IMG/VR virus record: IMGVR_UViG_3300009537_004348
Location: 1-51,818 of that record
Length of the DNA stretch: 51,818 nt
Source of the DNA: a virus
Direction: 5' to 3' (one strand)
The position numbers were made by a program, and so were the translations under genes. How positions within the stretch are numbered: the first letter of the stretch is position 1; the number at the start of each line of letters is the position of its first letter. The notes below the pieces were generated by a model that made no database searches, had not been told where the DNA came from, and saw only the letters and a program-made list of their open reading frames with translations. Positions 1 through 51,818 of the stretch are shown piece by piece.

Positions 1-1719
1 GATAATTTCATCATCAGGTCCGAGCGAACGAAGTGCGCCAAGAGTCATCTTCTGCAACTCCATTTGCTCCTTCTGAACTATGATGTCTTGAACCATCTGT
101 TCGCGAATCTTACGTCGTTCCTCATCTACATTTAGCCCCAGACTTCTAAACAAAGTTTCCCTTGATACCATATTGCCTTGGACCAGTCCATTAAGCATAT
201 TTATGTAATTGTCCATGTCATACAGTATCATGGTGTTCCAATCTATTTCAGGAACTATCAGTTTCTTTTCGCCGTCTTTATATTCGTAAAACTCTTGTAT
301 TTCGCTAATGGGGGCGAAAACTTTTTTTACAAGCCATTGGGCGATCATATTTCTGAATGATTCGTATCGTTGCTTTAGAACCTCAAGCCCAACTGAAGCG
401 CTGTTAAAAGATGCACCCTCTTGTGTAATGATTGCCTTGGGAACCATCAAGCCATTTAGAATGTTATCCATGATAAAGTTCATGTCATTCCCAATGTCTA
501 TAATAGCACCTGATGCACCAACACGCTCTACGGAAACTCCAGCATGAGTGATGATTTTGAAATCTTTGTCATACTGTGCTGCTTCGAATATTTGCCTATA
601 TTGCTCTAATGCCTCAGGGGTTGGGTGAAATTCTCCCTCCGCAGTGCCGCCGACTTTAATTAGGGTTATCGGATTAACCAAGTTGTCTGCTTGAGCAAAC
701 TTAGATTCGCGCAGCTTGTCATATAGCATAAGGTCTTTATAAATACTCACCACAACCGAAGTTCCATGGGTATCATATGGAGACGACAACATCTTTAAAT
801 GACTAACGTGAAAGTTATCCAGGGGTATGTTATGCCCCTTCTTAACGTAGTATAGTATCTCTTCATCGATTTGTTGTTTAAGCTGTACATCTGCTGGGGC
901 ATTGCTATGAACCAATCTCTGTAATGCAGCATCAGGTCGCATAGATATTACTGGGTCTCCGCCTAAAACAGATGTCTTTATGTGTATATAATCTGGATTT
1001 TGTATGAGTATATTCTTCCACATACCACGACTTTGGTCAAGTTCAGCGTAAGGAAAGACCTCTCCCATCTTCCAAAACTCTAACGATATTGCTTGCAAAA
1101 GGTTAATGATATCTAGCTGCTCACACTGCTCCTCAAAAAATTGTTGCACTTTTCTATCTTTGCACTTGATATTTATCTTCCCAATGGGGTAAGTAGCATG
1201 TAGGTTGATGCAGTTATGAACCAAAGGATGTGTGTCGTAAAAGTTTCTATTCCATGCATTCATCGTAATTCTATCACGAGGAAGCTGAAGGTTAGCAATT
1301 TGAAATAAAGGAGAATAGACTTCGGGTGCTTGACGAATAGTGCCACCAGTTCCGCTAAATGCAGCATTTCCTCCAAACAATGGGTCTGAGGTTAGTGCTG
1401 CTGTACGAACAAACTGGTCTTTCATAGCCTGGGTGTGCTTATAGGAGGCACTATTTACTAATAGTGGCCCTGGACCAGACCCATCCTTTTGGAACGCAGT
1501 GCCGCGAACCAGCTGCTCTTCCCTATAATTACTGATGCCTTGTCGTGCTGCCTCAGCGCCGGAAGAGGACATATCTACGAATCGTTGCCCCATGTGCTCT
1601 TCTGAACGAGAGTTGCCGTTGTTAGGTATAACAGCAGACTTAGGTCCGTGCCTATTGTTATTAACCGTAGCTGCCTTATTAAAACTCTCAGCACGCCATG
1701 TGCCTCTTTTGATACCCAT
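1..1719 (-). CDS. Portal-like protein, C-terminal end outside the window
   Basis: I translated this frame by hand. It opens with ATG at 1719 and stays open for 573 codons to the window edge, so the C-terminus is missing. The middle of the protein contains VSHLKMLSSPYDTHGTS followed by a long helix and an NPITLIKVGG strand, the pattern of the portal stem and clip region in T4- and SPO1-like phages. Portal proteins form the dodecameric DNA gate at the capsid vertex and dock the terminase motor. The position just after the large terminase fits this role. The N-terminal 60 residues are polar and low in complexity. The fold is inferred from motif and position, not from a database match. Confidence 0.75.
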   Translation of the reverse strand, partial: MGIKRGTWRAESFNKAATVNNNRHGPKSAVIPNNGNSRSEEHMGQRFVDMSSSGAEAARQGISNYREEQLVRGTAFQKDGSGPGPLLVNSASYKHTQAMKDQFVRTAALTSDPLFGGNAAFSGTGGTIRQAPEVYSPLFQIANLQLPRDRITMNAWNRNFYDTHPLVHNCINLHATYPIGKINIKCKDRKVQQFFEEQCEQLDIINLLQAISLEFWKMGEVFPYAELDQSRGMWKNILIQNPDYIHIKTSVLGGDPVISMRPDAALQRLVHSNAPADVQLKQQIDEEILYYVKKGHNIPLDNFHVSHLKMLSSPYDTHGTSVVVSIYKDLMLYDKLRESKFAQADNLVNPITLIKVGGTAEGEFHPTPEALEQYRQIFEAAQYDKDFKIITHAGVSVERVGASGAIIDIGNDMNFIMDNILNGLMVPKAIITQEGASFNSASVGLEVLKQRYESFRNMIAQWLVKKVFAPISEIQEFYEYKDGEKKLIVPEIDWNTMILYDMDNYINMLNGLVQGNMVSRETLFRSLGLNVDEERRKIREQMVQDIIVQKEQMELQKMTLGALRSLGPDDEII

Positions 1720-1730
1720 TGTCTACCTCT

Positions 1731-3605
1731 TTAAAATTTCGGCAGGTGGGCCAAAACTGGCCCTTCCCTTTTGCCGGTAAGCCTATGCTTAGGAATAGCA
1801 AATCCTTTCGTTTGGTAGAACTTAAAACCCAAATAAGCATACATTAAGGCCATAAGTCCGTCGTTTGGTGTACCACCCTTTACGTATCGAATTACCACTC
1901 TACCCTGGTGAGTTCTTACTTCTTTTTCCATCGAACAACAGTGCTCAATTAACCAGTGTATGTGTTCATAACTTTCCCAAGGAAACTTAACTTTGCTTTT
2001 ACGCATAGTTGTGAACAACTCATCTAAAACAACGTGAGAGTTACAAATCATCCTTAGTTCTTCGGGATCATATTTATATGGATTAACCAAACTTCCGCTA
2101 TTTAAACACCCTATTATTCTGCCGCCGTATTCTCGCTGCAACTCGGGCACGATATCATTACCGAAACCCAAGTCCGCTACGCCGACCTTAATATCAAACC
2201 TTCTAAACATTTCGTGCACTACTTCTTTCTTATGTCTAAAGTCATTACTCTTTAGCTTGAATGCGTTCTCAATGTGCAAAGTGCCAGCCTTATCTGCTGA
2301 TGCAACAACCACAGATGAGAATGACTTGCCGCCAGTGGAGTCGGGCGAATCTGCTTTACCACCCCAGTCAACTCCAAGAAAGTATGGAGTCTCATATGTA
2401 CCTATTATTTTGCGATTTATCATACGCCTGCTTGGTGGGGCACCAAAAGAAATTCTTCTATCGATATCCCTGCAGTACTGCCTAATCTCTTCTTCTGACA
2501 TAGGCAAATCAGAACCACTATAGAATTCGCCCAATACTTCGTTTGCCCATATACGCTCAGTGTTTGTAGCGTGAATACCAGGCTTTTCTTTTTCTAGAGC
2601 CTCACGAGTCATGCGAGGAATCAGCATTTGATTAAAGTGAAATCCTACATACTGGGGCTCTTCACCATTATCCATTTTATGTTTGGTTGGTATCCATTTC
2701 CCGGACTCTACTGAAGCAACCTTATCGTTATGAAAACCACATTTTGGACACTCTATAGTCTGCCCATATAGCCACATCTTATCCCAATCGTTACTCCCCA
2801 TCATAAACAATGGGAAATAGTGCTCGCAGTCTAAGCACTGCAAGTGATAATATCTTTGGTCAGATGCCTCCCACATCTTATAGAAGTGAGAGCCTTTTTG
2901 CAAAGGCGTACCAAAGTATAACTGTATACCCTGGTTGACAGGCCCATAACGAGCAGCAGTGAGGGTACGACGACTATTACCAATGTCGTCTTGATTCATA
3001 CGCTGAACCTCATCATAAAAAATGCCATCAAGGGTCATACCTTGAAGGCGTACAGCGTTGTTAGCATTGGATTCAACCCAAAGCTTATTTTCGTTTTTGA
3101 AAGTCTTAGCTGTCAGAGTATCCTCTGGAACATCCTTGCGTCGTCTACCATCTTCATCATACATGAGTAGTTGATTCTGAATATACCCATTCTGCGAAGT
3201 ACGCATCATGGTACTCAACTTATCTTTGGCAAAAAACTGAACGTTAGCTAATGCAGGAAAGCAGTGAAGTATACGGACAGGCGGGCTATCTGACGAGGTT
3301 CCGTACATACCACTCGCACAGAAGTATAACTCTAGGGCAGTGGCCATTACGGTTGCGCCGACCTGACGACCCTTGACACAAACTACAGGTTTGCCAGTAG
3401 GTCCCAAAGCCTCTGTGGCTATGTACCTATAGACATCTGCTAGAAATTTCCAACCTGTACCACCGCCAAGTTTTAATGGTTCGCCATCTATTGTGAGATA
3501 GTTTTCGGCAAAAGATACCGGGTCAACTTTAAGAACCTCTTTCTTTAAGTCTTCAAACCATTGTTCTGGGGTAGTATAGGAATTAAGCTGCTGCTTATTC
3601 GCCAC
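1731..3605 (-). CDS. terL: Terminase large subunit (DNA packaging ATPase/nuclease)
   Basis: This 624-aa protein is the packaging motor that translocates DNA into the prohead and cuts it. A P-loop variant GRQVGATV lies near residues 79-86 and a Walker B segment FYDEV near 196-200. A coupling motif FGTP follows near 231. A four-cysteine zinc ribbon (C257, C260, C286, C289) sits between the ATPase and nuclease domains, as in GpA-type terminases. The RNase H-like nuclease domain begins with GVDWGG near 411, with further acidic residues at VADLG near 476. Translation starts at GTG in a TAGTG overlap with the stop of the upstream gene, which implies coupling. Confidence 0.93.
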   Translation of the reverse strand: MANKQQLNSYTTPEQWFEDLKKEVLKVDPVSFAENYLTIDGEPLKLGGGTGWKFLADVYRYIATEALGPTGKPVVCVKGRQVGATVMATALELYFCASGMYGTSSDSPPVRILHCFPALANVQFFAKDKLSTMMRTSQNGYIQNQLLMYDEDGRRRKDVPEDTLTAKTFKNENKLWVESNANNAVRLQGMTLDGIFYDEVQRMNQDDIGNSRRTLTAARYGPVNQGIQLYFGTPLQKGSHFYKMWEASDQRYYHLQCLDCEHYFPLFMMGSNDWDKMWLYGQTIECPKCGFHNDKVASVESGKWIPTKHKMDNGEEPQYVGFHFNQMLIPRMTREALEKEKPGIHATNTERIWANEVLGEFYSGSDLPMSEEEIRQYCRDIDRRISFGAPPSRRMINRKIIGTYETPYFLGVDWGGKADSPDSTGGKSFSSVVVASADKAGTLHIENAFKLKSNDFRHKKEVVHEMFRRFDIKVGVADLGFGNDIVPELQREYGGRIIGCLNSGSLVNPYKYDPEELRMICNSHVVLDELFTTMRKSKVKFPWESYEHIHWLIEHCCSMEKEVRTHQGRVVIRYVKGGTPNDGLMALMYAYLGFKFYQTKGFAIPKHRLTGKREGPVLAHLPKF

Positions 3606-4189
3606 TACCGTTTTACTCCATCATGTGTTTGATAATCTGCTATGTCATCTTCAAAATCTTCATGCCTTTCCTGACCGACTAGACCTACATCATACACCTC
3701 ATCAGATTCATTATAGAATCGCTTTTTTCGCTGTTCTATATAATCCCTTAGCTCCTGGTCAGAGAAGCTAACCAACTCTTTGCCGTATCTGTCACGCAAA
3801 AAATTCATGATAGAAAGAGTGTTCTTTGTGCCACCACTATGTTCACACATACTATCTATGTCTTTCATAATTTCTGGGTTACCTTTTAGTTTAGGTAGGG
3901 AGCTTTCTGCCGGGCCCATTTTTGCATGACGAATAGATAAAGGACGGAAGTGCGCCTTTTTAACCTGCTCGCCACCTGTATCTTCTTGACTAAGAGCATC
4001 TAGGCCAACCTGTTCACGGTAGCTTTGAACCACACTCTCAACAGTCTGACCTTTTTTATCGGTGATGATATTCATTACCTCTTGTACGGTAGAAGGGTTC
4101 TTTTCTGCCATGCTGCGAAGGAATTCATCAAACCATTCGCCGCCCCTTTCATCGCGTACAAAAACATCACTTCGGGATACTATGCTCAT
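3605..4189 (-). CDS. Unknown protein upstream of terL, 194 aa
   Basis: I do not recognise this protein. It is mostly helical, charged and low in cysteine, with an acidic C-terminal third. It is coupled to terL through TAGTG and to the 129-aa gene upstream by a 4-base ATGA overlap. A role in packaging or head assembly is suggested only by position. A small terminase subunit is possible, but no helix-turn-helix is evident here. Confidence 0.8.
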   Translation of the reverse strand: MSIVSRSDVFVRDERGGEWFDEFLRSMAEKNPSTVQEVMNIITDKKGQTVESVVQSYREQVGLDALSQEDTGGEQVKKAHFRPLSIRHAKMGPAESSLPKLKGNPEIMKDIDSMCEHSGGTKNTLSIMNFLRDRYGKELVSFSDQELRDYIEQRKKRFYNESDEVYDVGLVGQERHEDFEDDIADYQTHDGVKR

Positions 4190-4575
4190 TTCTTCTTTTT
4201 CTCCTCAGAGGGCGGCCCAGCCTTTTCGCTTATTTCTATTTTGTATTTTCTTGCTGCTGCTAAAATCCTATTCCATATCTGCTTGCGTTTGGCTGGAGGG
4301 TATTTGTTAGCATTTGCTGGCTTAGAGAAATAACTAAGTGCTGCACGAACATTCTCTTCAGTATGTATGGGATACTTGTAGTTATCCGGGTCAGCATAAT
4401 CACTGCGACTCTTCGCCCCGGTCTCACGATACTTTTTAGGAGGCGTTTTGTGCGTAGTCATCTCTTTATCTTTAGCAACTCTCTCAAGTATCGTGTCTAT
4501 CTCGCGTGCTTCATCAAATAGACCCAGCGCATCTAACCTAGTAGCGATTTTTGCAAGTTTTTGTAAGATAGACAT
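4186..4575 (-). CDS. Helical-hairpin protein with a DYADP-type phage domain, 129 aa
   Basis: Residues 1-35 form the helical hairpin that recurs in this cluster (LAKIATRLDALGLFDEAREID). The centre, from about residue 59, carries SDYADPDNYKYPI followed by helices. This resembles a small domain seen in many phage structural proteins (DUF6582-like, recalled from memory). The C-terminus ends in a lysine run. Function is unknown. The stop overlaps the next start by ATGA, so it is translated with the terL group. Confidence 0.8.
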   Translation of the reverse strand: MSILQKLAKIATRLDALGLFDEAREIDTILERVAKDKEMTTHKTPPKKYRETGAKSRSDYADPDNYKYPIHTEENVRAALSYFSKPANANKYPPAKRKQIWNRILAAARKYKIEISEKAGPPSEEKKKK

Positions 4576-4585
4576 GTTTATTACC

Positions 4586-4765
4586 TCAAAGTTCTATTGT
4601 AATTACTGAGTTGTCTTTGGTTTCATCCTCAAACTCTTCGGGCATTATTTCTAAATACAACCTATCAAGCAATTCCTCTTCAGTTTCTTTCCTCTTCTCT
4701 TTATCTTGATAGATAACCAATTCCTTTACCAAATCTTGTACGTCTTCAGGAACGTAATTAGACAT
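4586..4765 (-). CDS. Small acidic protein, 59 aa
   Basis: A short open frame fills the gap between two longer genes. It starts at ATG 4765, nine bases after a strong AAAGGAGGC-type ribosome binding site, and stops at TGA 4586-4588. The product begins MSNYVPEDVQDL and is rich in Glu, Lys and Asp, so it is probably one long helix with an acidic tail. No family is recognised. The ribosome binding site and exact gap filling are the main support. Confidence 0.7.
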   Translation of the reverse strand: MSNYVPEDVQDLVKELVIYQDKEKRKETEEELLDRLYLEIMPEEFEDETKDNSVITIEL

Positions 4766-4776
4766 GAAGCCTCCTT

Positions 4777-5703
4777 TTATGCGTGGTATTGAGTTTGGAA
4801 GTCAATACCATCTCCTGATGCTGGGTCTGCTGGTTCATTCAATAAACCACGGTCCTTCAGCACAGGGTATCCATAATCAGCAACTAACTGCTGAATAGAC
4901 AACTCTTCTCTTGGGTTGAAGTTGTATTTGTTCTTCAACTTAAGATATGTTTCTTCAATATTTCTTCCCGCAGATACTTTGGAATTTATCAGTATGCCAA
5001 CGATGGCTCTTTCAAATGGAGTCATATACACATTGAGAACAGGGGTTGTGGCTACTTTCTCAATGCGATTTTCAGCATCAGCGTGCTCATTAGCTTCGCA
5101 GTGCAAACAAACCATCGTATCATTCTCGGTATCATGCCACATAGGCACATTACTTTCGCACTTGTTACAACTGCCCTCTGATACTAGGCGCACGTTTAGC
5201 TCGGCAGTTTTACCACTTGCCTTTAGCTTCTTAATCTGCTTTTCTAGACGGTCCATCATGTCGGTGAGAGACTTACGAAGCTTATCTACTTCGCTCTCAT
5301 CAATAACGCCATCAAAATCAGAACGCATAGCCTTACTGATTTCACCGTCAAGCTTGTTTAAGAATGCCTTTGCGCGCTCACAGCCAGAGATAGTTTCTCC
5401 AGAGTGACGTGGAATCTTATTCATCTTGTCTTTCACATAGTCTACGAAAGCAGCATGATTGCCATCATTAGCCCAATCTTTTGGTGCCTCTTCTACGACT
5501 TCCTCATCCTCGACATATTCAACGTCTGAACCAGGAATAAGAGCTGCGAAATCTGCAGCATCCTCTTCTACCAGAAGAGACTCTTCCGTAGGAACATCTG
5601 CTTCGTCGACCAAAAGAGCATCGTCGTTTAGGTCAGTGAGCAAGAAATCCTCCGCCTCATCAACCCAAAGAGCATTTTGATCATTGTCATAAAACCCTGT
5701 CAT
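4777..5703 (-). CDS. Acidic-N-terminus, zinc-ribbon protein, 308 aa
   Basis: The first 75 residues are very acidic and probably disordered. A helical region follows that includes DFDGVIDESE, a partial EF-hand-like loop, and then a likely coiled coil. Two CxxC pairs (CNKC and CLHC, near 179-199) form a probable zinc ribbon. The C-terminal 90 residues look globular. It starts at ATG 5703 behind GGAGGAATTAAA. I do not recognise the family. The setting among terminase-proximal genes suggests a virion or assembly role. Confidence 0.8.
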   Translation of the reverse strand: MTGFYDNDQNALWVDEAEDFLLTDLNDDALLVDEADVPTEESLLVEEDAADFAALIPGSDVEYVEDEEVVEEAPKDWANDGNHAAFVDYVKDKMNKIPRHSGETISGCERAKAFLNKLDGEISKAMRSDFDGVIDESEVDKLRKSLTDMMDRLEKQIKKLKASGKTAELNVRLVSEGSCNKCESNVPMWHDTENDTMVCLHCEANEHADAENRIEKVATTPVLNVYMTPFERAIVGILINSKVSAGRNIEETYLKLKNKYNFNPREELSIQQLVADYGYPVLKDRGLLNEPADPASGDGIDFQTQYHA

Positions 5704-5716
5704 TTTAATTCCTCCA

Positions 5717-6772
5717 TTATCGGTTTACCTGACGAGGGCCAAACCATGCGTCAGATAATTCCCAAAGTAGCCCTGTATCGGTTCGTTCTTTCTCGTATTT
5801 ATCTCGATAATCCTCTAAGTATTTTTCTATCTTAGCGAACGTCTCTTTATGATTTTCTTTGGTGCTCTGAAGTTTTCTCAAAAGCTTATCGAGTATATCA
5901 GCCTTTTCATCTTCTCCAGATTCATCATATTTATCTGCAAGCTTTATTAGCTCTTCTGGTCTACTGAAACCTAACAAACTAAACAGACCAAAGAAAAGAT
6001 TTCGGCTTTCATTGTTGTCGGCATAGAATCCTAATGGATACCCATAGAGTCCATCTAAGCCTATACCCTGAAAAGTTTGTGGATACAATGGGCTGCCTCT
6101 AAACGAAGTGCTGTGTTGTCCAGCCCCAGTATCTCCAAAATCACAATCGACTTTATTGTGCGACTTTAATATCTTGTCTGCATATGGGCAAGTCTTTCCA
6201 TCTTTATGATAAGCATATACAAGCCTATTGGCTTTTGCTACGTTATCCCTCTGCCCCTCTTCTTCAATATTAGTTAAAGGAGCCATTCTGTCAACTGATT
6301 TACCGGCATTTTCGCAAGCATCCACTATGGGCAAACCAAAAGGACATCCTCTTATTTCGTCTCCACGAATTATTGCAAGCTTTTTATTACCGACATTTTC
6401 TGCTTGAATAATTTTCATTTCTCTACCATCGTCTCGTGTAGTAACTTTCTGCAATTCGGCTGCTCTATCCGTATATATCTTTTTGTAATACGATTCATCC
6501 TGCTTAAAGATTTCATTTTTCTGCGCAGGTTGTTTTGGGTCAGGATAATTGCCAACAAACTCTATGGACATATCCTCCCTTTGTTTTTTTGCTATATCTC
6601 TTCGCTTTACTTCCTCTAAATCTTCTTCACTAACTATCATTTGGTCTTGGTTTACGATTCTATCAGGATCAGATCTATTAATTCTGTTAAAGGGGCCCTC
6701 ATTGTAGTCGAAATTTTGCCTGTACCAATTGGTTTCATTTCGAACCCTTATATGCCAGGTATCTTTTTTCAT
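5717..6772 (-). CDS. Unknown morphogenesis-region protein with helical hairpin, 351 aa
   Basis: No known family is recognised. The N-terminal half is polar. The middle has scattered cysteines (GCPFGLP, DACENAG, TCPYAD, VDCDFGD) that could bind metal or iron-sulfur. Near 270-300 lies another copy of the helical-hairpin motif of this cluster (EELIKLADKYDESGEDEKAD). The start overlaps the stop of the upstream gene by ATGA. Its N-terminal text (RNETNWYRQNFDYNEGPF) echoes the C-terminus of the neighbouring 247-aa protein (DFWRRNYDYGESPY), which suggests a shared short binding motif. Confidence 0.8.
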   Translation of the reverse strand: MKKDTWHIRVRNETNWYRQNFDYNEGPFNRINRSDPDRIVNQDQMIVSEEDLEEVKRRDIAKKQREDMSIEFVGNYPDPKQPAQKNEIFKQDESYYKKIYTDRAAELQKVTTRDDGREMKIIQAENVGNKKLAIIRGDEIRGCPFGLPIVDACENAGKSVDRMAPLTNIEEEGQRDNVAKANRLVYAYHKDGKTCPYADKILKSHNKVDCDFGDTGAGQHSTSFRGSPLYPQTFQGIGLDGLYGYPLGFYADNNESRNLFFGLFSLLGFSRPEELIKLADKYDESGEDEKADILDKLLRKLQSTKENHKETFAKIEKYLEDYRDKYEKERTDTGLLWELSDAWFGPRQVNR

Positions 6773-7512
6773 TTCTTCTTTTTAACTCGCTTAGAAAATG
6801 GAGGCTTGTCAGTTATTTTCTCAATCTTATCCAAGTTCATATATGGGCTTTCGCCATAATCGTAATTTCTGCGCCAAAAGTCTGGCAAGTTTTCATTATG
6901 CTCGCTGTCTCTTGGTGAGAGGTGACGCTCTTTCTTCTTTTTTTTGCCAGCTGTTAGTTCTGGTTTAGCTGACCCACGAACACCAGCCACACTGTTTGAA
7001 GTGTCAACCTCATACTCTCCAGGCTCCGGTCCTAAAAGATTAGTAAGTTCTGCCCAACCTTTACCTACCCAGTATTTCCAATCCTTTGCATTATCTTCTT
7101 GACTGTGCATTTTTTCCAGCATAGAGTAATACTTAGGGTCTTCCGCTAAATGGTCTAATGCTATTTCTTTAGCCAAGCCCCTATCGTTTGTGTGCTCAAG
7201 CTCTTCTTTAATGCCCTTTTCCAACTCTTTCTTATCTACGTCCTTTTCAGAAAGCTTATCGCCCTTTCCTCCTGGCAATTGATCATCAGCCTGTTGTGTC
7301 TGAGTTTGCTGCTGCTGCTGTGCTTGTTGTTGCTGCAATCGCATCTGCTCTAATTGCTGAACCTGAGTTTCCAATTGCTCCACAGTGTTGGTAAGAGTTT
7401 GAAGCTGGTCAGGCAAATTTAGATTCTGCAAAGCCTGCAACTGTGTCTTCAGATTCTCTAAAGTCTGTGGTGCTGTGGAAGTTTGCATCCCTGTTTGAGC
7501 TTTTCGTTTCAT
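6769..7512 (-). CDS. Gln-rich coiled-coil protein with a DUF5661-like segment, 247 aa
   Basis: Residues 15-80 are a glutamine-rich coiled coil with a poly-Q stretch. Residues near 95-135 contain EELEHTNDRGLAKEIALDHL and then EDPKYY, which matches my memory of the DUF5661 pattern found in phage and bacterial proteins. The C-terminus is lysine-rich. It is coupled at both ends by ATGA overlaps. Function is unknown. A scaffold-like or internal virion role is possible. Confidence 0.8.
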   Translation of the reverse strand: MKRKAQTGMQTSTAPQTLENLKTQLQALQNLNLPDQLQTLTNTVEQLETQVQQLEQMRLQQQQAQQQQQTQTQQADDQLPGGKGDKLSEKDVDKKELEKGIKEELEHTNDRGLAKEIALDHLAEDPKYYSMLEKMHSQEDNAKDWKYWVGKGWAELTNLLGPEPGEYEVDTSNSVAGVRGSAKPELTAGKKKKKERHLSPRDSEHNENLPDFWRRNYDYGESPYMNLDKIEKITDKPPFSKRVKKKK

Positions 7513-8276
7513 AATGCTTTTACCAATAGTCGCTTTTGTATTAGAATATCCGAAATAGTTTTAGTCAATGGAACCAGAGGAAGAAGCTTATACTCTATTA
7601 GCATCTCGATACCTTTGTCGGCGTCCATTAGCACTATCTCGTTCATCTTGTCTTGCACGAATTTCTGAGGAAGATTCTGTATCTTCTTACGATTTGCTCG
7701 CATCGCAGACTTTAGCCCATCATCCAGCTTGAAATCGTATTTGATAGCGAATCTTATAGCCCTCAATATTCGTCTTGGGTCTACACCTATCGTAATGGCT
7801 GGGTCTATAGGGCATTTGATTAGTCCTGCCTGTAAATCTCCTACGCCCTCTCCAGTTAAATCATATATAGACCTGAAATCTAAACTTTCTAACAGTGTAT
7901 TTATAGTGAAGTCTCTACTGTAAATCTCCAACTTCATATCGTCTACATTAGATACTCCCATCTTCTTCAACTCATCTTCTACTCCGGGAGCTTTAAAGTT
8001 GCTAGAAAAATCTATATGTAATCCCTCTACATCTATAGAGCTATGCCCATCATCATAAGTCCTAAGATTACTATCAGGAAAGTATCTACCAACTGCTTCA
8101 GCCAACTTAACGGAATCTTTGTCACCAGTAGTTATATCTACATCTTTTATTTGAGACTTGGTTCCACGTTTACCCAATAATCTGTCTCGTGGTACGCCTC
8201 CTACTATAAAAGGCTGGCTCAGTTTCAATCTATCCGCAACTTTCTCAACACCTGAGAGGATTTCATCAACATTCAT
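7509..8276 (-). CDS. CCA-adding enzyme/poly(A) polymerase-like nucleotidyltransferase
   Basis: The 255-aa protein has the class II nucleotidyltransferase head: FIVGGVPRDRLLG (GG at 26-27) followed by the metal-binding DVD at 45-47. The usual RDFTIN motif comes next, then DPRRILRAIRFA, the neck segment of bacterial CCA-adding enzymes and poly(A) polymerases. These enzymes add CCA or A tails to RNA 3' ends. At 255 residues it lacks the long body and tail of cellular enzymes. It sits inside the structural cluster and is coupled to the coiled-coil gene, an odd place for an RNA enzyme. Substrate is not predictable. Confidence 0.88.
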   Translation of the reverse strand: MNVDEILSGVEKVADRLKLSQPFIVGGVPRDRLLGKRGTKSQIKDVDITTGDKDSVKLAEAVGRYFPDSNLRTYDDGHSSIDVEGLHIDFSSNFKAPGVEDELKKMGVSNVDDMKLEIYSRDFTINTLLESLDFRSIYDLTGEGVGDLQAGLIKCPIDPAITIGVDPRRILRAIRFAIKYDFKLDDGLKSAMRANRKKIQNLPQKFVQDKMNEIVLMDADKGIEMLIEYKLLPLVPLTKTISDILIQKRLLVKAL

Positions 8277-8279
8277 GGA

Positions 8280-9764
8280 TTACCTCTCTTTCTTTTCTGG
8301 CAAAGTCTGCTGAACCTCTCCTACTGGCTTTTCCATCAAACCCCCGGTTTCCATTTTCTTTGGGGCTTTAGCTGGCGTCTGAACAGTAGCCGGTGGTAAA
8401 ACAGGTTGCTGCGGCGATGGTGCGCTTTTGCCTTGCGGCGTAGGCTTCATCGACTGAGGAGTTGTAGTTCCAGTGCCGCGAAGTTTAGCTATGATTGCTT
8501 CTATCTTATTACTTGCATAGCCATACGCCTCTATCAGCTTTGACTGCGCATCTGTTAGTTCAGGAAAATAACTAGCCAGCCCGATATCATTCAACAAGAT
8601 ATCTATGCTGGCCAACTCTCTAATTGTGTCGCGAGACTTTAGCTTCTTGCTAACGCCCGCAAGTCGATTAATAATTGTATCCACACCCACCTTGGCTTGT
8701 TGTGGTAGGTCTGGTTCTTGTGGAACTGCAGGAGGTAGAGCTTGCAAAACATCTTCATTCCCACTTGACTGCTGAGGCTCAACTGCAGTCTTTAAGAACA
8801 CTGCGCCCTCTGGAAATCCAAAGCGCTCCATTCTATTTGCTGAGCGAATCACACAGTCCTCAATTGATGCATATACATCCAGCTTATTGATGCTTTTATC
8901 TAGAGCAAACATCTCATCATAAATATGATCTAGATTTTGAGAACTAAGGGCATCGCAGTATTTTTCAACCAATCGTCTAAGTGAACGTAGCCTGGAGCGC
9001 ATCTTTAGCTTTAGCATTTTAGCCTGTTCAAAGCTTTTCTCTCTTTCAGTCTGCTCGGGCTTCTTAAAAGTGCTTATGCTTGGGCGCTCCTCGTCTCTAG
9101 CATACCAAGATTGAGGTAGAGCTGGCAGGTCTATATCTAATGCTTCTTTGTTCAAGTGCGCCACCTTTACATTGTATTTTTCCGGAGTGCCTTCTTCAAA
9201 ATAGCGCACCCAGCTTCTGAAATTGTATCTTTCATCCACATCCCAGCTTGCCGTATGACGATTGATAGCATCCTCACGACTCATTTCCTGAGTACGTAAT
9301 GATGCGTATATTTTCTTTAGAGTAGATATCCACTTATCTATATTGTATTGTGGTCTACGTTCAGGCATTCCTCCCATATTAGGGTGTGCCTTTTTGTCGA
9401 GCCTATCACACAACCACTTGTGTATTAGTAACCTATAGTCGGTGAGATTGTCTAGGGTGTAGTCTTCGCTTTTATTCGATACTATGTACCTGCATACATC
9501 CTTCTTGTGCTCTGGCGATGCTTTGATTCCAAAAGTATCATCTAGAATTTCATCTACGAAGTTTCCAGCAAAAAAGTATGCGCTGTAGTCATCATCTGAA
9601 TGCACACCAGCATCACTTGCCGCCTGAGCATCCAAAAGCAATTCTCCACACAGGTCTTCTGTAACCCCAGATTCGATGACGCTGAGCAATTTCTTGAGCA
9701 TGTACTTGTTGATTGCGCCAGCTTTATATGCTTCTAGAATTTTCTCGGCATAATGGTTACTCAT
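8280..9764 (-). CDS. Large helical structural-region protein with Pro-rich tail, 494 aa
   Basis: No family is recognised. The protein is helical for about 400 residues, then has Pro/Gln-rich linkers around a helical segment near 355-415, ending in a low-complexity PPATVQTPAKAPKK-type tail. I chose the ATG at 9764 (MSNHYAEK) because AGGAG lies nine bases upstream. The ATG two codons earlier is only three bases from it. The start overlaps the end of the upstream gene. Length and linkers suggest a virion or injected protein, but this is inference. Confidence 0.78.
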   Translation of the reverse strand: MSNHYAEKILEAYKAGAINKYMLKKLLSVIESGVTEDLCGELLLDAQAASDAGVHSDDDYSAYFFAGNFVDEILDDTFGIKASPEHKKDVCRYIVSNKSEDYTLDNLTDYRLLIHKWLCDRLDKKAHPNMGGMPERRPQYNIDKWISTLKKIYASLRTQEMSREDAINRHTASWDVDERYNFRSWVRYFEEGTPEKYNVKVAHLNKEALDIDLPALPQSWYARDEERPSISTFKKPEQTEREKSFEQAKMLKLKMRSRLRSLRRLVEKYCDALSSQNLDHIYDEMFALDKSINKLDVYASIEDCVIRSANRMERFGFPEGAVFLKTAVEPQQSSGNEDVLQALPPAVPQEPDLPQQAKVGVDTIINRLAGVSKKLKSRDTIRELASIDILLNDIGLASYFPELTDAQSKLIEAYGYASNKIEAIIAKLRGTGTTTPQSMKPTPQGKSAPSPQQPVLPPATVQTPAKAPKKMETGGLMEKPVGEVQQTLPEKKER

Positions 9765-10497
9765 CCTCATCGTCTCCTAATATTTCGTATTCTATTTCTT
9801 GCAGTTCCTCTATTTCTACTGGCTCTGTAGCAGCCAGTAAGTTCGGCCTATACGACATACTGTTGAGTTTGTTGTTCAGTCGCTCCATAAACATCATAGC
9901 CTTATCTGGACCGAATTCTGCCATACACTCTCGTATCACTTCTCGTATAACAGCTATCTGGTCATTCATAACATTAATGTTGATATTGTGGTCTATGGTC
10001 TTATCAGCCATTCCTTCAACAAACTTCTTGTACTGAGCTAGTAGCTCCATCTGCTGTGTTATGAACTTTCGTAGTTCATTATCACCCTTAGCGGCAGTTT
10101 CTTCGCCGCTAGCAACCATATTGTACCAATACTCCATTCTGCTTTCTATTACAGCATCAAGCTGAAGTATTTTCCTAGCAACGTCTAACTTTGAATCTGC
10201 TATCTCGTTAATCTTGTTCTTATATGCATCCACAGCTTCTAGCTGACGTTGACGCATAGTTTCTTCGATTTGTCGTTTCTGTACAGCTGCTGCGTCCTGA
10301 ATATCTTGAAGTACTTTGCCTTCCAGCTTCAGATGTTCTTTTCTGAAGTTTTGCAACGTAATCCATGAAATATGCTTCCCTTTATCATTAGGATACTTGT
10401 TTTTGAGCTTCTCCTCTACACTTCGAGTAGACTCTCCGTTGGTAAGCATCTGAATAATATCTTCTTTGTCAGGATGGCTAAGTATTTTCTTACTCAC
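9757..10497 (-). CDS. HTH plus coiled-coil protein, possible small terminase-type DNA binder, 246 aa
   Basis: Residues 10-55 look like a helix-turn-helix (EDIIQMLTNGESTRSVEEKL, then WITLQNFRKEHL). A long coiled coil (60-150) and an acidic C-terminus follow. An HTH followed by oligomerising helices is the usual plan of small terminase subunits, which recognise packaging sites. It lies 6 kb upstream of terL in the same transcription direction. It starts with GTG at 10497, directly after the stop of the upstream gene, behind AGAGGTGA. The terminase assignment is tentative. Confidence 0.75.
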   Translation of the reverse strand: MSKKILSHPDKEDIIQMLTNGESTRSVEEKLKNKYPNDKGKHISWITLQNFRKEHLKLEGKVLQDIQDAAAVQKRQIEETMRQRQLEAVDAYKNKINEIADSKLDVARKILQLDAVIESRMEYWYNMVASGEETAAKGDNELRKFITQQMELLAQYKKFVEGMADKTIDHNININVMNDQIAVIREVIRECMAEFGPDKAMMFMERLNNKLNSMSYRPNLLAATEPVEIEELQEIEYEILGDDEDE

Positions 10498-11145
10498 TTA
10501 CTCACCTCTTCGTCTGTCGGTACGCTCTCTACGCTCAGGTACAAGCACTACATCATTTGTACGCGGCTCACTAACTCTAGAGTTAACATAATCCATAACC
10601 ATCTTTTGTTGTTCTGGAGTAAGCTTATTGTGCATAATTGTAGATAACTGTTTTAGTTTGGCTTCATCAGCATCTCTATCACGGCGAAGTGTCATATACT
10701 CTGGATTATCTTCACTCATTCCTTCAAGCTGTTCGTCCATTTTAAGGATGTCATTATAGAGACTAGCAAAACCCTCTGCAATATTTACAGCTTCAGGGGG
10801 GACATAGTGCACACGCTTGGCCTGTTGCAGTCTTTCCATATAGGGTGAAAGCTCTTTCTTATTATGTAACTCTATAGCAACCAAATCTATAGCCTTATAC
10901 ACTTTATCCATCACGTCTTCCGGTACACCTAAGTTGCCAGCTGTCATCATGGCTTCCAAACTTCTTTTCAAATGAGCTAAAGTTTCCTGGCTGCCTAAAT
11001 CTTTTCCAGCCATATTTTGAGCAGGGAGATTCGCCATCTCTTCCCACTTTTTCTTCATTTCCTCATCAAGCTCACCGGCCTCTTTGTAGAAACCGGCTTT
11101 ATCTAGTGCATCAGCTATCACGGCCAATTCCTCAAAGAAACTCAT
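10498..11145 (-). CDS. Helical-hairpin protein, 215 aa
   Basis: The N-terminus (MSFFEELAVIADALDKAGF, then KEAGELD) is a clear copy of the recurring helical hairpin of this cluster. The rest is predicted helical with a charged, arginine-rich C-terminus. No known family is recognised. It lies one base after the stop of the 375-aa gene, and its own stop abuts the next GTG start, so the three are probably one translational unit. Confidence 0.78.
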   Translation of the reverse strand: MSFFEELAVIADALDKAGFYKEAGELDEEMKKKWEEMANLPAQNMAGKDLGSQETLAHLKRSLEAMMTAGNLGVPEDVMDKVYKAIDLVAIELHNKKELSPYMERLQQAKRVHYVPPEAVNIAEGFASLYNDILKMDEQLEGMSEDNPEYMTLRRDRDADEAKLKQLSTIMHNKLTPEQQKMVMDYVNSRVSEPRTNDVVLVPERRERTDRRRGE

Positions 11146-11146
11146 A

Positions 11147-12274
11147 TTAGTTAACCCTATTTAGAATTTGTTCACGGCTATCGAATATTCTATGCGGAAT
11201 AGAGTAGCCAGTAGAGTCTGGAGTCTGAGCTGACACTGAGCTTCCCGGATGATAATCTCCATCCATGTCAGTATATCCAGTTTCAAAGTTGTAAATCTTT
11301 CCAGTTACAGGACATTGGTATACACCATCACCAATTCTGGCCATCTGAACCCCAACCAAGTCAGGAGAGTATCTGGTCTGAAGTGCCCCGTGTGGTGCTG
11401 CCTCTTTCTTAGTTTCCTTCGCCTTATCGCCAGATTCATATGTGCTTACGTGATGGTCTTTGCGCCCCTCGAAGTCTACTCTTTCTTGGTCCTTCTTAGG
11501 CTCACGAACCTGCATTGAGTGATGATACTTAGAATCATATGCCTTGGCACGCTCACCCTTTGGGTCAGCTTCCTGCCAATCCATTACATCTTCTGCATAT
11601 TTCTCAACAAAGGCATCTATCATATCAGCCTGATTACTTGCACCCAGTTTATCCAGACGATCAGCTAAATCAGCAAGCTTCTCAAATACTGGCTTTAAGG
11701 AAGCCGTACCTTGCATCTGAGACTCGGCACTCAACTCAGCATACTGCTCAATCTCACGCAACAAGTCTATTTTAGCTCTTTCATCAGAGGGGTTCTCTAA
11801 GAACTTCTCCAAAAGCATATTTATTTCGCCTTGTGCATTTTCCATTAGTCCAGCATACTCTGGGTCTGTAGCGGTGTCTTCTTCGCCCATCATCTCAGTA
11901 GTAGATGGCCACTTATCTCTGTCAAGCTTAACATGGCCTGTTGCTTTGAGCCACTTATCTAGTTCCCCCGGGCGAAATACATCATATCCAGCCTCGGCCA
12001 AAGCTCTATGCATAGACTCCATCATTCTTTCTTTCTGATTAGCTTCAGCACTCTCTCGCTCTGCGGCAGGCAACTCAGAGGTTGGCTTACCCACATATAC
12101 TTGTCCAGGAGGATGTCCATGTTCTTTTTCATATTCTTTTCTGAATTCCTCATCGTCATCAGGAACCAGAGAGTATGCAGCCTCTTGAATCATAGCATCT
12201 ACTTGCCCTGCCGCTTCATGCTCACCCTGTTCATCCAGAAGATTTGCTAGTGCTATTAGTTCTTGGATATTCAT
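11147..12274 (-). CDS. Protein with two helical-hairpin copies, 375 aa
   Basis: Two copies of the cluster's hairpin are visible. One is at the N-terminus (ELIALANLLDEQGEHEAAGQ) and one is near residues 195-225 (KLADLADRLDKLGASNQADM). The region between them is acidic and helical. The C-terminal 90 residues look different (GVYQCPVTGKIYNFETGYTD), possibly a small beta fold. The start lies behind GGAGGCG. Function is unknown, probably structural. Confidence 0.78.
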   Translation of the reverse strand: MNIQELIALANLLDEQGEHEAAGQVDAMIQEAAYSLVPDDDEEFRKEYEKEHGHPPGQVYVGKPTSELPAAERESAEANQKERMMESMHRALAEAGYDVFRPGELDKWLKATGHVKLDRDKWPSTTEMMGEEDTATDPEYAGLMENAQGEINMLLEKFLENPSDERAKIDLLREIEQYAELSAESQMQGTASLKPVFEKLADLADRLDKLGASNQADMIDAFVEKYAEDVMDWQEADPKGERAKAYDSKYHHSMQVREPKKDQERVDFEGRKDHHVSTYESGDKAKETKKEAAPHGALQTRYSPDLVGVQMARIGDGVYQCPVTGKIYNFETGYTDMDGDYHPGSSVSAQTPDSTGYSIPHRIFDSREQILNRVN

Positions 12275-12287
12275 TGAACGCCTCCGA

Positions 12288-14015
12288 TTAAGTTAGTAAG
12301 AGCTTAGAGGTACTGATAGTAGCACCACCCTCTTCTAGTGGGTTTAGCTTATTACGCTCCACTGAAGACTTCATTTGGCAATTGCCCTGCACATCAGCCA
12401 CTACATTATGTAATGGAACACCGAAGTGTCCGCATCGAGCATAAATGGAGCCCTTACCTGCAGGAATTACCTTGTTGCAAGTATGCTGCGCTGTCTCTGC
12501 TTGCTTCTCCAGATTTGCTTTCTGCATCAGCATGTGATTGTAGTCAGCGATAGCATTTCTGTGGTCTTCTTCGCTGTAACGTTCACCGATTTGCTCCAGC
12601 ACTGCTTCTGCGCTGATATAACTATTGTCAGCAACAGCAGTCAATAGCTGTTCTTTTAGCTCAGGCAGCGTCATGTATGCAAATGCTGTTTGATAAATCT
12701 TGGAGCTTGTAGATGCTGCAGGAAGTTCAGCTGCGAACCTCTGCAATTTGGAAGGAATAAAGTCGACCACCAGCCCATCGTATGCAAATACTTTAGGGAA
12801 TAGTGGAGCAAATGTGTCAGAAGCTGTAGCAACCATTTCTACAGGAACTTCGATATCAACCGGTCCCTTTGATGTAGGAATAGTGGCCAAAAAGACCACT
12901 GAGTTGCCACTCTCTGAGCCGAACCTAACTTGTGCCTTAAATCCCGCTGCTTTTAGCTCAGAAAGAACCATGCGCTTTCCAGTATCAATTGCCTGTCTGC
13001 CAAATGCACTGACAGCTTCTAGAACATCGTCTTCAAAGTCTTTTGCTAAATGTGCAAGCTCTTTGGGCATCTGGACGTCAGGAGTTGTGTCAATATCTGC
13101 CCGTGGCTCCTCATATTCCCTATCCACAAACAGATTAGGAGTGTTTAATGAAACTGGCGCATTGCCTTCTCCAAAAAGCTTGGCTAAATCAGTAAACTCA
13201 TCTTCAGAAGTTTTGCGCTGGCCGGATATAATGCCGACAGCTGCCAAAACATCAGAAACTTTTGGTATATTAAAATCTCTTGCTTCGCCCTTTTTGTCTA
13301 CAAAGTATTGGAGGTTGTTGCCTGCTAGAGGCTCTAAATGATCATCAGCTACGAATGTGCTGGGAAGTAGAAGTTGCCCGTCTTCTGCTAAGTGAATTGG
13401 AATCGCTACAGACACTCTGCCGTTTCGAGTGTCAATATGTGCTGCGTATACAAGTGTTTGGTGATTACCACCCAGAGTCTCTACGTTTGGCTTTTTGTAA
13501 CCAAGCGATTCAAGCTCTAATCTAACGTATTCTCTACCCGTCTTTGCTTTCTTTTCATCATAAGCCTTTAGGTGAGTCATACTGCCGTCAAATGCTGACT
13601 GTAAGGCGTTCACAAGATTCTGGTCTATCATATCATCTGTAGAGATTCCAGAAGGTTCTGCGTCAACCCTGGTCATATTAACGTAGTCAGAGTTTTGAGA
13701 TGTGAACTCAACTCTGTCGTGCGGCAGTAGATGGCCAAGAACATCTCGAAACTTAGATGCGCTAGATAAGCGAACCAAGTCATTATAGATGTTGGCTATC
13801 TGTTCCTGGCTAATAGTAGCACCATCTGGCGCCTTGTCAGCCATTTTCTCAATAGTAAAGGCTACTTGTCGTATAACAGTATCCTCTGGGAATCTTTCAT
13901 ACGCGGCACGAGTTTGGCGATACACGTCACCCAGCATAAACTCTCGACCCTTTTGGGCATTTAGGGCATTCTCTGCAATCTGGAGTAGCTGAGAAATATC
14001 AAGCTCGTAAGTCAT
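12288..14015 (-). CDS. Large protein with internal domain duplication, 575 aa
   Basis: Residues about 159-224 and 345-413 look like two copies of one alpha/beta domain. Each starts with TG+, then a V..EL...G(Y/F)K helix, then a V(Y/F).A.I.T..G.V strand and a VP or IP strand, and ends with F..D. The C-terminus (from about 520) has Cys and His residues spaced like a zinc site (HTCNKV, ARCGHF, PLHN, GNCQM). No family is recognised. It starts behind GGAGGAAAAC. A virion or injected protein is plausible from location. Confidence 0.78.
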   Translation of the reverse strand: MTYELDISQLLQIAENALNAQKGREFMLGDVYRQTRAAYERFPEDTVIRQVAFTIEKMADKAPDGATISQEQIANIYNDLVRLSSASKFRDVLGHLLPHDRVEFTSQNSDYVNMTRVDAEPSGISTDDMIDQNLVNALQSAFDGSMTHLKAYDEKKAKTGREYVRLELESLGYKKPNVETLGGNHQTLVYAAHIDTRNGRVSVAIPIHLAEDGQLLLPSTFVADDHLEPLAGNNLQYFVDKKGEARDFNIPKVSDVLAAVGIISGQRKTSEDEFTDLAKLFGEGNAPVSLNTPNLFVDREYEEPRADIDTTPDVQMPKELAHLAKDFEDDVLEAVSAFGRQAIDTGKRMVLSELKAAGFKAQVRFGSESGNSVVFLATIPTSKGPVDIEVPVEMVATASDTFAPLFPKVFAYDGLVVDFIPSKLQRFAAELPAASTSSKIYQTAFAYMTLPELKEQLLTAVADNSYISAEAVLEQIGERYSEEDHRNAIADYNHMLMQKANLEKQAETAQHTCNKVIPAGKGSIYARCGHFGVPLHNVVADVQGNCQMKSSVERNKLNPLEEGGATISTSKLLLT

Positions 14016-14034
14016 AATAGTTTTCCTCCAATAA

Positions 14035-14508
14035 TTATGCCAATTCTGGGAACTGGCTTAATAGGGCATCTCGTCTTTCAGAATCTAGCTCCTTAAACAA
14101 CTTTTCTTTTATAGCTGTATCTGAACTGAGTTTTTCTACCAAAGTTTCTTGAAAAAGATGTACATCAGTTCTATCAAACCCGAATTCAGCTGATGCAAAG
14201 CGACGAATTGGGGTATTCTTATATAGCAGGGTCACGCTCTCACCTTGAGAATCCGACAACGCTGCCCAATGGCTACTCTTAGATTCCAGCCCTTTATCAG
14301 GGCTTTCCTCATCAGAATACTGCGCCACAAGATAAGATTCTCCGTTTTCGCCCTCTTCTAATATCCAAATGGGGTCAACGGGTCCGCTTTTGAGCTGAAA
14401 TACATCAAAAGCTACCTTGCGAAACAGGTGCTTATTGGGTTCGTAGGGAATTCTGCCTGGATCAGACACGACGGCTCCTGCTAGTTTTTGCCAATCTAGA
14501 GTTTCCAT
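14035..14508 (-). CDS. Unknown protein, 157 aa
   Basis: I chose ATG 14508 (METLDWQKLAG) because AAAGGAG lies seven bases upstream. An in-frame GTG further upstream has no such site. The protein has a likely mixed alpha/beta core and a helical C-terminus. No family is recognised. It is the first gene after an intergenic gap that holds a terminator and a TATAAT box, so it probably opens the morphogenesis transcription unit. Confidence 0.75.
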   Translation of the reverse strand: METLDWQKLAGAVVSDPGRIPYEPNKHLFRKVAFDVFQLKSGPVDPIWILEEGENGESYLVAQYSDEESPDKGLESKSSHWAALSDSQGESVTLLYKNTPIRRFASAEFGFDRTDVHLFQETLVEKLSSDTAIKEKLFKELDSERRDALLSQFPELA

Positions 14509-14570
14509 TAAACCACTCCTTTTCATATTGATTTTTGACACAAGAAGCCTTTGGGTAGACTTCTCCTAAC

Positions 14571-14600
14571 ATTATAAGTGGAAAATATTAATAGAAAGAG
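14571..14600 (-). promoter_or_regulatory. Candidate promoter before the morphogenesis cluster
   Basis: A perfect TATAAT (minus strand, 14576-14571) lies between the GAPDH terminator and the 157-aa gene. No good -35 TTGACA is present at normal spacing, so a phage-specific sigma factor or an activator may be needed, or the match may be chance. Confidence 0.4.
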
Positions 14601-14608
14601 GAGTTTAT

Positions 14609-14643
14609 AAGAAAGCGGGCACCAGTTTTACCCGGCGCCCGCT
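14609..14643 (-). terminator. Intrinsic terminator after the GAPDH-like gene
   Basis: On the minus strand a 10-bp stem (AGCGGGCGCC with GGTGCCCGCT, one G-U pair) closes a 10-base loop and is followed by TTCTT. It lies 26 bases after the GAPDH-like stop codon. Confidence 0.8.
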
Positions 14644-14668
14644 AATGAGTATCTCAACACGATGTCGA

Positions 14669-15769
14669 TTATATCTCTTGAAATACGTAAGGATTAAAGC
14701 AGCTTAGCCTTTCCTCTACCGTACTCGGGTCTAGAAAGTGCAAAACTGCCGCTATAGAGGACAGGAGAGAGTTCCCGTCCTGAGGAGTAAAGGCAAACCC
14801 TGTAATAGTTGGCCCTATTGAGTTGTAATTTGGCTCAGGCGCTCGCACCTGAACTGTAGGAGTAACGACTACGGTTTGGCTCAATATACGACCATAGAGG
14901 CCGTAATCGCGTCCAAAAGAGAATACTTGGTTAGACGTCACTTTGTTTGTGAGAGCAATCATAGGGTTCTCTCGAAGCTTCGCCAAAGCATCCTCTGCAG
15001 TTTTCATTACACCGTTACTTATGTGGTCCAGAGTTATAGAAAAACGAACAGCATGCATATACTGTGTGTTTAGTTTTACCGCACTGGAGTACAGCTTAAT
15101 GTGGGGAAACTGGTCCTTCAATAAATGAAAAGCATCTCTCGCATGATGAGTGCCAAATTCAGGGTCATCATGTTTACCTACATTGATACTGGGAACAAAT
15201 CCGCCATTCTGAGAGATATCGTTTGCCCTACGTAAGCAAACAAAATCTCCGCTACGAATCCCTCCGGGCGTAACAGATGAAAGTGAGTTCTCGAAACTCT
15301 TAATAAGAACCGCAAGGTTATGAGTATTACAGCTAACCACTTGGATAAATTGGCCTTCGGGAAAATCAGTTATACCTCTGGCATACATCTTCCCAAAGCC
15401 GAATTCAGAGCCTTGTGCTATGAATCCTTTAACTTTATCCTTGTATTTATTGTAGTACTCTTGTTTATTTGATAATCCGACACCTGAGGGAGTGCAATCT
15501 ATTACCACGGATGCTCGCTCAATTGCCTCTTCGCGTGTCAGAGTTGGGTTGACGCCCAGCTCTCTAAACCCATGAAATTTATCAGGGTCGGTTGAAAGCT
15601 TTGCGCCATAACTTAAAAGCTGTTTAACCTTTGACATATCATGTGCCAAAGGCGTATTTTTGTGAAACGTTACTTCATTGATTCCTAGTTTCTCACTATG
15701 GCGAGCCAGTAAACCTATAAGAGGCTCGCCTATGGTCCCTGTGCCGACCACATGAACAATGTTTGTCAT
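14669..15769 (-). CDS. Archaeal-type (type II) glyceraldehyde-3-phosphate dehydrogenase homologue
   Basis: The 366-aa protein begins with a Rossmann motif (VVGTGTIGEPL). It carries the pattern of type II, archaeal-style GAPDH: VIDCTPSGVG with N101 downstream, then VVSCNTHNL with the presumed catalytic C147, then LRRANDISQNGG and the MHAVRF segment near 238. GAPDH oxidises glyceraldehyde 3-phosphate using NAD(P). The lysine/glutamine-rich loops usual in archaeal enzymes are changed (for example IAQGSEFGFG), so substrate may differ. It is coupled to IF-3 by ATGA and ends at a strong terminator. This is unusual in a phage. Catalysis of the classical reaction is not shown by sequence. Confidence 0.78.
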   Translation of the reverse strand: MTNIVHVVGTGTIGEPLIGLLARHSEKLGINEVTFHKNTPLAHDMSKVKQLLSYGAKLSTDPDKFHGFRELGVNPTLTREEAIERASVVIDCTPSGVGLSNKQEYYNKYKDKVKGFIAQGSEFGFGKMYARGITDFPEGQFIQVVSCNTHNLAVLIKSFENSLSSVTPGGIRSGDFVCLRRANDISQNGGFVPSINVGKHDDPEFGTHHARDAFHLLKDQFPHIKLYSSAVKLNTQYMHAVRFSITLDHISNGVMKTAEDALAKLRENPMIALTNKVTSNQVFSFGRDYGLYGRILSQTVVVTPTVQVRAPEPNYNSIGPTITGFAFTPQDGNSLLSSIAAVLHFLDPSTVEERLSCFNPYVFQEI

Positions 15770-16248
15770 TTTTTACCCTTGTGTGGAGTTAAAAATACAA
15801 CCAGGTTTCTACCCTCAAATACCGGAGGCTTATCCATGGTTGCCAGCTCATTTTCAGTAAACTGGGCAATAAAGTCCGCCATCTTTCTTTCGGCGTTTTT
15901 CGTATTAGCCATTTGTCTACCCTTGAAACGCATAACAACCTTTGTCTTAAGTCCTTTAGCTAGAAATTCTGATACTCGCTTAGACTTAACCTCTATGTCA
16001 TGTTGTTCAATTAAAGGTCGCAGCTGCACTTCCTTAACCTTATGGGTACGCTTCTGTTGAGCCTGTTGTTTCTTACGCTGCTTTTCATCATATCGCTGCT
16101 TGCCGATATCGGCAATCTTATATACATTGTTTTTGGCACTGACTAATTGTAAGTCTTTGCCTTCTTTCTTTGCAAGTGCCCTTGCATCTTCTATGGTAAA
16201 GTCACCCAGACGCTTTCCATCAGCACCTATTAGTAACACTGTTTTCAT
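15766..16248 (-). CDS. infC: Translation initiation factor IF-3 homologue
   Basis: The 160-aa protein aligns by eye with both IF-3 domains. The N-domain has VLLIGADGKRLGDFTIEDA and then YKIADIGKQRYDEK, matching the cellular CRIMDYGK region. A lysine-rich linker follows. The C-domain has KEVQLRPLIEQHD and VVMRFKGRQMA. IF-3 binds the 30S subunit, polices initiator tRNA and start codons, and prevents subunit joining. I start at ATG 16248 rather than the TTG one codon earlier. It is coupled to the GAPDH-like gene. A phage copy could bias initiation toward phage messages. Confidence 0.92.
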   Translation of the reverse strand: MKTVLLIGADGKRLGDFTIEDARALAKKEGKDLQLVSAKNNVYKIADIGKQRYDEKQRKKQQAQQKRTHKVKEVQLRPLIEQHDIEVKSKRVSEFLAKGLKTKVVMRFKGRQMANTKNAERKMADFIAQFTENELATMDKPPVFEGRNLVVFLTPHKGKK

Positions 16249-16272
16249 CAATATACCTTGCTCCTCTCCAAG

Positions 16273-16740
16273 TTAATAAGCAACATTGTTTTCCTTTTGA
16301 AATTCTCTCATTCTCTTTAGTATTTTTTGTATTTTGTCATTGTTTGCGCATAGCTTTCGAAGTTTTTTCAGGGCGCCACCGTATCGCTTTCCATTATTGC
16401 CGTAATCAATATTACCTTGCAATGTTTTATGAATCGCGGTCTGATGTCGTCCTAGTTCAATAGATATTTCATTTTGAGTCTTGCCATCAATATAGGTCAT
16501 AATCATGACCTGCTTTTGTTTATCTGTCAGGCAATTATCTATCAAATACATAACTTCCTCAAAAAGCTCTGTGCGTAATTTTAGAAATTCTTCTGAACCC
16601 GCATAGGAGTTCAAATAAGCGGCCATCCCATCCTCATTTGCAAAATTGTTTAATAGACTCGGGTCTATGCTAATTTCGACAAATGCATGGGAGGTAATAT
16701 CGGCATCGCCAGAAGAACTACAAAGAACATTCTTGGGCAT
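16273..16740 (-). CDS. Sigma-70 region 4-like HTH regulator, 155 aa
   Basis: The centre of the protein (LTDKQKQVMIMTYIDGKTQN, then EISIELGRHQTAIHKTL) has the sequence pattern of sigma region 4, which reads the -35 element. No region 2 is seen, so it is not a full sigma factor. It could be a phage transcription regulator or a sigma fragment acting with another subunit. It starts behind GGAGGATAC at ATG 16740. Confidence 0.75.
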   Translation of the reverse strand: MPKNVLCSSSGDADITSHAFVEISIDPSLLNNFANEDGMAAYLNSYAGSEEFLKLRTELFEEVMYLIDNCLTDKQKQVMIMTYIDGKTQNEISIELGRHQTAIHKTLQGNIDYGNNGKRYGGALKKLRKLCANNDKIQKILKRMREFQKENNVAY

Positions 16741-16757
16741 TTAGTATCCTCCACTAA

Positions 16758-17510
16758 TTATTTTATCACCGTCCTTTCTAATCCAAACCCTTGGATATCT
16801 CCACCCTTAAGTATGAATTCATCTAGGTCTTTATATCCATCTGGGGTGAACATATATGATAGTTCAACTCCAGAATGGTCTATATTTTCTAACTTCTTTC
16901 GAACTCTGTCTGAGCTAACTCGCCCAGGCTTGTCGTTGTCAAAAAGCAAAATGATATGCTTGGCATATCGTGAAAGCAGTATAAGCTGTCGTCGTGAAAA
17001 TATAGTGCCACAAGTAGCTACTACGTTTGATATGTTACTTTGATGCGCAGATAGGGTGTCAAAGTAACCCTCTACTACCACAGCTTTTCCTGTTTTTCTG
17101 ATTGCTTCTATGGCTCTATCTAAGCCAAACAAGTGTGATGTTTTAGAATACACACTATTTCTGTATTTGGGGATTCCCAGCTTTTCTCTCTCATCATCAG
17201 ACAAAAGTGTACGGCAGCCAATCGCAACTGGCTTACCGTATACGTCGTTAATGGGGACTACAACTGGGTATTGTTCAAAGGGACTATTACTGGCGTTCCA
17301 AATAACACCATGTTCTATTAGCTCTTCCCACTCGATATGTTTTGCTAAATCACGAAGGTCATTAAAGAACGCACCAATCTTATAGGAGCGCACTGTATCC
17401 TTACTCATACCTCTGGTACGAAGCAAATACTTGCGCAAACCAATACACTCATCGCTATGTAAGAGATGAGTGTGCAAAACATCAGTGAGACGCTCATAAA
17501 AGTCGTTCAT
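16758..17510 (-). CDS. DNA primase catalytic core (DnaG-type, Toprim) without zinc finger
   Basis: The 250-aa protein matches the DnaG primase core. An N-terminal segment has KYLLRTRGMSKDTVRSYKIG, and PVVVPINDVYGKPVAIGCR follows. The Toprim fold has VVEGYFD (catalytic Glu) and LLFDNDKPG (metal-binding DxD). The CHC2 zinc-finger domain that normally precedes it is absent here and is found in a separate gene at 36731-37354. Together they would make RNA primers for lagging-strand synthesis. ATG 17510 overlaps the previous stop in TGATG, with AAGG eight bases upstream. Confidence 0.9.
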   Translation of the reverse strand: MNDFYERLTDVLHTHLLHSDECIGLRKYLLRTRGMSKDTVRSYKIGAFFNDLRDLAKHIEWEELIEHGVIWNASNSPFEQYPVVVPINDVYGKPVAIGCRTLLSDDEREKLGIPKYRNSVYSKTSHLFGLDRAIEAIRKTGKAVVVEGYFDTLSAHQSNISNVVATCGTIFSRRQLILLSRYAKHIILLFDNDKPGRVSSDRVRKKLENIDHSGVELSYMFTPDGYKDLDEFILKGGDIQGFGLERTVIK

Positions 17511-18073
17511 CACTCGCCTTTCTGAACTGTTTTCTTAGTCCTCTTTTTAGTTGCTTTTTTGCTGGTTGTTTTCTTCTTAGCTGCCGCTGCCTTCTTAGTT
17601 GCTGCGACTATCTTAGCATCAGCATCAGCCAATGCACTCGCGACCTGTGGCTCTTCTGGCACGCTTCTGCTTGAACGAATTACCTTACGAGCTTGTGGAA
17701 CAGGCTCATTCTTAACCGCAGGCTTTGCTGGTGCAGCACCTACCTGAACACGCTCTAGCGCACCAGTAGATTCCATCGCTGCCAGAAACGCCTTCTGAAC
17801 TGCGATAGGCGAATGACACTGCTTGCATATAGTGTCGCCGTGCTGATTTAACACCACCTGCCGATTAGCGTTACATTGTTTACATGCCATGAGAAAACCC
17901 TTGCGTTGCTCTGTACGAACAATCTGTCCAAAACTGGTCAATGTGCGTTTCATCGCAGTGGACACGTTTGTAATAGGATTTCCACATTCCTGGCAAATAA
18001 CATTGCCGCTCTCTTTGTCTAGGAGAGCATTAGATGTCTGGAAACAACCTTTGTTGTCACATGTTATAAGCAT
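17510..18073 (-). CDS. Twin zinc-ribbon protein with Lys/Ala-rich tail, 187 aa
   Basis: Two probable zinc ribbons are visible: C5, C10, C27, C30 and C64, C67, C83, C86. After residue 100 the chain becomes disordered, and the last 40 residues are Lys/Ala/Thr-rich like a histone H1 or HU-type DNA-binding tail. The family is unknown. It lies between recA and the primase core and is coupled to the latter, so a nucleic-acid-binding role in replication or transcription is likely but unproven. Confidence 0.8.
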   Translation of the reverse strand: MLITCDNKGCFQTSNALLDKESGNVICQECGNPITNVSTAMKRTLTSFGQIVRTEQRKGFLMACKQCNANRQVVLNQHGDTICKQCHSPIAVQKAFLAAMESTGALERVQVGAAPAKPAVKNEPVPQARKVIRSSRSVPEEPQVASALADADAKIVAATKKAAAAKKKTTSKKATKKRTKKTVQKGE

Positions 18074-18076
18074 AAC

Positions 18077-19213
18077 TTACTCCTCTGTCTCTTCTTCATC
18101 TGTTTCTTTATCTACATTGTTTGTTATTTTCAACGCAGTCTGCTTAGCTGCCTTTGCTCGTGTCAAAACTTCATCTCTCAGTTCATCATTCAGCAAGGCT
18201 TCAGCTATAGCTTCCTTACCCTTATATTTTACACCATCCAGCTCATAAGTTACATTGTTTGGTCGCTCAATAATGCCATAACGTATACCTATATCCTTAA
18301 CCTCGATGTTGTGTTCTACTACGCCCTTCGTATACTCAATAGCAAACTCAGCAACACGGTGAGGGGCTGCCTTTTTGTTCTTCTGCACCTTAGCACGAAT
18401 ATGATGACCTACCTGCTCGCCTGCCTCATCTATAATCAACGAGTCCTTATTACGTATCATACCAAGATTAATCATTTGCGCACAGGCAAATTTAAGCGCA
18501 GTTCCGCCTGGAGAATCCGTTGGGTCTCCGTACATTACGTCTGGTCTATATCTAAGTTGATTGATTGCTATAAGAGATACGCCGGTTTGGCTTAGGAGTG
18601 GTGTTATCTTACGAAGTGCTACTGGAAGGAATCTTGCCATAAGTGCTATATTTTGCTGTTCTACTGAGCGTGTTTGCTCTGTTGGTGGTTGCATAGCGGC
18701 TATGCTGTCTATCACTATAATGCCGAGCCCTGTACCACCTGGCCCTGCCTCGACTTCCATTTCTAGAATGCCTTGCTTGACCATCTTAACTTCGCCTTTA
18801 TTTGTCATCTTGCTTGCGGGTTTTCCCACGAGTCTTTCGAATACTTTATCTGCGCGATTTTCTCTTAACACAAACAGTCGAGTTAAATCAACGCCTACTT
18901 TCTCTGCCCATCCTTGGTCAAATGAAAGCTCTGCATCAACAAATAAAGCCCAGTTGCGAGGATCTTGCTTCTGCCACTGAGCTATAGTTGAGAGACTTAG
19001 TAATGTTTTTCCTGATGATTCGAAACCCGCATATTGGACAATATGACCTTTTGGTATTCCCCATATGCCGAGAGCATCATCAAGCGCATGACTGCCCGTC
19101 GAGATTGCTTCTGAATAGGTAGTCATATTATCATTACCCATAAACAATCCTTCGTTGCCGTGCTCTTTTTCCATCTGTGCCCAAATATCAGCCATAGATT
19201 TTTGCTTAGCCAT
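18077..19213 (-). CDS. recA: RecA/UvsX-type recombinase
   Basis: The 378-aa protein has Walker A GFESSGKT at 63-70, the catalytic-glutamate segment VDAELSFD near 92-99, Walker B IIVIDS near 165-170 and a DNA-binding loop region after SIAAMQPP. It should form ATP-dependent filaments on single-stranded DNA and drive strand exchange in replication and repair. Length is close to cellular RecA. It has its own promoter-like sequence upstream. The C-terminus is acidic, as in cellular RecA. Confidence 0.95.
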   Translation of the reverse strand: MAKQKSMADIWAQMEKEHGNEGLFMGNDNMTTYSEAISTGSHALDDALGIWGIPKGHIVQYAGFESSGKTLLSLSTIAQWQKQDPRNWALFVDAELSFDQGWAEKVGVDLTRLFVLRENRADKVFERLVGKPASKMTNKGEVKMVKQGILEMEVEAGPGGTGLGIIVIDSIAAMQPPTEQTRSVEQQNIALMARFLPVALRKITPLLSQTGVSLIAINQLRYRPDVMYGDPTDSPGGTALKFACAQMINLGMIRNKDSLIIDEAGEQVGHHIRAKVQKNKKAAPHRVAEFAIEYTKGVVEHNIEVKDIGIRYGIIERPNNVTYELDGVKYKGKEAIAEALLNDELRDEVLTRAKAAKQTALKITNNVDKETDEEETEE

Positions 19214-19232
19214 TTTTAAACCTCATTTTTAT

Positions 19233-19247
19233 TAGGAGTCGCTCCTA
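19233..19247 (-). repeat. Short palindrome overlapping the predicted recA transcription start
   Basis: TAGGAG-CGA-CTCCTA (minus strand) is a perfect 6-bp inverted repeat with a 3-base centre. It lies just downstream of the -10 box and would include the transcription start, the place of an operator. It is short enough to be chance. Confidence 0.35.
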
Positions 19248-19275
19248 TTTATAGACGAAAAACCTATCAGGTCAA
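19248..19275 (-). promoter_or_regulatory. Sigma-70-type promoter for recA
   Basis: On the minus strand TTGACC (19275-19270) is followed after 16 bases by TATAAA (19253-19248), five of six consensus matches in each box. The -35 box lies in the last codons of dnaJ. The same architecture with a 16-base spacer occurs before the ssb gene. Confidence 0.65.
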
Positions 19276-20307
19276 GCTTTTAATCTGCCGTAAAAGCTCT
19301 TTTTCTTTATCAGAGGCTTTTTGCGGCATGTCTATCTTTATCTTAACCAGGTGGTCTCCCGTTTCTTTTTTTGCTTTTATACCCTTGCCTTTTACTCTAA
19401 GAACGCTATCTGGCTGAATTCCTTCTGGTATTGTCATATTCACAGAACCGTGTATGGTTTCTATGCTTCTCTTAATTCCCAGAATGGCATCCACGTAGCT
19501 TACGTGCTCCTCAGAGATTATATCTAGTCCTGCACGCCCGAACTTTTCGTGTGGGTCGACTATAACGGAAATATAGAGGTCTCCTGCCTCTTCTCCGTAT
19601 TCGCTTGGTGCTCCCTTGCCAGCCAGCCTCATTGACATACCGTTGTCGATTCCTGGCGGTATAGTCATGGTGATTTTGCTGGAGTTGGACTTGGTGCCAT
19701 TGCCACTACAGGTTTCGCACTTTATTTTGACCGTAAACCCAGCGCCTTTACATTGTGGACAGGTGTGAACTATCTGCATAAACCCCTGCTGAGTGCCCAC
19801 CTTTCCTTGACCCTTACAAGCCGAGCAGGTATCTAGAGAGGTTCCTTGATCTGCACCAGTTCCCTGACAATCAGTACAGGCAGTTAGGTGGTCTACAATG
19901 ATGGTTTTGGATGCCCCCATTGCTGCATCCATAAAACTAATGCGCAGAGTTTTGTGTAAATCATCTCCCCTAAAAGCACCAGTTCTGCGGAAAGGTCCAC
20001 CAAAATCCCCTCGCTCACTCCATTGGCGACGGACTCTCTCATACATATCTCTAATATCCCGATATGCATTACCTTGGGTTTGGCCAGATGATGAAACATC
20101 ACCAAACGTATCGTACTGTTTTCTTTTCTCAGCGTCACATAGTAACTCATACGCTGCTGAGATTTCCTTAAATTTCTCTTCGGCTTCCTGATTGTCAGGA
20201 TTTTTATCAGGGTGGAACTCAAGAGCGAGCTTTCGATACGCCTTTTTTATTTCTGCGTCGCTTGCGTTTTTTTCCACGCCCAAGACTTTGTAAGGATTTT
20301 GCATCAT
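19267..20307 (-). CDS. dnaJ: DnaJ (Hsp40) co-chaperone
   Basis: This is a full type I DnaJ of 346 aa. The J domain includes [16 protein letters not shown] with the essential HPD. A short linker follows, then four CxxCxGxG-type zinc repeats ([32 protein letters not shown]) near 143-205. The C-terminal substrate-binding domains complete it. It would stimulate host or phage DnaK. The glycine/phenylalanine linker is short. The first 89 bases overlap the end of the RuvC gene in another frame. The J domain needs this start, so the overlap is real. Confidence 0.95.
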
Positions 20308-20782
20308 GTCCCTGCTTTATTAATACTTGCAATGCGGAAGCTAAACCTATTGCATCCACAATATCATTATGATCGTCAAAGTTAAAATCGTCTAGCTTGT
20401 ATTTTTCTACAAGAGCGCAGAAAGCATCTTCTTTTCCCACGCCAATATCTAGAGTTGAACGAGCATCTGTTGGCATAAGACTTACAGGGTTTTGGTTCGT
20501 TTCTTCGTAAATCGTTTGTATAGCTACACCCCTAAACATAGCAAGAATCTTAAACGTTTTCAGATTCCGTCCTTTGAATATATCTTCTATTACAATGTGT
20601 TCAGGTTGATGTTTAGCAAGAATTCGTCTAAGCTCAGTTCTAAAGTAAGATAAACGTTCGCCATAGGATTTTTTAGGATTGGGCTCAATAAGTTCAAATG
20701 AGCTTCTAAGAAGCCTGCCTTTGTTAAGTACGGCCACCCCAGTTCTTTGAGATGAAATGTCTAGTCCTAATATTTTTGCCAT
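20219..20782 (-). CDS. ruvC: RuvC-type Holliday junction resolvase
   Basis: The 187-aa protein has the RNase H-like RuvC active site: D8 in ILGLDISS, E66 in IVIEDIF, and D140 and D143 in HNDIVDAIG. It would cut four-way junctions formed in replication and recombination. The C-terminal 30 residues are Lys/Arg-rich and are encoded across the dnaJ start region. The start lies just after the ssb terminator with no recognisable Shine-Dalgarno site, so it may be translated weakly. Confidence 0.9.
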
Positions 20783-20788
20783 CAGAAT

Positions 20789-20820
20789 AAAAAAAGGGAG
20801 GGAGCGCGAAGCTCCCTCCC
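20789..20820 (-). terminator. Strong intrinsic terminator after ssb
   Basis: GGGAGGGAGC-TTCGC-GCTCCCTCCC followed by seven T on the minus strand. This is a perfect 10-bp stem ten bases after the ssb stop. Confidence 0.93.
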
Positions 20821-20829
20821 TATAGCATC

Positions 20830-21459
20830 TTAGAAATCGTCGTCATCGAAATTGATGTCGTCATCTTCGTCACCGGTAGAGGTAGACTCGAAGTCATTAT
20901 CTACCGAACTTGCTGCCTTGCCTTCGACAGGCAAACCGACCATTTCGCGAATTTCATCTGGGGTAGGTGCTTCGGTCATCTTAACCAAATCTACACGAGA
21001 CATAAATTCCTTGATGGCTGCCTTCTCTTCAGCAGTGATTTCTGAATGTGGCTCAGGCATGACATCATATAGTGGCTGAGAGCCCTTTGGGTTCCTCACA
21101 ATATCAACGTCAAATCCCTTTGGATCGCCCCACTTCTTATTCTTGGACAGAGAAACTATCTGTCGTAGAATCTGTGGACCAACTTCCAAAATTGCTGGCC
21201 TGTTGTTTTCACGATTGATTACTCCAACATACCAACGGGTCTGAGGTGTTTCGCCTCGTCCTACAAGAGGACATCCATCTACTGGAGTCTTAATCTTGCG
21301 CTTTTGATTCGCAGCGTCAGTCGTCCAGACTACATAGAACTGATAAGGCTTAGTAAAGACACGAACCGGGTTCGAGCCTTCCTTTAAATTCATAAAATCG
21401 TTGCCGCCAAAATCGGCGTCATCCCATCCATCAAGTTTTCCAATTACACGTGTTGCCAT
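20830..21459 (-). CDS. ssb: Single-stranded DNA-binding protein (phage type, acidic tail)
   Basis: The 209-aa protein has a core with VRVFTKPYQFYVVW and PAILEVGPQILRQIVSL, followed by WGDPKGFDVDIVRN, as in phage gp32-like single-strand DNA-binding proteins. It ends in a long acidic tail (DDDINFDDDDF), the usual docking site for replication partners. It would coat single-stranded DNA at the fork. It is a single-gene transcription unit with its own consensus promoter, a structured leader and a strong terminator, consistent with high expression. Confidence 0.85.
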   Translation of the reverse strand: MATRVIGKLDGWDDADFGGNDFMNLKEGSNPVRVFTKPYQFYVVWTTDAANQKRKIKTPVDGCPLVGRGETPQTRWYVGVINRENNRPAILEVGPQILRQIVSLSKNKKWGDPKGFDVDIVRNPKGSQPLYDVMPEPHSEITAEEKAAIKEFMSRVDLVKMTEAPTPDEIREMVGLPVEGKAASSVDNDFESTSTGDEDDDINFDDDDF

Positions 21460-21480
21460 TGTTATATTCTCCTTTGTTAT

Positions 21481-21530
21481 AATCGCCCTTTAGCTTTTAG
21501 CTCCAAACGCCATCGCAAACGGGCTAATGT
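21481..21530 (-). promoter_or_regulatory. Structured ssb leader, possible autoregulatory site
   Basis: The leader contains a direct repeat CGTTTG-N6-CGTTTG, a short hairpin AGCTAAAAGCT and flanking GCCC/GGGC that could close over them. T4 gp32 represses its own message through a structured leader, which makes this a reasonable candidate. The stems are short and the role is inferred. Confidence 0.35.
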
Positions 21531-21532
21531 TT

Positions 21533-21560
21533 ATTATACACAACTATCTCAAATTGTCAA
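21533..21560 (-). promoter_or_regulatory. Consensus sigma-70 promoter for ssb
   Basis: TTGACA (21560-21555), a 16-base spacer and TATAAT (21538-21533) on the minus strand match consensus in every position. Recognition by host sigma-70 is expected. Confidence 0.9.
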
Positions 21561-22091
21561 TTAAAAATCATCCCAACTGTCTTCTAAATTCTCATTAGCT
21601 ACCTTGTCGAAGTCTCCGTTAAAGCCCGAAGCTCTTTCGTGTGCGTAGCCTCTATCTAATATCTTCTTACACATATAGTGCATTCTAATGAAGCTTTCAT
21701 ACTTGGAATTAATCCACTTATAAAAGGCTGAGGCTTCATTATACCTATCACATGAAACCTGATACTCGTCATCTAACTCAGCAAATGCAACTCTCATTTT
21801 ATCTGTCTTTAGATGCGGGTGTTGCTGTGTCTTTACAACAAATGCATAATTATATGCTCGTTGCTTAGCATCCTTTGCCTTACCCACCTGAGCAGTAGCT
21901 ACAGCCATTAATTCTGAACACAGGTCAGCACCACGTAAATATTTGGTGGCCATTACTTCAGCGTTATTCAGGTCTATATTGCCATCTCTTGGCATAGCAG
22001 CTGACAGTTCCTGTATTTCAGTAGTGTCTATCGCCCCTGTCGTATTTTCTAAGCTAACTAAGTCAGCAAAAGTTCTAAGTTGCTGGGTCAT
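21561..22091 (-). CDS. Unknown replication-region protein with acidic tip, 176 aa
   Basis: No family is recognised. The protein is largely helical and ends in ENLEDSWDDF, which resembles the acidic-aromatic tail tip of the neighbouring SSB (DDDDF). It could bind the same partner surface. It overlaps the upstream 86-aa gene by 17 bases, and its start lies behind AAAAGGGGAAATAA. Confidence 0.8.
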   Translation of the reverse strand: MTQQLRTFADLVSLENTTGAIDTTEIQELSAAMPRDGNIDLNNAEVMATKYLRGADLCSELMAVATAQVGKAKDAKQRAYNYAFVVKTQQHPHLKTDKMRVAFAELDDEYQVSCDRYNEASAFYKWINSKYESFIRMHYMCKKILDRGYAHERASGFNGDFDKVANENLEDSWDDF

Positions 22092-22335
22092 TTATTTCCC
22101 CTTTTCGAAAGTTATCAATCACTCTCAGTCTCTGATTTATCATTACATTCTGAACGAAGAATAGTACTTCCCAAGGCACAGCATTTTTGGGAGTCAACAG
22201 AGTAATGAATCCCTCATCATCCGTCTGAAACAAATCTATGAAATGTTCCTCTCCGCCATACTTCTTAACGAGTGCTTTGTAGTAGGCAAATTCTTCATCA
22301 GCCATGTTGACTGGCTTATAACCCATGGCCTTCAT
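22075..22335 (-). CDS. Unknown small protein, 86 aa
   Basis: The start at ATG 22335 lies behind GGAGAGGC. The protein has a helical start and a hydrophobic segment (NAVPWEVLFFVQNVM) that is too short and mixed to be a sure membrane helix. No family is recognised. It is coupled to the 176-aa gene by a 17-base overlap. Confidence 0.75.
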   Translation of the reverse strand: MKAMGYKPVNMADEEFAYYKALVKKYGGEEHFIDLFQTDDEGFITLLTPKNAVPWEVLFFVQNVMINQRLRVIDNFRKGEINDPAT

Positions 22336-22337
22336 AA

Positions 22338-22880
22338 TTAGCCTCTCCTAAAAGAACCTCTTGCACCGCTTGTAATATTTTGTGTGCTTTGCTCTCTTTC
22401 ATACTGTAGCTTTTCTTCAACAGAAAGGGTCGCAGGATTTATCAGCCCATTTGCCTCACCTAAGCCCCAATGCTCTGCTGTGGCCTCAGTAAGTGCCTCT
22501 TCACGCATTCGTTTTAGAATCTCTTTAGACTCTGCCATCTGACGTCTTTTGTGCTCTTCATCGGCCACTACGTCCGGGTCAACATCTTCATATTCCTCTT
22601 CCACTACATCTTCGCTTTCCTCTTCTGTTATACCCCCTGTAGCCTCAGAAGTCAACTCCTCTTTGAATAATTGTTTAATCTCAAAGTTTGCGACCACTAA
22701 ATTAGACACCTTTTCCACATCTATTTCGGGAAAGTTATTCTCTAATAATGACTGCAAGCTTAAATATGAAGCTAACTTCTTACTGTCCATTATAGACTGA
22801 CCACAGGCAGGACATTGGTTATTTTTAATAGCGAATGTAAACGAAGAGTTAATTTTCGTTTTACAATTTTGACATCTCAT
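22338..22880 (-). CDS. Zinc-ribbon protein with acidic middle, 180 aa
   Basis: I start at ATG 22880 (MRCQNCK), one base after the polymerase stop and behind GAGGTTAG. The N-terminus has CQNCK and CPACG, a four-cysteine zinc ribbon. A glutamate-rich acidic stretch follows, then a charged helix. Function is unknown. Position after the polymerase suggests replication or transcription. Confidence 0.8.
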   Translation of the reverse strand: MRCQNCKTKINSSFTFAIKNNQCPACGQSIMDSKKLASYLSLQSLLENNFPEIDVEKVSNLVVANFEIKQLFKEELTSEATGGITEEESEDVVEEEYEDVDPDVVADEEHKRRQMAESKEILKRMREEALTEATAEHWGLGEANGLINPATLSVEEKLQYEREQSTQNITSGARGSFRRG

Positions 22881-22881
22881 C

Positions 22882-25800
22882 TTATCTAACCTCGCCCACA
22901 CCCTCTAATCTATCCAAAACCAGAGTAGTGTTGCCTTTGTATACATTTACTTTGCAAATTGCTCGGATGGGTCGTCCTGTTGCAAAATGCTCTTTGTGCT
23001 TACTCCAATGCTCTGGCCAAGCAGTAAGCTCTGCAGCATCACCATTGGCGTCCGTAAGACTACAGATACCAAACTGACGCCCCTTATTAGAGCCAGATTT
23101 GATTTTGCGCTGGTTGATGGCTTGCACTACAGCCTCTACTCTAATAGCTGTCTTTTCAGCTATTTTCTTAAGCCTATTAAAAGGTGTGACGCCTTTACCA
23201 GTGAAAAAGCCACCATATACATCGTTAATATCAACTGACAGGTATTCTCCCAGCACTTCGTTTTCATACTTACCCTGTGTTTCCTTATCCCACTCTTCAG
23301 TGATAATGTCGTAAGAGAAGTCGCTCATTACATCCCAGTGATTACGCCCCTCAACACACACCTTCTTGGCATGCTTAAGTCCAGCGGTTCTAATATCACT
23401 GTATTGTTCAAAAGCTGCCTTCCTTGTAACATTAAGGCTGTCAAAGCATCCGGCCTTAGCTAAAGCCTGAATAACATCCTTCTTAACAACAGCGGAAGTG
23501 GTTCTGTATAGAAAGTCTGCTAGAGACTTAAACTTACTCTCCTGTTGGTTAGCCAAAATATCATCCACAGCACGTGCACCAACACCCTTTATGGCCTCTA
23601 GTCCCGTTACAATCGTGTTATTATCTAACACTGTAAATGAGTGACCACTACGATTGATGTCTGGAGATTGAATCCTAAGCTTAAGATTCTTTGCCTCTCT
23701 CTTGTACAAACTGATATTTGCATCTCTTGTTGGAGATGAAGCTTTTTCAACTTCAGACTTCAGAACCGCAGCCATGAATGCTGCTGGGTAATAGTGCTTG
23801 TAGTATGCAGAATGATAACCATTGATACTGTAAAGAATTCCGTGAGCCTTGTTAAAGCCGTAGCCAGCAAACGGCTCAATAATCTCTTCCCAGATACCAA
23901 GCGCATCCTCTTGCTTTATTTTACTATGCGCAACTGAATCATTGATAAACTCTTGCTTTAGTTTTTCAGCCAACTCTTTGCCCTTTTCTTTGAGCTTTGT
24001 TAGCTTTCTCAAACCATCAGCTTTGTTTAGGTCCCAGCCAGCTACAACGTTAGCTAACTTAGCCAATTGCTCTTCGTAAACACAGATCCCCAAGGTGTCT
24101 TGCAAAGCTTCGCGCAAGCACTCATACTTATATGTAACTTTCTGTTTACCATCACGACGAGCAATGTAATCCAAGCGAGACTTCTTAGCAGAAGGTCTAC
24201 CTAATGCATTAACCAAGCTTAGGTCCTCAATGCTTTCAGGTCTAATCTGCTTGCATAGAGCCTTCATGTGCGCCGATTCCATTTGAAACACACACATTGT
24301 TTTACCCTTTGCAATGTCTGCCCATACGGCTTTATCATCCAATGGAACTTCTTCTGGGTCCAATGGTGTCATTCCTAACTTACGGGCATTCTTAACACAA
24401 TTATCTATGATTCTAAGATGCTCCAGTCCAAGCAAGTCAATCTTGATTAGCCCTTCTTCTTCGCACCTATTCTTTTCGTACTGAACTGAGACTGAACCAT
24501 CTTTATCAGTCCTCAGGGGAACATAGGTGGTTAAAGGAATGTCGCCGATAACAATTCCAGCAGCATGGGTTGCATATGCTTTCTCTAGTCCTACCAACTT
24601 GGAGCCGTAACGATGTAACTCAGGATACTGCAACACATACTTTGCAAACTCTGGAGACATATCCATCGCTTCTTCTAGGGTATTAGCATCATTTGGAATA
24701 GCTTCGGTAATCTTATTGGCAATCTTAAACGCCTCACTCTTGCTACCTCCCAACTCCAGAGAACGTGCCACGTCCTTGATAACAACCTTTGGTGTCATCC
24801 TACTAAGATTAGATACGTGAGCAACGTGGTCAGAACCATACCTATCGATAATGTACTGCTTAACCCAATCTCTTCCGTCTGGGCTGAAGTCATTATCGAT
24901 ATCTGGGAACGCGGTTTTCTCACGATTTAAAAATCTCTCAAACAACAGTCCATATTTGATAGGGTCTACGGCATGAATATCTAGAAGGTTCGCGACCAAC
25001 GAACCACCGACACTGCCTCGACCTGGACCAACTGGAATGCCCCTTGCCTTTGCCTTGAGAATGAAATCAGATGTTATGAGCATGTAAGAGCAAAAATTCT
25101 TCTCTTCGAGAATTTTGATTTCATTCTTCATGCGTTTTACGTACTCTTCCCTTTTTGAGCCCTTGAGGTGTGCGTACTTTTTGTTAAACGCATTAATGCA
25201 TCTGAATCTCATAAAGGCATGATCGGCAGGAATATTGTTCTCTGATTTCCTAGTCTTTAACCACTCCTGAAATTCTGGATAATCGTCTTCTGTTTCAAAA
25301 TCAAATTTAGGAAAGCGGACTTCTTCCCTATCTAGATAAACAGGGTCAGTGCACTTTTCAGCTATCTCTACAGAGTTATTGCACAACTCTATAGCAAGCT
25401 TTCGATTAAAATGTTCAGCAAAGTGGCTAATGATATCGCCACTGCTTTTCATGTAAAACTCTTCAACTTCGTAACGGTGTCTAAGAGGGTCACTTAGTGG
25501 CTTTTTGCTACTGATGGCCATAAGCATATCGTGAATCTTAGCATCTTCCTTGGTGAGATAATGTATATCTGCTGTAGCAACTGTCTTAACTCCGCACACC
25601 TTAGCGACCTCTATTAGCTTCTTGTTGATATGGTTTTGGCTGACCACTATGATATCTTTGCCGCTCGGAGTTTTTTGGATTTCTCCTGTCTTCTTGTCAC
25701 GCGCAAACACCTCTAGATTGTGTGGCTGCAATTCTAGATACAGGTCATCGCCAAAGATACCCTTTAGTCGCTCAACAGTTTTTATCACATTGGCATGGCA

Positions 25801-26292
25801 GGAGGTTTCTGCCCACTCGCCCCCTTCCTCGTCGTAGACAAACATCTGTCGAGAAATCAAGCCAGAGCCGCAAGCAGTCAGGCAGATAATGCCTTCATGA
25901 TGCTCCTCAAGCATATTCCAATCAATTCGAGGGAACACCTTGCCTATCACACCTACGTACTGATAATTTTGATAGCCCTTCCAATTCAGCATAAGCAGGT
26001 TCTTATAACCCGCCTCGTTCTTTGCCAATAGCACTATGTGACGACGCTTAGCCTTCTTGTCCTCTACGGTATCAACAAAGTAAGCCTCACAGCCCGGGAT
26101 GTATTTCACCCCGTGCTTCTTGGATGCCTTTCGGGCGTCAAAGGCTGCTGCTATTGTCCCATGATCAGTAATAGCTAAAGCAGGCTGTCCTAACTCAGCA
26201 GCCTTTTTGAACATATCATATACGTTTGTCATAGCATCTTGCATGCTACCAATAGATGTGTGTGCGTGTAGGTGTACGAAATTATCCCTCAT
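22882..26292 (-). CDS. dnaE: DNA polymerase III alpha subunit (DnaE type)
   Basis: The protein is about 1136 aa and replicates DNA as a family C polymerase. The N-terminal PHP domain has HLHAHTSIGS and ITDHG with its metal-binding histidines intact, so it may proofread. The palm has PVGPGRGSVGGSL and the catalytic PDIDNDF near 463-469, with the third aspartate probably in IKIDLLGLEH. The finger, helix-hairpin-helix (GLEAIKGVGARAV) and OB-fold (VEAVVQAI) regions follow, so it is full length. Several ATG codons crowd the start. I favour 26292, which overlaps the upstream gene by 11 bases. Confidence 0.95.
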   Translation of the reverse strand: MRDNFVHLHAHTSIGSMQDAMTNVYDMFKKAAELGQPALAITDHGTIAAAFDARKASKKHGVKYIPGCEAYFVDTVEDKKAKRRHIVLLAKNEAGYKNLLMLNWKGYQNYQYVGVIGKVFPRIDWNMLEEHHEGIICLTACGSGLISRQMFVYDEEGGEWAETSCHANVIKTVERLKGIFGDDLYLELQPHNLEVFARDKKTGEIQKTPSGKDIIVVSQNHINKKLIEVAKVCGVKTVATADIHYLTKEDAKIHDMLMAISSKKPLSDPLRHRYEVEEFYMKSSGDIISHFAEHFNRKLAIELCNNSVEIAEKCTDPVYLDREEVRFPKFDFETEDDYPEFQEWLKTRKSENNIPADHAFMRFRCINAFNKKYAHLKGSKREEYVKRMKNEIKILEEKNFCSYMLITSDFILKAKARGIPVGPGRGSVGGSLVANLLDIHAVDPIKYGLLFERFLNREKTAFPDIDNDFSPDGRDWVKQYIIDRYGSDHVAHVSNLSRMTPKVVIKDVARSLELGGSKSEAFKIANKITEAIPNDANTLEEAMDMSPEFAKYVLQYPELHRYGSKLVGLEKAYATHAAGIVIGDIPLTTYVPLRTDKDGSVSVQYEKNRCEEEGLIKIDLLGLEHLRIIDNCVKNARKLGMTPLDPEEVPLDDKAVWADIAKGKTMCVFQMESAHMKALCKQIRPESIEDLSLVNALGRPSAKKSRLDYIARRDGKQKVTYKYECLREALQDTLGICVYEEQLAKLANVVAGWDLNKADGLRKLTKLKEKGKELAEKLKQEFINDSVAHSKIKQEDALGIWEEIIEPFAGYGFNKAHGILYSINGYHSAYYKHYYPAAFMAAVLKSEVEKASSPTRDANISLYKREAKNLKLRIQSPDINRSGHSFTVLDNNTIVTGLEAIKGVGARAVDDILANQQESKFKSLADFLYRTTSAVVKKDVIQALAKAGCFDSLNVTRKAAFEQYSDIRTAGLKHAKKVCVEGRNHWDVMSDFSYDIITEEWDKETQGKYENEVLGEYLSVDINDVYGGFFTGKGVTPFNRLKKIAEKTAIRVEAVVQAINQRKIKSGSNKGRQFGICSLTDANGDAAELTAWPEHWSKHKEHFATGRPIRAICKVNVYKGNTTLVLDRLEGVGEVR

Positions 26293-26650
26293 CATTCTCC
26301 TCATTTTCTTTTTGTTGTGCGACCATTATAGGCATATTGAGAGTTTCGGCGAGCCACGAAATCAGGGCCGTCTCAAACTCACATTTTCGCCAATCGTTGG
26401 GGTTTCCTTCTAGTTGCTTTGGAATAGCAAACTTAATAGCGTTTTTTCCAACCTTACTATCTATCTTATATCCATCCTTACTATCTATGCGCAACAGCTT
26501 AACTGTTTTAAGGGGATAAATAGGTTTACCAAAAGATTCAAGATGTTTGGCTATTTCTGCGTTTACTTGGCAGGGAAGAGAATACATGAATGTTAAACAC
26601 TTCTTGCATGCCGTCCTTTGAATCTTTACAATATCTTCGAATACTAACAT
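26282..26650 (-). CDS. Unknown protein upstream of the polymerase, 122 aa
   Basis: The longer open frame runs back through another gene. ATG 26650 (MLVFEDIVKIQRTACKKC) lies behind GGAGAGATAC and is preferred. The N-terminus has CKKCLTF and a nearby Cys. The rest looks like a small alpha/beta domain. It lies just downstream of a terminator and overlaps the polymerase start. No family is recognised. Confidence 0.72.
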   Translation of the reverse strand: MLVFEDIVKIQRTACKKCLTFMYSLPCQVNAEIAKHLESFGKPIYPLKTVKLLRIDSKDGYKIDSKVGKNAIKFAIPKQLEGNPNDWRKCEFETALISWLAETLNMPIMVAQQKENEENDEG

Positions 26651-26660
26651 GTATCTCTCC

Positions 26661-26701
26661 AAAAAAATAACGGAATGCAGGGTGAGTATACCTGCATTCC
26701 G
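26661..26701 (-). terminator. Intrinsic terminator after the 83-aa gene
   Basis: A perfect 11-bp stem CGGAATGCAGG / CCTGCATTCCG with an 8-base loop is followed by TTATTTTTTT on the minus strand. Confidence 0.92.
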
Positions 26702-26708
26702 CCAAGTG

Positions 26709-26960
26709 TTAAACTTCGAAATCGTCTTCATCGACGGGAACAGATACCTGACTGTCTCCGCGCACCAACACATTGAGACCAACCTCGGTATCACTCTTCT
26801 TATGGATGTAAAGAGCCTTTTGCACTTCACCCATATCAGCAGTAACCTCGTCGCAGTCTATTTCTAAAACTACTCTAAGCTTCTCGACATCTTTCACTGT
26901 ACGTACACCATAGCTGTGTACCTTAGCACCAGTAATTGCGAGAGTTGCATCTTTAGCCAT
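26709..26960 (-). CDS. Small acidic-tailed protein, 83 aa
   Basis: I start at ATG 26960 (MAKDATLAITGAK) behind AAGGAG. The product looks beta-rich and ends in an acidic-aromatic tail (VDEDDFEV) similar to the SSB tail. No family is recognised. A strong terminator follows, so it closes the trigger factor transcription unit. It could be an abundant small DNA-metabolism protein. Confidence 0.75.
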   Translation of the reverse strand: MAKDATLAITGAKVHSYGVRTVKDVEKLRVVLEIDCDEVTADMGEVQKALYIHKKSDTEVGLNVLVRGDSQVSVPVDEDDFEV

Positions 26961-26964
26961 TGAA

Positions 26965-28257
26965 TTACTCCTTAACCTTGCTCTTGGCAATATCAATAAT
27001 ATAATCTATCACTTTTCTAGACCTCAGTACGCCTACAAATGCATCCATCTGATTAGACCTATAGAGCATACTGACTAACTCATCTTTTGTAGTATTATTC
27101 CTGCTGGCGTGCTCTTCTAGCATATCGTCCAATTCGGCAGGCGTAACCTCTACCCCAGCTTCCTTGTTATAGATGGCATCTATTAGTATAGCCCTCATAA
27201 CATTTTTCTTTGCTGCGGGCTTTATCATTTCCACAACATTTGGTGGAAGCTTCTGTCCTCGTTTTTGAGCTTGATTAATGAGACGTTGAGCCTCGAAATT
27301 AACCATTGATTCTGGGACATCAAAATCATTCAGTTCTAAAAGCTTGTTTGTAATTTGTACTTCAAGCGCATTTCTTTCCTGCAACTGAACGCCTCTCTCT
27401 GCCTCTTGTTTTACGTGATTCTCAAGCTCTCCCACAGAGTCGTATCCAACCATCATTGCGAGGTCTTCATCCACCTCAGCCAGCTTGGTTTCAACGATGC
27501 TATGTAGTTTCACATCAAAACGAGCATCCTTGCTTGCTAGATGGCTTGCACTATAGGTTTCTGGAAAAGTCACATTGATTATCTTTTCATCTCCTATCTG
27601 CATACCTACCAGTTGCTCTTCAAATCCCGGAATAAGAGTGCCTTCTCCTAGAGACTTAATAGAAAACCCTTCAGCAGAACCTCCTGCAAAAGGCTCAACC
27701 TCTCCGTCTAGCTTGCCCACAAAATCCAGTATTAGAGAATCGCCTTCTTGAGCGCCTCTATCTAGAATTTGATTATGTTCAGCAAACTGCTCTCTATATG
27801 CCTGCAGCTTATTATCTATCTCTTCTTGTAAGTTTGATTCTGGAAATTCCAGTGCTAAATCTTCATAACCCACTGGGTCAATTTTAGGAAGGATTTCAAC
27901 AACCAGTTCTACAGTATACGAATTATCGAAACTGAATTCGCCAGGGTATTCATCTTCTCCAGGAGTAAAATCCTTTATTGTTGGATTACCCACTGGATTT
28001 AAATCATGCTCTCTGACAGCTTGTGTATAGTACTCAGATATAATTATCTGGGCTATAGACGGCCTGGCCTTGTGACCAAAGTGCTGCTTGATTCTACCAA
28101 CAGGAGCCTTTCCCTTACGAAAGCCGGGGATTTGAACATCTTTCTTAATCCCTTCGAAAAATTCTGTAAACTTTCTGTCTACACTGTCTGCTGAAACTTG
28201 AATTGATATTTTGCGTTGGACGCTATTAACATCCTCAACTTGAATTGTATCTTGCAT
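26965..28257 (-). CDS. tig: Trigger factor (ribosome-associated chaperone/PPIase), full length
   Basis: The 430-aa protein matches cellular trigger factor from end to end. The ribosome-binding domain carries the signature GFRKGKAP at 45-52. The FKBP-type prolyl isomerase domain (about 160-255) includes GDSLILDFVGKLDGE and LIPGFEEQLVGM. The long helical C-terminal arms fill the remainder. Trigger factor binds L23 at the exit tunnel and shields nascent chains. Length is about that of bacterial Tig (around 430). It ends just before a small acidic gene and a terminator. A whole trigger factor is rarely seen in phages. Confidence 0.95.
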   Translation of the reverse strand: MQDTIQVEDVNSVQRKISIQVSADSVDRKFTEFFEGIKKDVQIPGFRKGKAPVGRIKQHFGHKARPSIAQIIISEYYTQAVREHDLNPVGNPTIKDFTPGEDEYPGEFSFDNSYTVELVVEILPKIDPVGYEDLALEFPESNLQEEIDNKLQAYREQFAEHNQILDRGAQEGDSLILDFVGKLDGEVEPFAGGSAEGFSIKSLGEGTLIPGFEEQLVGMQIGDEKIINVTFPETYSASHLASKDARFDVKLHSIVETKLAEVDEDLAMMVGYDSVGELENHVKQEAERGVQLQERNALEVQITNKLLELNDFDVPESMVNFEAQRLINQAQKRGQKLPPNVVEMIKPAAKKNVMRAILIDAIYNKEAGVEVTPAELDDMLEEHASRNNTTKDELVSMLYRSNQMDAFVGVLRSRKVIDYIIDIAKSKVKE

Positions 28258-28260
28258 TTC

Positions 28261-28995
28261 TTACCTCTGTAGTTTCTGCATAAATTCTTCACGATATCTG
28301 TCTAACTGTTTTTCGAACGCCGAGCCTCTCATGCCTGTCTCGTTTTCTGCCACATCTTTCTCTGCTTTCTCGTACTCTCCGGACTCCAGTGTGAATTTAT
28401 CATCGCGACGAGTTAGATTATACAATCTATCTAGCCACATCCTATGTATCACGTCAAAGTCTGGGGCTAATTGGGGCACCAGCCTATCATCAAATACCGT
28501 CTGTACTATTTTAGTATTAGGTGGAAGATTGAGGCCCTGATAGAATGCAAGCACAGCATCCTTCAGGGCCCATCTTGTTAAATCATTCTGGGATGGCACC
28601 CTTCGTAAATTTAGTCTATCTAACTCTTCTGTTACCTCTTGTTCGAGTAAAGAAATTAGATTTCCAAACAAAGGTTTTATATCGCCATCAGGATTAAGAG
28701 ATGGATTCTCGGCAGGTGCGCCTGGTAGATTAATAGGCTCTTCGGCTATAAGTCTAAACGCCGCGTATTTGGGCATCTTAGACCTTGTGCTAAACCTAGT
28801 CCTATGAATCAAATCTACCAAGTCTGATATGTTATCTATCTTACTAAAGTCGTAGTTTAAAAAGTCGCGCTCATCGCCTATGACTTTCATCATATTAAAG
28901 CGTTCCTCACCCTTAAGGTTTTTTAACCCAGAAGTAAGTTTCGCTATAGCTTTTCGCGCAGCAATTTTCTGCTGCAAAATTAGTGTAGAAAGCAT
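28261..28995 (-). CDS. Unknown helical protein, 244 aa
   Basis: I start at ATG 28995, one base after the sigma factor stop. The ORF could extend to a TTG upstream inside that gene. The protein is helical and charged with no recognised family. It lies between the sigma factor and trigger factor genes and is probably co-translated with both. Confidence 0.75.
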   Translation of the reverse strand: MLSTLILQQKIAARKAIAKLTSGLKNLKGEERFNMMKVIGDERDFLNYDFSKIDNISDLVDLIHRTRFSTRSKMPKYAAFRLIAEEPINLPGAPAENPSLNPDGDIKPLFGNLISLLEQEVTEELDRLNLRRVPSQNDLTRWALKDAVLAFYQGLNLPPNTKIVQTVFDDRLVPQLAPDFDVIHRMWLDRLYNLTRRDDKFTLESGEYEKAEKDVAENETGMRGSAFEKQLDRYREEFMQKLQR

Positions 28996-28996
28996 T

Positions 28997-29842
28997 TTAC
29001 CTACCAAGTATCTCCCTTACAATTTGTTTGTTCTTTAGACTCTTCAGCTTTAGGCTTGCACCAGCACCAGTTAATCCTACTTCTTCTGCAGCCGCTCTTA
29101 CCGAATAATCCTTAAAACACACTAACTCTATTATCTTTACAACCCTTGGATCTTCATCCGCAAGCCATTTTTGTAAATCGTGCATTGTGATAACACTGTC
29201 ATCTAGTGCACCTTCGTTCTGCTGTAGCAAGTCAGACTCATCAGATATGTCGTCAGGATTAGTGTAATCACCTTCGTAGTAATTACCCATCACAGACTCC
29301 AGAGATAACTCATTATTGCTCAGCGAAACCACTCGCTGCTTACTTGCAGGGGCACTGCAGTTATCACATAGTGCTTCCCGCAAATGTATCTTCTTAGACA
29401 CAGATGCGGTATATTCATGCCCACACTCACATGCTACACCAAAAGCCTGAGCATTTAAAGTCGTAGCATTTTTAGAGAGTCGGTTCTCATTACGAATCTC
29501 GTTGATTAACCTTCGCTCTATACGCATCTGCAAGAAAGTTGATAGTTGGGTGTTCTTAAATGGATTGTATTTTGGGATTCCTTCCAGAATATGCAGAATA
29601 ACGTTTTGCTTATTGTCTTCTAGAGTATTACCCTTCAATCTATATTTAGAAGCCAGATAGCCCACAAGCTTACCTAACTTTTGAACAACCTTATCATATC
29701 CAGCACCAGTCTTAGTATTCACAAACACATACTCGTTATTAACATCTACAATGCCAGAAAAGCCCAAGTACTCTCCAGAGATTGGATCTTTGAAAGTTTT
29801 GATATGTCTATTGATGCCAGTTTTGCTGTTTATAGTTTTCAT
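28997..29842 (-). CDS. Phage sigma-70-family factor with zinc-finger insert, 281 aa
   Basis: Region 2-like sequence is seen near 50-125 (KLVGYLASKYRLKGN, then STFLQMRIERRLINEIRNEN). Two cysteine pairs (CECGH and CDNCS, near 137-163) that could bind zinc follow directly, which is unusual. The C-terminus (from about 230) has an HTH like region 4 (DYSVRAAAEEVGLTGAGASL). It would direct RNA polymerase to phage promoters. I start at ATG 29842, six bases after TAGGAG. Confidence 0.78.
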   Translation of the reverse strand: MKTINSKTGINRHIKTFKDPISGEYLGFSGIVDVNNEYVFVNTKTGAGYDKVVQKLGKLVGYLASKYRLKGNTLEDNKQNVILHILEGIPKYNPFKNTQLSTFLQMRIERRLINEIRNENRLSKNATTLNAQAFGVACECGHEYTASVSKKIHLREALCDNCSAPASKQRVVSLSNNELSLESVMGNYYEGDYTNPDDISDESDLLQQNEGALDDSVITMHDLQKWLADEDPRVVKIIELVCFKDYSVRAAAEEVGLTGAGASLKLKSLKNKQIVREILGR

Positions 29843-29850
29843 TCTAACTC

Positions 29851-30645
29851 CTACCAAGCTTGTTGTGCGGGGCAAATGTTATTAAAGTCACACCATCTGC
29901 ATAGTATCGTGGGCACTGGTGTCCACGCATCTTCATTGCGAATCGAGTCCGCGTACGACAATAGTTCCTTTTTAGTCTTATCAATGTCTTCAAGATTAAA
30001 TTCATACTCTTTTAATTTCGCGCCGTGCCTTAGTAGCACATAGGAACCCTTAAAGGTTTCTATCTCTGGGTATTTTTCTTTCAACCACAACCCATAGACG
30101 GATAGCTGAAACTTATCTAGGTACTTTTCGTTCTTGGTTGTTTTGTAGTCAACAATATGATACCTTCCATCTTTCATTAGGTCTAACCTATCCAAAAACC
30201 CTCTAATCCGAACATCATCACGAATCATAAAATCGAATGCTGTCTCTACACCCTTAACCTTAGGCATGCCGTTACTTCGCACATACTCAAGGTAATCCAT
30301 TAATAGTGCTTTTCCTTCAGACAGCAAATCGTCTCCCATATTTGGAAAGTCTCTTCTTGCTACCTTAAAAGAATGTCCCATTAGTTTAGCGAGGGAGCGC
30401 TTTTTCTTAGTGCCCTCTTGCATATAGACTTGGTGAAATATCTCCAATGTCTTGTGACACAGGTTACCTAAGTCAAAGTGTGTCCATTGCTTTCTGGGTG
30501 CTTTCTCTATATACGTATAGTAGTACTTACGAGGACACTGGTCATACGTTTTAACCGAGCTTGCTGAGAGCTTGATAATTTCTATTTCACCAGCTGGCTT
30601 TGTAGATACTTCTTCACCATTTTCGTCGAGAATTTTTAGACTCAT
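29851..30645 (-). CDS. PD-(D/E)XK nuclease with Cas4/AddB-like cysteine cluster
   Basis: The 264-aa protein matches the RecB/Cas4-like nuclease family. C37 lies in YDQCPRKYYY near the N-terminus, the catalytic core has GFLDRLD and IVDYKTT, and a C-terminal CRWCDFNNICP completes a likely four-cysteine iron-sulfur cluster. Such enzymes cut or resect DNA ends in replication and repair. The start follows GTAAGGGGC. Confidence 0.88.
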   Translation of the reverse strand: MSLKILDENGEEVSTKPAGEIEIIKLSASSVKTYDQCPRKYYYTYIEKAPRKQWTHFDLGNLCHKTLEIFHQVYMQEGTKKKRSLAKLMGHSFKVARRDFPNMGDDLLSEGKALLMDYLEYVRSNGMPKVKGVETAFDFMIRDDVRIRGFLDRLDLMKDGRYHIVDYKTTKNEKYLDKFQLSVYGLWLKEKYPEIETFKGSYVLLRHGAKLKEYEFNLEDIDKTKKELLSYADSIRNEDAWTPVPTILCRWCDFNNICPAQQAW

Positions 30646-30656
30646 TTAATTGCCCC

Positions 30657-31556
30657 TTACAATATCGTTCCGGTTTGCGTACCAGGTTGAATCCACGGAA
30701 ATACTAGAGGCTGGCGACTCGAAACACTATAGTTCGTAGCCGGTATATTGTTAGGAAGGTCTTGTATGCTCTTCACCCATCTGCTTTCATTGTGGTCAAA
30801 ATAGTAAGTAACCATTACTCTATTTTTTGCATCAAAAAACCTGCGAACATGCCCACCCGAAACGTATGCGGCATCATCTGCAGGTTCCAATAATCTTTTA
30901 CCACCGAACTCTTTGTATATGTTATGGATAGAACCATAAGGTTTCAATGGTATTTCTATGTCATTGTCTTTGCGATTATCTATCAAAATAACTCTTGCTT
31001 CTGGATTAAACAACTCTCCTATTTCAGGTGTGGAGAAAGGTGCAAAACCATCATCAGAAGTAGTTATGGTTGATTCAGGGTTTGGCATAGATACTTCTAC
31101 TTGCGTGCCTTCATAGATACCATGCAATCCCTTTTCAGATTTAATCAATCTTAGGTTTAGATACTCTTGTGTGTAGTCTGTATACGATACTGGCTCACCG
31201 TCAGCATCATAACCTATGACATTATCTGTATCGTCATCTGCTCTGTTTATAACTATTCCTTCTAACCCTATACCCCGAGTTATATTAATTCGTGTAACAT
31301 CAGGGGCAAATACTTGCGTTAGTGTGGGGCCAGTTATGTCATCGCTATCAACTCCAAAAGCACTAAGTGTCACCGTGTTTTGGTTGTCAGGCATAGCAAA
31401 TGTATCTACATAGATAGGGGAATCTGTGGTAGGAGTGGTACCATCCAAAGTGAAATATATCGTGGCCGGAACGTTTGACTCAATCGTCATTAGTTTCGGT
31501 ATTCCAGACACTATTTCTAATTCAGACCCACTAAAGGTCAGGGTAACCACTGCCAT
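30657..31556 (-). CDS. Beta-rich structural protein with CHB_HEX_C-like domain, 299 aa
   Basis: The N-terminal 85 residues resemble the chitobiase/beta-hexosaminidase C-terminal domain (ATIYFTLDGTTPTTDSPIYV), a small beta sandwich common in virion decoration proteins. The remainder is beta-rich and acidic. It is the only virion-like gene in the replication half. The function is inferred from the fold type. Confidence 0.7.
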   Translation of the reverse strand: MAVVTLTFSGSELEIVSGIPKLMTIESNVPATIYFTLDGTTPTTDSPIYVDTFAMPDNQNTVTLSAFGVDSDDITGPTLTQVFAPDVTRINITRGIGLEGIVINRADDDTDNVIGYDADGEPVSYTDYTQEYLNLRLIKSEKGLHGIYEGTQVEVSMPNPESTITTSDDGFAPFSTPEIGELFNPEARVILIDNRKDNDIEIPLKPYGSIHNIYKEFGGKRLLEPADDAAYVSGGHVRRFFDAKNRVMVTYYFDHNESRWVKSIQDLPNNIPATNYSVSSRQPLVFPWIQPGTQTGTIL

Positions 31557-31560
31557 CTAT

Positions 31561-31923
31561 TTACTCCGCAGGAATTGAATTGTTGTTTACTACGAGCCTG
31601 AGGAATCGGTCATTATCCCGGCTCATTCCCGCCCTATTGTAAGCTCGATACAGCTGATGAGCTATATTTCTCATCATGCCCGCTAAAGTGTACAAGTCAT
31701 GTGATAGCTTCTTAGCATCTTCTTCATCTGAATCAACGCTTCGTGCCTTCTTAATCATGCCTTCGTACATATCCAGGAACACATCATCCATATCTGGGCG
31801 CTCTTGAGAGGCACCAAATGCCATATTCTTCATACGCTCATAAGTAACCTCTTCGCCATGTGATATCAACCCCTTAAGCAGTGTATCAACTTCTTCTGTT
31901 TTAAGAATATACGGTTTTCTCAT
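31561..31923 (-). CDS. Unknown helical protein, 120 aa
   Basis: No family is recognised. The protein is helical with balanced charge. Its start overlaps the HAD phosphatase stop by ATGA and its stop lies just before the CHB_HEX_C gene, so it belongs to a tightly packed operon. Confidence 0.75.
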   Translation of the reverse strand: MRKPYILKTEEVDTLLKGLISHGEEVTYERMKNMAFGASQERPDMDDVFLDMYEGMIKKARSVDSDEEDAKKLSHDLYTLAGMMRNIAHQLYRAYNRAGMSRDNDRFLRLVVNNNSIPAE

Positions 31924-32525
31924 GTGCTTAGTTTCCTTACGAAATTCAAAATCTCGTCGTAGCCGTTGGCACGATATACCCTAAATCTATCAGGGTGATG
32001 GTTCCATGCTCTATCTATGATTATCGAGTGTATACCTTCTTGTGCAGCCTCTAATACTGTAGACAGCTTATCTTCTATAAGAATAGATATATCCTCTTCC
32101 TTACATACTTCTACTTTCTTGTGTGCAAATCGTATCTTCCCGTTGGTAGGAATGTGATTCATTCTAAACCATTCGTAGGTGTCGTTCTTAATTTGCACCT
32201 CTGTGTCTGTGGCAAATTTTTGCTCAAAGTCTCCAATACGTGCGGTAACTATGTGCACATTGCCCAGCGTCATCAACTCCTCGACAAATTCCTTTGCGCC
32301 AGGATATGCTGGCAGCTTTAAGAATCCGTCATCAGCAATCCAGTCATTGCTGGCTTGCTCCATATCGATGCTATCTAGACCAGGACCCCATTCTGAAAAA
32401 GAATATATGGCCGGTTCCTTGGTAACATCTAAATTAGCGTTGTAACGCTGATTGAGGTAGTCGGCGAACCCTGCGTAGAAATTCGCCAAAACCCCATCTA
32501 TATCCAACAAAATATTACGTCTCAT
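31920..32525 (-). CDS. HAD-family phosphatase, 5'-nucleotidase-like
   Basis: The 201-aa protein starts with LLDIDGVLANF, the HAD motif I with two catalytic aspartates. Motif II (HIVTAR) lies in the middle, and ILIEDKLSTVLEA near 147 resembles motif IV. The pattern resembles the deoxyribonucleotidase (NT5C) type, which removes phosphate from nucleoside monophosphates. Next to a dNMP kinase and not far from dCMP deaminase, a role in nucleotide pools is likely. Substrate is inferred. Confidence 0.85.
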   Translation of the reverse strand: MRRNILLDIDGVLANFYAGFADYLNQRYNANLDVTKEPAIYSFSEWGPGLDSIDMEQASNDWIADDGFLKLPAYPGAKEFVEELMTLGNVHIVTARIGDFEQKFATDTEVQIKNDTYEWFRMNHIPTNGKIRFAHKKVEVCKEEDISILIEDKLSTVLEAAQEGIHSIIIDRAWNHHPDRFRVYRANGYDEILNFVRKLST

Positions 32526-32737
32526 TTCTTACCTTTCCGACGATTTGCCTTAAACTCTCGATACTTCTCTAAATCTACCTTCATGTTCGGGTAGTAAATG
32601 ACGGTTTTACCGTCTGGTTGAACGCGGCATCGAGCTAAAAACAACTCCCAGCCGTAATCCAAATTATCATAGTAAAATTGCATTGCCTTCTTGACGCTCT
32701 CTCTTTTGTCGCGTCCCGCAAACTTAATAACATCCAT
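32522..32737 (-). CDS. Unknown basic small protein, 71 aa
   Basis: The 71-aa product is basic with an aromatic centre (YYDNLDYGWELFLARC). No family is recognised. The start codon sits in the arm of a hairpin that would hide it. It is coupled to the HAD phosphatase gene by ATGA. Confidence 0.72.
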   Translation of the reverse strand: MDVIKFAGRDKRESVKKAMQFYYDNLDYGWELFLARCRVQPDGKTVIYYPNMKVDLEKYREFKANRRKGKK

Positions 32738-32762
32738 AGCTCACCTCTCTCAGGAGCTATGG
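32734..32762 (-). promoter_or_regulatory. Hairpin covering the start codon of the 71-aa gene
   Basis: CCATAGCTC and GAGCTATGG pair over 9 bp with an 11-base loop. The right arm contains the ATG at 32737, and the loop contains the AGAGAGGTGA ribosome binding site. No T-run follows, so it is not a terminator. It could control translation of the 71-aa and HAD genes. Confidence 0.55.
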
Positions 32763-32766
32763 AATC

Positions 32767-33411
32767 CTATCGATCGCTGCTCACCTTAAACTGTCTCATG
32801 TAGGACATCATAGCTCCATTTTTATTCTGTTTATGATATCTGTCCGAAGGACTGTCACTTAAGTCCATAATATCCTCCATGAAAAAGAATTTGTCTAGTT
32901 CTTTATAAAAACCAAATAACCCATCGCTTAAGTTATCTATTACTCTAATCTTTGAATCCTCAAATGCCTGTTTGGCCAACTCAGCAAAATTCAGCTTTGA
33001 ACCTCTGAGGACACCATTGTCCTCTTCACCTTCTGGGTCTCTTGAAACCCAGTAGACCCTGCCCACACTTTGGGCTGCCTCCAGTTCCTCTGGAGTCCTG
33101 ATGTCTGTTATAACCACTGAGTCCTGATTGGCAAGTGTATCTTTGACCACCAAATTAATGAAATATAGCGGGTCATCCTTCTTTTTCTCTGCGCTGAATG
33201 CCCAAAGCCTGTCTCTCAAATCATCAATATTTCCGGCAATTTTAGCAGCCTCGAAATCTTCCTTGCTAATGCCAAATTCCTCTTTGATTCTATCGGCAAA
33301 AGCAATGGGCTTAAAATCCCTAGTTTCCTGCAAAAACTGCGCTACCGAATCCTTACCGGCTCTCGGTGCTCCTATCAGCCCAAAAATGCGCTTGAAGGGA
33401 AAAGCTATCAT
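32767..33411 (-). CDS. Deoxynucleoside monophosphate kinase-like P-loop protein
   Basis: The 214-aa protein starts with IFGLIGAPRAGKDSVAQFL, a P-loop of the deoxynucleotide monophosphate kinase type (T4 gp1 and similar). VITDIRTPEELEAAQ follows, as in that family. It would phosphorylate dNMPs to supply replication. It starts behind AAAAAGGAC at ATG 33411. Confidence 0.85.
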   Translation of the reverse strand: MIAFPFKRIFGLIGAPRAGKDSVAQFLQETRDFKPIAFADRIKEEFGISKEDFEAAKIAGNIDDLRDRLWAFSAEKKKDDPLYFINLVVKDTLANQDSVVITDIRTPEELEAAQSVGRVYWVSRDPEGEEDNGVLRGSKLNFAELAKQAFEDSKIRVIDNLSDGLFGFYKELDKFFFMEDIMDLSDSPSDRYHKQNKNGAMMSYMRQFKVSSDR

Positions 33412-33441
33412 TATAAGTCCTTTTTATTAATAGATGTTTTC

Positions 33442-35517
33442 TCAGTGGAGAGACATCGTGCTGCCTACTGCAGTTTTATTTACCATGAGAACATTCTCAA
33501 ATCTATCCTTAAGTTTCTCATCATGAGTAATCACTAATACCTTCAACTCCCGGCCCAGCTGTTTCACTATATCCATAAATAGGTCGAGTCCCTTGTCATC
33601 TAGGGAAGAGCTAACTTCATCAAGCAGAAGGAATCCTAGAGTACCTCCCATGCGCTTAGCAAGAATCTTACTCAGAGCCAAACGTAAAGCTAAAGATATA
33701 CGGAACTGCTCGCCTCCACTAAAGGTCTCAAACTCATCTGTTCTACCGGCTGATGATACATCTATGTCAAATGTCTCATTCCAATCACCCTTTTCGGTTT
33801 GCTTCTGGGTTTGAATGCTTAATGTCATAGGCTCGTTGCATATTTTGGTTAGCGTTAAATTAGCATAATTCTCAAGTTCTTCAATCACATTTTCTATTAT
33901 GATTGCCTGAATGCCATCTCGTCCGAAATACTTGTTTAGCTTATCATAAATAGCATAATCTGAATTAAGCTTATCTAACTCTTTTTGCAGCTCTGTTTGT
34001 TTCGCCTCTGTCTCTTGCAACTCTTTATATTTGCGCGCTTTGCTACCAAAATCTATATTGAGTTTATCGCATTGTCTCTTTATACCAGCAATCTGTGATT
34101 CTAATTCTTCAATAAAGCCCCTGAGTTTATTTTCTTCTTCCTTGTTAAACTTGAGCTTCAGCTTATCTATCTCTTCTTTGAAGTTTCTAGATGAAATATT
34201 GTCTAGCTCTTTTTGCAATCTCTCATTTTCGGAAGTTAATGATTTGATATCGTTTTTTAACTTTGAAATCTTGAGTTCTGTTCTACTTTTATCAATCTCA
34301 GCTTTTGACCCAGCCTCTACTGCAGCCTCTTGTTTTTTCACCAAGCTTTTAATTTCTTTTAGCTTAGTCTGAATGTTACTCAGCGATGTTTGAGCATTTT
34401 GCAACTCTTCATCTCGCTTGTCCTTTAACGCCTTTGCTTCATCCTTTGACATAGGACGATTACACTCATCACAGTGCGTGCCAACTCTTACTGGTTGAGA
34501 TAGCCTCTTAACCCTACTGCTCGCTGCCTGTTCTTTTAGTGTACCGTCCATAACTCGCTTACGAGTAGCAATAACATCTACACTTTTCTTTTCCGCTATA
34601 CGTTCATTGTATATAGGAATTCTCTGCTCAGCTTTCGATATCTCTTCATTGCTGCGTTGTACACTTGCATTATTCTCGTCTATCTGACCAAGTATCTCTT
34701 TACGACGGCGCCGTGCTTGATTGTATTCTTTTTGTAGTTCGGTTAGTTCACTTGGATCAATGCTATTACCATATAGTGAATGATATTGGGTCTTAGCAGA
34801 TATCAGTTTTTCATTTAATGAAGTGCTTTTTTGATTACACTGGTTAATCTTACTCTTCAACTCTCGCATTTCCATCTTACATGATTCAATCTCAGTTTGA
34901 ATCGCGTTTATAGGAATTTGTTCCTTACTCTTAGCCTCTATTTGGCTTTGTAGCTTTGTGCGATAATCTTTTGCCTTTTTCTGGTAAGCATCCCATTGCT
35001 CCATACGTAGCAAAGACTTCAGGGTATCTTTTCTTTTACTGGGAGTAGATTGCGCAAACATAGAAATATCATTCTGCTTAAAGTAAACAGAGTTTATGAA
35101 TACCTCATAGTTAACACCTACTGTCTCAACTATATTCTTGTCAGTGGCGGTATTAGTGTCTGCCGTTATAGCCTGAAATTCGTTTCCATCCCATCTTTCG
35201 AAAGTGACGTCTGACTCACCCAATATCTTGTCCCTCTTCCTAACAATTCGATATAATTGGTCGTCAACCTTAAAATCAAACTCAACCTTACATGCTCGCT
35301 TATCACGCTTAACGACGCCATCTTTCTTCTTGTGTCTTGAGCGCCCAAATAATGCCCAGGTAATAGCTTCGAACAATGCACTTTTACCAGCACCATTGGA
35401 CTGGTCTGTATCGTTATTATACGCACCCAAAATGAGGGCGACCTCAAAGGCATCAAAATCTACTTCTGATTCATCGTGTGATAAGAAATTTTCAATATAC
35501 AGTCTTACGGGAATCAT
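33442..35517 (-). CDS. SbcC/Rad50-like recombination ATPase (T4 gp46 type)
   Basis: The 691-aa SMC-like protein has a Walker A (NGAGKSALFEAITWALFG), a long coiled coil with one CxxC zinc hook (CDEC) near the middle, an ABC signature (FSGGEQFRISLALRLAL) and Walker B with D-loop (LLLDEVSSSLDDKG). With Mre11-like nuclease it resects double-strand breaks and supports recombination-dependent replication. The start overlaps the Mre11-like stop by ATGA, a pairing typical for this complex. Confidence 0.95.
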   Translation of the reverse strand: MIPVRLYIENFLSHDESEVDFDAFEVALILGAYNNDTDQSNGAGKSALFEAITWALFGRSRHKKKDGVVKRDKRACKVEFDFKVDDQLYRIVRKRDKILGESDVTFERWDGNEFQAITADTNTATDKNIVETVGVNYEVFINSVYFKQNDISMFAQSTPSKRKDTLKSLLRMEQWDAYQKKAKDYRTKLQSQIEAKSKEQIPINAIQTEIESCKMEMRELKSKINQCNQKSTSLNEKLISAKTQYHSLYGNSIDPSELTELQKEYNQARRRRKEILGQIDENNASVQRSNEEISKAEQRIPIYNERIAEKKSVDVIATRKRVMDGTLKEQAASSRVKRLSQPVRVGTHCDECNRPMSKDEAKALKDKRDEELQNAQTSLSNIQTKLKEIKSLVKKQEAAVEAGSKAEIDKSRTELKISKLKNDIKSLTSENERLQKELDNISSRNFKEEIDKLKLKFNKEEENKLRGFIEELESQIAGIKRQCDKLNIDFGSKARKYKELQETEAKQTELQKELDKLNSDYAIYDKLNKYFGRDGIQAIIIENVIEELENYANLTLTKICNEPMTLSIQTQKQTEKGDWNETFDIDVSSAGRTDEFETFSGGEQFRISLALRLALSKILAKRMGGTLGFLLLDEVSSSLDDKGLDLFMDIVKQLGRELKVLVITHDEKLKDRFENVLMVNKTAVGSTMSLH

Positions 35518-36731
35518 TTACCATCTACCTCCTCCATAACTTTCATTGCGCACTTTAGTAGCCTGCTCTTCATATTATCAGGCTCCAATAATCCGTTTAT
35601 GAAGGAATTCATAGCTTTCTTGCCCGCTAAGTCCTCTGTAATTTCCTTGTTTCGTAGCTGTCGGGTGGCAACAGATGCTATTTGAACTGATGAAAGATAG
35701 TTAACACCCTTGCTTAGTATTTGTGACCTTATTCTGTTTTGATTTACATAATATAGGTCATTATCTTTCACCATCGCGCTGAATTTAACTATTGCGTTAG
35801 AAACATTATGAGTCTTGCTGTAGTTCTCTATATCTTCGATTATCTTATCGGTGATGTCCTGCTTGTAAAACTTCTTGGACTCCGTATAATCAAAGCTCAT
35901 TTCGTAAAGTGCTCTAACTTTACTTCTAATGATTTCGAAATTCTGAATATCATCCGTATCTAAAACTATAGCTACCTTTTTGTGCAGCTTCTCTCCGAAT
36001 GATACTTTTTCCATAGAGCCAGAGTATATGATAACTGGGTCTCTACTCACAACCTCATGTTGATGAACATGTCCCATAATAGTAGCGTCAAATCCCTCGA
36101 ACATACTGAGAGGTATCATTAGCTCGTTGATACTAAATGCATCCGGGTCAGTAAACTCGCCCGGTTTGCCCATCATATAATGCCCTACTATAATTCTACA
36201 ATGCTCTTCATCTTCGCTTAGTGTTCTCGCCCTTAAAGCCTGCAACTCTTCATCTATCATATCTATCGCATCAGAATTGCTATCTGCACTAAGCATTCGT
36301 CTGTCTCTATAGGGCATCAAGAACAGATGCACCTTTTTTCCATTAGTGTCTGTAGTTGTATGCAAGCCCATCTCTGAATAGACAGATACGTTGTCCAGCT
36401 CAAGAGAGTGGAAAACGTCTAATGTAGTTGTAGAAATTGTGCGTTGCTGGTCATGGTTTCCAACAACAATGATTATCTCTAAGCCCTTGTTAACTGCTCG
36501 TGTGAGACAACGAGAAAACACATTAAGCTGTGCTGAGGTAGGATGTCGGGTTTCAAAAATGTCGCCCGTGAGTATTACTAACTTAACTCCTCTTTGGAGA
36601 AAGTTATCAATGATACGATTGAACGTATCAGAAAAGTCTAATAATCTGGTGTTTAATTGTGATTCAGGGTCTATCTTGCCTAAATTAAACCCAGCACCAA
36701 AATGAGTGTCTCCTATGATGCCCATTTTCAT
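35514..36731 (-). CDS. SbcD/Mre11-like nuclease (T4 gp47 type)
   Basis: The 405-aa metallophosphoesterase has the motifs GDTHFG (I), LTGDIFE (II), VVGNHDQ (III), and later VGHYMMG and GHVHQHEV for the metal-binding histidines. It is the nuclease partner of the Rad50-like gene. The C-terminal 100 residues are helical, as needed to bind the Rad50 coiled coil. It begins in a TAATG overlap with the primase zinc-finger gene. Confidence 0.95.
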   Translation of the reverse strand: MKMGIIGDTHFGAGFNLGKIDPESQLNTRLLDFSDTFNRIIDNFLQRGVKLVILTGDIFETRHPTSAQLNVFSRCLTRAVNKGLEIIIVVGNHDQQRTISTTTLDVFHSLELDNVSVYSEMGLHTTTDTNGKKVHLFLMPYRDRRMLSADSNSDAIDMIDEELQALRARTLSEDEEHCRIIVGHYMMGKPGEFTDPDAFSINELMIPLSMFEGFDATIMGHVHQHEVVSRDPVIIYSGSMEKVSFGEKLHKKVAIVLDTDDIQNFEIIRSKVRALYEMSFDYTESKKFYKQDITDKIIEDIENYSKTHNVSNAIVKFSAMVKDNDLYYVNQNRIRSQILSKGVNYLSSVQIASVATRQLRNKEITEDLAGKKAMNSFINGLLEPDNMKSRLLKCAMKVMEEVDGK

Positions 36732-37354
36732 TAAGTTTTACCCCTAAGATATTTTGGTAGTTTTTTTGCATATGCTTTGGCCTCATCACATGCCTCATCT
36801 CCAATATCAAGGAACCCATCTAAGCGCTTAAACTGCTTCTGTACCCACCTACACCGTCTGTTGTATTCTGGGTTATCTTTTACTGCTTCAAGATGATTTC
36901 TTAGAGTTATTCCTGCACGGAATACATGTGTTTCTACCATTTCTTCCGGGGTTTTTATCTTTCTCTTAGGCAGACCATCGAATTTTTCTAGATCTTCTCC
37001 AGTGAGTTGCGCCTTTTGCGCAAGGTACTCAAGAGCCATAGTAGTATCTTTATCTTTACTATACTTACATACAAACTCTATTATAGTGCCCCCAGTATTA
37101 CAGCCAAAACAATAAAAAGTATTCTTTTTACTATCAATGAACATCGATGCTGTCCTCTCCCCTCCAAAATCATGAGAAGGAAGAGGACACTTCATTCGAT
37201 GCGTAAAATCTCCCGCTGAGCATTCCCAGTGTTCAAGATTATATTCATCAAGTATGTCAACAAAATCCAATTTGTCAAGCAATATCTCGCGGAAACCATC
37301 GCTCATGTGGTCGTATTCACTCCACTCGGATGTTCCATAATCATCTAAACACAT
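36731..37354 (-). CDS. CHC2 zinc-finger half of a split DNA primase
   Basis: The 207-aa protein has the primase zinc-finger pattern CPLPSHD plus FYCFGCNTGG with the preceding helical segment (DFVDILDEYNLEHWEC). No Toprim catalytic core is present here. The core is encoded at 16758-17510. The two would act together in template recognition and primer synthesis. I prefer ATG 37354 behind CAAGGATGC. A GTG further upstream would overlap the FtsK-like gene more. Confidence 0.88.
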   Translation of the reverse strand: MCLDDYGTSEWSEYDHMSDGFREILLDKLDFVDILDEYNLEHWECSAGDFTHRMKCPLPSHDFGGERTASMFIDSKKNTFYCFGCNTGGTIIEFVCKYSKDKDTTMALEYLAQKAQLTGEDLEKFDGLPKRKIKTPEEMVETHVFRAGITLRNHLEAVKDNPEYNRRCRWVQKQFKRLDGFLDIGDEACDEAKAYAKKLPKYLRGKT

Positions 37355-38387
37355 TTCGCATCCTTGACCAAAAGCTACGCTTGTTGTTTTCACAGATTCT
37401 GTTGACTTCCTCTGTATCTATGAATGCTCCCTGGAATCTTACCATATCAAATCCCAAAGACTTGATAAGAGCATCACCCTTACCAAGCAGTTTCTCTGCT
37501 CCTCCACACCCTAACACTACACGACTATCTGGACTAGATGTTACCCTGCAACTAATCCTTGCAGGGAAATTGGCTTTAATGAGGCCAGTTACTACATCAA
37601 CAGATGGTCTTTGTGTAGCCATAATGATATGGATTCCGCATGCTCTAGACTTTTGTGCCAGCATACATAATTTTGTCTGAAACACTTTCCTAGAGCTATG
37701 CATTAAGTCAGAAAACTCATCTATAACCAACACTATGTATGGCATAGTTCTCTTTTGCTTCTTGTTATAAGCATCAATACTTGTCACTGATGCCTTGGAC
37801 ATTAGCTTAAACCTATACTCCATTTCTCCAACCAAATCGGTTAGAATGGATAAAGCATCAGCAGCCTCTGTAACCACAGGATACATTAACTGCTTGATGT
37901 TTTCATAGTGTGAAAGTTCTACTTTTTTAGGATCTATGAGCGCCAACTTAACGTCTGCATCAGACTCTATTAAGCTGGCTAGGATGGAATGAAGCATTAC
38001 AGACTTACCTGAGCCTGTAGTGCCTGCTATCAGAAGATGTGGCATAATAGATAAATCCGCAACCAAATCTTCTCCATCCTGAGTCTTTCCTAAAATAACC
38101 GGCAAGTTGCTTTCAGCATCCTCCAGTTTGTCCCTCAAACCAACGTAATGCACACCAGTTGGAGGTTTAGTTAGCATTTCCACACTTACCAATCCTTCTT
38201 CTGGAATTGTTCGAATGATAGGAATGCTATATGCACGAGCAGCCAAGGCTATCTCTGTAGCACATCGTTCAATCTTACTTACTTTGGCCCCCGGATTCAA
38301 TCTCAGGAAATACTTTGTCATAGAGCCATTTTGGTGTACGCTGATCACCTGTGCCTTCAACTTGAGTGAGTCCAGTATGTTCTGCAT
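37341..38387 (-). CDS. FtsK/SpoIIIE-type DNA translocase ATPase
   Basis: The 348-aa protein has an FtsK-type motor: MPHLLIAGTTGSGKSVMLHS (Walker A), LALIDPKKVEL, VLVIDEFSDLM (Walker B) and IIMATQRPSVDVVTG. No membrane or gamma domains are seen. FtsK-like motors pump double-stranded DNA. A phage with TerL does not need one for packaging, so a role in genome segregation or processing is possible. I start at ATG 38387. The frame can extend to a TTG upstream. It overlaps the membrane-protein gene by about 113 bases. Confidence 0.9.
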   Translation of the reverse strand: MQNILDSLKLKAQVISVHQNGSMTKYFLRLNPGAKVSKIERCATEIALAARAYSIPIIRTIPEEGLVSVEMLTKPPTGVHYVGLRDKLEDAESNLPVILGKTQDGEDLVADLSIMPHLLIAGTTGSGKSVMLHSILASLIESDADVKLALIDPKKVELSHYENIKQLMYPVVTEAADALSILTDLVGEMEYRFKLMSKASVTSIDAYNKKQKRTMPYIVLVIDEFSDLMHSSRKVFQTKLCMLAQKSRACGIHIIMATQRPSVDVVTGLIKANFPARISCRVTSSPDSRVVLGCGGAEKLLGKGDALIKSLGFDMVRFQGAFIDTEEVNRICENNKRSFWSRMRNVFR

Positions 38388-38550
38388 TTTTTGTCCCTTC
38401 GTAAACTTTATGATGTAAGTATCCAAAAATCAAAACAATAAACAAAATCGTAGGTGCCATTTTCCATACAAACTTAATAATACCCCCTGATAACTGCAAT
38501 GCCGCGAAGGCCGCAACAATCAGTAAGGATAAAGCTACTACTTCTTGCAT
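38275..38550 (-). CDS. Small membrane protein overlapping the FtsK-like gene, 91 aa
   Basis: Two hydrophobic segments are visible (VVALSLLIVAAFAALQL and APTILFIVLIFGYL), separated by a short loop, followed by a polar tail. This would be an inner-membrane hairpin. It starts behind AAGGGTGT in a 1-base overlap with the upstream gene. The last third lies over the FtsK-like N-terminus in another frame. It could tether the FtsK-like motor to the membrane, but this is inference. Confidence 0.7.
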   Translation of the reverse strand: MQEVVALSLLIVAAFAALQLSGGIIKFVWKMAPTILFIVLIFGYLHHKVYEGTKNAEHTGLTQVEGTGDQRTPKWLYDKVFPEIESGGQSK

Positions 38551-38759
38551 TATACACCCTTTATCTTTTCATATATAGCTTCCAAAATTTTCATTCTGGC
38601 TTCGTGTATTTTTGAAAGGGTATTGAAAGCATCATCGTGTGTCCCATGACCAAGTTGAGCGCGCAGATTATTTATCATATCCGCGTGTCTATCTTGCTCT
38701 TCAGTCATAAGCTTAATTACAAAGTCACGAACTTCATCAAGTTCTCTATTCCTTGCCAT
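38550..38759 (-). CDS. Unknown small helical protein, 69 aa
   Basis: The protein is helical and charged. It starts inside the upstream gene (overlap of 14 bases) behind AAAAGGGTAC. No family is recognised. Its stop overlaps the membrane protein start. Confidence 0.7.
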   Translation of the reverse strand: MARNRELDEVRDFVIKLMTEEQDRHADMINNLRAQLGHGTHDDAFNTLSKIHEARMKILEAIYEKIKGV

Positions 38760-39147
38760 CTTTGTTTGTACCCTTTTCGAGCTTCTTCTGCAGGGCTTTC
38801 ATATCTCGTTGAACTATGCATAATTCATACTCTAGTTCATTAACTCTATCTCGCATGTGAAGATGCTCTCTTACAGCGATAGTTAACAGAGACAACATTC
38901 CCTGTCCAACATTCACATTCTCCAACGCCACCACTGCATGCAACAGGTCATCTACAACCTTTCGCTCTGTGTTCTTTACAGCTGCTGTCTTGTTGCTATC
39001 TAACACCTTGTCTATCATCATCTCGTGGAACTGCTTAAAACACTCTTCAAGCTTCTTACGTGCTCTCAATGCACGCTGTTCCATTTGATGTGCGCTTGGT
39101 TGCTGCTGTTTTGGCGCTTGCAACGTAGAAGGATTTCTATTGTCCAT
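38746..39147 (-). CDS. Coiled-coil protein, 133 aa
   Basis: I start at ATG 39147 (MDNRNPSTLQ) behind GGGAGACAG. After a Gln/Pro-rich start the protein is helical with coiled-coil potential near the C-terminus. No family is recognised. It overlaps the small genes on both sides. Confidence 0.72.
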   Translation of the reverse strand: MDNRNPSTLQAPKQQQPSAHQMEQRALRARKKLEECFKQFHEMMIDKVLDSNKTAAVKNTERKVVDDLLHAVVALENVNVGQGMLSLLTIAVREHLHMRDRVNELEYELCIVQRDMKALQKKLEKGTNKDGKE

Positions 39148-39316
39148 TATCTGTCTCCCTATATGCGGAAAGCACAACATAAGAATTTGTTGAGTATTCT
39201 AATATCGGCCCGCAGAAAATCTTGTGTATATTTCTGTGAAGCTGACGCTGTGTGAGCGCTATGTTATGTTTTAGCGCCCACACATACATCTCTTCAAACG
39301 GTCTTTCTTTGTTCAT
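39137..39316 (-). CDS. Small protein between protease and coiled-coil gene, 59 aa
   Basis: An open frame starts at ATG 39316, three bases after the protease stop, and ends at TAG 39137-39139, overlapping the next start by 11 bases. The product begins MNKERPFEEMYVWALKHNI. The Shine-Dalgarno site is weak, but the exact fit between coupled neighbours supports it. Function is unknown. Confidence 0.6.
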   Translation of the reverse strand: MNKERPFEEMYVWALKHNIALTQRQLHRNIHKIFCGPILEYSTNSYVVLSAYRETDNGQ

Positions 39317-39319
39317 TTC

Positions 39320-40099
39320 TTAAGTCTCTACAGTTCTGATAGTCCAGAAGTCATCAGATAGTCCGTCATTTGTGAAGTAATCAAATGGCATCCAGAAGTG
39401 TCCATCTAGACCCCACCCTTTACCCCATGAATTACGAACTAACATCATCTTTTTCTTTTTGTTGTAACCTACCGCCATGACAGCATGTCCGCCGATTACC
39501 TTTTCGCCCTTTTGTGGCATAGGAACCATTCCAGTTTCTTTAACTACATGGCTCATAAAACTTTCGTATACAGTGAAGCCATATACAAAAGGGTAGCCTT
39601 CCGTTAAACAAACCTGCATCTCTGATAAGGAACGCCCAACGCGCATATACTTAATTGTCTGATGCTCAAGCGCTTCCGTATAGCATGAGGCTGCTGGTTT
39701 CTTGGTAAAGTCCTTAATAACATATGGCCATAGCGATTCTGGGCATGCACCATGTTTATTTACACTTTTAATCGCATCTCTAATATAAGCGCCGGAATCA
39801 TAAGATATCGTGCCTATCATTTCTCTAGAGTTGTAATATGTAAACAATCGGGACGGCACAAAATTATCGCTATCCATCTTTTTATCTACAAACTGAAACA
39901 TAGCTCCTACCGCATTAGCAGTACAGCTTCCCAAGGAGCCTTGATCATATACTGGTGCACAACCAGGTCTTAAATCAACGTCCGCCTTAGTGCGTTTATG
40001 ACGACCGCACCACCCTAAATATTTTGCGTATAGGTAATCACGGACATCAGGCAAATCTGGTTGCCAGCCAAAGCCTTCAATTCTAAAAGTATTAGCCAT
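39320..40099 (-). CDS. Papain-like (C1) cysteine peptidase
   Basis: The 259-aa protein has the papain catalytic elements: Q53 and C59 in YDQGSLGSCTANA, H205 in IGGHAVMAVGY, and N223 in VRNSWGKGWG. No signal peptide or long prodomain is seen, so it probably acts in the cytoplasm or in the virion. Targets are unknown. It starts behind AAAGGGAG. Confidence 0.92.
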   Translation of the reverse strand: MANTFRIEGFGWQPDLPDVRDYLYAKYLGWCGRHKRTKADVDLRPGCAPVYDQGSLGSCTANAVGAMFQFVDKKMDSDNFVPSRLFTYYNSREMIGTISYDSGAYIRDAIKSVNKHGACPESLWPYVIKDFTKKPAASCYTEALEHQTIKYMRVGRSLSEMQVCLTEGYPFVYGFTVYESFMSHVVKETGMVPMPQKGEKVIGGHAVMAVGYNKKKKMMLVRNSWGKGWGLDGHFWMPFDYFTNDGLSDDFWTIRTVET

Positions 40100-40159
40100 T
40101 AGGTACTCCCTTTGACTTACTTAGTTAAATTTTAGCTTGCTTTGGTCTTCATTTTCTTT

Positions 40160-40705
40160 CTACTTCATCTTTCGATTTATTCCAAATAGATGATTGTACA
40201 TAGCCTCTATGTGCTTTTTAAACTGCGCCTTTGTCATACCTAGTTTGCTATAATTACAAACATTACAACAAGGATCTACGTTCCCTTTAGCATACCCTTT
40301 ACTAGAGTCGCGTCTGTCAATACCGCAATAATCCAGTAGCTGAGTATGGTCATTCTTATTCCTAGAGAACCCACCGCAGTATATACACCTCTTAGATGTA
40401 ATGCTATCAAACATTTTTTTTGTGAGGTCGAAAGCTATACCTTTTTGTTTTGCACGCTTTTTGTAGTCTCTAAATCTAGTACTAAGGTTGCGTAGATTCT
40501 TCCTATCTATAACTCTGCGCTTTGCTCTTGAAGCATCTATATCATCATGATATCTCTTTTTTCTTTTCCTTAATTTGCAATCTTTGCATTGAGAATCTAT
40601 GGAACCCAGATTCATATGAGCCCTTTGCTTTCCGTGACTATGGTACTCAGTAACTGGCTTTGTTTTATTACATTGTGTGCAAGTTCTTTCTTTTATTTCT
40701 AACAT
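40160..40705 (-). CDS. HNH endonuclease next to tmRNA
   Basis: The 181-aa protein starts at ATG 40705 behind AAAGGAG. An open frame extending further upstream runs into the tmRNA and is not used. An N-terminal zinc finger (CTQCNKTKP and CKDCK) is followed by a basic region and an HNH/McrA-like domain (RCIYCGGF, then YCGIDRRDSSKGY and NVDPCCNVCN). It is probably a mobile homing-type nuclease. It lies 16 bases after the tmRNA 3' end. Confidence 0.88.
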   Translation of the reverse strand: MLEIKERTCTQCNKTKPVTEYHSHGKQRAHMNLGSIDSQCKDCKLRKRKKRYHDDIDASRAKRRVIDRKNLRNLSTRFRDYKKRAKQKGIAFDLTKKMFDSITSKRCIYCGGFSRNKNDHTQLLDYCGIDRRDSSKGYAKGNVDPCCNVCNYSKLGMTKAQFKKHIEAMYNHLFGINRKMK

Positions 40706-40721
40706 AGATTCTCCTTTCGAT

Positions 40722-41133
40722 TGGTGGACCCGCTGGGAGTCGAACCCAGGTCCAAGAAACCTCAAACAAATCATCTTATGACCATCTCTACTCTCAAGGT
40801 TATTTAAGGATTAACCTAAGTGAGCAGTACCTATAAAATCCGGGGGCGCCGGTTTCCCGTGGCCCTCCACCAGTATGCATTTTGAGTCTGCCCAAGACTA
40901 ACCGTCAAGCCGGTATCACGCCTTCTCACTTCTGTTGCCAGGCTGTGAGTGCCCCGCTCTTGCTAAGCTTATTAGGCCGCTAGAGCAGTCAACCCTTCAA
41001 CGGTTTCGTCAAAGAGTCCAGCAAAGAAATTATCTTCGCCAATTATTGTTTTGCGCCTTTATTAGCGTGAGCCAGGCACCTCTCACGGGTCATCAAAAAA
41101 GCCGTCAATTCCCTGTCGAAACCGGTCGGGCCC
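40722..41133 (-). ncRNA. ssrA: tmRNA (ssrA), 412 nt, complete
   Basis: The 5' end GGGCCCGACCGGTTTCGACAGGG pairs over 7 bp with the 3' end CGGGTCC, followed by A and an encoded CCA. The T arm is CTGGG-TTCGACT-CCCAG. The tag frame starts at a GGC resume codon after a CAAAACAATAATT stretch and ends in two TAA stops. The tag begins GEDNFFAG and ends LTALAA, with 22 residues in all. tmRNA rescues stalled ribosomes and tags their products for proteolysis, usually by ClpXP, with SmpB. Its first base is the last base of the GNAT stop codon. No SmpB is seen in this window. Confidence 0.93.
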
Positions 41134-41555
41134 TATATGTCGTATCTGTAAAAATTTGTCTCCCTAAGCTTAAATCCTACGCGCTGGTAGAGTTTATTCG
41201 CCGCCTCTCGTGATGGTCGGGACGTTAGATTTACACTTTTAGCCCCAGCCTCTTTTGCCACTTCAATGGCCTTTAGGGTTAGACTTTTGCCAATTCCCAT
41301 CCCACGAGCACTTTCGTCTACAACCACATCTTCAATCCATGCCTTTATTCCAGTAGGGCACGGATATACTGCCAAAGTAGTACATCCTACAAGTTTGCCG
41401 TCCACCTTAGCTAATATAAGCGTACAAGCCTCACAGTCAATCACTCGTTGCAAGTCCTCTAAAGTAGGTAATTTGGCCGTCTGAGAAAGCTGTGGAATCA
41501 GATTGTCTAATGATTCTGCCGTCTTGCATATACTGATTTCAATCTGTGATTCCAT
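41133..41555 (-). CDS. GNAT-family acetyltransferase, 140 aa
   Basis: The acetyl-CoA-binding motif is clear (VVVDESARGMGIGKSLTLKA), followed by NKLYQRVGFKLRE. Substrate is not known. The gene runs into the 5' end of the tmRNA. It starts behind TGAGGAAGG. Some GNAT proteins modify aminoacyl-tRNA, which makes the setting next to a PTH2-like gene and tmRNA worth testing. Confidence 0.88.
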   Translation of the reverse strand: MESQIEISICKTAESLDNLIPQLSQTAKLPTLEDLQRVIDCEACTLILAKVDGKLVGCTTLAVYPCPTGIKAWIEDVVVDESARGMGIGKSLTLKAIEVAKEAGAKSVNLTSRPSREAANKLYQRVGFKLRETNFYRYDI

Positions 41556-41582
41556 GTGCCTTCCTCAATATTAGCTGCATTA

Positions 41583-41897
41583 TTAGTATTTTCTGCCTCT
41601 CTGGCAATAGCTCTTAGCCACCTTATTATCATTTACATTGTGTTCAGGTCTAAATCTGTAAAAGGGATTGAATCTAAAGCTATTTCTAAAAATCCAAGCA
41701 AACCACAAATTGTAGGCTCTAACTTTTAATTTATGGATAAATGAACTAAATCTCCAAACCTCGCCGCCTATCATGTTTAGATTTTGCGACGCCTCAAATC
41801 CCGCAACTTTATGCAAATCACACCCATCTCTTAATGTTAAGAGGTAGAAGGATCCAATTTGATTAGTCCTAATTTCTTCTTGAATTTTCTTACCCAT
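41583..41897 (-). CDS. Possible basic protein, 104 aa
   Basis: The frame overlaps the end of the PTH2-like gene by 61 bases and has no good Shine-Dalgarno site. The product is basic and aromatic (YNLWFAWIFRNSFRFNPF). No family is recognised. It may be real because it fills the gap up to the GNAT gene, but the evidence is weak. Confidence 0.45.
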   Translation of the reverse strand: MGKKIQEEIRTNQIGSFYLLTLRDGCDLHKVAGFEASQNLNMIGGEVWRFSSFIHKLKVRAYNLWFAWIFRNSFRFNPFYRFRPEHNVNDNKVAKSYCQRGRKY

Positions 41898-42259
41898 CGC
41901 TTTACATCATCCCACCAGGTCGTTCCTGGCATACTTAGCAGCTTGAACTTTTTTAACAGTACTCGCTTCTCTTGCGGTATCACTTCCGTAGCAAATGCCG
42001 TGTATCGTTTCATGGGATTTTCATAGAACAACTGGCACTTGATTCCTTTGTTCTCTATCTTGCGTGCGTTCCTTAATAGACTTTGTTCACTGGAGCACTG
42101 TAGCATAACCAGCCCGGAAGGGAATTGGTCACACTGCTCTAAGTGTATCCCTGCTTCTAGTGCAGCATGACAAGCCTGCACAACTATTTGCCTTGGTTCT
42201 ATATCCGTGCATACCATTACGTATACAAACGGCTTAACTTTGCTATAATCTAATGACAT
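41837..42259 (-). CDS. Peptidyl-tRNA hydrolase 2-like protein
   Basis: The 140-aa protein resembles PTH2: a first strand (FVYVMVCTDIEP), a helix with VVQACHAALEAGIHLE, and later CQLFYENPMKRYTAFATEV and LLKKFKLL. PTH2 enzymes free tRNA from peptidyl-tRNA. The family lysine/glutamine positions at the first helix differ somewhat, so activity is not certain. It starts behind GTGGAGAAG and lies upstream of tmRNA in the same direction. Confidence 0.75.
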   Translation of the reverse strand: MSLDYSKVKPFVYVMVCTDIEPRQIVVQACHAALEAGIHLEQCDQFPSGLVMLQCSSEQSLLRNARKIENKGIKCQLFYENPMKRYTAFATEVIPQEKRVLLKKFKLLSMPGTTWWDDVKRWVRKFKKKLGLIKLDPSTS

Positions 42260-42285
42260 TAGTACTTCTCCACATGATACTAATT

Positions 42286-42314
42286 TTTCTAAAAATAATC
42301 AAGATGATGGTCAA
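42286..42314 (-). promoter_or_regulatory. Candidate promoter for the PTH2-GNAT-tmRNA unit
   Basis: TTGACC (42314-42309), a 17-base spacer and TAGAAA (42291-42286) on the minus strand. The -35 box is good and the -10 box fair. It lies in a 92-base gap before the PTH2-like gene. Confidence 0.45.
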
Positions 42315-42351
42315 ATGTTCGCTCGATCGATAACGCTAAGCGCTACCCTAT

Positions 42352-42954
42352 TTACTTGCCATCCTCAGATAGCACCTGATTCAATCCCTTTTCGATAAGT
42401 CTGCCTGCAAAATCCCTCTGTGATAAATCTGACATAGCAGCCAAATTCTTCACCTTCTGTCTTAGACTAGGTGACACCAGAGTATCCATCCTCACAAAAT
42501 CGACATTTTGATTGGTAGTCTTTTGCTCTAACTTAACCTTAGAAACTCGCCCTGCCCCGGCAGTTGCGCCAGTCATCCTGACGGAGGTATGCTCCTCATC
42601 GTCGTCCTCCTCAAAATCATTGGTAACGGTGCTGTTACCAACAGAGTCCGAATTATTGGCAAACATCTCATAAATCCAGCCCTTTTTTAGCATGGCGCTA
42701 ATAACCGCCCCTACATTATCTGGGGGATTAGTCCAACCATTAGTTCTATCTACTAAAAACGCAACCGATTCGTCTGCTTTCAGACCCTGCTTTCCTGCAT
42801 AAGATAGCAAAGAATATAGCTCGTTGTCTACCTTTTGCCTTAACTCTTTTGCAGTAAGCTTGCTTCCTAATTGTGCTTTCAAAAGCCTCTGAAGGTTCTT
42901 GAAAGATGATGGAAATTCCTTACGAAATCCCTCTGTAATATTACTGTTATTCAT
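42352..42954 (-). CDS. Unknown protein with RHH-like C-terminus, 200 aa
   Basis: The N-terminal 100 residues are helical. An acidic linker (FEEDDDEEH) follows. The last 45 residues (VDFVRMDTLVSPSLRQKV, then LSQRDFAGRLIEKGLN) have the strand-helix-helix look of a ribbon-helix-helix DNA-binding domain. It could be a regulator. It starts behind TAGGAGATT. No terminator is obvious downstream. Confidence 0.72.
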   Translation of the reverse strand: MNNSNITEGFRKEFPSSFKNLQRLLKAQLGSKLTAKELRQKVDNELYSLLSYAGKQGLKADESVAFLVDRTNGWTNPPDNVGAVISAMLKKGWIYEMFANNSDSVGNSTVTNDFEEDDDEEHTSVRMTGATAGAGRVSKVKLEQKTTNQNVDFVRMDTLVSPSLRQKVKNLAAMSDLSQRDFAGRLIEKGLNQVLSEDGK

Positions 42955-42963
42955 TCAAATCTC

Positions 42964-43308
42964 CTAAGACATTTGACCATCACCTTGATTATTTTTTGGC
43001 TTAATGTACAGATTTAAACCGCAATGCTTATGCTTGTCGTAAAAGTAGGCTATATACTTGTACATTCGTTCTTCTATACATCCAAACTCGTATATTTTGT
43101 ATATGGCGTTGGTGATTAGATTTGTTTTGTAGCACACGCCCTCAAACAGTTTTGGAACTCTATCTAGATATTGAATCAGCTCTAAGTAATGTTCTTTGAC
43201 ACGCTGCGTCTCCAGGTCCAGAATAACATTCTCTACGGACGGACACAGACGAAAGCCTGTCTCTTTATCCGTGTGTCCTTCGCAACCTAAAATCAACCAT
43301 GCCTTCAT
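42964..43308 (-). CDS. Unknown protein, 114 aa
   Basis: No family is recognised. The protein is aromatic and helical with several cysteines (LGCEGH, RLCPS, GVCYK, FGCIEE, KHCGL). It starts two bases after the dCMP deaminase stop with a weak ribosome binding site, so it is probably translated by coupling. Confidence 0.72.
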   Translation of the reverse strand: MKAWLILGCEGHTDKETGFRLCPSVENVILDLETQRVKEHYLELIQYLDRVPKLFEGVCYKTNLITNAIYKIYEFGCIEERMYKYIAYFYDKHKHCGLNLYIKPKNNQGDGQMS

Positions 43309-43310
43309 GT

Positions 43311-43802
43311 TTAACCATTTCTTAGCTCTAGAACAACCGTCTTATCTACAATGAGCTGTCGCATCTTAACACCCGCCGCCTCTAGCATTTTTCTAGAAGC
43401 TATGAACTCATCCTTTTCCGAATATTTATCAGAGAGATAGACAACCTCAACCAGACCATTTTGTATTATACGCTGAGCACAATTATTACAAGGAAACAGC
43501 GTTACATATATTCTACATCCCTTTAGAGAATTAGCTCCACGGTTATCTATAGCATTTTGCTCAGCGTGACACATATACGGATATTTGGTGTCCAGCCAGT
43601 CACCTTCTCTTTCCCAAGGAAATTCATCATTAGAGACTTTTCTTGGGAAGCCATTATAACCGATTGCTACAGGTATATTATCCGGGGAGGCTATACACGC
43701 CCCCACCTGAGTATTAGGATCCTTACTGCGCCTTGCTGCTGCGAGTGCGAATATCATAAACTCCTCATCCCAGGTAAGGACATCTTCTCTATATTTAGCC
43801 AT
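43311..43802 (-). CDS. dCMP/cytidine deaminase family enzyme
   Basis: The 163-aa zinc enzyme has CHAEQNAI (H79, E81) and PCNNCA (C105, C108), plus the early NTQVGACI and GYNGFPR segments typical of dCMP deaminase. It would convert dCMP to dUMP for thymidylate synthesis. It overlaps the zincin gene end. It lies near a uracil-DNA glycosylase gene. Confidence 0.92.
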   Translation of the reverse strand: MAKYREDVLTWDEEFMIFALAAARRSKDPNTQVGACIASPDNIPVAIGYNGFPRKVSNDEFPWEREGDWLDTKYPYMCHAEQNAIDNRGANSLKGCRIYVTLFPCNNCAQRIIQNGLVEVVYLSDKYSEKDEFIASRKMLEAAGVKMRQLIVDKTVVLELRNG

Positions 43803-44316
43803 CTATACTCTCCTCAAAAGGCTCTATAGCATGATGCTCTATGTAATCATTTACAAAATGAACATTGCATGCGTCAAAAAGATGATGAGCCATCTCGTGC
43901 CCAAAGCTCTTTTTCCAATTTAGATAGTGCCTTTGTGGAACCAAATACATCACATTGCTGTTCCTAAAATATCTACCTGTGACATCCTGTATATTATCGC
44001 TATGTTCTGCTTCTCCAGGAAAGTTTACTGGGTCACCTAAAGCTTTCAGTGGAACTATCCTTATTTCAAGGTCCTTGTTGCACCCTGAAACATCTAATTG
44101 CATAAAGCTTTCGAAATGACCACTTAGTTCTTTATAGGCTGCTCGTAGTTGCTTAATCCGCTTTACAGGAATACGCTCTGTGGATTTTAGTCTTACCTTT
44201 GGCGCTATACGAACATCGATTTTCCATCGTACATTTGGATTCCTCTCCAAAAATCTATCCGCAGCATATGATACATTAGGTATCATTAGCGCCATAATAA
44301 CAACTAACCATTTCAT
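43795..44316 (-). CDS. Secreted zincin-like metallopeptidase, 173 aa
   Basis: The N-terminus is a Sec signal peptide (WLVVIMALMIPNVSYAA), with cleavage likely after SYA. The mature part has HEMAHH at 140-145, the zinc and catalytic motif of zincins, and later HHAIEPFEE may give the third ligand. C79 and C150 may form a disulfide. It would act in the periplasm or outside. Target is unknown. It is coupled to the glycosylase gene by ATGA. Confidence 0.75.
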   Translation of the reverse strand: MKWLVVIMALMIPNVSYAADRFLERNPNVRWKIDVRIAPKVRLKSTERIPVKRIKQLRAAYKELSGHFESFMQLDVSGCNKDLEIRIVPLKALGDPVNFPGEAEHSDNIQDVTGRYFRNSNVMYLVPQRHYLNWKKSFGHEMAHHLFDACNVHFVNDYIEHHAIEPFEESIDG

Positions 44317-44900
44317 TTTAGTTCCTCGATAATTCGTTTAAGCCGTCTAATATCTCGCTTAAATTCTTTTCTACGCTCTGCATTAGCATATGCTGCTACG
44401 TATGCAGGATGGTACAACGGATACACGTTGACATCAAATTTACTGGAATATAGCGTCTTGCCATGGTCTTTAGTAATCTTGATATAGCCCAACAATGCTC
44501 CACCGGCAAATCTACCAAAAGTAACAATCAGCTTAGGCTTTACTATCTCCAACTGTCTTTTTAGATAGTCTTGGCATTTTATAACCTGGTAGTTAAGTGG
44601 GTCTGCATTTCCTTCAGGTCTACACAAAACCGTATTCGTTGTGTAGACCTCTTCTCTTGATAGGCCCAAATAATCCAGAACGCTCTCAAACTTCTTGCCA
44701 GCTGTTCCAGTAGATGTGAGTGGTTGCTTATACTTAGTCTCTTCTTTTCCCGGCGCCTCGGCTACGAACATCACTTTTGCCTCTAAACTTCCTTCACCCA
44801 TAACATGTGGGTCGAAACCATCAGGCTTATCGCATCCGAGGTCGCATTTAGTACAAGACATAACCTCTTCTTTAATTTCTTCATACAGTTTTAGCGACAT
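44313..44900 (-). CDS. Uracil-DNA glycosylase, family 4-like
   Basis: The 195-aa protein has an N-terminal cysteine group (CTKCDLGC), the active-site region VMFVAEAPGKEE, a VLCRPEGN segment and the C-terminal HPAY. This is the plan of iron-sulfur uracil-DNA glycosylases of families 4 and 5. It removes uracil from DNA. The presence with dCMP deaminase argues against uracil-substituted DNA in this phage. Confidence 0.9.
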   Translation of the reverse strand: MSLKLYEEIKEEVMSCTKCDLGCDKPDGFDPHVMGEGSLEAKVMFVAEAPGKEETKYKQPLTSTGTAGKKFESVLDYLGLSREEVYTTNTVLCRPEGNADPLNYQVIKCQDYLKRQLEIVKPKLIVTFGRFAGGALLGYIKITKDHGKTLYSSKFDVNVYPLYHPAYVAAYANAERRKEFKRDIRRLKRIIEELK

Positions 44901-45841
44901 TACTCTACCTTGTCCAATCCGTACTTAGCAAATAGTGCCCTGTATTCCTTGACTCTCTTCACATACTTGCGAGTTTCTTTTGGATACTTATGTTCTTCTT
45001 GAACAACAATCTTGTTTCCGTCATCATCAAGAACAAACTCACCGTATTTATCTACAAGATACTGTACCTCTACACCATTCTCCACAACAAACTTACTTAG
45101 ACTATAATCCAGCTCTCCAGCCTTTAGTGCTGCCACCTTATGTGGACCAAAGTTATATGCCCTTAGCGCGTCTTCATAATTGTTGTTTTGTCCAGTTAAC
45201 ATCTTTCTAATGTAATAGCATCCGAATCTAATATTAACCCTAACATCCCAGATATTATACCCTCTATACCCTAACTCTCCAGCGATTTCATCAGCCGTAC
45301 TCATTTGAGGGTGGTCTAATATCTGCATTAGTCCTTTTGCCTGTGCACGAGAATGCGCCTCTGGATTAAATTCACTTTCCGCCTTCATTTGAGCTAAAAC
45401 CATAGCCATACTGATATGCTGTTCATAGCTGTATTCTATAACTGCATTTGCAATTCTATTTAGTACCTGTATACTTAGCTTTGTATCAGTGTTTTCGGTT
45501 ATAGCATCACGAATATTTTTCACCAGTGCCCTGCGCTTTAGTTCAGGATCAATAGTACTATCTAATGTGTCTATTCTGGCATCCAGCGTGGTGTTAAAAT
45601 CACTAAGCTTCTTATCAAAAGACTCGGTTGCCTTCGCAAGAGTTTCAGCATACTCTTCATGGTATGTGGTGAGCTTCTTGTCCAACTCTTGCTGATGCCT
45701 ATCTAGACTATGATTAAATGCCAAAATTGCTGTAGTTTGTGCTGTATTCCATATCATACACAGTACGATTAAGCAAGCAAGCACAAACGTTACAGTGTGT
45801 CTCTTAGCGTATTCCTTTATCTTTGCCCAAAAACTTTCCAT
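44900..45841 (-). CDS. Membrane-anchored lytic transglycosylase (SLT)
   Basis: The 313-aa protein has one membrane segment near 16-32, a coiled coil at 45-100 and an SLT domain with the catalytic E155 in QMKAESEFNP followed by AKGLMQIL. The motif AYNFGPHK comes later. It would cut peptidoglycan from the periplasmic face, for lysis or to remodel the wall. It starts behind AAAGGC shortly after ClpP. Confidence 0.9.
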   Translation of the reverse strand: MESFWAKIKEYAKRHTVTFVLACLIVLCMIWNTAQTTAILAFNHSLDRHQQELDKKLTTYHEEYAETLAKATESFDKKLSDFNTTLDARIDTLDSTIDPELKRRALVKNIRDAITENTDTKLSIQVLNRIANAVIEYSYEQHISMAMVLAQMKAESEFNPEAHSRAQAKGLMQILDHPQMSTADEIAGELGYRGYNIWDVRVNIRFGCYYIRKMLTGQNNNYEDALRAYNFGPHKVAALKAGELDYSLSKFVVENGVEVQYLVDKYGEFVLDDDGNKIVVQEEHKYPKETRKYVKRVKEYRALFAKYGLDKVE

Positions 45842-45847
45842 ACTAAT

Positions 45848-46438
45848 TTAGCCTTTCGATTTGGTTTTCTTGGTATCTTGCTGTTTAGGCGCCTTCCTCG
45901 GCACCATCTTTCTCGATGGAAATACCTTGTCCGCTATTCCATATTTAATAGCCTGATTGGCAGACATATAATTGTCTCCCTGCATATCCTTAAGCACCTT
46001 AGCTTTTGTTTGTCCAGTGTGCTTGGCTAACAGCGTAATATAGATATCTTGCATACGCTTTATTTCGGCCACTGATGTTTCCATTTCGCTTACAGTACCC
46101 ATGGACCCACCAGAAATTTCATGAATCATGATACGTGTGTTAGGACTCACAAATCTGTAGCCCTTATCTCCAGCAGACAGTAATAGAACTCCTGCAGACA
46201 TTACTTTGCCTATACCAACTGTATTGATAGGACAAGAGGAAGTGCGCATACAGTCGTACATTAGTAACGCTGCGTCAACACTTCCTCCATATGTATCAAT
46301 ATAAATCGTAATAGGCTTAGTATGGTCTATATACTCTAACGCTGTCATTTGTTCCAGGAACGCTGCCCCTGTATCTTCTTTAATAGCACCCGAAAGCACT
46401 ATACGCCGTAGTTGTTCATGGAAATTGTTAATCGCCAT
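45848..46438 (-). CDS. clpP: ClpP-family serine protease
   Basis: The 196-aa protein has the ClpP fold and triad: S81 in GIGKVMSAGVLLLSAG, H106 in IMIHEISGG, D155 in QGDNYMSANQAI. IDTYGGSVDAAL is the oxyanion-region glycine motif. The C-terminus is a Lys-rich tail. ClpP chambers degrade proteins with Clp ATPases. Some phages use ClpP-like enzymes as head proteases, but this gene is 44 kb from the portal and sits directly after an E1-like and JAMM pair. Confidence 0.93.
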   Translation of the reverse strand: MAINNFHEQLRRIVLSGAIKEDTGAAFLEQMTALEYIDHTKPITIYIDTYGGSVDAALLMYDCMRTSSCPINTVGIGKVMSAGVLLLSAGDKGYRFVSPNTRIMIHEISGGSMGTVSEMETSVAEIKRMQDIYITLLAKHTGQTKAKVLKDMQGDNYMSANQAIKYGIADKVFPSRKMVPRKAPKQQDTKKTKSKG

Positions 46439-46447
46439 ACTATCTCC

Positions 46448-47083
46448 TTATACTTGATGAACACCAATATCTTTAAGGGTAATCTCCCTATTCAGGCACT
46501 TGTTAGTAGTAACAAACTGTGTTATCGACTCTGCAAGTACCGCAACTGTAAAGTGAACTAAGTTCGCAGCCAAAGGATAGTCACAGACATCCTCTTGCTT
46601 CACCTCTACCTTTGGAATCTTGTAATTGGCATTCCATTTTATTTCTGCAAAACCATTATCGCTCATACCAGCATGTACACAGGGGAGCCTTAGTTCAAAG
46701 CACGCATCATTTACAAGTCTACGGCTTTCCCAGTTGTCAAATACATCTACAACTAAGTCGTGTCCCTTAAGCAGTTTCTGAGCATTATTTTCACGCAATT
46801 GCTTATCTACAGCGTTTACAACCTTCTTGGTTGCCTGGTGCATTAGAGATTGTATGGCCTTGGCTTTCTTTTGTCCAACATCACGCAAGGTGTAAACCTG
46901 TGTTGCGATATTCTTGTCTTCAACCCTGTCCATATCAATGACAGTTATCTTGTTGAAACCTTGACGCAACAACACGCTGATTAGATTTGAGCCAAGAGCA
47001 CCAGCTCCACAGATACAGATATTGAAATTCTGAATCTTGTCGAAAGCGCCCTTGGACCTATAGTTTATTTCATGCTCGTTCAT
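46448..47083 (-). CDS. E1/ThiF/MoeB-like ubiquitin-activating-type enzyme
   Basis: The 211-aa protein has the ATP-binding GAGALG (26-31), the acidic VIDMDRVEDKN stretch (D50, D52), TLRDVGQKKAKA and DVFDNWESRR (D116). The position of the usual arginine after DKN (NIATQ) holds Thr. C167 (EDVCDYPLA) is a candidate catalytic cysteine. E1 enzymes adenylate the C-terminal glycine of ubiquitin-like or sulfur-carrier proteins. Its start overlaps the JAMM gene end by ATGA. No zinc CxxC pairs of MoeB are present. Confidence 0.92.
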   Translation of the reverse strand: MNEHEINYRSKGAFDKIQNFNICICGAGALGSNLISVLLRQGFNKITVIDMDRVEDKNIATQVYTLRDVGQKKAKAIQSLMHQATKKVVNAVDKQLRENNAQKLLKGHDLVVDVFDNWESRRLVNDACFELRLPCVHAGMSDNGFAEIKWNANYKIPKVEVKQEDVCDYPLAANLVHFTVAVLAESITQFVTTNKCLNREITLKDIGVHQV

Positions 47084-47688
47084 TTTTCTGGCTTTCTTGG
47101 CAGATTTTCTACCAATGGTTTAAGTAACTCAATCAGTTTGTTAAACCTATCGCGTAGGTCAGATTGAGTTTCCTCTATGTTGGTCAGGCGCTCCTGAATC
47201 CCTTCAAATATACCCGCCTCATCGTTTTCACTGAAGAACTCGCCTTCAGTCAAAAAGTCTACAGGATTGAAGAAAGACTCCTGAGGGTCAAGCCAAACAT
47301 CATAATTCACATCATTATTTGTGCTTACACCAATCTCTTGGAAGTTTATCTTACCGGTGTCTGACTTTGTAAACAACCAACCGTTCACCTTCTCATCTGT
47401 TTCTATTATACATATAAGGCTCTTACCTAAGCACTTAACCCACTGAACCATAGTATTGATATCAATTTGACTCATCTGGTTCATTCCGCTTGGATGGGTG
47501 TGATAAAAGCCAGCAACATCCTTATACTTATCTTCCCTATCCCAGACAGACTTATAATCAAACTCAACTGCCCCAGGATTATGCTGGGTATCAGGGTTCA
47601 TACTTATAACAGAAAGGTGGGGTGAGCCTTCCTTGTGAAACATCTCATAACTCACCAGTAACTTATACACTTCAAAAAACTTGCTCAT
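47080..47688 (-). CDS. JAB/JAMM-domain isopeptidase
   Basis: The 202-aa protein has an intact JAMM zinc motif: H63, H65, S73 and D76 in GFYHTHPSGMNQMSQID, with an upstream Glu candidate at E15 or E20. JAMM enzymes remove ubiquitin-like or sulfur-carrier tails. The C-terminal 35 residues form a coiled coil that may recruit a partner. It is coupled to the E1-like gene and lies nine bases after the 316-aa gene. Confidence 0.9.
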   Translation of the reverse strand: MSKFFEVYKLLVSYEMFHKEGSPHLSVISMNPDTQHNPGAVEFDYKSVWDREDKYKDVAGFYHTHPSGMNQMSQIDINTMVQWVKCLGKSLICIIETDEKVNGWLFTKSDTGKINFQEIGVSTNNDVNYDVWLDPQESFFNPVDFLTEGEFFSENDEAGIFEGIQERLTNIEETQSDLRDRFNKLIELLKPLVENLPRKPEK

Positions 47689-47696
47689 GGCTCACC

Positions 47697-48647
47697 TCAA
47701 TAGTAATCATCGTAATCGTCGTCGTCATAGTATTGCTGTGGTTCATTATTCTCAGGATGGATACTCCAGTAATCCCTCTCACTCATGCCACCTTGTCCAA
47801 TGTGAACAACATGCCCACGATTACGAGCTTGCCTACATACACCTACTAAAGACTGAAGGTCAAACACCTTGTCTCCGCCAGATAGGCAAATTCCTGCGAC
47901 TACTACGTTTAAATTTTCTTTATCTAGCACTGATGTATAAGTGCTGTTAGTCTTGGAATCTCTCCACTTAACAGATACGTTATCTCCACGCTCTGTGAAA
48001 CCGTCTAGCTTTGCGCCATACTTATCCAGCTCATTATGCAACCTCTTTTCGATATCGGTCATATGAGCTTCTTTATGAAACTGTACAGCATATTCAAAAG
48101 CTTTACGCTCTTCAGGGGTTAGACCAGAGCTTACTTCATCTGTAATAGAGTAGTTCTGCTTATCTAACCTGTCACGCAACTTCTCAATCTTCTCTACGTC
48201 GCTTCCGAACTTAATGCTATCGAACCAGAAATTACCGCCATCAAACCTTGCTTCAACACTGTCCATTATTTCAACATTGTCTGCACAAAGCACAGAGGTA
48301 AGTCTTGGCTCAACACCAAAACGATGCTTAAAACTGTTAGTGTGTGATGGATATGCAAGCCATCTGCCTACGTTATACACCAGCACCAACTCCACCTTAG
48401 GAAGTAGACCTAGATATTCGTCCTTCTCATATGGTTCAGCATCCCGCACAAACTTTGCAGTGTTTGCATCTGTTGCACGAAATACACCAAACCCGTCCTT
48501 CTTAAATTTCTGAGTCTTGAGTCTGTATATAACTCCATTAAGGCGTACAATAATGTTTGCGCCGCCCTTTATATAAGGAGAGAATATGTCCTGCTTCAAG
48601 AATTCCTTTTCTTGCGCAGACAACTTGTTTAATAGGTCGTTTATCAT
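47697..48647 (-). CDS. Unknown protein coupled to JAMM and E1 genes, 316 aa
   Basis: No family is recognised. The chain looks mixed alpha/beta in the first 165 residues and again at 210-285. Residues 286-287 are Gly-Gly after a strand-like VVHIGQ, followed by a 29-residue very acidic and tyrosine-rich tail ending DYDDYY. A Gly-Gly followed by a removable tail is the layout of ubiquitin-like precursors. The JAMM gene follows directly. Cysteines at CADN, ICLSGG and GVCRQ could alternatively be E2-like. Neither is proven. It is coupled to the 79-aa gene by ATGA. Confidence 0.85.
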   Translation of the reverse strand: MINDLLNKLSAQEKEFLKQDIFSPYIKGGANIIVRLNGVIYRLKTQKFKKDGFGVFRATDANTAKFVRDAEPYEKDEYLGLLPKVELVLVYNVGRWLAYPSHTNSFKHRFGVEPRLTSVLCADNVEIMDSVEARFDGGNFWFDSIKFGSDVEKIEKLRDRLDKQNYSITDEVSSGLTPEERKAFEYAVQFHKEAHMTDIEKRLHNELDKYGAKLDGFTERGDNVSVKWRDSKTNSTYTSVLDKENLNVVVAGICLSGGDKVFDLQSLVGVCRQARNRGHVVHIGQGGMSERDYWSIHPENNEPQQYYDDDDYDDYY

Positions 48648-48883
48648 ATCTTTTTTATGTACTCCTTAATTACGTCTTCGCCTGCAGCGAAAGCATATTG
48701 CCCAAACTTAAAACTCAATATTCGAATGTTAAAAAGATTCAGGTCAGGAAAACTCTCGACCTGTATATCTGTTATAGTGCCTTTTGTACCTGCTGGCAAC
48801 ACTATGCTCCCATTCTCGTACTTTTTCACGAGCACAACCATTGAACCCACGTTCAGTATGTTGGAAGAATTAAGTGTTCGCAT
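48644..48883 (-). CDS. Small barrel-like protein, 79 aa
   Basis: The product has strand-like segments with LPAGTKGTITDI in the middle, which resembles small SH3/KOW-like beta barrels. The start follows the TROVE terminator by only a few bases and has no clear Shine-Dalgarno site. A later ATG at residue 15 is a weaker alternative. It is the first gene of the JAMM/E1/ClpP run. Confidence 0.72.
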   Translation of the reverse strand: MRTLNSSNILNVGSMVVLVKKYENGSIVLPAGTKGTITDIQVESFPDLNLFNIRILSFKFGQYAFAAGEDVIKEYIKKI

Positions 48884-48887
48884 AGTG

Positions 48888-48921
48888 TTTAAATAAAGAG
48901 AGGGCTACTAGAGCCCTCTCT
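48888..48921 (-). terminator. Intrinsic terminator after the TROVE gene
   Basis: AGAGAGGGCT / AGCCCTCTCT is a perfect 10-bp stem with a 5-base loop, followed by TTATTT on the minus strand, 36 bases after the TROVE stop. Confidence 0.88.
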
Positions 48922-48956
48922 TCTGGAAACCAACCAATGGAAATCGTTTGATATCC

Positions 48957-50687
<1,731 letters not shown>

Positions 50688-50688
<1 letters not shown>

Positions 50689-51818
50689 TATCCGCTCCTT
50701 ACAGCATTTACTACTTCAATAATTCGAGCGGAAGCATAATCAATCTCTTCTTCGGTATTTCCTTTACCTATTCCTATTCTTATGGCGCAATCAGCATTGT
50801 CTACGCCTAATGCCCTTATAACATGAGAGGGTTCAGGATTTTGAGATATACAGGCTGAGCCACTGGAGACAATAACGTCGTCCATGCCCAAAACGAGAGC
50901 CTCCGCCTGAACCCCTTTTATAGTCAAGTTTAGGTTGTTTGGCAACCTATTTTCCATCGTTCCGTTGATTTTTATATCATCAAGATTGTCTGTCAAGCTT
51001 TTAAGAAGTCTATCTCTAAGGCGTCCAATTTGCTCTCGTTCAGCAGGGGACTCTTCTATAAGTAACCTGCAAGCCTCACCAAAACCCACAATGGCTGGCA
51101 CATTAGAAGTTCCTGATGTAACTTCCTCTTGAAAGCCCCCGCATATAATAGGCTTTACTCTTGACTTATCTTTAATGTATAAAGCCCCTATACCTTTGGG
51201 CCCATATATCTTGTGAGCTGACATAGACAAAGCATCTATATTCATCCTCTGAACATCTATGTCCACCTTGCCTATCGCTTGAGTGGCATCAGTGTGGAAG
51301 AATACATTATTTCTCTTGCATATCTCGCCTATCTTTTCTATATTGTATATCGTTCCTATCTCGTTGTTGGCCGCCATCACTGATACAATGCCAATAGTGT
51401 CGTCAGAGGCCAAAATGTCATTTAGAGCTGTGAGACTTAGTAATCCTTGCCCGTCTACTTGAAGTAATATAACTCCATGTGCGCCATCTTGATTAATTCT
51501 ATCTACAGTTTTAAGAACTGAACTATGCTCTACGTTAGTGGTAATTATTTTTCTGGGACTTGTACACTTGGCCATAAGTCCTTGAAGCACTATGTTGTTT
51601 GCTTCTGTAGCACCACTGGTAAAACAAATTGCGTCTGTCGGTGCGTTTATGACTGCTGCTACTTGCTCTCTGGCTTGCTCAACAGCCTCTCTTGCATCAT
51701 TGCCAACCTCATGAACAGCAGAGGGGTTGCCGAAGCGTTCCGTCCAAAATGGCTTCATTGCCTCGACAACCCTCTCATCGCAAGGAGTTGTTGAATGATG
51801 GTCTAGATAGACTCTCAT
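50688..51818 (-). CDS. Cysteine desulfurase (NifS/IscS type)
   Basis: The 376-aa PLP enzyme is complete, with ATG at the last bases of the window. YLDHHSTTP opens it, the PLP lysine K203 lies in SAHKIYGPKG, and the catalytic loop SSGSACISQNPEPSH has C322. It moves sulfur from cysteine to acceptors for iron-sulfur clusters, tRNA thiolation or sulfur carriers. It is coupled to the 82-aa gene. Whether it serves phage iron-sulfur enzymes or the E1-like pathway is open. Its upstream context is outside the window. Confidence 0.93.

Follow-up and report, generated by a model that had tools for sequence, protein, structure and literature searches.

The window, by which we mean the whole stretch of DNA analysed, is an IMG/VR virus record of 51,818 bases. 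Genes for a terminase (phrog_675, detected by PHROGs but missed by PF03237), a DNA polymerase (phrog_405), SbcC/D and an FtsK-like protein identify it as phage, and an exonuclease gene is also present. The gene studied here encodes a GAPDH-like protein that we refer to as P0001, and lies on the minus strand among the following features:

14035-14541, minus strand: 168-aa open reading frame (ORF) downstream of the GAPDH-like gene, no Pfam match at E <= 0.1
14614-14643, minus strand: terminator-like hairpin 3' of the GAPDH-like gene, 12 pairs, tail TTCTTATAAA
14669-15769, minus strand: GAPDH-like dehydrogenase P0001, ATG start, ORF of 366 aa
15766-16251, minus strand: translation initiation factor IF-3, IF3 domains at 1.9e-24 (IF3_C) and 1.7e-12
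16273-16740, minus strand: sigma-70 region 4-like protein, upstream of IF-3

The end of the upstream IF-3 gene, whose product scores 112.7 bits against the infC profile (cut-off 60), overlaps the start of the GAPDH-like ORF by 4 bp, an arrangement in which the two genes would be translationally coupled, as an earlier note on this DNA had proposed. That note also gave the gene a terminator of its own, and the hairpin bears this out: its stretch has a folding energy of -29.5 kcal/mol (z -5.1), none of 200 shuffles was equally good, and the tail that follows is just moderately rich in T. Further up from the sigma-region-4 gene lie genes for a DnaG-like primase, a zinc-ribbon protein and RecA, followed by DnaJ and RuvC. 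A second viral locus, L003, has in common with the window the order RuvC-DnaJ-RecA-primase-sigma-IF-3-GAPDH-like (read by eye in L003, where IF-3 was confirmed), with a gap of a few bases after IF-3 in place of the overlap, and it carries a counterpart of the 168-aa ORF at the equivalent position (similar sequence, by eye). No other glycolytic genes were found among the window ORFs scanned (part of all its ORFs), and the window gave no match to ribonucleotide reductase.

A Pfam search with P0001 returned nothing over threshold. The relationship of P0001 to type II GAPDH is far beyond chance: the NCBIfam model NF003251 (PRK04207) matches it at E 1.8e-20, and all 21 members of a set of viral and cellular family rows (set A3) match both NF003251 and TIGR01546 at E <= 0.001 (best 4.8e-32). 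The scores of P0001, 73.3 bits for NF003251 and 51.4 bits for TIGR01546, fall below the curated cut-offs of both type II equivalog models (185 and 232.9 respectively). Six of the 21 family members also showed a weak match to the Pfam domain Gp_dh_C (best 4.9e-5). The type I GAPDH model TIGR01534 was absent among the P0001 matches at E <= 1 and reached one of the 21 members (3.2e-4).

Structural comparison gave the same assignment. As a single sequence searched against the PDB, P0001 found four archaeal GAPDH structures, the best being 1cf2 at E 2.7e-9, and a viral profile found 2yyy at 4.8e-23, with type I enzymes marginal at 0.0059 or worse. An AlphaFold2 model built from 26 rows (pLDDT 90.4, pTM 0.91) predicts that the whole protein adopts the two-domain fold of type II GAPDH; two segments, the DISQ loop at 184-188 and residues 96-99, fall below pLDDT 50. 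The top PDB matches of the model were the archaeal type II enzymes 1b7g, 2czc, 1cf2 and 2yyy (Z 33.3-34.4, rmsd 2.5, 321-325 residues), to which P0001 is 18-22% identical, and the first six Foldseek rows were these same four entries; the best type I GAPDH structure among the rows listed scored Z 25.4. The BFVD viral structures yielded no match at E <= 0.001. A grouping with semialdehyde dehydrogenases, which the earlier note had named as the outcome that should overturn its assignment, did not occur: PF01118 gave E 0.054 and 14.4 bits against a cut-off of 26, and the best folds were those of type II GAPDHs. None of the 50 structure matches listed was a semialdehyde dehydrogenase, an absence that alone proves nothing.

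The Rossmann, DCTPSGVG (91-98) and SCNTHN (146-151) motifs that had been named from the sequence are all found in P0001, whose main motifs are:

Residues 9-14: Rossmann motif GTGTIG
Residue 37: K37
Residues 91-94: DCTP
Residues 118-122: AQGSE
Residue 147: C147, in SCNTHN
Residues 180-187: RRANDISQ
Residues 207-212: THHARD
Residues 235-239: TQYMH, with the presumed catalytic H239
Residues 328-333: TPQDGN

These were compared with 14 canonical type II sequences (10 from Thermoplasmatota genomes, two from other cells and two from plasmids). Residues common to almost the whole family set and to the majority of canonical rows are G9, G11, I13, G14, K37 (71% of canonical rows), D91, P94, G120, E122, S146, C147, N148, T149, R180, R181, D184, H208, D212 and H239. 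Both C147, the catalytic cysteine named in the earlier note, and H239 are kept in 100% of the family and canonical rows compared; they align with C140 and H219 of 1cf2, positions that we take to be catalytic. K37 falls on the lysine in the SKTRP motif of the archaeal enzymes, a residue that presumably serves in NADP binding. In all 45 distinct viral proteins C147, N148, T149, H150, R180, R181, D184, H208, H209, D212 and H239 are invariant, and the catalytic Cys, the Asn-Thr and Arg-Arg pairs and the His are also invariant in the 21 rows of set A3.

Around these residues the pocket has been replaced. Relative to the canonical enzymes the family shows the changes T150H, P185I/V, D187Q, P206G, T236Q and R293G, together with TPQDGN for VHQESD (328-333) and LSS for PEN (336-338); that is, family members carry SCNTH, RR..D[IV], QYMH and PQDGN..LSS where canonical enzymes have SCNTT, RR..DP, TLMH and HQESD..PEN. 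At every changed position but 185 (I 71%, V 23%), 92-100% of family rows have the new residue, and for this reason the changes are more likely to be functional than the product of drift. The suggestion of the earlier note that altered loop residues might signal a new substrate stands as a possibility, given that near-invariant canonical residues have given way to others that are near-invariant within the family.

A scan of cellular genomes returned 541 stretches, 512 of which encode a relative of P0001, ruling out a phage-only family. The best 80 of the 512 by family match, a sample that by its choice favours close relatives, are 51-56% identical to P0001 and come from Acidobacteriota, Planctomycetota, Fidelibacterota (Marinimicrobia), Thermoplasmatota, Myxococcota, Thermodesulfobacteriota, Nitrospinota, Actinomycetota and others. 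Simple scripts did the ORF calling, and because the script overlooked the gene in one of the 80 loci (L058), that locus is absent from the neighbourhood and tree sets. Members above 200 bits occur in 25 of 97 Thermoplasmatota genomes, and 61 of 100 Fidelibacterota genomes gave matches, among them a few fragments and at least three copies of a divergent form with SCNA[HQ]N. The clade to which P0001 belongs is common in bacteria.

The divergent Fidelibacterota copies L196, L198 and L201 have SCNA[HQ]N for SCNTHN, GTYQ or GTFQ for GTHH and QYLH for QYMH, and from these motifs are possibly a paralogue with altered activity. One further Fidelibacterota copy contains three in-frame TGA codons. Recoding of TGA was considered and rejected, the stops aligning with D/E, with mixed residues and with G; because they lie in or near garbled stretches, this copy reads as frameshifted or damaged, not as evidence of a code change.

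Most of the cells that carry the family also encode another GAPDH. Among the genomes of the best 80 of the 512 relatives, 61 carry a type I GAPDH that exceeds the cut-off and 64 carry a match at E < 1e-90, so that as a rule the family member is an additional paralogue and not the enzyme of glycolysis. Canonical type II proteins over the TIGR01546 cut-off numbered four in the 80 genomes, each besides a family member. Neither other GAPDH was found in 16 of the 80, 10 of which have phosphoglycerate kinase (PGK) over the cut-off. We make no claim of a sole-GAPDH role for all 16, as the PGK matches in G018, G159 and G164 are partial or start within a few bases of a contig end. Type I GAPDH is missing from G129 and present in G131, though their family proteins are identical in the tree; this difference, and the PGK matches at contig ends, suggest that some of the 16 lack a GAPDH through assembly gaps.

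Gene neighbourhoods in cells are mostly lineage-specific. In two related Thermoplasmata (L093 and L131) the family gene is preceded at 16-19 bp by a PGK gene in the same orientation (identified by Pfam for L131 and by genome search for both), as would be expected of an enzyme that makes 1,3-bisphosphoglycerate. Their genomes (assemblies of 1.2-1.3 Mb) gave no type I match and no second type II match, and in this lineage the family enzyme may, from gene order and content, have taken over the GAPDH step. A transketolase gene lies 19 bp upstream of the family gene in L105, a small metallo-beta-lactamase (MBL)-fold protein adjoins in nine of 79 cellular loci (four Fidelibacterota and five Thermoplasmata-type archaea; Pfam, one member), and a cluster of GCS2-family ligases lies directly upstream in four Fidelibacterota-type loci (one member tested). 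A function read from cellular operons was accordingly rejected, and we treat PGK, transketolase, GCS2 and MBL as leads only.

The phylogeny of the family was examined in a quick tree and in a careful one (86 rows at 75% identity, LG+C20; bootstrap not fully settled). The trees omit five of the 45 distinct viral proteins, each under 330 aa, and the divergent Fidelibacterota copies L196-L201 are in neither. In the careful tree a branch with support of 100/100 separates the family from 13 canonical sequences, and the Thermoplasmatota rows branch first within it. Two plasmid-borne bacterial type II GAPDHs of the same superfamily (Bradyrhizobium NZ_CP066352 and Meiothermus NZ_CP021131) group with the canonical archaeal enzymes and not with the family. 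Viral rows fall in three places: a main phage clade of 27 rows (97/94), L002 inside the Fidelibacterota (100/99), and the window paired with L003 (100/100) beside two Planctomycetota rows (96/86). A single viral clade is rejected (AU p 0.007, for a viral group named after the first tree had been seen). The viruses also split in the quick tree, where L005 and L027 stand apart from the main phage clade, which they join in the careful tree. The phylogeny that the earlier note had proposed supports a separate clade, and the two trees differ over the cellular rows nearest to the window pair, which lies beside Planctomycetota in the careful tree and near Thermoplasmata/Bathyarchaeota (86) in the quick one. 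From both trees, the family appears to have been picked up by viruses more than once.

Scans of IMG/VR by protein and by DNA pattern supplied the viral loci L002-L055. The VVSCNTHN pattern picked out 52 stretches, and 51 of these code for the family; the other, L055, is a 10-residue match alone. With the window and L003 included, and the contig of L002 and L004 counted once, the family occurs on 53 viral contigs; the 54 loci yield 45 distinct proteins, some of them cut at the locus end. In a phage collection the single match was weak and lay in an unverified 4-kb record, and a literature search of titles and abstract openings, covering few subscription journals, found no phage-borne type II GAPDH-like enzyme. 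The main phage clade is under purifying selection: dN/dS is 0.03-0.08 in nine of 10 viral pairs (82-93% identical), values that are rough, since eight of these nine pairs have dS above 1; in the tenth pair, and also for the window against L003, dS is saturated.

A block of genes recurs in many viral loci. It includes a 110-aa ORF (33 of 54 loci; no Pfam match), a trypsin-like protease (34), a PIN-PhoH ATPase (32) and, in 10 loci, a weak tubulin/FtsZ match, from Pfam runs on one member of each cluster. IF-3 adjoins in two of the 54 within the stored flanks, many of which are short, and the L002 record has no IF-3 match; we therefore rejected an IF-3 partnership as a general rule. Searches of 30 of the 53 contigs, many of them fragments, detected terminase PF03237 in seven, ribonucleotide reductase (a possible NADPH consumer) over the cut-off in seven, and PGK in none, an absence that is not proven in fragmentary records.

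The gene encoding P0001 lies in a genuine viral genome and is a homologue of a cellular metabolic enzyme, as is expected of an auxiliary metabolic gene. The reading that we prefer, and hold with moderate confidence, is that in this capacity P0001 would be a working aldehyde dehydrogenase of the phosphorylating kind, most likely with NADP(H) as cofactor, acting on glyceraldehyde 3-phosphate (GAP) or a close phosphorylated aldehyde. We infer an active enzyme because Cys, His and cofactor motifs are kept across strongly diverged sequences, and its cofactor, substrate, direction and benefit to the phage are likewise argued from comparison. Since the superfamily has an established mechanism of thioester chemistry with NAD(P), Cys147 would attack the aldehyde carbon, hydride would pass to NAD(P)+ at the GTGTIG/K37 site with His239 as the base, and phosphate would then attack the thioester to give an acyl phosphate. 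A preference for NADP is suggested by the lysine at the archaeal position, with its presumed role. The likeliest substrate would be glyceraldehyde 3-phosphate or a close phosphorylated aldehyde. In the window phage, whose lineage would have captured the gene from a bacterial or archaeal host, the enzyme would be co-translated with IF-3 and could push carbon or NADPH toward nucleotide synthesis.

GAP or a close analogue has perhaps an even chance of being the substrate, and is favoured by the neighbouring PGK gene, a link confined to the one lineage of L093 and L131. The transketolase gene beside the family gene in L105 and the ribonucleotide reductases of seven viral records also speak for the preferred reading. 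Against a GAP enzyme stand the strong type I GAPDH in 64 of 80 genomes, the replaced pocket and the lack of PGK in the 30 viral records, many of them fragments, and within the window the lack of a ribonucleotide reductase match and, among the ORFs scanned, of another glycolytic gene; the rebuilt pocket and the separate type I enzyme of most hosts favour another phosphorylated aldehyde, and a substrate different from GAP is a real, if lesser, possibility.

The strongest alternative, which we regard as credible though short of probable, is that P0001 is a dehydrogenase for another substrate, for example an aldehyde or acyl phosphate in sugar, thiol or aldehyde-stress metabolism, with GAPDH chemistry and the NADP site kept and the pocket rebuilt (H150, DISQ loop, QYMH, TPQDGN). 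It would account for the systematic near-invariant replacements against the 14 canonical rows and for a DISQ loop that is conserved yet modelled with low confidence, a pattern that mobility in a substrate loop could produce. The separate type I GAPDH of most cellular hosts (61 of 80 over the cut-off), the MBL-fold neighbour in nine of 79 cellular loci and the GCS2-family ligase cluster upstream in four Fidelibacterota-type loci point the same way. The PGK adjacency in L093 and L131 speaks against it, however, as does the lack of any constant neighbour, and the MBL-fold proteins of the two groups look by eye like different subgroups of a huge superfamily, so that their adjacency may be chance.

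A bolder form of this alternative, tentative in the same degree, takes the family to be a third, unrecognised class of the GAPDH fold, with its own near-invariant pocket and a substrate other than, or additional to, GAP, captured at least three times by phages because its reaction limits infection. Jointly with that, and no more firmly, the class would be spread widely over Thermoplasmata and bacterial phyla, where it would stand alone as a second enzyme in addition to the glycolytic GAPDH.

A non-catalytic or moonlighting GAPDH fold, such as an RNA- or ribosome-associated factor acting with IF-3, would suit the 4-bp overlap and the many genes for translation and folding in the window (IF-3, tmRNA, DnaJ, trigger factor), but we consider it improbable, as binding alone would not call for catalytic residues invariant in 45 viral proteins and 21 A3 rows, and IF-3 adjoins in just two of 54 viral loci. 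Least probable is a plain type II GAPDH taken from an archaeon, which the best PDB sequence and structure matches, the 25 of 97 Thermoplasmatota genomes above 200 bits and the quick-tree position of the window pair (86) might suggest, but which is contradicted by the family scores (73.3 and 51.4 bits against 185 and 232.9) and by the tree (a separate clade at 100/100, with the window pair beside Planctomycetota at 96/86), and which sits poorly with the bacterial-type IF-3, tmRNA and trigger factor of the virus.

The claim of the earlier note that P0001 is an archaeal-type GAPDH therefore holds in so far as the protein is a full-length homologue with the catalytic Cys kept, and fails on its sub-threshold scores and separate clade. 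With the archaeal enzymes 1cf2, 1b7g, 2czc and 2yyy, P0001 shares the full-length fold, the catalytic Cys, the His219 position, the Arg pair, the His and Asp of HH..D, the Rossmann GxGxIG and the aligned lysine; in contrast to them, P0001 scores under half of the curated values, and its family has a replaced pocket and usually stands beside a type I enzyme. With type I GAPDH (TIGR01534) and erythrose-4-phosphate dehydrogenase it shares the superfamily fold and catalytic cysteine chemistry, but type I enzymes match less well in structure (Z 25.4 or less among the rows listed) and in profile (0.0059 or worse), and have their catalytic His elsewhere in the chain. P0001 would be wrongly filed as an archaeal GAPDH, and is well supported as an enzyme.

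If the preferred reading of P0001 as an active dehydrogenase is true, many uncultured bacteria and archaea hold an enzyme family for which Pfam offers no dedicated model, which falls short of the TIGR01546 cut-off for type II GAPDH and whose active site is almost perfectly conserved, and its repeated presence in phages would suggest that its reaction matters during infection. The question then raised is which aldehyde or acyl-phosphate step viruses need beyond what the type I GAPDH of the host supplies. Phage genes believed to redirect central carbon and NADPH into nucleotide synthesis are described in PMC5082946, and the phages treated there are believed to inhibit host GAPDH via CP12; the window phage differs from those in itself carrying a GAPDH-like enzyme.

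A tubulin/FtsZ-like ORF lies close upstream of the GAPDH-like gene in L030 (5672-6823; PF00091 at 1.5e-4, below the cut-off, one member), with clustered ORFs in nine other viral loci, and a peptide-deformylase-like ORF (motifs by eye) lies near the gene in L027 (2-433), with clustered ORFs in five others. In L002, on a viral contig of 156 kb, the GAPDH-like gene is surrounded (3387-10417, by eye) by a sugar-related cluster of ORFs for a cupin, an NAD-dependent epimerase, glycosyltransferases and a sulfatase-like protein.

The window itself brings together a translation and folding kit in one phage: besides IF-3 there are a tmRNA gene (40722-41133, minus strand; tag GEDNFFAGLFDETVEGLTALAA), a full DnaJ (19267-20307, minus strand) and a weak, below-cut-off match to a ribosome-hibernation factor (4777-5703, minus strand). 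A papain-like cysteine protease (39320-40099, minus strand; PF00112 at 6.2e-13) is encoded near the tmRNA gene. The window also encodes a full trigger factor, a ribosome-bound chaperone (26965-28257, minus strand; Trigger_N 8.3e-28, Trigger_C 1.1e-21, FKBP_C 1.1e-12), whose PHROGs family, phrog_26774, is labelled 'unknown function'.

Follow-up and report, generated by a model that had tools for sequence, protein, structure and literature searches.

Phage-borne tmRNAs are known from several collections, and the accessible excerpts of the reports cited here by PMC number set out their range. Ten phages with a tmRNA are given in a 2014 table including the mycobacteriophages Bxz1 and Wildcat and Bacillus phage G, and the same source describes an RNA consisting of only the tRNA-like domain (TLD) in phage DS6A (PMC4131195). 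A tmRNA was recorded in 402 of the 18,146 phage genomes of a 2021 collection (PMC9004378), and huge phages carrying tmRNA together with SmpB have been published (PMC7162821). The commonest tag length is 10 residues (PMC11915505). In an early collection glycine was the resume residue of 30 tmRNAs, Bacillus anthracis being the example given (PMC1168896). Phage tmRNAs, glycine resume codons and tags of 8-35 residues (PMC8012679) are already published, and the gene described below adds another case.

The window, which is the whole stretch of DNA analysed, corresponds to a linear viral record (51,818 bases) that covers part of the genome of an uncultured phage. Across it ARAGORN called one tmRNA and found no tRNA. 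The tmRNA features, with the basis for each, were as follows.

40722-41133, minus strand: tmRNA (ssrA) gene, one-piece, 412 nt, CCA encoded (ARAGORN and RF00023)
41053-41087, minus strand: pseudoknot PK1, CGUGAG/CUCACG and GUGCCU/AGGCGC (6+6 bp), from tmRNA position 47 and 12 nt 5' of the resume codon (sequence reading, in agreement with the Rfam alignment)
40975-41040, minus strand: tag reading frame GEDNFFAGLFDETVEGLTALAA, resume codon GGC at 41040-41038 (ARAGORN, Rfam register)
40991-41018, minus strand: 12-bp hairpin within the tag frame, GACUCUUUGACG-AAAC-CGUUGAAGGGUU (fold)
40969-40974, minus strand: double stop TAATAA in the loop of a helix-5-like hairpin (sequence and fold)

A sequence-only reading had proposed a tmRNA at these coordinates, which proved exact, with the gene on the minus strand. 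The covariance model RF00023 matched over its full length (model positions 1-374 of 374) at 101.1 bits and an E-value of 1.9e-38, relative to a gathering score of 47, and placed the glycine resume codon at the consensus position. The landmarks named in that reading, a 7-bp acceptor, an encoded CCA, a T arm and the TTTCGACAGGG box, were all seen in the sequence together with a D arm. The acceptor pairs GGGCCCG with CGGGTCC and is followed by ACCA, both by direct reading and in the Rfam alignment, and its third pair is G-U. A G-U third acceptor pair is the alanine identity pair, and with this pair and the encoded CCA present, charging with alanine is predicted. A second H-type pseudoknot starts at tmRNA position 185, and the UAAUU-GGC of the gene lies in the exact register of the Rfam consensus UAAuU-GCa. 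The structural features of the family that were tested, namely PK1, the resume codon in register, the tag frame and the stop in helix 5, were all found.

The gene therefore resembles the bacterial one-piece tmRNA of RF00023 in its G-U acceptor pair, D and T arms, PK1, resume register, helix-5-like stops and ALAA tag end, and differs from it in a 22-residue tag relative to approximately 10 residues, a stable hairpin within the frame and a low-scoring later pseudoknot region. The score of 101 bits was low for a tmRNA (105-198 bits for those of Bacteroidota), and the stretch beyond helix 5 was aligned with low posterior probability. Like the tmRNAs of Bxz1, Wildcat and phage G, it is a complete ssrA within a phage genome, although the glycine start with a long tag sets it apart from the known phage tmRNAs. 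A 651-base stretch of the window gave no nucleotide match among 50,697 phage records at an E-value of 1e-3, and at E-values up to 10 the best 30 of 85 records matched only the 3' end. We regard the gene as a bona fide and in all probability functional tmRNA of a putative huge-phage lineage that would rescue ribosomes with host partners and tag their products for proteolysis. The intact landmarks, the resume codon and UAAUU in consensus register, the two clear pseudoknots and an improbable ALAA end count in favour of function.

The glycine resume codon and the 22-residue tag of the earlier reading were recovered by ARAGORN, with ALAA followed by TAATAA as had been described. That reading had also placed the tag length beyond the usual; 22 residues is indeed long, but lies inside the published range as excerpted (PMC8012679). 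An open frame of 22 codons was expected in 32% of cases from composition and is unsurprising alone, while the chance of an ALAA ending, again from composition, was 2.6e-5. Three successive hairpins were predicted in the tag region with a stability beyond all 200 shuffles (z -3.75), the first being short and covering the resume codon, the second being the 12-bp hairpin in the frame and the third the helix-5-like hairpin, whose loop contains UAAUAA. The first is comparable to helix m of a 2005 tmRNA modelling paper, as far as the excerpt describes it (PMC1168896). The tag frame folded alone gave a z-score of -4.67, with none of 300 shuffles equally stable.

Three bacterial tmRNAs carry tags beginning with the same four residues, GEDN, as the window tag. 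Two of these from Bacteroidota (L188, L189) encode GEDNYALAA, using nearly the same codons for these four residues, and one from Bacillota (L382) encodes GEDNLALAA, each a tag of nine residues relative to the 22 of the window. The simplest reading is that the window tag represents an ordinary GEDN(Y/F)-ALAA tag lengthened in frame by 13 inserted codons, which would fold as a hairpin, and the bacterial tags support this reading. Tag length, the in-frame hairpin and a tight operon packing (below) set this tmRNA apart.

Tags of at least 20 residues were present in 7 of 60 viral tmRNAs, among the matches listed, and in none of 161 bacterial tmRNAs (Fisher p 8e-5, kinship ignored). When only one-piece tmRNAs were considered the counts were 3 of 18 viral, among the matches listed, and 0 of 160 bacterial (p 9e-4, kinship ignored). 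A tmRNA 3'-end pattern matched at least 80 loci in viral contigs, and 60 of the 80 listed had ARAGORN tags after a 250-550 nt length filter. Forty-eight of the 161 bacterial tags came from a Clostridia-rich pattern set, and the Bacteroidota sample was drawn twice and counted once. Both samples are biased, and the seven long viral tags include at least one related pair (L256, L275). Two viral tmRNAs found by Rfam (L037, L129) were missed by ARAGORN, so some tags were uncounted, while the Rfam tmRNA family was found at all seven long-tag loci. No published statement of a viral excess of long tags was found in the excerpts returned by a literature search. The tag of Bxz1 is also long. If the excess holds in unbiased samples, it would suggest that phages put protein tagging to a use of their own. 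A GGCGAA(R)-type tag pattern matched three viral stretches; these had no tmRNA by ARAGORN, were absent among the RF00023 matches and were set aside.

A long tag could alter the fate of the tagged product if the phage tmRNA competes with that of the host, through slower degradation, another adaptor or protease, or a phage-specific target. The length of the window tag relative to the 9-10 residues found in 58 of 59 Bacteroidota tmRNAs, together with the viral excess above, is consistent with such retagging, as are two further long phage tags. The deposited genome of Salinibacter phage SRUTV-1 encodes a tmRNA (80 bits to RF00023) with a 23-residue tag, which has an alanine start and a VRA end relative to the glycine start and ALAA end of the window tag. 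The second is in an unrelated tRNA-rich 65-kb phage contig (G019, L037:75-471), where a tmRNA missed by ARAGORN has a glycine-start, 27-residue basic tag frame GKSLINRVKSFFANLFKVGTPRMALSY without an AA end. However, the ALAA terminus is conserved in the window tag, and ordinary ClpXP degradation would be expected from it. The extra tag sequences also differ between phages, save for an FFAxLF common to the window and G019 tags that may be a chance similarity, and the tag-frame hairpin is not general. When eight long-tag frames were folded, only the window frame and, more weakly, that of L235 (z -2.02) clearly beat their shuffles, the other six ranging from -1.39 to +0.53, and hairpin insertion as a general origin of long viral tags was therefore unsupported. 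Retagging by the window tmRNA is considered unlikely. The broader proposal, that phage tmRNAs as a class have lengthened their tags to give stalled products a non-host fate through slower or redirected proteolysis, with the hairpin-forming 13-codon insertion of the window as one instance, is similarly doubtful.

The glycine start had been called typical of Bacteroidetes. With phyla named as in the genome record titles, glycine was the first tag residue in 19 of 59 Bacteroidota, in 2 of 27 Bacillota (one being GEDNLALAA) and in 0 of 27 Pseudomonadota. It is not diagnostic of Bacteroidetes: most Bacteroidota tags start with alanine (32 of 59), and glycine also occurs in Bacillota and, in the excerpted collection, in Bacillus anthracis (PMC1168896). 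A host assignment from the glycine start was rejected on these counts. Shine-Dalgarno matches of at least 5 nt preceded 30 of 61 window genes relative to 12.6% of random positions (one ORF at the record edge was dropped). The -7 motif of Bacteroidetes is TAnnTTTG, and this motif was not enriched in the window, with 29 occurrences on the coding strand and 33 on the other. The Shine-Dalgarno frequency and the lack of -7 motif enrichment argue mildly against a classical Bacteroidetes host. The whole gene showed no clear affinity in a comparison with 88 tmRNAs, where the best match was a phage (23 bits) followed by Clostridia at approximately 22 bits and Bacteroidota at approximately 19 bits.

The window encodes a terminase and a DnaE-like polymerase, whose best matches in the phage collection were 25% and 32% identical, respectively. 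It also encodes IF-3, DnaJ, trigger factor, a CCA/polyA-polymerase head domain, two sigma-like proteins and a ClpP-like protease. The two sigma-like proteins are separate (28997-29875 and 16273-16740), one matching region 2 and one matching region 4, and are perhaps a split phage sigma factor. Two uncultured viral contigs, G003 (105 kb) and G006 (162 kb), contain relatives of 44 and 46 of the 62 window ORFs, respectively, in an order almost wholly kept. The terminase and phage polymerase within the record and the synteny with these viral contigs confirmed that the tmRNA belongs to a phage genome and to neither a bacterial contig nor the edge of a prophage. Huge phages are those above 200 kb; the window is a 51.8-kb fragment, and beyond the two syntenic contigs a distant relative reaches 302 kb. 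A search for an FtsK relative found none.

The tmRNA family was detected in 1 of 34 records with a related terminase or polymerase (0/17 and 1/17). Only six of these records exceed 50 kb, so many of the absences mean little, although the lack of a detected tmRNA in 33 of 34 relatives, mostly short fragments, suggests that the lineage does not depend on it. The one positive record was the distant relative G031 (301,683 bp), whose tmRNA scored 148 bits and has a glycine resume codon and an ordinary tag, GEQEYAMAA, in the Rfam alignment. This tmRNA was found by Rfam and missed by ARAGORN, and adjoins an EF-Ts-like gene (L129:1501-1846 and 2797-3279). The glycine-start tmRNA of G031 and the IF-3, trigger factor, DnaJ and ClpP-like protease of the window further count in favour of a functional tmRNA. 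The window is like the huge phages with translation genes, as excerpted (PMC7162821), in that its tmRNA occurs in one genome with IF-3 and other translation or folding genes and its distant relative has EF-Ts beside its tmRNA. A clear tmRNA is added to a poorly known, putative huge-phage lineage with IF-3, trigger factor, DnaJ and a ClpP-like protease, and phage translation and protein-quality control could be studied there as one set.

The tmRNA lies within a 3.6-kb accessory block.

39320-42954, minus strand: accessory block with a papain-like peptidase, HNH-like gene, tmRNA, GNAT gene, two unknowns and a PTH2-like gene (six ORFs; gene-order comparison)
40160-40705, minus strand: HNH/endonuclease-VII-like ORF with its ATG at 40705, 17 nt past the tmRNA end (phrog_1035, E 4.1e-25; phrog_3118 HNH, E 4.9e-12)
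41133-41555, minus strand: GNAT acetyltransferase ORF whose stop codon overlaps the first base of the tmRNA (Pfam PF00583, E 2e-19)
41837-42259, minus strand: PTH2-like small protein, a weak match (PF01981, E 1.5e-4, 22.3 bits, below the curated cut-off of 23)

The tmRNA is packed between the GNAT gene and the HNH-like gene, for which no significant Pfam family was found. The overlap with the GNAT stop codon and the HNH-like ORF 17 bases beyond suggest that the tmRNA is probably released by processing of a longer transcript. The GNAT gene is preceded by a promoter-like site (41607-41579), although this is weak given 21 such sites in the region relative to 9.2 expected. The PTH2-like protein had no PDB sequence match, and its catalytic motif was poorly kept when judged by eye against the PTH2 motifs; a ribosome-rescue pair of the tmRNA and this protein is a weak suggestion. 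Direct repeats around the block were short or weak. A 28-nt inverted repeat (42291-42318 and 42969-42996, 96% complementary) surrounds the ORF at 42352-42954 at the block edge.

No relative of any of the six block ORFs was present at this site in the three close relatives that cover it (G003, G006 and L220), where the flanking genes are adjacent to each other. The HNH-like gene has relatives elsewhere in G006 and G031, and the tmRNA has a G+C content of 51% relative to 42% for the window. These observations would fit a bacterial ssrA captured in the accessory block beside a mobile HNH-type endonuclease and drifting as passive cargo unimportant to the phage. However, the functional landmarks are all intact despite the deep divergence from the 88 tmRNAs, which implies long retention under selection, and G031 also keeps a tmRNA. 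Passive carriage is therefore considered quite improbable, and a working tmRNA remains the preferred reading.

The partners of such a tmRNA would probably come from the host. The sequence-only reading had looked to the rest of the genome for SmpB (PF01668), and none was found in the window fragment or in the other 35 viral records, with the same search positive in 10 of 10 control bacterial genomes. This differs from the huge phages with SmpB as excerpted (PMC7162821). ClpX was similarly absent from all 17 records searched. Both proteins would consequently need to be supplied by the host, and host SmpB is the likely partner with which the window tmRNA would trans-translate.

45848-46438, minus strand: ClpP-like protease (PF00574, E 4.3e-49; PDB 6x60, E 5.9e-34)

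The triad of this protease is presumably Ser81, His106 and Asp156, by alignment with ClpP, and Asp156 is replaced by Glu in both relatives. The protein also resembles head maturation proteases in PHROGs. A dedicated phage pairing of tmRNA with ClpP was unsupported since the ClpP-like gene occurs in G003 and G006, both of which lack a tmRNA, and tmRNA and protease may well act separately. ThiF-like E1 and JAB-like peptidase genes adjoin the ClpP-like gene and a NifS/IscS-type cysteine desulfurase lies further on (46448-47688, 50688-51818); these are possibly a sulfur-carrier or ubiquitin-like set.

From the observed sequence, anatomy, reading frame and gene context of the tmRNA we infer its expression, processing, partnership with SmpB, tagging and the degradation of its products. 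The RNA would be cut out of a multi-gene transcript and charged with alanine by the host AlaRS through the G-U third pair. Together with host SmpB and EF-Tu it would release ribosomes that have stalled on broken mRNA in infected cells, adding alanine and the 22-residue tag to the stalled product, and the ALAA end of the tag would be recognised by ClpXP-type proteases. The RNA could instead act mainly by titrating SmpB and blocking host trans-translation, as is suggested for the TLD-only RNA of DS6A. TLD-only RNAs do exist in phages, in the excerpted report (PMC4131195) and in three unannotated cases found here, but the window RNA has retained the complete mRNA-like domain, pseudoknots, a resume codon and a degron ending that a decoy would not need, and this role is considered highly improbable.

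Two further observations were made among the other loci. Unannotated RNAs of 81-83 nt matching only the tRNA-like domain of RF00023 (57-62 bits) were found in Stenotrophomonas virus Jojan60 (L346:550-632) and in the Streptomyces phages LuckySocke (L349:552-632) and pSt2308 (L351:552-632). These resemble the TLD-only RNA of DS6A, which may titrate SmpB, as far as the excerpt describes it (PMC4131195). A second, divergent tmRNA (L080:1018-1408, 70.7 bits, without an ARAGORN call) was located in a Bacillota MAG, on a contig that looks phage-like; the MAG has an ordinary tmRNA elsewhere.

Follow-up and report, generated by a model that had tools for sequence, protein, structure and literature searches.

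A candidate ubiquitin-like conjugation cassette built around a Ro60-like protein in huge phages and bacterial chromosomes

The DNA analysed here (the window) is an IMG/VR virus record of 51,818 bases, a fragment of a phage genome whose phage genes include a GpA-type terminase ATPase adjoining DNA polymerase III alpha, and it contains a gene block that we consider probably to be the enzymatic half of a system for ubiquitin-like (UBL) conjugation arranged around a Ro60-like ring and tRNA-mimicking Y RNAs. The conserved core of the block comprises a TROVE/vWA protein, a 316-aa protein (X316), a JAMM metalloprotease, and an E1-like enzyme; these and their neighbours are listed below.

50688..51818, minus strand: NifS/IscS-type cysteine desulfurase; a lineage-specific neighbour that runs to the end of the record
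50440..50688, minus strand: 82-aa protein in the slot held by the UBL gene of relatives; not recognisable as a UBL
48957..50429, minus strand: Ro60-like TROVE/vWA protein, 490 aa; core member
48896..48922, minus strand: terminator-like hairpin AAGAGAGGGCT-CTAGT-AGCCCTCTCTT with TATTT after it, separating the TROVE gene from the 79-aa gene; read in the sequence
48644..48883, minus strand: 79-aa protein, SH3-like by eye; lineage-specific, not core
47697..48647, minus strand: X316, 316 aa, with invariant Cys254; core member
47080..47688, minus strand: JAMM/JAB metalloprotease, 202 aa; core in phages and Planctomycetes
46448..47083, minus strand: E1-like adenylating enzyme, 211 aa; core member
45848..46438, minus strand: ClpP peptidase, 196 aa, S81/H106/D155; adjacent only in this phage lineage, outside the core

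A first-pass annotation had described five intact, tightly packed genes on the minus strand between 45848 and 48883, encoding the 79-aa, 316-aa, JAMM, E1-like, and ClpP proteins. Re-reading of the open reading frames confirms this description, including the overlapping or near-touching starts and stops, with junctions of −4, +8, −4, and +9 bases. The Ro60-like gene beside the five-gene block, overlooked in that annotation, is more conserved than any other member of the set. The hairpin is absent from the terminator-scan list.

The genes TROVE-X316-JAMM-E1 occur in the same order and on the same strand in 15 phage contigs, including the window and LR756511 (14 if the near-identical L107 and L108 are taken as one), and two further contigs, L109 and L110, stop inside the cassette. 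In most of the 15 contigs the proteins are only about 22%–49% identical to those of the window. LR756511, a 595-kb huge phage, is the sole record in the GenBank phage collection matching both E1 and JAMM; it has the same gene order, with identities to the window of 43.6% (490-aa protein), 37% (316-aa protein), 32% (JAMM), and 40% (E1), and its rows were left out of the structure-prediction input. Neither ClpP nor the 79-aa gene lies beside its cassette. Single-protein scans of IMG/VR with E1 and JAMM returned no matches, so profiles were required, and the further contigs came from IMG/VR profile searches for which three proteins were each used separately. Because each of these searches recovers the other three genes, which were not used in it, the cassette order is not an effect of selection.

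The five-gene order proposed in the first-pass annotation is not the conserved unit, since the window and its nearest relative, 3300010413_002075 (L013; a 62.8-kb record), alone have ClpP and the 79-aa gene next to the cassette. The same restriction applies to the NifS and 82-aa genes, and all four are local additions. The 82-aa protein was considered as the UBL of the window and rejected: its hhalign probability against the UBL family is 1.9%, and the C-terminal glycine is not conserved in the relative.

Ro60, a conserved protein that binds RNA, is a major autoantigen in humans; bacterial Y RNAs tether Ro60 to a nuclease or adjoin RNA-repair genes. A profile of the TROVE family from the cassettes (12 members) matches the solved structures of Ro60 (9nen, E 1.2e-7) and a bacterial TROVE protein (9l5y, 3.5e-5) over the second half of TROVE plus the vWA domain, and in the same search generic vWA proteins fall below significance. 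Pfam detects the vWA part alone in some members. By this profile similarity to solved structures, the 490-aa protein is Ro60-like.

In most cassette phages, the gene directly upstream of TROVE encodes a protein of 70–90 aa that is predicted to fold like ubiquitin and has ...[YF]G at its C terminus. The terminus is a single glycine rather than Gly-Gly: phage UBLs end in ...RPEAVFG and the homologues at bacterial loci mostly in ...RPEAVYG. A stop follows [YF]G in 45 of 49 UBL matches; the other four, from two phages, end in FGKS or FGKIET. In L011 (contig 3300025121_000045) the UBL domain is fused to the TROVE N terminus, and in L012 a weak UBL candidate (E 0.055) lies between JAMM and E1. No Pfam family corresponds to the UBL. 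Its AF2 model (pLDDT 84) has a beta-beta-alpha-beta-beta arrangement, for which the best PDB matches in Foldseek are mostly ubiquitin-like (ISG15, SUMO, and the UBL domains of PLIC and FAF1), at E-values of at least 0.13—not significant by themselves—and probabilities of at most 0.87. Both the UBLs with residues after the glycine and the UBL-TROVE fusion are confined to JAMM-bearing phages, which would fit a role for JAMM as the protease that processes and deconjugates the UBL. Neither the window nor the nearest relative's entire 62.8-kb record yielded a UBL; the modifier of this lineage may therefore be distant in sequence or displaced.

The E1-like enzyme of the window matches the ThiF family (E=8.5e-35), with its best scores against ThiF/MoeB-type models. 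Its nucleotide-binding motifs are intact, as first reported (GAGALGSN at residues 26–33 and DMDR from residue 50), and D52, R53, N58, Q62, K73, D116, N117, R121, C135, and C167 are 100% conserved in 71 homologues. Cys167 is the candidate catalytic cysteine; judged from sequence alone, the protein thus has both the nucleotide site and the putative catalytic cysteine of an E1. The JAMM motif is likewise intact (H63-T-H65-x7-S73-x2-D76) and invariant in 12 phage homologues. The window protein scores 2e-4 against Prok-JAB, under the Pfam cut-off, and the family profile matches deubiquitinase-type JAMMs, with Rpn11-like and JAMM1 structures at about 6e-6 and AMSH matched too; motif and family similarity together place it among the JAMM/MPN+ metalloproteases.

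The first-pass annotation had listed the 316-aa protein as an unknown in one gene run with JAMM and E1. X316 is a conserved partner, being present in the 15 phage contigs and in 165 genome-collection matches, and Cys254, within AGICLxGxDxxFDLxSLxxV, is 100% conserved in 45 non-redundant sequences. The AF2 model (pLDDT 87.6) shows a beta-rich N-terminal part followed by a C-terminal helix, four strands, the cysteine, and a helix. No informative fold emerged from comparison with BFVD. On its motif and model, X316 is a candidate UBL-transfer (E2-like) or adaptor protein. The motif and the helix-strand-Cys-helix order are E2-like, yet no E2 is matched by Pfam, PDB sequence profile, or Foldseek (top 50 matches), and therefore X316 is not taken as a proven E2 and stays a candidate only. 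PF14461 (Prok-E2_B) occurs in only 1 of 79 cyanobacterial genomes, which leaves no E2 set for comparison. No classical E2 or E3 is recognised in the cassette.

In most loci, ARAGORN places tRNA-like genes next to UBL and TROVE; their anticodons drift, even among closely related Nostoc. Folded together with its flanks, such a gene has a basal stem, separated by an internal loop from a second stem, and a tRNA-like head. In an alignment of 25 such RNAs from phages and bacteria, compensatory change is seen in 26 of 28 pairs and 94% of cells are paired; the covariation score is 0.658, against at most 0.178 for slid versions. A covariance model gives strong matches around UBL/TROVE in phages and bacteria, with several copies per locus whose heads differ (five in tandem in L041). 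Relatives of the window thus carry RNAs with the 5′/3′ stem and tRNA-like domain of bacterial (YrlA-like) Y RNAs near a Ro60 gene, in agreement with the published description of YrlA (PMC8394870). No Y RNA was found in the window, as expected from its ending 1.4 kb upstream of TROVE; the nearest relative has four Y RNAs, placed some 8 kb upstream of that gene. Many cassette loci fall within tRNA-gene clusters.

The cassette also occurs on bacterial chromosomes. Among the 165 genome-collection relatives of X316, 80 were retained, mostly from filamentous Cyanobacteria but also from Gemmataceae, Myxococcales, Acidobacteriota, and others. E1 follows X316 in 54 of the 65 loci with at least 2.5 kb downstream, and where at least 7 kb is available upstream (56 loci), TROVE is present in 30 and TROVE together with UBL in 23. 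Of 146 cyanobacterial genomes, 13 have TROVE and the identical 13 have X316; the chance of identical sets is 8e-19 assuming independent genomes, which cyanobacteria, being related, are not. Eleven of these 13 genomes also have UBL, and Y RNA matches above 66 bits are found in all of those 11 and in no others. The next listed match, at 61 bits, is also in one of the 11, and the genome-wide background in the 146 genomes lies below 59 bits and probably consists of ordinary tRNAs. JAMM is missing from the cyanobacterial loci and mostly absent from bacterial loci in general: six of seven bacterial genomes searched whole gave no match, and the seventh gave two weak ones. Two planctomycete loci do have JAMM, and in one of them there are DUF1559 genes, which are typical of planctomycete chromosomes.

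These observations are, on balance, best read as a reversible UBL conjugation system that works on or from a Ro60-Y RNA particle, rather than as ClpP tagging. By analogy with known Ro60 RNPs, the Ro60-like TROVE/vWA protein would bind the basal stem of the Y RNA. The E1, whose motifs are in place, would adenylate the C-terminal glycine of the UBL and hold the UBL on Cys167, from where it would move to a lysine, possibly by way of X316 and its Cys254; the lysine would belong either to the Ro60-like protein or to a protein recruited by the RNP. JAMM, in turn, would trim UBL precursors and take the UBL off again. The UBL-TROVE fusion and the exact co-occurrence argue for the Ro60 particle as target or platform, and the position of many loci in tRNA-gene clusters makes a part in tRNA or RNA surveillance during infection plausible. 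In huge phages, the likely purpose would be to switch or divert, while the infection runs, a particle that serves RNA quality control or tRNA handling. It is a more tentative proposal, which we hold as possible, that in huge phages and filamentous cyanobacteria alike the Ro60-like ring with its Y RNAs selects RNA-bound proteins for reversible UBL conjugation or is itself the target.

Three other explanations bear on the same genes. E1/JAMM tagging feeding the adjacent ClpP for degradation, the model of the first-pass annotation, draws on the position of a ClpP gene that starts 9 bases past E1 in the window and overlaps E1 in the nearest relative, where it is 67% identical. The 196 residues of the peptidase match the CLP_protease family (E=4.3e-49), with the triad S81/H106/D155 intact as described; the cassette, however, has no conserved ClpP partner. 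ClpP is absent from 10 of the 12 other cassette-bearing phage records searched whole, those of 407 and 470 kb included; the remaining two are the close relative with ClpP beside the cassette and a 390-kb record with a distant ClpP elsewhere. Nor does ClpP adjoin any bacterial cassette examined, and the cassette contains no Clp ATPase gene. Its absence from relatives rules out ClpP as a core part, and a coupling of tagging to degradation is very improbable. The earlier placement of JAMM and E1 in a ubiquitin-like pathway is supported by the UBL with C-terminal glycine in most relatives' cassettes, whereas the link to ClpP falls away. The components could instead form a non-conjugating switch of the Ro60 particle, in which E1 would adenylate the UBL, or UBL and TROVE would be linked as a tether only, with no general modification of proteins, as the fusion in L011, the lack of a classical E2 or E3, and the dispensability of JAMM in bacteria would allow. 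Against this, the invariant cysteines C167 of E1 and C254 of X316 look catalytic in sequence and every phage checked has an intact JAMM motif, and we regard such a switch as improbable.

Sulfur transfer deserves somewhat more weight, although it too is unlikely. Here, E1 would activate the UBL, a desulfurase would make the thiocarboxylate, and sulfur would pass to tRNA or Y RNA in the manner of Urm1/Uba4, with JAMM recycling the carrier. This explanation is kept alive by the NifS gene of the window's lineage, which immediately precedes the 82-aa and TROVE genes in both the window and its relative, and it accords with the ThiF/MoeB-type affinities of the E1 and with the many loci among tRNA genes. 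NifS, however, is found beside no other phage or bacterial cassette, and no RNA-thiolating enzyme is recognised in the cassette. The CxxC zinc motif typical of ThiF/MoeB enzymes occurs in 0 of 71 E1s, which therefore lack the zinc site of sulfur-carrier E1s and, at only 209–268 aa, leave no room for a rhodanese domain; the single C-terminal glycine of the UBLs also counts against this route. More broadly, the cassette has the E1 fold and the C-terminal UBL glycine in common with Urm1/Uba4, ThiS-ThiF, and MoaD-MoeB, but differs from them in having neither CxxC zinc site nor rhodanese and in having a Ro60-like partner.

Bacterial UBL conjugation is known mostly from antiviral defence. The bacterial UBL/E1/E2/JAB operons (classes 6a–6e of PMC1779556; PRTRC; Bil/Bub), so far as the portions of the sources available to us describe them, resemble the cassette in combining a UBL with C-terminal glycine, an E1-like protein, and a JAMM protein in one mobile set. 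The cassette, in contrast, has no recognisable E2 and no tandem UBL, and its constant partners, the Ro60-like protein and Y RNAs, are not described in those portions. It falls outside PRTRC, as the window E1 scores 39.6 bits against a PRTRC ThiF cut-off of 144.75, and outside the Bil/CBASS-type E1-E2 systems, for which, among the PADLOC/NCBIfam models, only the E1 portion of the fused E1-E2 models is matched, alongside weak JAB matches. Bacterial Ro60 (Rsr) forms particles with YrlA, including RYPER with PNPase, and is found in RtcB operons (PMC8394870). The cassette shares with these systems a TROVE/vWA protein and a nearby-encoded RNA with a long 5′/3′ stem and a tRNA-like head, but has a UBL conjugation set in place of RtcA/RtcB and several Y RNAs per locus with differing heads. 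Jumbo phages with ROT/TROVE proteins, proposed to serve in RNA repair, have also been reported, and no UBL, E1, or JAMM partner is mentioned in the part of that source available to us (PMC7824862). A joining of TROVE or Y RNA with UBL/E1 was not found in the literature searched; several key reviews lie beyond that scope, and a prior mention is possible.

If the more tentative proposal is true that a Y RNA-loaded Ro60-like ring selects proteins for UBL conjugation or is itself the target, RNA surveillance and ubiquitin-like tagging would be joined outside eukaryotes. The cassette offers components that can be tested—UBL, E1, X316, JAMM, Ro60, and Y RNA, a complete set of which is present in contig 3300025131_011243—and may contribute to the way phages govern the fate of tRNA and RNA. 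A conserved Ro60-UBL cassette found both in distant huge phages and on bacterial chromosomes would add a new branch to ubiquitin-like biology in bacteria.

Between TROVE and the stretch running from the 79-aa gene to ClpP lies a terminator-like hairpin (window 48896-48922, minus strand), and the genes that it parts may therefore be carried on two separate transcripts.

Some related cassettes contain an extra gene: in the compared locus L006, an SPFH/Band-7 protein (13972-15165, plus strand) is placed between JAMM and E1, and in L016 a second vWA-like protein, identified by eye (11497-12252, plus strand), has TROVE on one side and the conserved protein X316 on the other. The Chroococcus locus L041 carries five tandem matches to the Y RNA covariance model (4241-4922, plus strand), flanked by TROVE and the small predicted ubiquitin-like protein, and some of these probably possess heads that differ from the tRNA-like head.

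L013, the nearest phage relative, encodes three tandem proteins (4581-5863, plus strand) with the N-terminal start MK[IV]RxGFVSNSSSSSF, as well as ORFs resembling, by eye, elongation factor Ts and glutamine synthetase (3220-3834 and 6470-7555, respectively; plus strand).

Other phage-encoded genes in the window include:
19267-20307, minus strand, DnaJ
26965-28257, minus strand, trigger factor
22882-26304, DNA polymerase III alpha

The window additionally encodes a phage tmRNA (40722-41133, minus strand; tag GEDNFFAGLFDETVEGLTALAA; Rfam E 1.9e-38), and tmRNA is also found in L013 and L006. Together, phage-encoded tmRNA and ClpP suggest a ribosome-rescue route run by the phage.
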